A DNA stretch of 34,165 bases. Origin: Bacteroidota bacterium (lineage in GTDB: Bacteria; Bacteroidota; Ignavibacteria; Ignavibacteriales; Ignavibacteriaceae). The notes beneath the pieces were generated by a model that worked only from the letters and a program-made list of their open reading frames with translations, ran no database searches and had not been told where the DNA came from. How positions within the stretch are numbered: position 1 is the first letter of the stretch; each line of letters begins with the position of its first letter. This document shows positions 1 through 34,165 of this stretch, piece after piece. The stretch spans positions 1-34,165 of the forward strand of contig JADFPP010000030.1 of NCBI GenBank assembly GCA_022562275.1. The letters are read 5' to 3'. The translations under genes were made by a program, and so were the position numbers.

Positions 1-1140
1 ATCAGTAGCTACTATTCTGTACTCTATAGTTACATTGGGGGTTTGAACAGGAATATCGCCGGTATAATCATCACCGCTGGTATTAGCCATTGTTTCATCA
101 TTCCAGGTAGTACCGCCATCATCGCTCCACTGTAAAATTGCTGAGGCAACACCAGCATTAGGCGGATCGCCCGGATTATCATCTGTTATATTGGCATCGA
201 CAGTAAACGGACCAAGATCCGGACCACTTGGTATAGATGTGAATGAATTGATAAAAGGAGCTCTGTCACCAGTAAGATCAACTATAGCTACATAGTCCCA
301 GGAAAAAGTACGAGACCACCAACCAACATCAACACCGGGATCCAATCGACCATTAGTATAGAATTTCCAGGCGGGGATTCCAAATCCAGCACCAGCATAA
401 AATCCAATACGACCTTCATCCATCACTAAACCAGTATTCCGGATAGCGATACCAAAAATATCTCCCTGCGAAAGCTGAGGAAAAGGTAATACACCACCTA
501 CACTTAAATCAACCCACTGATAAGTGTTTATACCACTGTTACCTATAGGATCAACAGGGAATCCCACACCACCATCACTAAAAATGTCAGCCCCAAAAGG
601 TTCTGCTTCCTCGTCAAGAGAAGTCCAACCACCGGTAATATCAGGATTATCCATAAATGCAGAAATGTCGTTAAAACCGTTACCGGTAGCTTCATAATAT
701 CCCCTGTTTAATACTGCTGCATTCATTAGCTGATCTTTTGTCCAGTTTACTGAAACTATCTTAACTGAAACCTCTATGGCATCGGGATTGTCAAAAACAG
801 AAAAACCAACTTGTAGAAGATCAAGATCAGCAGGTGCTTCAAACCATTGCATGAACCAATCATTACCAAAGAAACCAAAGTTAGTGGTCCAGGTGTCTGT
901 TGGTATTTTCAAAGTATCAATTGTACCATTGGGGGAGTAAACGACAGCAGAAATATTCTGAACATGACTTTCCTTTATTTCAGATTTAAGTTGCTTTGCA
1001 CTCATAATTTCAAGGTTTTTCAAATCACCTTTGTGCTTATAAATTTTACCGTCCGGTCTTAAAACGGTATGTTCCTGTGCAGATACAAACACAGGCAGCA
1101 ATAGTATTACAACAAAAATGGTTGCAATTCTTCTTAGCAT
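1..1140 (-). CDS. Secreted/surface protein, N-terminal part (cut by window edge)
   Basis: An open frame of 380 codons runs from an ATG at 1138-1140 to the left edge without a stop, so the C-terminus is missing. The first residues are a clear signal peptide: basic MLRR, a hydrophobic core, then a probable cleavage site VSA|QE near residue 21. The mature part is rich in Gly, Asp, Asn, Trp and Thr, typical of beta-rich extracellular proteins. Near the right end of the visible part is an Ig-like stretch with the pattern WSDDGGTTWND, often seen in secreted Bacteroidota/Ignavibacteria proteins that end in a type IX sorting domain. That domain would lie outside the window, so the sorting route is inference. 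An AAGGAGAG Shine-Dalgarno sequence lies just upstream of the ATG, and a TTGACA/TATTTT promoter lies at 1226-1254. No enzymatic domain was recognised. Confidence 0.8.
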   Translation of the reverse strand, partial: MLRRIATIFVVILLLPVFVSAQEHTVLRPDGKIYKHKGDLKNLEIMSAKQLKSEIKESHVQNISAVVYSPNGTIDTLKIPTDTWTTNFGFFGNDWFMQWFEAPADLDLLQVGFSVFDNPDAIEVSVKIVSVNWTKDQLMNAAVLNRGYYEATGNGFNDISAFMDNPDITGGWTSLDEEAEPFGADIFSDGGVGFPVDPIGNSGINTYQWVDLSVGGVLPFPQLSQGDIFGIAIRNTGLVMDEGRIGFYAGAGFGIPAWKFYTNGRLDPGVDVGWWSRTFSWDYVAIVDLTGDRAPFINSFTSIPSGPDLGPFTVDANITDDNPGDPPNAGVASAILQWSDDGGTTWNDETMANTSGDDYTGDIPVQTPNVTIEYRIVATD

Positions 1141-1225
1141 AATGCTCTCCTTAAAAAATGTGAGAAATGTTATTAATTAGGTTTTTTCTTCATTACATTT
1201 AATGTAAATAAAAAATTCTAGGATT

Positions 1226-1254
1226 AAAATACTACAAGCAATTTTCTATGTCAA
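1226..1254 (-). promoter_or_regulatory. Sigma70-like promoter of the secreted-protein gene
   Basis: On the minus strand TTGACA (1249-1254) is followed by a 17-bp spacer and TATTTT (1226-1231). Transcription would start near 1219 and leave a leader of about 80 nt before the ATG at 1140. The sequence between serA and this gene (1141-1332) is otherwise AT-rich and shows no convincing terminator. Confidence 0.55.
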
Positions 1255-1332
1255 GTTTTTAAAACTAAAATTTTACAGTACGAGATAGCTTTTTTTACTC
1301 TAAATGTCAATAGAAGAAATTATCCGCTAAAA

Positions 1333-2916
1333 TTAAATTATTACCGTAAAAATGCTATTTATACCTTCTATGGATTTTAACCTGTTTATTATATCATCGT
1401 TTAAAGTGCTATCGATCTTTATTACAGTTAACGCTTCTTTGCCTTCTTCTATACGCCCTAAAGATAACCCGGCTATGTTTATTTTCTCTTCAGCAAGAAC
1501 GGAACTAAAGTTTGCAAGCACTCCGGGTTTATCCTCATTATAATAAATAATTAAATTCCCTATGGGATTAAAATCAACTTGAAAGTTATTCATGCTTATA
1601 ATTCTAATTTCGTTTTTACCGACTATGGTTCCTTCAATAGTCTTTATATCGTCATCGCATTTTACTGATACGGATATTAAATTATTATAAGCCCGGCTTT
1701 TGTTTGACTTTATTTGATTAACTATTATACCATCTTCTTTTGCCAACAATTGAGCATTTATCAAATTTACTTTTTCGGATCTTTGTTTTGAAAGCAATCC
1801 CTTTAAGAAAGATGCCGTTAATAACTCAGTAACAGATTGTAATTCATTTCCCCAGGAAGTAATTTCTATTGTATTCAAATGCCCTTCCATTATTTGTGAA
1901 TGAAATATTCCTATCACTTCGGAAAGTTTCAAATAAGGCTTCAGGCTTAACGAGATTTCTTTTTGCAGTGACGGTGCATTAACAGCACCGGAAATAATAT
2001 CGTTTAAAAAGTAATCTGCTATTTGCTTTGCTATTTGAACAGCAACTTTTTCCTGTGCTTCCTCTGTTGCTGCGCCAAGGTGCGGAGTGCATACTACTGC
2101 CGGATGATTTAATAATTTATTATCAGCCTCAGGCGGCTCAGTTTCAAAAACATCCAGAGCAGCAGAAGATACTTTGCCGGATGCTAATGCATCTAACAGA
2201 TCATTTTCATTCACGATACCGCCTCGTGCACAGTTCACAATTTTTACACCTTTCTTGCAACCGGATAAAGTTTGCTTAGATATCAGATGCCTTGTTTTAT
2301 CGTTTAACGGAACATGAACTGAAATAATATCGGAATGGCTGAATAATTTTTCTAATGGTTCCAGTAATACTTTTATTTTTTCTGCAATCTCCGTTGATAC
2401 AATTGGATCGTAAGCTACTACTCTCATTCCGAATGCCTGCGCTCTTTTTGCTACTTCTCTTCCTATCTTACCTAAACCTATCAAGCCTAATGTTTTATCC
2501 TGCAGTTCAGTTCCTTTAAAACTTTTTCTTTCCCACTTACCTGCAGCCAAAGAGCTGTTTGCCATAGGAATATTTCTGCACATAGCAAGGATCATTGCCA
2601 TAGTGTGTTCTGCTGCCGAAACAGTATTACCCCCCGGTGTATTAAGAACTAAGATCCCTCTTCTGGATGCCGATTCAATATCGATATTATCAACACCCGT
2701 GCCTGCTCTGCCGATCACCTCAATATTATCCATAGCAGCAATTATTTCGGAAGTAACTTTTGTTGCACTTCTTACAATTAATGCATTATAGTTTTTAATG
2801 GTTTGTTTTAGTTTGGCAGGTGAGAGATCAGTTTGATAATCTACCTTGAACCCTTTAGATTCAAGTTCCGTAATACACTTATCAGAAACTGAATCAGCTA
2901 TAAGAATTCTTTTCAT
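1333..2916 (-). CDS. serA: D-3-phosphoglycerate dehydrogenase
   Basis: Oxidises 3-phosphoglycerate to 3-phosphohydroxypyruvate with NAD+, the first committed step of serine synthesis in the cytoplasm. The 527-residue length fits the long type with three parts: a catalytic/NAD-binding region (about 1-310), an intervening allosteric domain (about 320-450) and a C-terminal ACT domain (about 455-527) that usually binds serine for feedback inhibition. Visible motifs are GLGKIG (147-152) for NAD binding, the ARGG arginine R231, E260 in FETEPP, and the catalytic histidine H279 in PHLGAAT. It is last in a minus-strand run after thioredoxin (31-nt gap). No strong ribosome binding site is visible, as is common in this bacterial group. 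Nothing appears truncated. Confidence 0.96.
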   Translation of the reverse strand: MKRILIADSVSDKCITELESKGFKVDYQTDLSPAKLKQTIKNYNALIVRSATKVTSEIIAAMDNIEVIGRAGTGVDNIDIESASRRGILVLNTPGGNTVSAAEHTMAMILAMCRNIPMANSSLAAGKWERKSFKGTELQDKTLGLIGLGKIGREVAKRAQAFGMRVVAYDPIVSTEIAEKIKVLLEPLEKLFSHSDIISVHVPLNDKTRHLISKQTLSGCKKGVKIVNCARGGIVNENDLLDALASGKVSSAALDVFETEPPEADNKLLNHPAVVCTPHLGAATEEAQEKVAVQIAKQIADYFLNDIISGAVNAPSLQKEISLSLKPYLKLSEVIGIFHSQIMEGHLNTIEITSWGNELQSVTELLTASFLKGLLSKQRSEKVNLINAQLLAKEDGIIVNQIKSNKSRAYNNLISVSVKCDDDIKTIEGTIVGKNEIRIISMNNFQVDFNPIGNLIIYYNEDKPGVLANFSSVLAEEKINIAGLSLGRIEEGKEALTVIKIDSTLNDDIINRLKSIEGINSIFTVII

Positions 2917-2947
2917 TTTACAGAAGAGAAAGAATGTGGATTGATTT

Positions 2948-3268
2948 TCAAATTACAGAATTTAATTTTTCAACTACCTTAGCTTTTGGCACAGCGCCAA
3001 TTATGGTTTCCTTTACTTCACCATCTTTAAAGATCAACAATGTTGGTATGCTTCTAACACCATAATTAATTGAAGTTTGCTGATTCGAATCTACATCCAG
3101 TTTACCGATTTTCGCTTTCCCTTCGAATTCGACAGCAAGTTCTTCAACAATCGGAGCGATCATTTTACAAGGTCCGCACCATACTGCCCAAAAATCAATT
3201 AGTACGGGCTTATCCGAATCGAGAACCTCTTCTTTAAAATTATCATCAGTAATAGTAATTAACGACAT
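2948..3268 (-). CDS. trxA: Thioredoxin
   Basis: Small cytoplasmic dithiol reductase that passes electrons from thioredoxin reductase to proteins such as ribonucleotide reductase. The 106 residues match the family's usual length. The active site WCGPC lies at 30-34, and the conserved cis-proline is P75 in SIPTLL. There is no signal peptide or membrane segment, so it is the cytosolic type. It lies between the SDR gene (34-nt gap) and serA (31-nt gap) on the same strand and is probably co-transcribed with them. Confidence 0.96.
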
Positions 3269-3302
3269 ATTAATTTTCCTTTAAACTTTTGATTATTATG
3301 AT

Positions 3303-4115
3303 TTAATTTTCACCCATATAACTAACAATATCTTCACCACCATCTACATTTATTATTCCACCACTTATCCAATTAGCTTCATCCTTACACAATAATGATA
3401 CCACATTTGCAATGTCATCCGGAGTAGTTAGTCTTTGCCTGGGATTTTTACTTATAGCTACTTCCATCATACTTTTGTTGCCGGGAATTTTTTTCAGTGC
3501 AGGTGTTGCCGTAACTCCTGCCATAATTGCGTTTACTGATGCATTTATCGGTCCAAGTTCAACAGCAAGCTGCCGGATATGTGATTCTAATGCGGCTTTA
3601 GCAGCAGAAACTGCTCCGTAGAATGGAATAGCAGTATGAGCCCCCGAACTTGTCATAGCAAATATATTACAATTATCAGCTAACAAGTTATTTGAATAAA
3701 TTTCCTGCACCCAGTAAACAAGTGAATGAGCCATAACATCTAAGGTCATTTCCATCTGGGCTTTGGTGATGTGATTACTATCTTTCGAGGTAAATTTATT
3801 AAGCGTACCAAATGCCAGAGAATGCATTATTACTTTTATTAATGGTTTGCCCCCAATTTTCTCCTTTATTTGTTGAACTACCTCATTTCTTTTTTCTGCA
3901 TCAGCTGCATTAATATTGAAGAAGACCTGTTCACTGCCAGCGGCTTTTATCTTATTAATTATTTTATTTACGTCGGGCATTGTAGCCTGCCGGTCAAGAT
4001 GTATTCCAGCTATGTTATACCCTTCTTCAGCTAATTTAACTGTAACAGAGCCTCCAATTCCTGATGATGCCCCCAAAATAAGTGCCCAGTATTTATTGTT
4101 TGTTCCCTTAGCCAT
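3303..4115 (-). CDS. SDR-family enoyl-ACP reductase-like protein (FabL/FabI type)
   Basis: A 270-residue Rossmann-fold short-chain dehydrogenase. The nucleotide-binding loop is GASSGIG (15-21). The catalytic Tyr and Lys are Y166 and K173, a Y-x6-K spacing; classical SDRs have Y-x3-K, while the enoyl-ACP reductases FabI and FabL have Y-x6-K. The C-terminal part, with TPALKKIPGN followed by NPRQRLTTPDDIA and a final INVDGG, also matches the FabL/FabI layout. The likely role is the NAD(P)H-dependent reduction of trans-2-enoyl-ACP that closes each fatty-acid elongation cycle. The window also holds accA, another fatty-acid gene, but not next to this one. FabL versus FabI versus a related carrier-protein reductase cannot be decided from sequence alone, so no symbol is given. 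The gap to the trx start is 34 nt. Confidence 0.75.
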   Translation of the reverse strand: MAKGTNNKYWALILGASSGIGGSVTVKLAEEGYNIAGIHLDRQATMPDVNKIINKIKAAGSEQVFFNINAADAEKRNEVVQQIKEKIGGKPLIKVIMHSLAFGTLNKFTSKDSNHITKAQMEMTLDVMAHSLVYWVQEIYSNNLLADNCNIFAMTSSGAHTAIPFYGAVSAAKAALESHIRQLAVELGPINASVNAIMAGVTATPALKKIPGNKSMMEVAISKNPRQRLTTPDDIANVVSLLCKDEANWISGGIINVDGGEDIVSYMGEN

Positions 4116-4216
4116 GGAAATTTCTTAATCTAATTAGTTTATTTTTTATGGTGCGTAATAATACAAAATAGGCATTATTGATACAACCAGTATGGAACCG
4201 GATGAAAACTTAAGAT

Positions 4217-7200
4217 TCATTTACTATTTAAAATTATTGATTCTTCACCTAATAATTTTTTAATTTTAAGTATTAGGTCTTCCTTCAACGATACCTGGTG
4301 CTGGTTTAATGAAAAAAGTTTCCCTTTAGAACCATTGTTGTTCAGGTGTACAAATACCGGAAGTTTTCCCTTATGATTCTCTAGAATTCTTTTCAGATCA
4401 AATAGTTGTTCGATATTATTTTTTCTTTTATCAATTACAATTTTAATGCTTTGGGCTAACTCCTCCCGTGCAATTTCCATTGGTATTAGTTTATTCACAT
4501 GGATCTTTACCGTATCACCGCTGCTTTCAAGATTTCCTAATATAAACACCGGTTCTTCTTCCCTTAAGAATTGACCATACTCAGAATAAATTTTTGAAAA
4601 CATCAGGCATTCACACGAACCCGAAAAATCATCTATCGTAAAAAATGCCATCATCTTTTCTGCCCTGTCAATTTTTGTACGAATATCTGTTATCACACCG
4701 CAGGCTTTTACGTTTTCCATATCCTTTAAGTCTTCTGTCTCACCAATATGAAAATCTGCAAATGAGTTGTATTCGGTTTCATATTTTTGCAGGGGATGAC
4801 CGGAGACATAAAATCCAATTACTTCTCTTTCTCTTTTTAATAATTCTTTCTCACTCCAGGGTTCCTGCTTTTTTAACTGAGGTTCTGTAATGAGTATTTC
4901 TTCTGACCCACCAAACAAGCTATCACTAAGAACAAGTTTAGAATTTTGGGTTTTATGTCCAAAATCAAGTGCTAATCCAACGGATTCAAAAAGAGTTGAT
5001 CTGTTTTTTTCAATTGAATCAAACGCACCTGCTAAAACCAATCCTTCCATTGCCCTTTTATTTACAATCTTTGTATCAACATGCATGCAAAAATCAATTA
5101 TACTGCTGAAATTTCTATCAAGTTTATTTCTCGCTTTAATAATTTCTGCCGCCGCATTTTTACCAACATTTTTAATTGCACACATGCCGAACCTTATTTT
5201 GTTACCTTCCACATCAGAATTGACACTTGGTTTGTTTACATCGGGTGGTAGCACTTCAATCTTTAATTTTCGGCAGTCTTCTAAAAACTTAGTAACTTTA
5301 TCAGGGTTTCCAAATTCATTGGTAAGGTTAGCGGCTAAAAATTCAGCAGTATAGTGTGCTTTAAGATATGCCGTTTGAAATGCAATGAAACTGTAAGCAA
5401 CGGCATGGCTCTTATTAAAACCGTAATTTGCAAAATCATAAATTACTTCAAATATTTTTTCGGTAATCCTCTTTGTAATTTTGTTTTTAACAGCACCTTC
5501 TACAAATTTTACTTTTTGCTCTTCCATTACAACCAGGTCCTTCTTACCCATTGCACGACGCAGAATATCAGCTTCGGTAAGACTCATACCAGCAATCTTA
5601 TTAGCAATTTGAATAACCTGTTCCTGGTAAACAATAATTCCGTAAGTTTCTTTCAGGATATCTTCCAATAAAGGATGCAGATATGTAACTTTTTTAACGC
5701 CTCGTTTTCTATCTATAAATTCGTCTATAAATTTCATGGGACCGGGACGATAAAGTGCATTCATCGCAGCAAGATCACCAAGAGAAGCGGGCTTTAATTT
5801 TTTAAGGTATTCACGCATCGGTGGAGATTCAAACTGAAATATTCCGGTAGTTTGTCCTTTTGCAAATAGCTGGTAAGTTTTCTTATCATCAAGGGCGATG
5901 TTATCGATATCAATTTCAATTCCATAGTTCTTCCGGACAAGTTCAAGCGTATCCCTGATGATGGTTAACGTTCTAAGACCAAGAAAATCCATCTTAAGTA
6001 ACCCGGCATTTTCAATTTCGTTCATATTGAACTGCGTTACAATATCCTGCTGAGAAACAGCGTTAGCAAGTGGTACAAAATCACTCACATCTCCCGGTGT
6101 AATTACAATTCCAGCGGCGTGCTTGGATGCATTTCTGTTCATACCTTCCAACACTTTCGCGTATTTAATCAGATTTTGAATTTCTGCTTCCTTAGACTTC
6201 TCTACCCATTTTAATTCCGGAACTTCTGCAAGTGCCCGGTTAATTGAAAATACCTTTCCAAATTTTGAAGGGATGTATTTGGTTATTTTATTAACAGTTG
6301 GAATGGGGATTTTTAAAACCCTTGCCACATCCCTGATAACTGCCTTTGATGATAACCTGTTGAAAGTTATAATTTGGCTTACACTTTTTTCACCGTACTT
6401 TTTTCGAACATATTCAATTATTTCAGATCTTTGATCATCTGCAAAATCAATATCAATATCAGGCATTGATTTTCTTGCGGGGTTGAGAAACCTTTCAAAA
6501 AGAAGACCGTATTTTAGCGGATTGATATTTGTTATTCCAAGTGCATAAGCTACAAGGCTGCCGGCAACGCTGCCCCTGCCGGGTCCAACGGGAATGCTCT
6601 TTTCTTTTGCAGCATTTATAAAATCCTGAACAATTAAAAAGTAACCTGCAAAACCCATTGTTTTGATTGTATCTATTTCATATTTAAATCGTTCCTCAAT
6701 TTCGGGAGTAATGTCAATTCCTTTATTTTCTAATCCTCTAATTGCCAGTAATTCAAAATATTCATCGATGGATTTTGCTTTTGAATCTTCCGGGATTGGA
6801 AACTGCGGGAAATGGTGTCCTTCAAAATCAAATTTCAGATCAATCTTTGAATCAATTTCAAATGTGTTTTCGATTGCACCCTCATAATTCTTAAAGAGAT
6901 CAATCATTTCTGCAGGGGACTTGAAATAAATCTGGTCCGTCCCGTATCTAAGCTGAGTGTAATCACTACCGTTCTTATCAGAGAGAAGCAAAAGAATATT
7001 ATGAGCTATTGCATGATCTTTTTCAATATAATGGCAATCATTAGTGGCAACTAATTTTATCCCAAGTTCTTTGGAAAATTTTGGCATCCATTCAAGTATT
7101 GGTTTATCAACCGCTTCACCGTGATCCTGTATCTCCAGATAAAAATCATCTTCAAAAATATTTTTAAAAGTTTTTGCAACATCCCTGGCTTTATCAATCT

Positions 7201-7675
7201 CATTATTTACCAGGCAGGAAGAGACGATACCTCCGGCACAAGCCGAGGTACAAATTAGTCCATCCCTGTATTTTTCCAGCAATTCCAGATCTATTCTTGG
7301 TTTGTAATAGAATCCCTCAGTATGCCCTAAAGTAGAAAGTTTTGATAAATTATTATAACCGGTTTTATTTTTTGCTAATAATATTAAATGATTATAATGT
7401 TTATTTTTCTTTCTGCCATTTATCTCATTAGTTTTACCTCTATCAAATCTGCTGCCTTCTCTAACAATATATGCTTCCATACCAACAATGGGTTTTATCC
7501 CCGCTGCAGTTGCCTTTCTGTAAAACTCTGCAATTCCATACATTACTCCATGATCTGTTAAAGCAACTGATTTCATATTAAATTTTTTGGCAGCATCAAC
7601 CAGTCCATCAACAGTGCATGCACCGTCTTGTAAACTGTAATGGGTATGGTTATGTAGGTGAATAAATTCTGGCAT
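4217..7675 (-). CDS. dnaE: DNA polymerase III alpha subunit
   Basis: Replicative polymerase of 1152 residues, the usual length of a DnaE-type C-family polymerase. The N-terminal PHP domain starts with HNHTHYS (8-14) and DHG (41-43). The palm has GPGRGS (364-369) and the catalytic acidic cluster PDIDIDFADD beginning at 405, with D406 and D408 as metal ligands. A helix-hairpin-helix region follows, and the C-terminal part (about 980-1080) is the OB-fold that binds single-stranded DNA. There is no intein or exonuclease insertion, so proofreading would come from a separate DnaQ or from the PHP domain. It sits alone, 101 nt upstream of the SDR gene and 272 nt downstream of dut. The ATG at 7675 begins the conserved PHP motif region directly, so the start is secure. 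Confidence 0.97.
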   Translation of the reverse strand: MPEFIHLHNHTHYSLQDGACTVDGLVDAAKKFNMKSVALTDHGVMYGIAEFYRKATAAGIKPIVGMEAYIVREGSRFDRGKTNEINGRKKNKHYNHLILLAKNKTGYNNLSKLSTLGHTEGFYYKPRIDLELLEKYRDGLICTSACAGGIVSSCLVNNEIDKARDVAKTFKNIFEDDFYLEIQDHGEAVDKPILEWMPKFSKELGIKLVATNDCHYIEKDHAIAHNILLLLSDKNGSDYTQLRYGTDQIYFKSPAEMIDLFKNYEGAIENTFEIDSKIDLKFDFEGHHFPQFPIPEDSKAKSIDEYFELLAIRGLENKGIDITPEIEERFKYEIDTIKTMGFAGYFLIVQDFINAAKEKSIPVGPGRGSVAGSLVAYALGITNINPLKYGLLFERFLNPARKSMPDIDIDFADDQRSEIIEYVRKKYGEKSVSQIITFNRLSSKAVIRDVARVLKIPIPTVNKITKYIPSKFGKVFSINRALAEVPELKWVEKSKEAEIQNLIKYAKVLEGMNRNASKHAAGIVITPGDVSDFVPLANAVSQQDIVTQFNMNEIENAGLLKMDFLGLRTLTIIRDTLELVRKNYGIEIDIDNIALDDKKTYQLFAKGQTTGIFQFESPPMREYLKKLKPASLGDLAAMNALYRPGPMKFIDEFIDRKRGVKKVTYLHPLLEDILKETYGIIVYQEQVIQIANKIAGMSLTEADILRRAMGKKDLVVMEEQKVKFVEGAVKNKITKRITEKIFEVIYDFANYGFNKSHAVAYSFIAFQTAYLKAHYTAEFLAANLTNEFGNPDKVTKFLEDCRKLKIEVLPPDVNKPSVNSDVEGNKIRFGMCAIKNVGKNAAAEIIKARNKLDRNFSSIIDFCMHVDTKIVNKRAMEGLVLAGAFDSIEKNRSTLFESVGLALDFGHKTQNSKLVLSDSLFGGSEEILITEPQLKKQEPWSEKELLKREREVIGFYVSGHPLQKYETEYNSFADFHIGETEDLKDMENVKACGVITDIRTKIDRAEKMMAFFTIDDFSGSCECLMFSKIYSEYGQFLREEEPVFILGNLESSGDTVKIHVNKLIPMEIAREELAQSIKIVIDKRKNNIEQLFDLKRILENHKGKLPVFVHLNNNGSKGKLFSLNQHQVSLKEDLILKIKKLLGEESIILNSK

Positions 7676-7801
7676 GAATCAAACTAAAATAAACTGCCTT
7701 TGAAGAAAAAAATAAATTAAAAAGAATTGTGAAATTCCTGATGGAATATTACATAATTCAAATAACAAAATCCAAAGCAAGATACATTAGTGTTGAAAAG
7801 T

Positions 7802-7855
7802 AAAGTGATAGAAATTCCATCTTTCTCGATTTATTACTTTATTCACTATCACTTT
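7802..7855. repeat. Inverted repeat with 34-nt loop in the dut-dnaE gap
   Basis: The arms AAAGTGATAG (7802-7811) and CTATCACTTT (7846-7855) are perfectly complementary over 10 bp. Neither strand has a T-run right after the stem, so a terminator is not well supported. It may be an operator-like site or a remnant of a repeat in the 272-nt gap between dut and dnaE. Confidence 0.4.
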
Positions 7856-7883
7856 TCCAGTAAGAAATAATTTATTCGTTTTT

Positions 7884-7922
7884 CGTAGGCAACAGTACGC
7901 AGGACAATTGTCCTGCGCTACG
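7884..7922. repeat. Perfect 20-bp palindrome within a longer stem (REP-like)
   Basis: CGCAGGACAATTGTCCTGCG (7898-7917) is a perfect 20-bp palindrome. It lies within an outer CGTAG (7884-7888) / CTACG (7918-7922) pair. It is far more GC-rich than its surroundings. On the plus strand TTTTT follows the stem, but no plus-strand gene precedes it. The shape suggests a dispersed REP-like palindromic unit, though it could also slow transcription downstream of dut on the minus strand. Confidence 0.55.
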
Positions 7923-7947
7923 TTTTTGAATTACCATTGATCAAGGA

Positions 7948-8406
7948 TTATTGACTTCCCGTATGACCAAATCCACCCTCTCCCCGATCACTTTGATTTA
8001 ATTCTTTCACTTCCACCAATTTTACTTTATAAACTTTGGAAACTACTAACTGTGCAATTCTATCTCCGGGCTGAATAGTAAATTTTTCACTGCTAAAATT
8101 TATGAGGATAATTTTTATTTCTCCCCTGTAATCAGAGTCTATTGTTCCTGGCGAGTTTAATATCCCAATTCCATGATTTGCCGCCAGACCACTTCTCGGT
8201 CTAACCTGTATTTCATACCCATAAGGAATTTCTACCAAAAGATTAGTTGGGATCATTTTTATTTTCATTGGTTCCAAAACAACCGGTTCTATTATCGCCG
8301 CATGAATATCCATGCCTGCGCTTCCATCAGTTGCATACGATGGGATAGGAATTTTATTAAATTCTTCCGAAAGACGTTTAAATTTTATTATTACTTCGTC
8401 AAGCAT
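7948..8406 (-). CDS. dut: Deoxyuridine 5'-triphosphate nucleotidohydrolase (dUTPase)
   Basis: Hydrolyses dUTP to dUMP and pyrophosphate, keeping uracil out of DNA and supplying dUMP for dTMP synthesis. It is a homotrimeric cytosolic enzyme. All five family motifs are present in 152 residues: AGMDIHA (30-36), RPRSGLA (69-75), GTIDSDYRGEIKI (87-99, catalytic D90), RIAQLV (116-121), and the C-terminal RGEGGFGHTG (141-150), which closes over the substrate. It starts 3 nt after the flippase stop, so the two are probably translated from one mRNA; flippase-dut pairs are common in Bacteroidota. A second, clearly different dut begins at 33943 in this window. Confidence 0.96.
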   Translation of the reverse strand: MLDEVIIKFKRLSEEFNKIPIPSYATDGSAGMDIHAAIIEPVVLEPMKIKMIPTNLLVEIPYGYEIQVRPRSGLAANHGIGILNSPGTIDSDYRGEIKIILINFSSEKFTIQPGDRIAQLVVSKVYKVKLVEVKELNQSDRGEGGFGHTGSQ

Positions 8407-8409
8407 GTT

Positions 8410-9876
8410 TTATTTTCCACGCGATTCCTTAAGCTTTGTTTTTATTGTTTTAATTTCATTTCTATCAACCGCAAAAAAGTACAGATACAAAATGAACGCC
8501 ACCAACAGAATTGATTTTTCAATTAGGGCTAAATAGTAATTTTCAGTTACAAAGAAATAATAAGCTAAAGCCATTAAGAACACCCCGATAAATATTTTTA
8601 TTATTTTATCCCATTCATAAATTATATGATAAAATTTTTGGGTTACAACATAGTAACCAATGGCCATAACAAGATACGCGATGAAAGTTGCAAATGCAGC
8701 ACCCATAAAACCCATAACAGGTATTAATGCAAAGTTAGTGATTATATTTAATGCTGCACCGGCTCCGGCAATAAAGGGAACGTAAAGACTTTTCTCTGCA
8801 ATATAAATGCCGGCAGAGAAGATTACATATATACCGTTAATTAGATAAGCAAGAAGAATGATGGGTACAATATCTAATCCGCTCCAATAGGCAGAACCGA
8901 TTATTGAATAACCGGCAATGTTTATTTGTGCCAGATCAGCCACGAACAATGATATGCCCACAACCAGGATGCTGCCAACCAGAGTAAAATAAGTTAGTAT
9001 TTTTGCAAACATCGCTTTAGCATTTTCCTCTTTTGCATTCTGCAAAAAGAATGGCTGCCAGGCATATTGAAACATATTCACAAACAGCATCATAAAAATC
9101 CCAAGCTTGTAGTTTGCTTTATATACACCAACGGTTTTTAAATCTGTTAATCTCTCTAATATTGGCACATCTATTACCTGAACAAGCATTACAGCTAATC
9201 CGGCAGGAAAATAGGGAAGACCGAATTTTATGAATCTCTTAAAAAGCCGGGTATTAAATTCAAACTTTAAATACCGGAGGATTGTTGGGATCAATAATAT
9301 TAATGAAACCAGCGAAGCAATAATATTACTGAATAAAATTGCTTCAATTCCCCAATTAAGTACGAGAACTAAATATAAATTAAGTACAAGGTTAGTGCAG
9401 ATATTAATGATCTTAAATAATGAAAACTTTTTTGCTTCCCTGTTCAATCGTAACTTTAAAAATGGAATTACTCCGTTAGTATCTAAAAAGATTATGGCGG
9501 CGGCAAGATATATCAGGTAATAATAATCTTCGGGGATACCTAACTTATCGGCAATGGTGCTTTGAAAGTAAATTATAATAAAGCCAAACATTAATGACGT
9601 AACGAAAACCGAAATGTAAGGTGTGGAAAAATTATCTTTGTCGGTGCCCTCATCTTTAAATGCAGCAAACTTTAGGAAAGCAGAGTCCATTCCGTATATA
9701 TAAAAAATATTCAGTATCGCTACATACGCATACACAATCTGAACAATCCCATACTCTGAAGGATCAAATATATTTGTAAAGAAAGGGATCAATAAAAAAT
9801 TCAGAAATCTGCCCACCATAGTGCTGACACCATAAATGGCGGTATCCATGCTTAACTGTTTTAGCTTATCAAACAT
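8410..9876 (-). CDS. Polysaccharide flippase (Wzx/RfbX-like, MOP superfamily)
   Basis: An integral membrane protein of 488 residues with about 12-14 hydrophobic helices along its whole length. This is the size and pattern of the polysaccharide-transport branch of the MOP exporter superfamily, which flips undecaprenyl-linked oligosaccharides (or lipid II in the MurJ branch) across the inner membrane. The N-terminal region around MDTAIYGVSTMVGRFLNFLL fits the Wzx family start. It is followed 3 nt later by dut and preceded by a thioesterase gene (36-nt gap). It is separate from the polysaccharide cluster at 10752-23899, which has its own flippase, so it probably serves another glycan. The exact substrate cannot be read from sequence. 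Confidence 0.87.
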   Translation of the reverse strand: MFDKLKQLSMDTAIYGVSTMVGRFLNFLLIPFFTNIFDPSEYGIVQIVYAYVAILNIFYIYGMDSAFLKFAAFKDEGTDKDNFSTPYISVFVTSLMFGFIIIYFQSTIADKLGIPEDYYYLIYLAAAIIFLDTNGVIPFLKLRLNREAKKFSLFKIINICTNLVLNLYLVLVLNWGIEAILFSNIIASLVSLILLIPTILRYLKFEFNTRLFKRFIKFGLPYFPAGLAVMLVQVIDVPILERLTDLKTVGVYKANYKLGIFMMLFVNMFQYAWQPFFLQNAKEENAKAMFAKILTYFTLVGSILVVGISLFVADLAQINIAGYSIIGSAYWSGLDIVPIILLAYLINGIYVIFSAGIYIAEKSLYVPFIAGAGAALNIITNFALIPVMGFMGAAFATFIAYLVMAIGYYVVTQKFYHIIYEWDKIIKIFIGVFLMALAYYFFVTENYYLALIEKSILLVAFILYLYFFAVDRNEIKTIKTKLKESRGK

Positions 9877-9912
9877 TGTTCAAATCTTTGGCAAAGGAAA
9901 ATTTCATTAAAT

Positions 9913-10335
9913 TCATTTATTAGGTTGTGTGAAAAACGGACTGATCACTTTCATAAAAAATTCCGGCGGGCGGCAAATCTTTTTTGATTCTTTTTTAATA
10001 AATACAAGCTCGATATATCCTTCACAAATAATAATACCTCTATCAGCACTCCTTACAGTATGATCTAAATGTACTATTAACTCGGGGATTTTCTCAATGC
10101 GTGTTTCTACTTCAAGCAGCTCATCGTAATGAGCGGGATTTTTATATTTGATAAATACCTCATGCACCGGCATCAGGTATCCGTTCTCTTCAATCGATTT
10201 ATAGGTGAGATTCTGTTCCCGCATCATTTCAGTTCTTCCAACTTCAAAATACTCAAAGTACTTTCCGTTATATGCATATTGCATTTGATCGGTATCAGCA
10301 TATCTTACACGGATTTGAGTTTTATGAATAAACAT
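9913..10335 (-). CDS. Acyl-CoA thioesterase, hotdog fold (4HBT/YbgC-like)
   Basis: A 140-residue single-domain hotdog protein. The N-terminal RYADTDQMQYAYNGKYFEYF stretch (11-30) matches the 4-hydroxybenzoyl-CoA thioesterase/YbgC/FadM signature, with D16 in the position of the catalytic aspartate. The helix EVGRTEMMRE (31-40) completes the conserved core. Members cleave acyl-CoA or acyl-ACP thioesters in the cytoplasm; YbgC proteins often act in phospholipid or envelope metabolism, but substrate varies and cannot be inferred here. It stands at the head of the flippase-dut pair. No strong Shine-Dalgarno sequence is visible before the ATG. Confidence 0.88.
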   Translation of the reverse strand: MFIHKTQIRVRYADTDQMQYAYNGKYFEYFEVGRTEMMREQNLTYKSIEENGYLMPVHEVFIKYKNPAHYDELLEVETRIEKIPELIVHLDHTVRSADRGIIICEGYIELVFIKKESKKICRPPEFFMKVISPFFTQPNK

Positions 10336-10420
10336 ATTAATTATAAATAAAAGGATGAATGAAATACTGATATTGATTTTTAATAATGTACAAAGTAAAT
10401 AGAAAATTGTTGTTGATTAT

Positions 10421-10676
10421 ACTTAGTAACTCATGTTACGCAAAATCTGTTTTTGACTTGCCACGCCCTTTAGAGACTGTGTGAAAATAAAGAAATTGCA
10501 TTAACCCACGATTTCAATCGTGAGAATTCAGAAAAAAAACAAACTATATTACTAACCGTTTCAACGGTTAAAACCCAGTTTTCGTAGTGTTTTCTTACCA
10601 CGACTTATCACGAAGTGATTCCTTCGGAAAAAGTCGTGGCAATTCACATATTGTTTTGCGTAACGTGAGTTAGTAA
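10421..10676. mobile_element. MITE-like element with terminal inverted repeats
   Basis: The ends at 10423-10445 and 10654-10676 are inverted repeats matching at 21 of 23 positions (core GTTACGCAAAA). More weakly, the arms extend inward to TTGCCAC (10458-10464) and GTGGCAA (10636-10642). Inside are three hairpins: CACGATT/AATCGTG (10507-10522), TAACCGTT/AACGGTTA (10553-10570) and CCACGACTT/AAGTCGTGG (10598-10639). ATTAT flanks both sides (10416-10420 and 10677-10681), a possible 5-bp target duplication, though weak evidence in AT-rich DNA. No protein is encoded, so any transposase must act in trans. The nested hairpins recall palindromes mobilised by IS200/REP-associated transposases. Confidence 0.65.
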
Positions 10677-10690
10677 ATTATGAAATAAAA

Positions 10691-10711
10691 AATCCCGAAT
10701 AATTCGGGATT
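10691..10711 (-). terminator. Rho-independent terminator after accA
   Basis: AATCCCGAA and TTCGGGATT form a 9-bp stem with loop TAA. Read on the minus strand it is followed by a T-run (TTTTTTATTT) and lies about 40 nt beyond the accA stop. It would end transcription of the polysaccharide-accA operon. Confidence 0.85.
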
Positions 10712-10751
10712 CAAATTAAGATATTTTCAAACGAACTAACGATATTGATTT

Positions 10752-11702
10752 TTATTCAATATACACTCCCATACTTCCGAACTTTTCTAACCTGTTTTCT
10801 ATTAATTTTTCCGGTTTAATTTTTACTAAATCTGCCAACTCTTCCAACAGTGCTGCCTTCAAAGTATCGGCTGCAGCTTTATGATCTTTATGGGCACCAC
10901 CAAGTGGTTCCGGGATTATTCTGTCGATGATTTTTTGTTCAAGAAGGTCAGGTGCAGTAAGTTTTAATGCTTCAGCTGCCTGCTCTTTATAATCCCAACT
11001 TCTCCATAATATACTGGAACAAGATTCGGGACTGATAACTGAGTACCAGCAGTTCTGTAACATTAATATTCTATTGCCAACGCCCAATCCCAAAGCCCCT
11101 CCGCTTGCACCCTCACCAATTATTACCACAATTATCGGCACACGCAACCTGCTCATCTCAAATAGATTTTTTGCAATGGCTTCTGCCTGTCCTCTTTCTT
11201 CCGCTTCAAGTCCGGGATAGGCACCCGGTGTATCAAGCATAGTAATAACAGGTTTATTAAACTTCTCTGCTAACTTCATCAGCCGGAGCGCCTTTCTATA
11301 TCCTTCAGGATTAGCCATACCAAAATTTCTATATACATTTGATTTTGTATCTCTTCCTTTCTGCTGCCCAATTATCATCACTTTGTATTCACCTAATTTG
11401 GCAAAACCACCTACAATTGCCTTGTCGTCACCGTAATGCCTGTCACCATGAAGTTCAACAAAATCCTCTGTCATTAAATTAATATAATCAAGTGTAAAAG
11501 GTCTATCGGGATGCCGGGCAAGTTGAACTCTCTGCCATCGTGTTAAACCATCATATAATTCAGCTTTAAGTTGAGCTACTTTTGTTTCTAATCTTAAGAT
11601 ATCTTTTTCAATATTTAAACTAGCCGAAGATTCCTTCATCTCTTCAAGTTTCTCTTCAAGTTGGAATATCGGTTTTTCAAAATCTAAAATTGTTTTTCCC
11701 AT
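10752..11702 (-). CDS. accA: Acetyl-CoA carboxylase carboxyltransferase subunit alpha
   Basis: Forms the carboxyltransferase with AccD and moves the carboxyl group from carboxybiotin to acetyl-CoA, giving malonyl-CoA for fatty-acid synthesis. The 316-residue length and layout match AccA: an N-terminal helical region with [12 protein letters not shown], then the crotonase-like core. The sequence [17 protein letters not shown] is the conserved oxyanion-hole region, and [14 protein letters not shown] is another family block. It begins 2 nt after the GT2-fusion gene, so it is likely translationally linked to the polysaccharide cluster, an unusual place for accA. A strong terminator follows. Confidence 0.97.
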
Positions 11703-11704
11703 AT

Positions 11705-13687
11705 CTAATCTTTTTTACTCCACATTTTATTAATTGTACGTCCAAGTATTTCTAAATCAAGCCATATATTCTGATTTTTAGCATAATAAAAATCCATCTT
11801 TCCGGGTTCAGTTTTTGCATCATTTTCAATATACCAAAATCCGGTTAGCCCTTGTTTACCAATATATATTTTCGTTTCCATTTGTGCTTCTTTGGGGCCC
11901 ACAAAACTCCTTTCACCTTTAACAACTGAAGTAACCGATAATATGAATGACCGAAAATCAGTTTTCTTTTTAACAAGCTTTGTAAAGAAATATATAAAAG
12001 GATAAATGAAAATCAAAACAAACATTCCAAGTATTAAATCGAAAAGACGTTTTATAAATTTTAATAATTGACCCGATATGTTGTAATGAATTTCAATTAA
12101 TGGAATATCATCAAGCATAGAAACGGATGTTTTTCCAACTATAAAATCCAATTCGGTACCGCTTATTTTAAACTCCACAGGTTCATTTTGGCAATTGGCA
12201 ACTACTGCCATCATATCACCATAATTTAAGTCTTCCGAAGAGAATATAACTTCACTGATTTTATATTCGCTAATAACTTTCTTGATATTTTCAAGGCTTC
12301 CAACAACTTCAAATGATTCAATTATTTTTCCCATATCACTATGATCATTACCCACCAATCCTACAACACTGTGGTAATCCGTCCTCTTTGATTTTATTTT
12401 GTTTGCAATCCGAATTGCATGCTTTGCAGTTCCAACAACTAATATTCTGCTCTTACTAAAATCATCTATCTGAACACCAACTCTGAAAAAAAGTTTGAGT
12501 ACGATTCTCCATGTAGTAGTTGATAAGATTAACAACAGGTATGCAATTAATACAACAGCCCTGCTGTAAGCAAATTGCTTAAAGAAAAATGTGATGGAAG
12601 TAAGGAAAATAAAACTTACGAATACAGCTATAAAATTTCTCAATACCGAAAGCGAATCTCTTTTGTAAACTCCGGCAAGAGAGGCGATAACTACATGTAT
12701 TAATGCCGGGAGAGTATAAATAACAATGTAGTCAGCAGCTTCAAAACCTAACCAATTACTACGACTAATATATATTTTTTCAGCAATGAAGAAACAAATA
12801 TCAAATATTAATAAGTCTGCTAACGCTGAAAAAATCGCCAGTTTACTTTTCCCTAAAAAAGCAAAAACTTTTCGAACACCTATTGCTGAACGCAGTATAG
12901 CTTCTACAAGAAAAGAACCGGAAAAATGTTTTTTTACAAACAGGTACATAGCATCATAAAACACTTTTGTTTCATCTAAATTACTTCGTTTAGTGCTCTC
13001 TCCCTTGTAATGTATTATTTGAGCATTGTGAACATAGAAAACTTTATACCCGGCTTGTTGAATGCGATAACATAAATCAAGATCTTCCCCGTACATAAAA
13101 AATTCTTCATCAAAACCGTTTACTTTGTCATATACTTCTCTCTTCATCATCATAAAGGAACCGGAAATGGCATCTACTTCGTAGGTTTGATTTTCGTTAA
13201 GGTAAGTAAGATTATACCGTGCAAAAATTCTACTATTAGGAAATAAATTACTTAACCCGGTTACTTTGCAAAATGATGTCCAGGGTCCAGGGAAACTTCT
13301 TCTGCAGGCAAGCTGTAAGCTGCCATCGGGATTTAATATCTTACATCCTGCTAATCCCGCATCCTGATTATTTTCAAAAAAATTGATCATCAGATCAAAT
13401 GTATCTTCGCTAACAATTGCGTCAGGATTTATCAGTAATATATATTTTCCTTTTGCAATTTTAAGTGCCTGATTATTTGCTTTTCCGAATCCGAGATTTT
13501 CCTTATTAATAATAAGATTTACAGAAGGATATTTTTTGCGGATAAGTTCTACACTTCCATCGTCAGAAGCGTTATCAATAATTATTATTTCTTTTGAAAT
13601 GCCGGACGATGCTTTATCAATTGAGTGAAGCAAGTTTTGAAGGAACTCTTTTACGTTATAATTAACTATGATGATTGATAGATCCAA
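11705..13687 (-). CDS. GT2 glycosyltransferase fused to a degenerate phosphoglycosyltransferase
   Basis: A 660-residue fusion. Residues 1-270 are a GT2 (GT-A fold, rhamnosyltransferase-like) domain with IDNASDDGS (37-45), INPDA (86-90, the metal-binding acidic position) and EDLDLCYR (201-208). Residues 285-400 contain about four membrane helices, and 413-530 are a Rossmann-like CoA_binding_3-type domain starting RILVVGT. The last 120 residues resemble the C-terminus of WcaJ/WbaP-type sugar transferases, keeping [11 protein letters not shown] (588-598) and [12 protein letters not shown] (610-621). The KFRSM block and the catalytic Asp-Glu dyad, present in the neighbour at 14460, are missing here. 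The GT2 half is probably active and the C-terminal half is probably not a working phosphoglycosyltransferase; it may serve as a membrane anchor or partner domain. Confidence 0.82.
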
Positions 13688-13695
13688 TTACGTAC

Positions 13696-14421
13696 CTACT
13701 TAAGTGTTCCTAACATACTTGCTAATCTTAACTTCCAAACCATTACGATTGCTTCACGAACAATCTTTCTTGACATTTTTGAAGTACCTTTTACTCTATC
13801 TGTAAAAACAATAGATATTTCTTTTATCTTAAATCCTTTTTTCCAAGCTTTAAATGTCATCTCAATTTGAAAAGCATAACCGTTCGATTTTACCTGGTCC
13901 AGATTGATTGATTGCAGAACTTCCTTCCTAAAACATTTAAATCCTCCGGTTGCATCGTGTACCGGAAGTCCTGTAATCAGGCGCGTATATACGTTTGCAA
14001 ACAGACTTAACATTAATCTACGCATTGGCCAGTTTACAACGTTAACCCCATCCTTGTACCGGCTTCCGAGCACCAGGTCGTAATTATCCATTGCATTAAG
14101 AAAATTTGGAATTTCTACAGGATTGTGTGAAAAATCTGCATCCATTTCAAAAACGAAATCGTAATTATTTTTAAGAGCATACTTAAACCCGGCAATATAA
14201 GCAGTACCTAAACCCATTTTCTTTTCACGCTTAATTAATTTTATTCTCGGGTTCTTCTCTGCTTCTTCCTTCACCCATTGTGCTGTACCGTCAGGTGAAT
14301 TATCATCAACAATAAGTACATCAATTATTTCATCCTTCAAAAAAATTACCGGCAATAATTTTGGAAGGTTTTCAACCTCATTATAAGTGGGAATAATTAT
14401 AAGTGCTTTTTTATTTATCAT
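13696..14421 (-). CDS. Polyprenyl-phosphate mannosyltransferase-like GT2 (DPM1 family)
   Basis: A GT2 protein resembling dolichyl-phosphate mannose synthase (DPM1/Ppm1), which transfers a sugar from a nucleotide donor to a polyprenyl-phosphate carrier on the cytoplasmic membrane face. In the 241-residue form, VDDNSPDGT (38-46) and MDADFSHNP (93-101) are the nucleotide- and metal-binding motifs, and a GFKCFRKEVL block follows. There is no C-terminal membrane domain, unlike GtrB-type enzymes. A TTG 15 nt upstream (14436) also extends the frame, but the ATG at 14421 starts directly at the conserved beta strand and is preferred. The polyprenyl-linked sugar could feed GT39-like enzymes such as the one at 26482. 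The donor sugar is not known. Confidence 0.85.
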   Translation of the reverse strand: MINKKALIIIPTYNEVENLPKLLPVIFLKDEIIDVLIVDDNSPDGTAQWVKEEAEKNPRIKLIKREKKMGLGTAYIAGFKYALKNNYDFVFEMDADFSHNPVEIPNFLNAMDNYDLVLGSRYKDGVNVVNWPMRRLMLSLFANVYTRLITGLPVHDATGGFKCFRKEVLQSINLDQVKSNGYAFQIEMTFKAWKKGFKIKEISIVFTDRVKGTSKMSRKIVREAIVMVWKLRLASMLGTLK

Positions 14422-14459
14422 ACTATTTGCTGCCAATAGGCGAAGTGATATTTAGATTA

Positions 14460-15863
14460 TTAATTATACTGCTCCTTGCCAAACAATACTACAAAAATAG
14501 TTCTTACAATAATCTTAAAATCCATTCTTAAAGACATATTTTCGATATAAAAAAGATCGTAACGCAATTTAATTTTAACATCGTCAATTGATTCATCATA
14601 TTTATGTTTTACTTGTGCCCATCCTGTAATACCGGGTCTCACCTTTAATCTTCTCTTGTAATACGGAATTTCATCGGATAATTTTTCTACAAAGTAAGGT
14701 CTTTCAGGACGCGGACCGACTATACTCATCTCACCCCTAAGTACATTTATCATCTGCGGCAGTTCATCTATTTTTACTCTTCGAATGATCTTTCCCACTT
14801 TTGTAATACGCGGATCGTCCTTCGAAGACCAAACGGGCCCAGTCTGTTTTTCGGCATCTTCAAACATAGATCTAAACTTAATGATCTTAAAAATATTCCC
14901 ATTCATACCGCTTCTTTCCTGTTTGAAAAAAACAGTGCCTTTGCTGTCTAATTTAATTGCGATTGAACTAAGAATAGTAATAGGTAAAGTTATAAGAAGA
15001 ATAAAGAAAGAAGTGATAACATCTAACATACGTTTTAATTTCTTTTCCCATTCCGGCATTAATTCCGGCATAATATCGATGAGAGGCATGCCGTATATTT
15101 GGGAGGTTCGTGCCTGTCCACTGAGAATTTCATAAAGATCAGGAACAATTTTTAATCCAACATCTTTATGCTCAAGTTTAGATATTACGTCAACAAGTAA
15201 TTCGTGATCTTCTTTTTCAAGGGCGATAATAACTTCTTTAGAATTTGTTTTACCAACGATTTTAACAATTTCATCTACAGTGCCTATAACTTCTACACCT
15301 TTATAAATTTTACCAACATTTTCATGATCAACAGCAGCATACGCTTTAATATCCAGTCCAAGAGCAGCATGTTCGGAAATCTGATCGTGCACTTCTCTTG
15401 CCCTCGAATTATAACCTACAATTATTGCGCACCTCCTGCCAATACCTTTAATCAGAAGTCTGCGCTGAAATCCGCGAATTGCCAATCTTCCCGTACCAAC
15501 AAACAGGAGCAGTAAACCCCAATAAATAAAAATTAATATTCTGTTGCTCGATTGAACGTTGTGCAGGTAATCATCAATAAAAATAATTGTAAAAAGTATA
15601 AAGATTCCTACAAATGTTGATTTAAAGAGTGTTGATAATTCATCGAATCGTGAAGCAGCAAACCATGTGCGGTACATCCCAACAAAAGTAAATAATATAA
15701 CCCAATACACGTACACAACAAGCATCGGTATAAATACTTCAGGTGTTGTTATTAATTGAAACCACCCGGTCTTAACCCGTATGTAAAAAAATACAATCCA
15801 GGAAAGATTGATTGCGAGGAAGTCAATAAATAGAATTAATATTTTTTCAGTCTTTTTATTCAT
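14460..15863 (-). CDS. Polyprenyl glycosylphosphotransferase (WcaJ/WbaP-like), initiating enzyme
   Basis: Starts the repeat unit by moving a sugar-1-phosphate from its nucleotide to undecaprenyl phosphate. There are about five N-terminal helices, a Rossmann-like CoA_binding_3 domain (about 140-270), then the bacterial sugar transferase domain. In the 467-residue form the domain has KFRSM (329-333), the catalytic dyad D366-E367 in DELPQ, LRGEMSIVGPRPE and RPGITGWAQV, all intact. An ATG at 15893 would add 10 residues and overlap the upstream gene by 22 nt; the ATG at 15863 is preceded by AGGTAAGAAG and leaves a clean 8-nt gap, so it is chosen. The sugar (glucose, galactose or other) cannot be told from the motifs. 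Confidence 0.92.
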   Translation of the reverse strand: MNKKTEKILILFIDFLAINLSWIVFFYIRVKTGWFQLITTPEVFIPMLVVYVYWVILFTFVGMYRTWFAASRFDELSTLFKSTFVGIFILFTIIFIDDYLHNVQSSNRILIFIYWGLLLLFVGTGRLAIRGFQRRLLIKGIGRRCAIIVGYNSRAREVHDQISEHAALGLDIKAYAAVDHENVGKIYKGVEVIGTVDEIVKIVGKTNSKEVIIALEKEDHELLVDVISKLEHKDVGLKIVPDLYEILSGQARTSQIYGMPLIDIMPELMPEWEKKLKRMLDVITSFFILLITLPITILSSIAIKLDSKGTVFFKQERSGMNGNIFKIIKFRSMFEDAEKQTGPVWSSKDDPRITKVGKIIRRVKIDELPQMINVLRGEMSIVGPRPERPYFVEKLSDEIPYYKRRLKVRPGITGWAQVKHKYDESIDDVKIKLRYDLFYIENMSLRMDFKIIVRTIFVVLFGKEQYN

Positions 15864-15871
15864 CTTCTTAC

Positions 15872-17032
15872 CTATCTGGGTGTTGATTCCCAAACTGCTG
15901 AATGTTTACCACGCAAATACTTAAAAAGACCCAGAAACAAAGCAACATTGGTTAAAATAAAATAAGAAAATAAGGAAAATAGTTTCAGTCTAACATTTAA
16001 AATCGTAAAAATGAATCCAAGTAATGCAAGAGAATAAAAAATCATTTGAACGATAAACAAAATATCGAACAGATTAGATTTATGCAGTAATATGATATTT
16101 AACGATATAATTAAAATAAGGAATATTGGGACGAACCACCGGATAACTTTATGACTCCAAAATGCAAAGGATAAGAGTATGTTATTTGAAAAAAGTAACT
16201 TTTTAAATATGGAGAGGGTTTGAAAATTAGTGGAAGCAAATCTTATTTTTCTTTTAAATTCTGACTTGAGATCTGGAGCAACTTTTTCTTTACCAACTGC
16301 ATTATATTTATAAATAAATTTCTTGTTTTTAGAAAGTACAGATAGCGTTATAAAAAAATCATCGGTTATAGCTTTGTCAAAAGGTATTTGCCTGTATAAT
16401 TCCTTTCTTACTGCGTATATTCCTCCATTTGCACCAATCAGGATACCACATTTTCCTTCTAAATTTTTAACATAGGTTTCGTATTCCCAGTAATTTCTTT
16501 CTTTAATTCCTTTTTGAGAACTATCGGATTGATCTTCCAATATTAGTCTACCTGAAACCCCACCAATCGAATCATCAGCAAATCCTCCAACTAATTGCTT
16601 TACCGCATCACGTTCGAATACAGTATTTGCATCTGTGAATAGAAGGATTTCATTTTGTGCTACATTCACCAAATCATTTATTACTTTTGCCTTTCCACCT
16701 TGTATATCGTAAATAAAAACTTTTAACCATTTATATTCCTTTTGCAATTCTAACAGCAAATCATTCGTCTTATCTGTAGATCCATCTGAGCCTACTAAAA
16801 CCTCAACCATTGAAAAATCAATATTCTGTTCAGCAATGTTTCTAATTCGTTCTTCGATAACTTTTTCTTCATTATAAGCAGAAATAAGGATGGAGATTGT
16901 GTGATGAGAAGATTTGTATAATTTTTCAGGATAAAAAAGAGAAATTGTTTTGATAACGACCGGGTAAATCAAATAAGTATAGATCACCAGAAAAAATAAT
17001 GTGTAAAAAGCTAATTCGATAATACTGTTCAT
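15872..17032 (-). CDS. Processive-type GT2 glycosyltransferase with membrane helices
   Basis: A 386-residue membrane glycosyltransferase of the cellulose/hyaluronan/PNAG-synthase-like group. There is one N-terminal helix (about 5-28), then the GT-A domain with AYNEE (52-56), GSDGSTD (81-87), TDANT (133-137, metal ligand D134), TDDFF (223-227, catalytic base position) and RKIRF (261-265), a variant of QxxRW. Three or four helices close the protein (about 285-375). The degenerate QxxRW (Arg for Gln, Phe for Trp) leaves open whether it adds one sugar or several. It follows the GT4 gene at 17086 with a 53-nt gap and abuts the initiating transferase gene downstream. It would add a sugar to the lipid-linked unit at the cytoplasmic face. 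Confidence 0.88.
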   Translation of the reverse strand: MNSIIELAFYTLFFLVIYTYLIYPVVIKTISLFYPEKLYKSSHHTISILISAYNEEKVIEERIRNIAEQNIDFSMVEVLVGSDGSTDKTNDLLLELQKEYKWLKVFIYDIQGGKAKVINDLVNVAQNEILLFTDANTVFERDAVKQLVGGFADDSIGGVSGRLILEDQSDSSQKGIKERNYWEYETYVKNLEGKCGILIGANGGIYAVRKELYRQIPFDKAITDDFFITLSVLSKNKKFIYKYNAVGKEKVAPDLKSEFKRKIRFASTNFQTLSIFKKLLFSNNILLSFAFWSHKVIRWFVPIFLILIISLNIILLHKSNLFDILFIVQMIFYSLALLGFIFTILNVRLKLFSLFSYFILTNVALFLGLFKYLRGKHSAVWESTPR

Positions 17033-17085
17033 GAAATAGCAAAGTAATTGTTCTTGATTCGGAAAGTAAATTTAATAAAAGTAAA

Positions 17086-18258
17086 CTAAAGACTTTTATA
17101 CATGTTCACCAACACTTTAGAATCATTCTCCCAATTATATTTCTCTTCAACTGCTTTCACTCCATTCTTACCAAAATTTATTTCTGATGATGCAATCTCT
17201 AAAATTACTTTAGCAAAATTTTCCGGATCATTTGATTTAAAAACTAATCCTGCACTCGATTCTTCGATTATTCTTTTAAATGGTTTTGCATCTGAAGTAA
17301 GTACCGGTTTGCTCATAGCCATATATTCAAAAAGCTTATGTGGTATAGTAGTATTAATAAAATCATTTGATGGTTGTGGAATAATACAAATTAGAGAATG
17401 GTATATTAAAGATGGTATATATTTATGACCCGGCCAATCCATTAAGATTACTTTGTCGGACAAATTCTCTTTAATTACTAATTGTTTCAAATGATTTTTG
17501 TGAGGACCTTCACCAACTATTAAAAGTACTAAATTAGATTTATTATTCTTTATATACTTCATCCCCAATATGGGAGTAATAAGTCCTCTTTCTGGACTAA
17601 CGGTTCCTGTATATAAAACTATTTTTCTACTTTTTAATTCATCGGATAAACTTATTTTATAGCCCGCATTGATTTTAAAAGTAACCAGATCTACTGTGTT
17701 AGATACAACAAATATTTTAGCAGTATTTACTCCTAAATTTATTAACCTTTCTTTATTTTCTTCAACCACAACTATAATTTTGTCTGACCATTTAACACAT
17801 AACTTTTCTAAAATTTTAGCAATCCGATAATTTTTAAATACAAAATTTACGATGCCTTTTTTTTGGAAAACCTTTAATGCCTCCGGATAATTCTCGTGCA
17901 TATCAAAAATAACTGAAATCCTAAATAATTTTCCATATAAGATGGCAAGAGGTACCATAGGTAGGTCGTGGGCGTGAATAACATCCGGTCTTATTTTGAT
18001 TATTGATTTAAAAACCGTTAATAAAAAACGAGGATTAAGAAAAAAAGGAAAATTAATTATTTTATTTAACTTTACAGAATTAAAAACAGCATGTATCCTA
18101 ATAATTTCACAATATGGAAACGGCGGTGAATTAGTTTTATCATATTGATTACAAATAACTGAGATTTTATAACCGTTCTTATATAGACTCTTAATCTCCT
18201 TTTCCAGACGAATATCGGGAGGGAAAACCGTTTGTGATAGCATAAGAATCTTTTTCAT
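17086..18258 (-). CDS. Glycosyltransferase family 4
   Basis: A 390-residue GT-B fold enzyme. The N-terminal acceptor domain starts with KKILMLSQTVFPPDIR, and DVIHAHDLP (92-100) marks the hinge region of the GT4 N-domain. The C-terminal domain has LYTGTVSPERG, LLIVGEGPHK and HKLFEYMAMSKPVL, the usual GT4 donor-binding blocks; the EX7E motif is not strictly conserved (FINTTIPHKLFEYMAM). There is no signal peptide or membrane segment, so it acts as a cytosolic or peripheral enzyme adding a sugar from a nucleotide donor to the growing unit. It lies between the shortened methyltransferase (42-nt gap) and the GT2 synthase. Confidence 0.88.
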   Translation of the reverse strand: MKKILMLSQTVFPPDIRLEKEIKSLYKNGYKISVICNQYDKTNSPPFPYCEIIRIHAVFNSVKLNKIINFPFFLNPRFLLTVFKSIIKIRPDVIHAHDLPMVPLAILYGKLFRISVIFDMHENYPEALKVFQKKGIVNFVFKNYRIAKILEKLCVKWSDKIIVVVEENKERLINLGVNTAKIFVVSNTVDLVTFKINAGYKISLSDELKSRKIVLYTGTVSPERGLITPILGMKYIKNNKSNLVLLIVGEGPHKNHLKQLVIKENLSDKVILMDWPGHKYIPSLIYHSLICIIPQPSNDFINTTIPHKLFEYMAMSKPVLTSDAKPFKRIIEESSAGLVFKSNDPENFAKVILEIASSEINFGKNGVKAVEEKYNWENDSKVLVNMYKSL

Positions 18259-18300
18259 AATAACAATTGGAGTGATTAGTCGGTCAAGCTATTATCAATT

Positions 18301-18750
18301 TTATTTTGTAAGAATATAAATTGCTCTTGTCGTTGAATATTTATTTGTGATTGGAATTATTTTTAAGCTATTGATTCCTTTGATCATGCGGCGGTTGCAA
18401 TATTCTACTACCAATTCAATTTTTTTATTCTTCTTATTAGCATATTGATTGACATGTTCTATTCTTTTAACATCCAAATCAATCCCAACGTTTGATTTAA
18501 CTCCTTGTTCAGAATAATAAATTGTTTTGCCTCCCAATGAACATCCTGCATCTAAAATTATTTTATCTTTTAATTCAATTTGATCTTTAAAATAAGATAA
18601 GCTTGTTTTAGCCCATTGATACTGCGCATCAGCATACTCCATAGGGTCTTCCCTTCCGGGTCTTTCTACACTAGGGAAAAACCGATCTAAAAACAAACAT
18701 ACTTTGGAACTAAAACGAATATTATTTACACCTGATTTTATTTCACTCAT
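18301..18750 (-). pseudogene. Class I SAM methyltransferase with internal deletion
   Basis: A 149-residue frame. Residues 62-115 are the start of a SAM-dependent methyltransferase, with motif I ILDAGCSLGGKT (65-76) and the acidic ligand strand VGIDLD (88-93). After IELVV (about 115) the sequence jumps to what looks like the end of such a protein (CNRRMIKGINSLKIIP... ending TTRAIYILTK). The middle of the domain, with the post-II and IV motifs, is absent. Full-length relatives have about 240-280 residues, so roughly 100 residues seem to be missing without a frame shift. It is probably inactive, although expression as a small protein is possible. It lies within the polysaccharide operon, so the original job was likely methylation of a sugar. 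Confidence 0.6.
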
Positions 18751-18791
18751 AAAAAAAACAAACCATTTAAATTATTATTGAAATAATTGAT

Positions 18792-19979
18792 TCATTTATT
18801 TAATACATCATTATATACTTTTAATACTTCAGAAGCTGAATTCTCCCAGGTTAATTGTTTTATTGACTGGTAACCAGCATTTCCTAATTTTATTCTTAAC
18901 TCTTTCGACTTAATTAATAAACTCAATTTTTCAACTATACTACCGACATCTTTCGATTTTACAAGCAACCCATTAACACCATCCTTAACTTCATCCGTTA
19001 TACCTTCACCAAAAGTTCCGATAACTGGCTTTTTGAAAGACATTGCTTCCAGATAAACAACCCCAAAAGCTTCGTCCCAACTGGGAAGTATAAAAATATC
19101 ACACCCATTCATAAGCTGCATCATTTTATCATGAGATATAGTACCGGTAAACTTAACTCGTTCTGATATTCCTAAAGAATCAGATAAGTTCTTCATTTCA
19201 GCAAGCTGCGGACCACCACCGGCGATAGTTAACTTGATATCAGGAAATTCGTTATAAAGCTGTTTAAAAGCTTTTAGCAGGTACGAACACCCTTTCCTTT
19301 TGTAAAGAGATGCCGCAAATAAAATATGCAAATTATTATCATCGGAAAAAACATCATTGTTTTCCAAAGATGATTTTTTAACAGGGTTAAATCCGTTAAA
19401 AATTTTATAGACGGTTTTAACATTATTGGTAATATTTCTTATCTTTTTAATGACTACGGATGAAACGCCTATAACAGCTTGTGCATTTTCCAATGCTACA
19501 ATCGAATTTTTGTAACGTTTCGGATATTTCTCAAATTTATAAATCGTTTCGCCGTGTACAGTTACTACATAAGGTATTTTAAAGTATTTGGACAATAACA
19601 AAGCAGAATGATCATTAGGAATTGTACCGTGGGCATGTATAATATCGAACTTTTTCTCTTTATGCAGCATTTTAACAATACTTTTAAGGAAGAAAAAATA
19701 TGGATAACTCCAATAACTTTTAAATAATCCATTAGGTATAGCTATATATTTTGGATGATATACAGGTACATCATAAAGGATTTCAAATTTCGGAACTTTG
19801 GAATACAATTTCCATTTATCGGAAAGAAAGGTCATTCCACCAAAAGTTAAAGGGATGGGAGCGAAAACCACCACCTCAACACCATTATTAATTAATGCTT
19901 TTACCTGCTCGCGTACAAAAACACCAGATAAAAAAATCCGGGAATTTGGATACATTGTAGAAAGGATTAATATTCTCAT
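18792..19979 (-). CDS. Glycosyltransferase family 4
   Basis: A GT4 enzyme of 395 residues when started at the ATG at 19979, which begins MRILILSTMYPNSRI, the usual GT4 first strand. That ATG overlaps the stop of the O-antigen ligase gene as ATGA, so translation is coupled; an upstream ATG at 20039 would add 20 unrelated residues and is rejected. The N-domain has FDIIHAHGTIPN; the C-domain has LFAASLYKRKGCSYLL, a GGGPQL loop, and the EX7E motif within DEAFGVVYLEAM. It probably adds one sugar to the lipid-linked repeat at the inner face of the membrane. Donor and linkage are unknown. Confidence 0.9.
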   Translation of the reverse strand: MRILILSTMYPNSRIFLSGVFVREQVKALINNGVEVVVFAPIPLTFGGMTFLSDKWKLYSKVPKFEILYDVPVYHPKYIAIPNGLFKSYWSYPYFFFLKSIVKMLHKEKKFDIIHAHGTIPNDHSALLLSKYFKIPYVVTVHGETIYKFEKYPKRYKNSIVALENAQAVIGVSSVVIKKIRNITNNVKTVYKIFNGFNPVKKSSLENNDVFSDDNNLHILFAASLYKRKGCSYLLKAFKQLYNEFPDIKLTIAGGGPQLAEMKNLSDSLGISERVKFTGTISHDKMMQLMNGCDIFILPSWDEAFGVVYLEAMSFKKPVIGTFGEGITDEVKDGVNGLLVKSKDVGSIVEKLSLLIKSKELRIKLGNAGYQSIKQLTWENSASEVLKVYNDVLNK

Positions 19980-21388
19980 GTGGAATTGATATCTATAAAA
20001 TTTTTCTCTACTGAATAAATTATTGCAAAAATTAACCAAATAAGATTAAAGTGGGGGAATAAAGAACCATAAAACAAAAAATCAATATTTAATGCAACAA
20101 ACGTTGCGAAACAACTGACGAGAATAGATATTAAAAATGGGTCCCGAACTTTACGAATAAAACTGATATTGTCTTTGAACACTCTTTTAAACCAAAGAAA
20201 TACAATGCTAACCCCAATCAATCCCGTTTCGGCAAGTAATGTAATAAACAATGTATGTGATTCTTTCATATGAAGAAGAACCCGGGGAGTTTCAGGATGA
20301 ATGTAGTAGTCATAAAGAACCGGAAAACCCCGATAACCAATTCCAAAGATAGGATTATCTAGAAACATCCAAATTCCACTAACAGCCATAAATACACGAG
20401 TCCGAATGGAAACATCACTCATAATTTCAAATATCGATTCGAATCGAGAAGTTATAAACTCTCCATAAGGAGTATATATAAGAAATGCCCCAAAAATTAT
20501 AATGCTAACAATCAATGTATAAAGTATATATTTTTTATTCTTTTGGAATAATACTAATACAATAATCCCGGCAATTAATGATACCCAACCACTTCGTGAA
20601 AATGTGGCAATTATTCCGGCGATAGATGGAATGAGTGAAATTACCAACAGAATTTTTAAAACCAACTTTTCGCGGGAATAGATAATAACTCCCAACGTAA
20701 ATAAAATTCCAACGAACATAAATGTAGCTGCTACATTAGGATCATCAAAAGTTGCTGAAACTCTCCAAATTTTTTCCCCTGTAGAAGTCTCGGTAGAATA
20801 ACGACCAAAGTATAAAATATTTTGAAAGAGCAATTGATATAACGCAAGCATCGAAAGGAAAAGATTTGAACCAATAAATGAATAAATAATTATCTTATAG
20901 TGTTTTATGCTTTTTATCACATTTAATAAAACCAGAAAAAATAAAAATAAAGCTAAAGTTGTTGCTAAATATTGTAAACCACTTTCAACATTGGGCGAAA
21001 AGATCAAAGTAAAGAATGAAAAACTAATGTAGAAAAAAACATATTTGTTAATAGGTGTTTTAATAATTACAGTAAACTTGTGCTTATATAAAACTGCGAT
21101 AAGAAGAGAGAGAATAGATAAAAACCAGGCTATATGAAAAACTGTTATTCCATTTATCACTCTGCCCCATTGATCCAGTGCTGTGGAAGCAATTAGAATT
21201 ATTACCCATAAATATAATGAAGTGATAAAAAATTTATAAAAAAAATAAACTAGAAATATAGAACAGATTGATAATATCAGAAATATAGGATTAGTATAAA
21301 ATAATGCTAACAAAAAAGATTCAGTTAATAATAAATATCCCAGAAATGCTATCCATTTATTGTCAAATGAATCTCGAACAGAATTCAT
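19976..21388 (-). CDS. O-antigen ligase / polymerase family membrane protein
   Basis: A 470-residue integral membrane protein with about 11-12 hydrophobic helices and one larger loop. The loop and next helix carry HMKESHTLFITLLAETGL, the signature of the Wzy_C/WaaL family (PF04932), in which the His and the LLAETGL motif are typical. Such proteins either ligate the lipid-linked glycan to lipid A-core or polymerise repeat units; sequence cannot tell which. In this operon it is the only candidate polymerase or ligase. The ribosome binding site is AGAGGAT just before the ATG. It starts 3 nt after the flippase and overlaps the next GT4 gene by 4 nt. Confidence 0.85.
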   Translation of the reverse strand: MNSVRDSFDNKWIAFLGYLLLTESFLLALFYTNPIFLILSICSIFLVYFFYKFFITSLYLWVIILIASTALDQWGRVINGITVFHIAWFLSILSLLIAVLYKHKFTVIIKTPINKYVFFYISFSFFTLIFSPNVESGLQYLATTLALFLFFLVLLNVIKSIKHYKIIIYSFIGSNLFLSMLALYQLLFQNILYFGRYSTETSTGEKIWRVSATFDDPNVAATFMFVGILFTLGVIIYSREKLVLKILLVISLIPSIAGIIATFSRSGWVSLIAGIIVLVLFQKNKKYILYTLIVSIIIFGAFLIYTPYGEFITSRFESIFEIMSDVSIRTRVFMAVSGIWMFLDNPIFGIGYRGFPVLYDYYIHPETPRVLLHMKESHTLFITLLAETGLIGVSIVFLWFKRVFKDNISFIRKVRDPFLISILVSCFATFVALNIDFLFYGSLFPHFNLIWLIFAIIYSVEKNFIDINST

Positions 21389-21391
21389 TCT

Positions 21392-22693
21392 CTATCCTCT
21401 AAACATTTTTCTGAATAAGGTTAACAGATAGGAAAAATCATTTCTCTTCACGAATATTATTTCACTATATCTAATACCGCTTATTTTGTGGAAATATACT
21501 AATAATACAAGTGTCCAGATAAAATAAGTAGTAGAACTTATGGTTGCAGCAGCATAAACACCATATTCAGGAATAAAAAAAATATTTAATCCTATATTCA
21601 AAAATCCGATTATACAATTTAATAATAAAACTATATTTGGATATTCTTTGCCAATAAAATAAGAATATATGATTGATCCCGGTCCAAAAAACAAAAGCGC
21701 AGGCATTAAATAAGTTAATATTTTAAAAGATTCGGAAAAATCTTCTTTAAACAGAAAAACTAAGATATTAAATCCAAAAATTGATAAAAATAAAACAGCT
21801 GCTATGTTTATTATGAATGTAACTCTCACAAGTCTTGCTGTATTGAGTCGTGATACTTTTTCATCATCAACAACTGTTTTTGAAATTAACAAAGGACCTG
21901 CAATATTAGGAAATTTTTGCAGTATGTCGAAAAACAATCTAGCAATATTATACAAACCAGCTTGAGCAGATCCCGCGAAAAAATTAATCAGAAATATATC
22001 TCCTCTGACAGTTAAGAAAAATGAAGCAGCTGAAATAGTTGAACGGGTAAATATCCGAGTAGTACTTACTTTAGTTCCATTTTTTCTATAATCCCGACTA
22101 AAGATATTTCCAATTTCTTTTTTAATCAACACCAAGCTATACAATGAAACAATTAAGGAGGATATTAATAGGGTTATCAGAATCTCAATTAACTTAAAAT
22201 CAAAGAAATAAATTCCAGCAACATTACAAGAAAAGATCATCAATGCAGAAACAACAGGTAATTTGTTAAAATTTTTGATGCTTTGCACACCAAGGAATGC
22301 AGCTTGAATAGACTGCCAAAAAATAATATTAATTGCAGTAATAAAAGTAATTATTAACATCAATCCGGTAATATTCGGTAATAACTGCTGCCAAAAAGCT
22401 CTAAACAAATAGAGCAGAATGAAAATCACCAATAAACCTAAACAGTATATTGATGTTTTATATAGTAAAATTCTGATATTCTCCTTAGATTTTGCTGACA
22501 ACAGAGTGTTACTTTTTCTAATACCTTCACCAAGTAAAAAAGTAAATAGCAAAACCATAGTAATTAATATTGCATATTTCCCTCTGCCTTCTGGTCCTAA
22601 CTGTCTTGTAATAATAATATTATTTAAAAAAGCTACAATAGTTATAACCAGGGTAGAAATAAAACCTAAAGAAAAGCCCTTCGAAAAATTCAT
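21392..22693 (-). CDS. Polysaccharide flippase of the cluster (Wzx-like)
   Basis: A 433-residue membrane protein with about 12 hydrophobic segments. The N-terminal region, with NNIIITRQLGPEGRGKYA, is the conserved Wzx/RfbX start (ARxLGPxxyGxy-like). It would flip the undecaprenyl-linked repeat unit from cytoplasm to periplasm. It is 12 nt downstream of the chain-length gene and 3 nt upstream of the ligase/polymerase gene, the usual Wzz-Wzx-Wzy trio. It shares little visible sequence with the second flippase at 8410, so the two are likely not recent duplicates. Confidence 0.88.
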   Translation of the reverse strand: MNFSKGFSLGFISTLVITIVAFLNNIIITRQLGPEGRGKYAILITMVLLFTFLLGEGIRKSNTLLSAKSKENIRILLYKTSIYCLGLLVIFILLYLFRAFWQQLLPNITGLMLIITFITAINIIFWQSIQAAFLGVQSIKNFNKLPVVSALMIFSCNVAGIYFFDFKLIEILITLLISSLIVSLYSLVLIKKEIGNIFSRDYRKNGTKVSTTRIFTRSTISAASFFLTVRGDIFLINFFAGSAQAGLYNIARLFFDILQKFPNIAGPLLISKTVVDDEKVSRLNTARLVRVTFIINIAAVLFLSIFGFNILVFLFKEDFSESFKILTYLMPALLFFGPGSIIYSYFIGKEYPNIVLLLNCIIGFLNIGLNIFFIPEYGVYAAATISSTTYFIWTLVLLVYFHKISGIRYSEIIFVKRNDFSYLLTLFRKMFRG

Positions 22694-22705
22694 TATTTAA
22701 TTTTA

Positions 22706-23899
22706 TTATTTACGGAATGGTCTAAACCATTTTGATTTTATTTGAATTAGTGCCTTATACTGCTCAGTATCATTTTCTTTAAGCCATTTTATATGTTCAA
22801 TAAATAGTACTAAAAGAAAAGATAGAACAAAAGCAACAACAACAAAACCAATAACAATAAAGGAACGTTTAGGTCTAGATTTATAATCAGGCGGAACCGC
22901 TGGATCAATAATTTGAAGGAATGGTTTATCTTTCATTACTTGTAATTTAGCTTGCTCGTATTCCGGTAGTAAAAACTCTTGTAATTTCCCCTGTAGTAAC
23001 AGGTTAGTAAATAACTCTTTATATTTTCGTCCCAATTCAGGAAATTTATTAAATGGCAGGAATAGTGTTTTGAATGGCTCCTTTAATTTTTCACCTTCCG
23101 AAAATTTCAGCTTATTTAACTGGTCTTCTAAACTTTTTGTCTCTGCTTGAACTATTTTATATAGAGGATAATCTTTTCCTACTTTTGATTCTAAAGCATT
23201 CAGTCCTGCTTTTTTAATTACTATTTGAGCTTCAATTTCAGTCGTTGCATTTATTATTGCCTTTGTTTGTTCTGTGAATTCAATCACCCCATATTTTTTC
23301 TGAAACTCTTCCATTTCGCGTGATAAGCTATCTATATCTCTTAAATTTTGAAAATATCTTTTCCTGATATATTGCTCAGTTTCCTTTGCCCTTTGTACTT
23401 TTAATTTTGTATTAATTTCACCTAAACGTTTTACAATGTAATTAACAATTTCAGCCACCTTTACCGAATCCGGATATTCATAAGAAACTGATATCATATT
23501 TTCTTCAGTCAATTGTACATCATAATCGGAATAAAAATCACGCAGCGTTTCAAACATAGTTTCACGCTTATATAAATCTTTTAAGTTATATTTTTCTATA
23601 ACATCATACGCCATAGATCTGCTTTTGAATATAGCAACATAAGTCAATTCATTCTGACCACCGCCTGGTCCTAAAAATGATACTGGCAAAGAGCTCAATA
23701 TAGAACTTAATCCGGACCCGGAATTTTGGTCTTCAAAGTTTAATATAATTGAAGTGGCTTTATACCAATTTGGCATTTGCAAGCTGATAATAACCGAAGC
23801 TGCCGTAGCTATTACAATGTTTGAAAAGAATAGTTTGCGCCATTTGGTAATTAACTTTAGAAATCCAAGAAATGTATATTCTTTTTTACTATCTGTCAT
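22706..23899 (-). CDS. Chain-length determinant protein (Wzz-like polysaccharide co-polymerase)
   Basis: A 397-residue inner-membrane protein with one helix near residues 24-48 and another near 350-370, enclosing a periplasmic region with long coiled-coil stretches (about 150-260). This is the Wzz/PCP architecture. A proline-rich segment DPAVPPDYKSRPKR precedes the second helix, as in Wzz and Wzc proteins. There is no C-terminal tyrosine kinase domain, so this is the PCP-1 type or a kinase-less PCP-2. It is the first gene of the minus-strand polysaccharide operon. The upstream gap (23900-24338) shows no clear minus-strand promoter by eye. Confidence 0.88.
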   Translation of the reverse strand: MTDSKKEYTFLGFLKLITKWRKLFFSNIVIATAASVIISLQMPNWYKATSIILNFEDQNSGSGLSSILSSLPVSFLGPGGGQNELTYVAIFKSRSMAYDVIEKYNLKDLYKRETMFETLRDFYSDYDVQLTEENMISVSYEYPDSVKVAEIVNYIVKRLGEINTKLKVQRAKETEQYIRKRYFQNLRDIDSLSREMEEFQKKYGVIEFTEQTKAIINATTEIEAQIVIKKAGLNALESKVGKDYPLYKIVQAETKSLEDQLNKLKFSEGEKLKEPFKTLFLPFNKFPELGRKYKELFTNLLLQGKLQEFLLPEYEQAKLQVMKDKPFLQIIDPAVPPDYKSRPKRSFIVIGFVVVAFVLSFLLVLFIEHIKWLKENDTEQYKALIQIKSKWFRPFRK

Positions 23900-24082
23900 T
23901 TGGCTTTATAAAATTTAATTTCTTGATAAAAAAATATTTAAAAATAAATTTACTAAACTATTTCTGCTCTCTGCAACTCAATTTCAACTCATTAACCATA
24001 ATTGGCGTCTAAAAAATATCTTAAAAAATCAGGGAACCTTTTGTGAGCTTATACATCTAAAATAAAAAAACCGGATAAAGGA

Positions 24083-24113
24083 TTTGACTTTAATTCATTT
24101 TTTTTTATTTTTG
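24083..24113 (+). promoter_or_regulatory. Bacteroidota-type promoter (TTTG-N19-TAnnTTTG)
   Basis: TTTG (24083-24086), a 19-bp spacer, and TATTTTTG (24106-24113) match the published Bacteroides housekeeping promoter pattern exactly. It faces the small gene at 24339 and would start a leader of about 220 nt. The poly-T context makes a chance match possible. Confidence 0.45.
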
Positions 24114-24147
24114 TATTAAATTAAACCAAGAAAGGGATTATTTTATA

Positions 24148-24248
24148 GCCGATTTGTTACTGTAATAATACAATTTATATTAGTTTATTACCAGAGTAGC
24201 AAATTAACGCCGATTTAGGGTTATTCTCTGGTCGGTATTTTTTTTATA
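24148..24248 (+). promoter_or_regulatory. Candidate structured leader or attenuator
   Basis: ACCAGAG (24190-24196) pairs with CTCTGGT (24225-24231). The loop contains GCCGA, which can pair with TCGGT just 3' of the stem (pseudoknot-like), and an upstream GCCGA (24149-24153) could pair with the same TCGGT. Eight T residues follow. This may be a terminator or attenuator in the leader of the gene at 24339. It matches no riboswitch class I recognise. The rest of the 439-nt gap from 23900 is AT-rich and featureless by eye. Confidence 0.35.
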
Positions 24249-24338
24249 ATTTTGAAAAATCGCTGAGGTATTTTACTAGTAATATTTGATACTTATAACC
24301 AGGAACAGACATCCATTAACAAAAAAAGGAAACGGAAA

Positions 24339-24587
24339 ATGAAAGAGATAATAGCAAAAATCGATAACCCCCTCTCCGATCTTATAAGTGACGAGATTTA
24401 CGATTTGTTGGATACTCACGGATTAATTGATGAAAAAGCTGTTAGGGATTATCAAATCCGTAAAAAGTTCAAACAATTAAGAGCCGGTAAAATTAGTGCC
24501 GGTGATGCGATTGATACTATCAGGGAGGACTATCCTTACCTGCAGTTTGATACTATCAGAAAAATCGTTTACCAAATAAGTAAATAA
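24339..24587 (+). CDS. Small protein of unknown function, 82 aa
   Basis: A mostly charged, helix-prone protein with no signal peptide, membrane segment or cysteine. It begins KEIIAKIDNPLSDLISDEIY and ends RKIVYQISK. The pattern of short helices separated by Gly/Pro/Asn could fit a small DNA- or protein-binding domain, but I do not recognise a family. Its upstream region carries a Bacteroidota-type promoter match and a structured leader, and AAAGGAAACGGAAA just before the ATG contains an AAAGGA ribosome binding site. The sRNA locus follows only 43 nt after its stop. The good ribosome site, spacing and ordinary composition support a real gene. Confidence 0.6.
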   Translation: MKEIIAKIDNPLSDLISDEIYDLLDTHGLIDEKAVRDYQIRKKFKQLRAGKISAGDAIDTIREDYPYLQFDTIRKIVYQISK

Positions 24588-24595
24588 TATTTTAC

Positions 24596-24624
24596 TTGAC
24601 ATATAATGCATATCATATTATATT
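24596..24624 (+). promoter_or_regulatory. Consensus sigma70-type promoter of the candidate sRNA
   Basis: TTGACA (24596-24601), a 17-bp spacer and TATATT (24619-24624). The predicted start is near 24631, exactly where a long hairpin begins. It starts 9 nt after the stop of the small gene at 24339. Confidence 0.65.
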
Positions 24625-24630
24625 ACTCAT

Positions 24631-24714
24631 GACTCTTTCAAAGGGTTCTCCCCTGCCCTTTGAAACAAAAGAGTCGGGCCCAGTGGTACCCCAATCGCTG
24701 GGCTTTTATTTTTT
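24631..24714 (+). ncRNA. Candidate small RNA or attenuator leader (two hairpins)
   Basis: Hairpin 1: GACTCTTT-CAAAGGG (24631-24645) pairs with CCCTTTG (24656-24662) and AAAGAGTC (24668-24675), 15 bp with a 5-nt bulge; its apical loop is TTCTCCCCTG (24646-24655). Hairpin 2: GCCCAG-TGG (24678-24686) pairs with CCA (24691-24693) and CTGGGC (24698-24703), followed by TTTTATTTTTT, a standard intrinsic terminator. With the promoter just upstream this is a complete transcription unit of about 80 nt. The C-rich loop could bind Shine-Dalgarno-like GGGGAGA sequences, as C-rich loops of known sRNAs do. It is not 6S, 4.5S, tmRNA, RNase P or tRNA. It could instead be an attenuator for the genes from 24733. 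Confidence 0.6.
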
Positions 24715-24732
24715 ATTATACTTTGAGTTGTA

Positions 24733-25035
24733 ATGGCAAAGAAAGTTACAAAGAAAAGCTTTCGTAAAACGAAAAAAACTGCAGCACCTGTTTCACCTTT
24801 CAGTATTTATTGGTCGAAACAAAATTATTATTTACTTTTTCTTGGTTTTGCTGTTATCATTTTAGGTTTTTATCTTATGTCAATTGATCCGTGGGATAGT
24901 TTTTCGTCTTTAGTAATCTCACCAATATTTTTAATGCTTGGATATATATTAATATTTCCCGCATCAATTTTTTTCCGCAGGAAGAATAAAAAAGAAAATA
25001 GTAAGGATACTAATATTGACCCTGGCAAAAGTTAA
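24733..25035 (+). CDS. DUF3098-like small membrane protein
   Basis: A 100-residue protein with a lysine-rich start (MAKKVTKKSFRKTKK), two membrane helices (about 32-48 and 57-80) and a charged tail. The pattern SKQNYYLLFLGFAVIILGF, then MSIDPWD, then a second helix with LMLGY, fits DUF3098, a family common next to housekeeping genes in Bacteroidota and relatives. The function is unknown. It begins 19 nt after the sRNA terminator, so it depends either on read-through or on its own promoter, which I do not see clearly. Its last codons overlap the start of the EutN-like gene by 20 nt. Confidence 0.7.
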   Translation: MAKKVTKKSFRKTKKTAAPVSPFSIYWSKQNYYLLFLGFAVIILGFYLMSIDPWDSFSSLVISPIFLMLGYILIFPASIFFRRKNKKENSKDTNIDPGKS

Positions 25036-25288
25036 AGGCAACGTTGTTTCCACTCAGAAAAATTCCAACCTCAAAGGGCAAAAGCTTTTAATTGTTCACC
25101 CAATCGATCTAGAAAATAAATACATAGGTAAAAAAGATGTTGTTGCCCTTGATTTTGTTGATGCAGGAATAGGTGATATTGTCTTATTGGTACAGGAGGG
25201 TAAAGCTGTGGAGCAAATTCTTGGGCACCGGAAAGCACCGGTTCATTCCATTATAGTTGCAATTGTAGATTCTATAGATGTAAATTAA
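25016..25288 (+). CDS. EutN/CcmL family microcompartment vertex protein
   Basis: A 90-residue protein matching the pentameric vertex (BMC-P) family: AKVKGNVVSTQKNSNLKGQKLLIVHPID at the start and DAGIGDIVLLVQEGKAVEQI in the middle are the family's landmarks, ending in VAIVDSIDVN. Vertex proteins cap the corners of bacterial microcompartment shells. The frame has no ATG; the TTG at 25016 is preceded by AAGGA with an 8-nt spacer, so this start is supported, and it overlaps the DUF3098-like gene. No shell hexamer (BMC-H/T) or cargo enzyme lies nearby, so it may belong to a compartment encoded elsewhere, or have a solo role. Both quoted stretches are contiguous but split here: AKVKGNVVSTQ opens the protein. 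Confidence 0.85.
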   Translation: MTLAKVKGNVVSTQKNSNLKGQKLLIVHPIDLENKYIGKKDVVALDFVDAGIGDIVLLVQEGKAVEQILGHRKAPVHSIIVAIVDSIDVN

Positions 25289-25318
25289 AAACAAAATTTA
25301 CATTCATCTTTTGTAATT

Positions 25319-26440
25319 ATGTCTAAGTTAAATTTAGAACAGCTTGTAAATCTTTATTCTCTTCTATCGATAGAAGGAATTGGACCCGGTAAAATTCGGA
25401 GCTTGTTGGCTAAGTTCAAATCGACCGAAAAAATTCTTTCTTCAGATTATAAATCTTTACTGGAAGCGGAAGGAATTAATTATAATCTTGCAGGCAGAAT
25501 ACAAGGTGCAGCCAAAAACCGAAAGCGAATTAAAATATGGGTTGAAGAACAATTAGATGACCTTCAAAAATTGAATGCTGAAATAATAACAATATGGGAT
25601 GAGAGTTATCCCCGGCTTCTAAAAAAAATTTATGATCCGCCTCTCGTGCTTTATATCATAGGCAGTCTTACAGATTTCGATGAATATTCAATTGCGATTG
25701 TGGGAACAAGACAGCCGACAAATTATGGCAGAGTTCAGACAGAAAGAATTTCCGGTGATCTTGCAGAGCAGAATATTACAATTGTAAGCGGGATGGCAAG
25801 AGGGATCGATTCAATCTCTCATTCTGCAGCCATAAGTAAAGGAGGGAGGACGATAGCCGTTATCGGCTCAGGATTGGATGTAATTTACCCGCCTGAAAAC
25901 AATAAATTATTTAAAATGATTTGTGAAAACGGAGCAGTGATAAGTGAGTTTGTATTGGGCACCAAACCTGATGCAATGAACTTTCCTAAAAGGAACAGGA
26001 TTATCTCCGGAATAAGTTTAGGTTGTATAATAATTGAAACCCGTGTGGACGGCGGTGCAATGCAGACAGCAAGATTTGCTCTCGATCAAAATAGAGAAGT
26101 TTTTGCCGTACCCGGCAATCTAGGTGTTAAGCAATCTGAAGGCACTAACAGGCTTATTCAGAAAGGTGAAGCAGAATTGATCAAATCTGCCGAGGATGTA
26201 CTGCTTGAACTCGAATTAAAATTGAAACCGGTTCTTGGAAAGAACATACCTAAACACCAGGAAGAGTTAAATCTTTTTGAAGAAAAAATTTATACCGCAT
26301 TAAATTCCGAAGCCCTGCTGATCGATAATATAGCTAAAGCAACAGATCTTTCTACATCCGATTGCCTGGTTCATTTGCTATCGCTTGAGTTTAAAGGATT
26401 AGTAAAACAGTTACCCGGCAAAATGTTTATGCTTATGTGA
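25319..26440 (+). CDS. dprA: DNA-processing protein DprA
   Basis: Binds incoming single-stranded DNA during natural transformation and loads RecA. It has 373 residues with the usual three parts: an N-terminal helix-hairpin-helix/SAM-like region (about 1-90), a Rossmann-fold DNA-binding core with GTRQPTNYGR, SGMARGIDS, GSGLDVIYPPEN and FPKRNRIISG, and a C-terminal winged-helix (about 315-373) with LIDNIAKATDLS. All core blocks appear intact. It starts 30 nt after the EutN-like gene. Its last 162 bp (26267-26428) are repeated at 28178-28339 with 11 differences, 9 of them synonymous. Other competence genes are not visible here. Confidence 0.96.
   Translation: MSKLNLEQLVNLYSLLSIEGIGPGKIRSLLAKFKSTEKILSSDYKSLLEAEGINYNLAGRIQGAAKNRKRIKIWVEEQLDDLQKLNAEIITIWDESYPRLLKKIYDPPLVLYIIGSLTDFDEYSIAIVGTRQPTNYGRVQTERISGDLAEQNITIVSGMARGIDSISHSAAISKGGRTIAVIGSGLDVIYPPENNKLFKMICENGAVISEFVLGTKPDAMNFPKRNRIISGISLGCIIIETRVDGGAMQTARFALDQNREVFAVPGNLGVKQSEGTNRLIQKGEAELIKSAEDVLLELELKLKPVLGKNIPKHQEELNLFEEKIYTALNSEALLIDNIAKATDLSTSDCLVHLLSLEFKGLVKQLPGKMFMLM
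26267..26428 (+). repeat. Left copy of the dprA 3'-end direct repeat
   Basis: This 162-bp stretch inside dprA is 93% identical to 28178-28339 in direct orientation (11 mismatches, no gaps). The two copies bracket the GT39-like gene. Confidence 0.9.
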
Positions 26441-26481
26441 GTTAGATTATCATTTAAATAGTTTGTTTTTTTTGAGATAGA

Positions 26482-28131
26482 ATGATGACGTTTCATAGAA
26501 AAGATTTATTAGCATTAAGCATAATAATAGTTTGCTGGATCGCATTACTTCTGCTATCTGATGTCCGTGGAAATTTTCCTTTAAATGATGATTGGTCTTA
26601 TGCACATTCCACAAAAGTCTTCGTTGAAGATGGTAGAATTGAACTGACCGGCTGGGCAAGTATGCCTATTATTACTCAAATAATTTGGGGTTCTTTATTC
26701 TGTTCTTTCGCGGGATTTTCATTTGAAGCTCTCAGATTATCTACTATAGTTCTTAGCATTATTGGGATAATCTTTTGTTATTTGATTTTCAATGAAGCTA
26801 CAAAACGAGTATACTTTAAATTTGTTGCAACCTTTCTAATCGCAATCAATCCGATTTATTTTTTACTTTCCTCAACTTTTATGACGGACATCCCCTTTTT
26901 TACTTTGTCTTTAATATCTACATTTTTATTTGTAAAATTTTTTAAGACGGAAAATAAATACCATTTTCTTATTGGCTTTCTTTTTATTGTTGCTGCTTCA
27001 TTTATAAGACAGATAGGTATTCTGGTTTTACTTTCATTTGCACTCACATATTCGCTAAACAAAAATAATCCGCTTCAAAAGAAAATATATTCAATATTGT
27101 CTGTTCTAGTATTAATTCTACTACTATTTCTTTCTCAATACTTAATAATAAGTGCTGTTGATAATCCGTTAATTAATAACCACAGGATGGACAAACTTAT
27201 AGATGCATTTTCGATTGTAAATATATTTGGATTAATTCCTTTGTTAAAGAATAGTTTTTTTGCTTTGATATATATAGGTTTATTTTTATTTCCATTTCTT
27301 ATAAATCATTGCTTTATGCTGATAAAAAAATATTCCTTCACAAAAAGCAAATTTTATTCAGCCATTTTTGTATTTTCAGTAATCATACTAATCCCGATGA
27401 CAATCTTTAATAAATTATTACCTCTAAGACCAAATATTATCTGGAAATATGGAATTGGACCTGCTACTTTAAAAGATGTTGATATTCTTGAGCTGCCTCA
27501 TATAAATCAAATACCGCAAGCTATTTGGATATTGCTAACATTAATTGGGATCATAGGATCTATTCTAATAATTATCACGATCTTTTTATACTTTAAGGAA
27601 AACAAATTTAAGGAACTGATTTATTCAGATTGTCCTTCTGTTTTCATTTTCATTACTGTCTGCCTAACTTTAATTATTTTAAGTCTATCAAATTTTTATG
27701 ACCGATATCTGCTTCAATTACTTCCATTGATAATCTTTTTAGTTTTAAAAACATATAACAAAGAAATCGCTACGCGTAACTACTTTGTAGAAAAAATTAG
27801 TTATCTGATTTTAGCACTGATAACCTTGTTTACAGTTTATGAGACACAAAATTATTTTTCATGGAACAGGAGTAGGTGGGAAGCAATTAAATATTTAACT
27901 GATGATCTAAAAATACAGCCGGATAGTATCGATGGAGGCTTCGAATTTAATGCATGGATCGGATACGAACCAAAGTATATCCCTTCTAAATCCAAAAGCT
28001 GGTGGTGGGTTAAAGATGATACTTACTTAATTACATTTGGTGAACTAAAAAATTACACCATAATTAAAAAATTTAAATATCACTCATTTTTAAAAACGAA
28101 GTATTTATATGCTCTAAAACGAAAGGATTAA
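26482..28131 (+). CDS. GT39-like membrane glycosyltransferase (ArnT/PMT family)
   Basis: A 549-residue protein with about 11-12 membrane helices. The first periplasmic loop has NFPLNDDWSYA, matching the acidic (D/E)-rich motif after helix 1 in GT39 and ArnT proteins, where it holds the catalytic aspartates. These enzymes use polyprenyl-phosphate-linked sugars as donors and glycosylate lipid A or proteins outside the membrane. The C-terminal 70 residues are soluble (FSWNRSRWEAIKYLTDDL, then WWWVKDD). A polyprenyl-phosphate-sugar synthase of the right kind is at 13696. The gene sits between dprA and a diverged copy of the dprA 3' end, pointing to acquisition by recombination. The acceptor is unknown. 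Confidence 0.82.
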   Translation: MMTFHRKDLLALSIIIVCWIALLLLSDVRGNFPLNDDWSYAHSTKVFVEDGRIELTGWASMPIITQIIWGSLFCSFAGFSFEALRLSTIVLSIIGIIFCYLIFNEATKRVYFKFVATFLIAINPIYFLLSSTFMTDIPFFTLSLISTFLFVKFFKTENKYHFLIGFLFIVAASFIRQIGILVLLSFALTYSLNKNNPLQKKIYSILSVLVLILLLFLSQYLIISAVDNPLINNHRMDKLIDAFSIVNIFGLIPLLKNSFFALIYIGLFLFPFLINHCFMLIKKYSFTKSKFYSAIFVFSVIILIPMTIFNKLLPLRPNIIWKYGIGPATLKDVDILELPHINQIPQAIWILLTLIGIIGSILIIITIFLYFKENKFKELIYSDCPSVFIFITVCLTLIILSLSNFYDRYLLQLLPLIIFLVLKTYNKEIATRNYFVEKISYLILALITLFTVYETQNYFSWNRSRWEAIKYLTDDLKIQPDSIDGGFEFNAWIGYEPKYIPSKSKSWWWVKDDTYLITFGELKNYTIIKKFKYHSFLKTKYLYALKRKD

Positions 28132-28177
28132 AAATCAGTATCTTTTAATTTTCTTCCACAAAAACTTGAGCCACTCT

Positions 28178-28339
28178 TTAAATCTTTTTGAAGAAAAAAT
28201 TTACACCGCATTAAATTCAGCAGCCCTGCTGATCGATAATATAGCTAAAGCTACAGATCTATCTACATCCGACTGCCTGGATCATTTGTTATCGCTTGAG
28301 TTTAAAGGATTGGTAAAACAATTACCCGGTAAAATGTTT
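28178..28339 (+). pseudogene. dprA: dprA 3'-end remnant (winged-helix fragment)
   Basis: Encodes the last part of the DprA winged-helix domain (LNLFEEKIYTALNS to GKMF) without the rest of the gene. It aligns without gaps to 26267-26428. Of 11 nucleotide differences, only two change the protein (Glu to Ala, Val to Asp). The frame runs on past the homology to a stop at 28406-28408, starting ALTLGYLITP, which does not match the intact dprA end. A start codon at 28166 exists, but expression is doubtful. Mainly synonymous change means both versions were under selection before they were brought together. Confidence 0.88.
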
Positions 28340-28524
28340 GCCCTAACTTTAGGGTATTTGATTACTCCGATCATTTCTCTATATCATCAATTTGCTCGTC
28401 GCCGTTAAACATACAAATCCGTTCTGTTTTGAAATCCTTAAATATGGCACAACAATTGACCCATAATTGCTGTATTTAATTAAAATCTTGTTAAAATATT
28501 CTCATTATGTGGAGAAATAATTTT

Positions 28525-29112
28525 ATGAAGTTTTTCAAACATATTAATTTATTGCTGTTATTAATATTATTTGTCTCTTGTTTAGAAGATACTGGAGATC
28601 TCTCAATTGAGAGCATTTTAGATAGAGGATCTCAGATATATCCTCCAGGTGCCGACAGTATTTTTATATCAATGGGTTTACCAAGTAATGTAATTCCTGA
28701 ATTGGAAAAGTCAAAAGTAATTGATGGAACATCCGGGGGGTTATTAGAAATCTATTTTGAACATAGTGATGAAAATATTTCTATAAAAATTGATGCGTCT
28801 TTAACTATCCCACCCGGAGCTTTTTCAGGTACAGAGCGAATTTGGATGGTGTTAAACAACGAAACTGGAACAATATGGTTTTACCCTCATTTGGCTTTCA
28901 GTATTCCTGTTCAATTTGATATTATATACCAAGGTGTCAATTTATTTGGTAGCAATCCTGATAAGATCGATTTTATATTTCAAAATAACGATGGAACAAT
29001 TGAACAAGTTAACTACACGAAAATAGTGATTTACGAAGAGGCGGAAGGATACTACTTGAAATTAAAGGAAGGAATGTTAAATCATTTTTCCCGCTACGGA
29101 TGGTCAAGATAA
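28525..29112 (+). CDS. Predicted lipoprotein of unknown function
   Basis: The ATG at 28525 gives 195 residues: MKFFKHINLLLLLILFVSC is a lipoprotein signal with Cys 19 as the lipidated residue (lipobox FVSC). GGAG lies about 10 nt upstream, which favours this start over the ATG at 28507. The mature part contains a beta-rich domain with IPPGAFSGTERIWM, resembling extracellular domains with a ZU5-like pattern, and ends in FSRYGWSR. It has no neighbours in a shared operon; it stands between the dprA and rarA remnants, whose cargo genes converge on it. No known family was assigned. Confidence 0.75.
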   Translation: MKFFKHINLLLLLILFVSCLEDTGDLSIESILDRGSQIYPPGADSIFISMGLPSNVIPELEKSKVIDGTSGGLLEIYFEHSDENISIKIDASLTIPPGAFSGTERIWMVLNNETGTIWFYPHLAFSIPVQFDIIYQGVNLFGSNPDKIDFIFQNNDGTIEQVNYTKIVIYEEAEGYYLKLKEGMLNHFSRYGWSR

Positions 29113-29186
29113 AAATATAATCATACTTAAACGTTCTATTTTTCATGAACATCGAGTTGATACTGTTGTTTCGGTAGAGAAACAAA

Positions 29187-29303
29187 TTAGTACTTTTTGA
29201 TACCCTGCCAAAAGAATTTCAATCTTTCTTTAATGTTCTTTTCCTGACCATTCTCTGTAGGAAAATAGAATTGTCTACCCTTCAATTCTTCAGGCAAATA
29301 ATT
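29187..29303 (-). pseudogene. rarA: rarA 3'-end remnant (diverged copy)
   Basis: Translates to the last 38 residues of RarA plus a stop: NYLPEELKGRQFYFPTENG, then QEKNIKERLKFFWQGIKKY. The intact rarA at 30726 has NYLPEDLKGKQFYFPTENG, then QEKNIKDRLKFFWKNKKKYG. Over the first 32 codons about 82% of bases match, and only three conservative changes (D/E, K/R, D/E) occur, so most differences are synonymous. Homology ends abruptly near 29303, only 12 nt from the stop of the ATPase gene. The fragment has no start of its own. It is a displaced rarA allele end, not a fresh copy. Confidence 0.85.
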
Positions 29304-29315
29304 CACTTGATCTAT

Positions 29316-30494
29316 TTATACTATACTTCCTCCGTAAATATAATTACTAAAGTTTGAGGCAGCACTCCTGCCAATAAGGAAAACATTTTTAATTCCAGTT
29401 TTGTTTGTTAATCTTTTAGTTTTATTAAAATCGATTTCGGAAGGTGTCGTTTTCACTTCGAAGGCAAAATTTTTATTCAAAATAAAATCTATTTCGCGTC
29501 CTGATTTTAAAGAGTAATATTGTAAATCTCCGAAATGTTTTAATTGATTGAATACGGCATTTTCAAACTGCACTCCGCTATCTAATTCAGCTAATTGATT
29601 TGCTATTCCGTTATCGTTAAAATATAATTTCTTTGCTTTAACAATTTCACGGTCTTTATTGAGTGTAAGCACAGACAGCATCGTTATCAGATAAGTTTTC
29701 TCAAAAAACTCAAGATAGTTTTTAACCGTGTGTCTTGAAAACCCGCTCGCCGATGCAATTTTTGTATATTCAATTTTGCTCCCGATTCTCGAAGATAGTA
29801 AACTGATGAATTTGAACAGATCGTTGGAATATTTGAAATCAGCAAGAGTACGGATATCAATGTTAATGTAAGAATCAATTATATCTTTAAGTAAATCTTT
29901 TTTATCATCTACACTTTTAGATAAGGCAACTTCCGGAAAACCGCCATATGAAATAAAAGAATCAAACAAAAAATTTAATCTCTGATATTCGCTTAAAAGA
30001 AAGTTGTTCTCAAATTTCTTTAAAGGTGAAAATTCGATGTCGTTAAATAAGAGAAATTCACCAAAGTCTAAAGGATACAGCTCAAAAACTTTTTTCCTCC
30101 CCGATAACGATTCGGTAAACATATCTTTAAGATAATACGAGCTGGATCCGGTAACCATAAATTTAATATCATAATTATCATAAAGATATTTTATAACACT
30201 TGAAATATTCGGCACCAACTGAATTTCGTCGATGCAAATCAATGACTTTTCTTTAAAATCAATGCCTCTTTGATTAAGCGCAAGAATAACATTTTCATAA
30301 TTCGGTTCGCTAAAAACCTGCCTGTTATCCATTCGTTCAAGATCGATATAGATTTTATTTTTCAAAGGAGAGATATTCAAAAGCTTTTGCAGCAAGGTAG
30401 TTTTTCCTGTACGCCGCATACCGGTAATTACCGTAATTTGCTTCTTCTTAAGGTGCGAAATAAGTTCAGGATATATTTTTCTTTCGATGAACAT
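29316..30494 (-). CDS. AAA_14-DUF4143 ATPase with winged helix and nuclease-like domain
   Basis: A 392-residue protein of the large AAA_14/DUF4143 family, found in mobile and accessory regions. Walker A is GMRRTGKTT (25-33) and Walker B is LICIDEIQ (85-92). A winged-helix lies at about 243-270 (SASGFSRHTVKNYLEFFEK). The C-terminal DUF4143 part has E311, GREIDFIL (D336) and FEVK (E346, K348), the pattern of a PD-(D/E)xK nuclease-like fold with all acidic positions kept. The biological role of the family is not well defined. Its promoter is a perfect sigma70 consensus within four operator-like half-sites. It is bracketed by intact rarA and a rarA 3' remnant. The 5' leader would be only about 16 nt and has no Shine-Dalgarno sequence. 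Confidence 0.88.
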   Translation of the reverse strand: MFIERKIYPELISHLKKKQITVITGMRRTGKTTLLQKLLNISPLKNKIYIDLERMDNRQVFSEPNYENVILALNQRGIDFKEKSLICIDEIQLVPNISSVIKYLYDNYDIKFMVTGSSSYYLKDMFTESLSGRKKVFELYPLDFGEFLLFNDIEFSPLKKFENNFLLSEYQRLNFLFDSFISYGGFPEVALSKSVDDKKDLLKDIIDSYINIDIRTLADFKYSNDLFKFISLLSSRIGSKIEYTKIASASGFSRHTVKNYLEFFEKTYLITMLSVLTLNKDREIVKAKKLYFNDNGIANQLAELDSGVQFENAVFNQLKHFGDLQYYSLKSGREIDFILNKNFAFEVKTTPSEIDFNKTKRLTNKTGIKNVFLIGRSAASNFSNYIYGGSIV

Positions 30495-30501
30495 AATTAT
30501 T

Positions 30502-30564
30502 ACTATTTGTTAACTCCATTATACAAATAGTATAACTATTTGTCAAGTATATTTAACAGATAGT
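30502..30564. promoter_or_regulatory. Symmetric four-half-site operator over a perfect promoter
   Basis: Half-sites are ACTATTTGT (30502-30510), ACAAATAGT (30523-30531), ACTATTTGT (30535-30543) and ACAGATAGT (30556-30564, one mismatch). The arrangement is symmetric about 30533, with 12-nt gaps in each outer pair and 3 nt between pairs. On the minus strand the promoter TTGACA (30541-30546), 17-bp spacer, TATAAT (30518-30523) lies inside the array, so a bound protein would block RNA polymerase. Autoregulation of the ATPase gene is a natural guess. Confidence 0.8.
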
Positions 30565-30620
30565 AAAGTAACTGCCCGGAAAGATGTCTGCTTTATTCTG
30601 ATTAAGCTTCATCACTCAAA

Positions 30621-30720
30621 TTTTAAATTTCAAATAAATTCCAATCTCAAAAATTCAATAATCAAAGTTTGGTAAATGAATATTGTGATTTATTTGGAAA
30701 TTATTATTTGTGATTTGAAT
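30621..30720. repeat. AT-rich quasi-palindromic spacer behind rarA
   Basis: AAATTTCAAATAAATT (30625-30640) is a near inverted match of 30687-30702 (GATTTATTTGGAAATT), with further related words such as ATTTGTGATTTG nearby. No gene or clear terminator is seen in 30565-30725. It resembles low-complexity intergenic repeats built from AATTTG-like words. Confidence 0.4.
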
Positions 30721-30725
30721 TTTCT

Positions 30726-32018
30726 TCAGCCATATTTCTTCTTGTTCTTCCAGAAAAACTTAAGTCTATCTTTAATATTTTTTTCCTGTCCGTTTTCGGT
30801 TGGAAAGTAGAATTGTTTTCCCTTCAAATCTTCAGGCAAATAATTCTCTGCCACAAAATTATTTTCAAAATCGTGCGCATATTTATACGTTTTACCATAA
30901 CCAATATCTTTCATCAGTTTTGTCGGTGCGTTTCGTAAATGCAAAGGGACGGGATATAGAACATTATTCTTAACTTCCTGCTCAGCATTTTTTATTCCCA
31001 TATATGATGCATTACTCTTAGGGGCAGAAGCAAGATACGTAACACACTGAGCAAGAATAATTCTCGCCTCCGGCATCCCAATTTTATGAACTGCATCAAA
31101 TGCTGCCGCGGCTAATACTAACCCATTCGGTGAGGCATTCCCAATATCTTCTGAGGCAAGAATAACTAACCGGCGGGCAATAAAAAGCGGGTCTTCCCCT
31201 CCTTCAAGCATCCGTGCCAACCAATACAACGCTGCATCCGGATCGCTGCCTCTAACACTTTTTATGAAAGCAGATATAATATTATAATGCTCTTCACCTG
31301 CTTTATCATAAAATATATTCTTTCTTTGAACAACATTTTCCAGAACTTCTTTTGTGATTTTTATTGGCTCTGATTCAATCTCTTGTACAACTGATGATTC
31401 CAAAATATTTAACAACGTCCTGGCATCGCCGCCGGATAAATACAGCAGGTAATCAACATCAACATGTTCAATTTTCAAAGTAGAAAGAAAGACATCATTT
31501 CGTAAAGCTGTATCCAAAATTTTTTGAAGATCATTTTTACCAAGATCATCAAGAATATAAACCCGCGCCCGCGAACGCAAAGCAGGAATAACTTCGAACG
31601 ATGGGTTTTCGGTAGTAGCACCAATTAAATAAATAAGTCCAGTTTCAACTGAACTCAGTAATGCATCCTGCTGAGCTTTATTAAACCGGTGTATCTCATC
31701 TATAAAAAGTATTGTCTTTTTTTTCATAAGCCTATTTTGTTCGGCAATCTCAATAACGCGTCTTAAATCTTTTACACCCGAAGACACGGCATTAACCTGG
31801 TAAAAATCTGCTTTTGTTTTTTCTGCTATTATTTTAGCGATAGTAGTCTTTCCGGAACCAGGCGGTCCCCAAAGAATAAATGATGATAGTGCGTCATTCT
31901 CAATCATCAGACGAATTGGTTTACCCTCCCCAACCAGTTTTTCCTGACCATAAAATTCATCTAAATTTTTCGGTCTAACTCTTTCGGCAAGAGGAATATC
32001 AGGAATATTATTTATCAT
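30726..32018 (-). CDS. rarA: Replication-associated recombination protein A
   Basis: AAA+ ATPase of the RarA/MgsA/WRNIP1 family, acting as a homotetramer at stalled replication forks with SSB. It has 430 residues. Walker A GPPGSGKTT (51-59), Walker B ILFIDEIH (103-110), sensor 1 ATTENPS (134-140) and the arginine finger region LRSRARV are intact. The C-terminal MgsA tetramerisation region includes AAFDAVHKIGMPEARI and PLHLRNAPTKLMKDIGYG. Its start overlaps the end of the FtsB-like gene by 11 nt, so the two are translationally coupled. The 3' end has a diverged second copy at 29187-29303. Confidence 0.95.
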   Translation of the reverse strand: MINNIPDIPLAERVRPKNLDEFYGQEKLVGEGKPIRLMIENDALSSFILWGPPGSGKTTIAKIIAEKTKADFYQVNAVSSGVKDLRRVIEIAEQNRLMKKKTILFIDEIHRFNKAQQDALLSSVETGLIYLIGATTENPSFEVIPALRSRARVYILDDLGKNDLQKILDTALRNDVFLSTLKIEHVDVDYLLYLSGGDARTLLNILESSVVQEIESEPIKITKEVLENVVQRKNIFYDKAGEEHYNIISAFIKSVRGSDPDAALYWLARMLEGGEDPLFIARRLVILASEDIGNASPNGLVLAAAAFDAVHKIGMPEARIILAQCVTYLASAPKSNASYMGIKNAEQEVKNNVLYPVPLHLRNAPTKLMKDIGYGKTYKYAHDFENNFVAENYLPEDLKGKQFYFPTENGQEKNIKDRLKFFWKNKKKYG

Positions 32019-32313
32019 CTTCGTCTACTTCATTTACTTCTATTGTCGTTTCACCTTCCTTTATCATATCATATTTTTCTCTGGCAATTTGTTCAATCTT
32101 TGCAGGTACTTCTCTTTTTAGTGAATCAATCTCATTCACTAAATTTTCATTTTCTTCTTCCAGCATTTTTAATTGTTCGTTTAAAGAATTGATTTCTTTT
32201 TCAAGTTTTACGTACTTTATTAAGCCGTTCTCATTAAAAATGAGATGAAATACACCGAAAAGAAAAATTGCAAGGAATAAGAATAAAAAGATTTTTTTTT
32301 TATTTTTTGCCAT
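32008..32313 (-). CDS. FtsB/DivIC-like septum formation initiator
   Basis: A 101-residue bitopic membrane protein: short basic cytoplasmic start (MAKNKKK), one helix (about 8-26), then a coiled coil (about 36-70, LEKEINSLNEQLKMLEEENE) and IEQIAREKYDMIKEGE, a conserved block of the family. FtsB/DivIC pairs with FtsL and FtsQ/DivIB in the divisome to activate septal wall synthesis. It overlaps ddl by 14 nt and rarA by 11 nt, making a compact ddl-ftsB-rarA operon of wall, division and replication genes. The family name is certain enough, but FtsB versus DivIC naming is a convention. Confidence 0.85.
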   Translation of the reverse strand: MAKNKKKIFLFLFLAIFLFGVFHLIFNENGLIKYVKLEKEINSLNEQLKMLEEENENLVNEIDSLKREVPAKIEQIAREKYDMIKEGETTIEVNEVDEDDK

Positions 32314-33310
32314 CTACACTATACCTGATGATTTTATCTATCAATTCTTCAAACGAGGTACCAATTATTTTTGCCATTTTAGGTACAAGACTTGTCGAAG
32401 TCATTCCGGGTAAGGTGTTAACCTCCAGACAATAGGGGATGTTATCTTCATTTAATCTAAAATCTACTCTGCCATAAATTTTACACCGCAAAGAGCGAAA
32501 GGCTTTTACCGCTTGTTCCTGTAAATTCTTGAAAACATCATTCGGTATTTCTGCCGGGACAATATATTCGCTCATCCCTTCTGTGTACTTTGATTCATAA
32601 TTGTAGAAACCATCTTTAGGAATTATTTCTAATACAGGAAGCGGTTTATCTTCAAGTATTGCAACGGTCATCTCTCTGCCGGGAATATATTCTTCAATCA
32701 TTGTTAAATCAGAATACTGAAATGCGGTTTCAATTGATTTAAAAATTCCCTCATCTTTCTTTACTATTGAAAGCCCTATGGTTGAGCCCTGATCATTAGG
32801 TTTAATTATTACCGGGTAACCAAATTTTGAATTAATGATTCTGACAACTTCATCACGATTAAACTTTTTATCAATTGTAAACCAGGATGGAGTGTTAACA
32901 TTATTTTTCTGAAATATTATTTTTGAAAAATCTTTATCCATAGCTATTGTGCTTGAAAGAACACCGGAGCCGGTATATTTAACTCCTTTTAACTCAAGCA
33001 GCGATTGAATGATTCCGTCTTCTCCACATTTACCATGCAATGCAAGAAAGACCAAATCAATATTATCCAATAATTCGGATTTAACTGTCTTGATAAGATT
33101 TTCATTTGTAATTTCACCAAAATCTTTTGAAGAAAAAAACTCTTCATCAGTTTCAGGCTGAAAAGTTCCGTAAGCAGGATCAATTAAAACACATTTATAT
33201 CCAAGAGAATTTATTGCCCGATAAATTGCCTTTCCCGATGATTTGGATACTTCCCTTTCCGGTGAAGTTCCACCGACAAAAACGGCAATGTTTAATTTTG
33301 ATCCTGACAT
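32300..33310 (-). CDS. ddl: D-alanine--D-alanine ligase
   Basis: Joins two D-alanines using ATP for the peptidoglycan stem peptide in the cytoplasm. The 336 residues have the ATP-grasp layout: AVFVGGTSPEREVS at the start (the substrate-binding N-domain), LHGKCGEDGIIQSLLELKG, KPNDQGSTIGLS (ATP-binding loop), and VNTLPGMTSTSLVPKMA near the end with the catalytic and metal residues. All blocks are intact. It heads the ddl-ftsB-rarA operon. The 363-nt AT-rich region upstream (33311-33673) shows no gene, and I could not identify a convincing promoter in it. Confidence 0.95.
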   Translation of the reverse strand: MSGSKLNIAVFVGGTSPEREVSKSSGKAIYRAINSLGYKCVLIDPAYGTFQPETDEEFFSSKDFGEITNENLIKTVKSELLDNIDLVFLALHGKCGEDGIIQSLLELKGVKYTGSGVLSSTIAMDKDFSKIIFQKNNVNTPSWFTIDKKFNRDEVVRIINSKFGYPVIIKPNDQGSTIGLSIVKKDEGIFKSIETAFQYSDLTMIEEYIPGREMTVAILEDKPLPVLEIIPKDGFYNYESKYTEGMSEYIVPAEIPNDVFKNLQEQAVKAFRSLRCKIYGRVDFRLNEDNIPYCLEVNTLPGMTSTSLVPKMAKIIGTSFEELIDKIIRYSVDGKK

Positions 33311-33655
33311 AAAATGTTTAGTGAAATATTAAAAAATGACATGAGTCACACATCTTTCAATCCGAAGAAATCCTTTAATATTAATTTAATTTGGAGATAA
33401 GTCTTCTCTCATAATGTGTTCTTTATAGAACTAAATTATAATTTTATTTCGATACAAAAATAATGATATAACATTTTAGATACGTACTACTAATTATATA
33501 ACCGGATTATTTCTGAATGACAGATCACATCAAAAAAAATATTTATTTAGGTAAGATAGAGGATAAATAATTGATAATAAATCATATTTAATTAATACGC
33601 AATAGGGAATGTTTTAAAAAAAAACGTATCTAACTAACTTTTATTTATGGTTTAA

Positions 33656-33946
33656 CTACGTTTATCATCAATATTGTTTCCTTATAATATTGTATTGAGG
33701 TTTGCTATTACAACCATAGCTGAATATAGGAGCAAGGTGATACTATCTTCCAGGCAGATAACACGATGCATTTTCAAGCAATCTAAAAAAATAATAAGTT
33801 ACTTATTGTTATCGGTAGTATTTTCGGTACTTTCATTTTATATTTTCGATGAGAATATTTTGACAGGTACAGCATTAATACTGGTACTTATTTTATGGTT
33901 ATATATTTCTAAAGAAAAGGAAATTTTAAAAATATTTAAAAAATGA
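33656..33946 (+). pseudogene. Flippase 3'-end remnant (Wzx-like C-terminus)
   Basis: An open frame from just after a stop at 33653-33655 with no ATG; the first usable start codons are TTG 33674 and TTG 33689. The last 80 or so residues hold two membrane helices (ISYLLLSVVFSVLSFYIF and ALILVLILWLYISKE) and a lysine-rich tail. It aligns with the C-terminus of the flippase at 8410 over about 80 residues, nearly without gaps (FAITTIA against FATFIAY, the KII before the helix, and similar ends). It overlaps the next dut as ATGA, the same flippase-dut order as at 7948-9876. It is most likely the leftover end of a lost flippase gene, though a small membrane protein cannot be excluded. Confidence 0.55.
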
Positions 33947-34165
33947 CAATCAAAATTATAAACAAATCTGGTCATCCATTACCGCACTATGAAACACAAG
34001 CCTCCGCTGGAATGGACTTACGTGCTTCATTAGAAACCGCTACAACTTTAAGACCTTTGGAACGAGCCATAATTAAAACAGGCCTTTTTATCGAGCTTCC
34101 TATTGGGTATGAGGCACAGGTTCGCCCTCGAAGTGGGTTGGCAGCAAAAAAAGGTATGACTGTAT
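33943..34165 (+). CDS. dut: Second dUTPase, N-terminal part (cut by window edge)
   Basis: The first 74 residues of a dUTPase. Motif 1 is SAGMDLRA (21-28) and motif 2 is RPRSGLA (61-67). The start [20 protein letters not shown] is typical of the Bacteroidota dUTPase branch. It differs widely from the dut at 7948 (whose first motif region reads PSYATDGSAGMDIHA), so the two are not recent duplicates. The ATG at 33943 overlaps the stop of the flippase remnant (ATGA). The C-terminal motifs 3 to 5 lie beyond the window, so it is not known if it is complete. Confidence 0.9.

Follow-up and report, generated by a model that had tools for sequence, protein, structure and literature searches.

How has a pair of conserved neighbouring genes come to be separated by several passenger genes, and why are the passenger genes interspersed with diverged pieces of the same two neighbours? 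This question is raised by the convergent genes dprA and rarA in a 34,165-bp stretch of DNA (in the following, the window), which is contig C18 of a genome of 3.40 Mb in 148 contigs. For comparison, we refer to the sister genome G004, to the same-genus relatives G001 and G003, and to G098, which belongs to another genus.

The interval between dprA and rarA

The interval comprises the following features, in which D, D′ and D″ denote the dprA ends and R, R′ and R″ the rarA ends.

25319-26440, plus strand: dprA (DNA_processg_A, DprA_WH), the last 174 bp being the tail copy D
26482-28131, plus strand: cargo 1, a 549-aa glycosyltransferase-like protein (PMT_2)
28135-28189, minus strand: R′, a foreign rarA 3′ end including the stop codon, colinear with G098 up to 28189
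28178-28345, plus strand: D′, a displaced dprA 3′ end, overlapping R′ at TTAAATCTTTTT
28507-29112, plus strand: cargo 2, a 201-aa putative lipoprotein (by eye; no Pfam family)
29187-29307, minus strand: R″, a displaced rarA 3′ end including the stop codon
29316-30494, minus strand: cargo 3, a 392-aa AAA_14/DUF4143 ATPase
30551-30605, plus strand: D″, a decayed dprA end corresponding to its last ~52 bp
30606-30725: spacer between dprA and rarA, colinear with that of G004 (123 bp)
30726-32018, minus strand: rarA, the last ~98 bp (R) being G004-like, with a breakpoint near 30820-30824

In this order (D, glycosyltransferase, R′; D′, lipoprotein, R″; ATPase; D″, spacer, R), the dprA-rarA junction is present three times in the window, each of the two genes being represented by three ends in tandem. 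D′ lies beyond the 549-aa gene on the strand of dprA and matches D over 162 bp (28178-28339), its native stop being out of frame as judged by eye, and R″ lies beyond the 392-aa gene on the strand of rarA and matches R over 103 bp (29205-29307). Local alignment scores of 269 for D versus D′ and 111 for R versus R″, compared with maxima of 33 and 37 in 100 shuffles, have ruled out a chance origin of the tail copies. The preliminary description of this DNA, which had read dprA, cargo and a partial dprA on the plus strand and rarA, cargo and a partial rarA on the minus strand, with the cargo in the orientation of its host gene, has therefore been confirmed in this respect, the copies being 93% and 82% identical. 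Its further statement that the rarA cargo sits directly behind the rarA stop has to be corrected, as 231 bp including D″ and the G004-colinear spacer lie between them. Only a lipoprotein gene had been noticed between the two triplets; the 201-aa gene is indeed found there, but R′, which abuts D′ and still reads FKEWLKFLWKKIKRY*, had been missed, and likewise D″.

D″ is located between the ATPase gene and rarA and reads VK*LPGKMSALF* (by eye). Together with the spacer, it is colinear with the spacer of G004 (score 216, shuffle maximum 50), and in a comparison with the dprA ends of 18 loci, 17 have exceeded their own 100-shuffle maximum, all at 30551-30605, the exception being L012. The best scores against single dprA ends are 57 and 53, with shuffle maxima of 29 and 38. 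As the similarity of this right-hand unit to G004 drops to about 0.7-0.76 left of 30631, D″ may have another history than R. G004 itself carries a single dprA-rarA junction, and DNA searches of the window's own genome (E ≤ 0.001) have yielded no further copy of either tail. Two different dUTPase-like genes (by eye) are also present in the 34 kb, at 7948-8406 on the minus strand and, cut by the end of the window, at 33943-34164 on the plus strand.

The junction and its tails in related genomes

Convergent dprA and rarA on one contig within 5 kb have been found in 57 of the 79 genomes searched (own genome included; counted by hand). The gap between the protein matches is below 150 bp in 47 of these 57 and above 500 bp in 10, again including the own genome. 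The contents of the long gaps differ, with a glycosyltransferase-like gene in G032, a methyltransferase in G008, a 367-aa ORF without Pfam family in G003, and ORFs read by eye in G022, G037 and G061, while two of the ten (L063; L048/L091) lack any ORF of 60 aa. The dprA-rarA junction is thus a place where relatives keep different passenger genes. The ORF-free gaps of ~970 bp at L063 (11123-12094) and L048 (3765-4725) possibly represent decayed cargo. In local alignments of 12 relatives' long-gap loci, some of which are the same genome in two collections, no tail remnant has clearly exceeded the shuffles, the borderline scores being 33 for L048 and L091 (maxima 31 and 33) and, on the opposite strand, 30 for L012 (maximum 28); cargo at this junction accordingly seems to come usually without remnants. 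A stand-alone dprA or rarA tail has been seen in one of 79 genomes, the own one, among the matches listed; one of the two underlying lists reaches down to ~23 bits, so that tails as short as R′ or D″ would escape. On this count the stack at dprA-rarA is unusual, even if the kind of event behind it need not be.

Relatives of cargo 1 (E ≤ 1e-40) occur in three of 80 family genomes, namely the own genome, G032 and G098, and in all three the gene lies beside a rarA end; an earlier search of 50 genomes for the 549-aa glycosyltransferase had given none outside the own genome. In G032, the gene sits between dprA and rarA and is 53% identical to that of the window at the amino acid level, and in G098 it lies beside rarA near a contig end. 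DNA identity between G098 and the window amounts to 85% over 867 bp, running from the end of the gene across a short gap into the end of rarA, by which alignment cargo 1 and R′ have been shown to be colinear with another genus. The match ends at 28189, within the 12 bp TTAAATCTTTTT where D′ begins, and, as judged from these alignments, the R′/D′ joint is illegitimate, the joined places being non-homologous. For the 201-aa gene, only weak relatives have been obtained (best 40% over part of the length). The ATPase of cargo 3 has a relative of 77% amino acid identity elsewhere in G003. A relative of this AAA_14/DUF4143 cargo in that genome (L230, G003:C122, 3519-6511) lies between ORFs of 208 and 221 aa that have a 219-bp stretch of 71% identity in common.

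Both flanking genes bear on the question of which ends are of foreign origin. The last five dprA codons in the window (MFMLM*) are closer to other genera, the four best loci agreeing at 13 of 15 bases, than to the same genus, with 8-10 of 15; the other genera include that of G098, represented by G100, and the similarity may weakly mark a donor edge. The identities of D and D′ to relatives do not decide which is the host's own. For rarA, the last 98 bp show four mismatches to G004, compared with 11 in the lowest other 98-bp window and a background of 20% (p 3e-6), and no such jump has been seen with G001 (26 mismatches) or G003 (27). Of the 19 sites that differ between R and R″, R agrees with G004 at 16, R″ at two and neither at one. 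The comparison has thus shown that the current rarA end is G004-like and the rest of rarA is not, and that R″ is a different, displaced allele, probably the one that the host carried earlier. Near the 5′ edge of the tail, R and R″ agree against G004 at 30824, 30825, 30834 and 30849, and once deeper in the tail at 30771, while two sites in the edge zone, 30828 (R″ as G004) and 30847 (R as G004), run contrary to a breakpoint pattern. These edge sites would roughly correspond to the breakpoint expected from a homologous end inside the tail together with an illegitimate end at its edge; alternatively, R could have been overwritten later, or the exchange with G004 could have gone in the opposite direction.

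Cassettes between gene copies at other loci

The preliminary description had proposed a survey for genes followed by cargo and a partial copy of the same gene, and within the own genome this survey has turned out positive. A downstream same-strand copy of a gene 3′ end has been recorded 22 times in 1.19 Mb of the own genome (81 stretches, 1057 ORFs) and six times for 1225 ORFs in 80 relatives' loci around dprA, which are core-gene neighbourhoods and thus not a matched control. Half of the 22 records have been set aside by eye: L121 as tandem GIY-YIG genes, L163 as a dispersed repeat, and L151, L156, L162, L173, L175 (three records), L190 and L191 as paralogues or as genes with a C-terminal domain in common. 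The other 11 comprise dprA, rarA, the TetR, rsmI, DUF2779, TPR-SH3 and acetyltransferase genes, EamA (two records) and the short tails at L159 and L172; the lysC/M20 case has been added by a survey of direct repeats. At six further genes (TetR, rsmI, DUF2779, TPR-SH3, acetyltransferase and lysC/M20), one or two small genes lie between the copies, and alignments have shown this pattern of gene, cassette and partial copy also at one gene of G003.

In four of these six, the cassette is a toxin-antitoxin (TA)-type pair, namely HEPN and nucleotidyltransferase at rsmI and TPR-SH3, HicA and HicB at the acetyltransferase gene, and BrnT and BrnA at lysC/M20, while the DUF2779 gene holds a DUF559 gene and the TetR gene a pair without Pfam family. 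As TA-type domains have been found in two of ten random small ORFs scanned from the own genome (20 drawn, several lying at repeats left out), a TA enrichment among the cassettes is only suggestive. The lysC/M20 repeat measures 253 bp and spans the gene boundary; in G004, lysC ends about 17 bp before M20. At rsmI, it is the displaced and not the attached copy that leads into downstream sequence resembling that of G004 (by eye). A PIN and MazE-like pair (L159) and a Fic gene (L146) are likewise flanked by repeats, which have not been assigned to a gene. Among the relatives, G003 carries a nucleotidyltransferase and HEPN pair behind a gene tail and a DUF433 and DUF5615 pair immediately behind rsmI, the single-contig genome G006 carries MqsA and RelE between 214-bp direct repeats, and at L060 a pair with weak, below-cut-off matches to PhdYeFM and YafQ lies between 62-bp repeats.

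Direct repeats around one to three ORFs have been counted 26 times in 1.19 Mb of the own genome, 0 times in 0.2 Mb of G001, twice in 0.06 Mb of G003, 14 times in 0.17 Mb of G004 (one array accounting for 11), once in 0.1 Mb of G006, 0 times in 0.1 Mb of G030, six times in 0.1 Mb of G023, and four times in 1.32 Mb of dprA loci. The direct-repeat survey that had added lysC/M20 also takes in arrays (L174, and L217 with most of the 23 hits of G004) and repeats outside genes, so that raw rates are not comparable. The presence of such structures in relatives indicates that the kind is not confined to the own genome, and these counts do not mark its rate here as exceptional. The array at L174 (G000:C61, 1963-5250), in the own genome, is a smaller one with repeats of 120-170 bp around ORFs of 108-360 aa, and that at L217 (G004:C31:1-20000, ~2000-10200) resembles a gene-cassette array, its repeats of ~150-260 bp being separated by single genes or small groups of genes. 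At L184 (G000:C71, 11014-14904), an EamA gene is followed by two tail copies, the first after ~180 bp and the second behind a PMT_2 gene; this is perhaps a second stacked case, with the cargo domain seen at dprA.

The divergence between the copies has been analysed in ten coding pairs, all of them gene tails except for one gene head and all from the own genome except for one from G003, with repeat lengths of 67-253 bp and 6-18% divergence; the 51-55 bp tails at L159 and L172 have been kept outside the synonymous-site test. Pooled over the ten pairs, 86 of 157 differences are synonymous. The expectation is 36 without constraint and 58 with one copy constrained at kappa 2 (P < 5e-6), and 41 and 65, respectively, at kappa 4 (P 0.0005 for the latter); 86 has been reached in none of 200,000 simulations, except under kappa 4 with one copy constrained. 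This pooled excess rejects duplication followed by decay. Taken singly, with one copy constrained and without kappa correction as the null, decay is rejected by dprA (9 synonymous to 2 nonsynonymous, p 0.003), rarA (13:6, p 0.0002) and acetyltransferase (10:6, p 0.014), the TetR, TPR-SH3, EamA and G003 pairs give p values of 0.05-0.11, and rsmI, DUF2779 and M20 do not reject it (p 0.31, 0.36 and 0.38). The longest identical run exceeds random expectation at p < 0.01 in four of the nine tail pairs (TetR, DUF2779, TPR-SH3 and G003) and at p 0.03 in the acetyltransferase pair, with no significance in dprA (p 0.75), rarA (p 0.29), rsmI and EamA. Such mosaics of diverged, identical and again diverged sequence point to recombination or gene conversion.

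These numbers bear directly on an alternative in which an insertion, by some unknown mechanism, duplicates ~100-250 bp of recipient DNA, and the copies then diverge in place. The repeat lengths together with the addiction-type cargo fit the available parts of published descriptions (PMC1643837, PMC3874152), the 253-bp duplication across the lysC/M20 boundary is in line with it, and so are the pN/pS ratios of 0.35-0.40 in the rsmI, DUF2779 and M20 pairs. The pooled synonymous excess, however, rejects decay even with one copy constrained at kappa 4, the dprA, rarA and acetyltransferase pairs do so individually, and R′ is impossible as a duplicate of the recipient dprA. We regard this explanation as unlikely.

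A possible mechanism and known systems

The homeologous recombination considered in the preliminary description has gained support, as the copies differ mainly at synonymous sites (9 of 11 in dprA, 13 of 19 in rarA), R′ matches the rarA end of another genus, and the current rarA end, unlike the rest of the gene, is G004-like. The explanation that we favour, with reasonable though not strong confidence, is an additive, partly illegitimate homologous recombination with the DNA of relatives at core-gene junctions, the array at dprA-rarA representing at least two events. Donor DNA across the dprA-rarA junction would have been added rather than exchanged, at least twice, with homologous recombination within a flanking core-gene tail at one end and illegitimate joining at a few matching bases at the other. 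A combination of one homologous and one illegitimate end would leave an extra dprA or rarA tail per event. We infer natural transformation as the supplier of the DNA, the use of microhomology at the illegitimate end, the order of events within the array and the assignment of donor and recipient, which has been taken from single genomes. The role of dprA in transformation, to which attention had been drawn at the outset, is probably incidental, because rsmI, lysC/M20 and the TetR gene show the same kind of pattern. Altogether, the sequences suggest that passenger genes may be added by imprecise DNA exchange between relatives.

A more far-reaching and rather doubtful idea is that the two copies of the core-gene piece act as homology arms for pairing with the one copy present in a new host, which would make the cassette a recombinase-free mobile unit. 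If true, TA pairs and single genes would move between relatives, swap tail alleles each time and stack at favoured junctions; the mosaics in four of nine pairs (p < 0.01; dprA and rarA not among them) are compatible with this as the expected trace of a double crossover within a single recipient copy. TA systems move between genomes and the fixation of acquired ones is not yet understood, as stated in the available part of a review (PMC2654758), and the transposase-free spread of small chromosomal TA pairs and single passenger genes is a question touched by this genome. The scars retain a duplicated gene piece and remain readable, which makes donor, joint and age testable at each of them, and at dprA-rarA a single junction is seen to collect several cassettes in a row.

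An assembly chimera of co-occurring strains in the metagenome might also produce copies that resemble strain alleles, as they do here, in an assembly of 148 contigs. We consider it very unlikely, because the match at the R′/D′ joint is only about 12 bp, D′ and D″ are degenerate and not functional alleles, and the repeat-flanked TA pair of G006 stands in a single-contig genome. Usual assembly word lengths are probably longer than this ~12-bp match. Integrative elements that target gene ends and bring a replacement 3′ end and a recombinase would account for the complete reading frames of the attached tails and for the different relation of the rarA tail and the gene body to G004. They are highly improbable, since Pfam searches have revealed no recombinase family in the window cargo and none in the flanked cassettes scanned except for Y1 transposases at L159 (5336-5995) and L238, the targets are many unrelated genes, the ten repeats are long, with a divergence of 6-18%, and the lysC/M20 repeat comprises more than a 3′ end. 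Least credible is the account of the preliminary description, in which dprA and rarA each received an independent insertion and the two converge: two triplets are indeed visible, but R′, D″ and the conserved adjacency of dprA and rarA make the interval one stack of junction copies.

The earlier view that no named system has this form has proved too strong, as minimal mobile elements, homology-facilitated illegitimate recombination (HFIR) and insertion with long target duplication come close. A gene-end duplication around TA pairs has not been found in the TA- and Ignavibacteria-directed literature covered (titles and abstract openings, few subscription journals). The minimal mobile element reportedly goes back to Saunders and Snyder in 2002. 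In the available description, different cassettes are inserted in different strains by homologous recombination (PMC3898611). As far as this description goes, the different whole-gene cassettes between two conserved genes, dprA and rarA, in different genomes are alike, and the homology of flanking genes as the vehicle fits; unlike there, the cassettes are stacked here and separated by broken copies of the two flanking genes. A purely homologous incorporation would agree with a rarA tail common to the G004-like lineage, yet the R′/D′ joint does not lie between homologous places. HFIR is described, in the text available, for the laboratory transfer of small linear or non-replicative DNA (PMC3240628). 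On that account, the extra tails, the ~12-bp match at R′/D′ and the breakpoint in the rarA tail would follow from a homologous joint at one end and an illegitimate one at the other, whereas repeated natural events at one junction are proposed here from sequence. Of the two kinds of joint, the illegitimate one is represented by R′/D′, and the homologous side at dprA may be indicated by its last five codons, which are closer to other genera.

Insertion with long target duplication is reportedly due to Nobusato in 2000. The accessible parts of its descriptions concern restriction-modification genes (PMC1643837, PMC3874152). Small gene units between direct repeats of the order of 100 bp are alike in both cases, and direct repeats of the target around an insert, 103-253 bp in length, have been found here, with single copies in G004 (dprA-rarA, lysC/M20). 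Compared with these partial descriptions, other genes are involved here and the pooled copies look like diverged alleles and not like simple duplicates; for dprA and rarA, the synonymous excess and the relations of R′ and R do not agree with both copies stemming from the recipient target. In transformation merodiploids of Streptococcus pneumoniae, the available account reports tandem duplications of ~100 to ~900 kb (PMC3784515). There, too, duplications result when part of the transforming DNA is repeated in the chromosome, but the gene pieces here measure 50-250 bp. Most features are accounted for by minimal mobile elements and HFIR in combination; long target duplication accounts for the repeat geometry and leaves the foreign tails unexplained. 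Measured against the descriptions of these three, the stacking and the homeologous tails are what is new at this locus.
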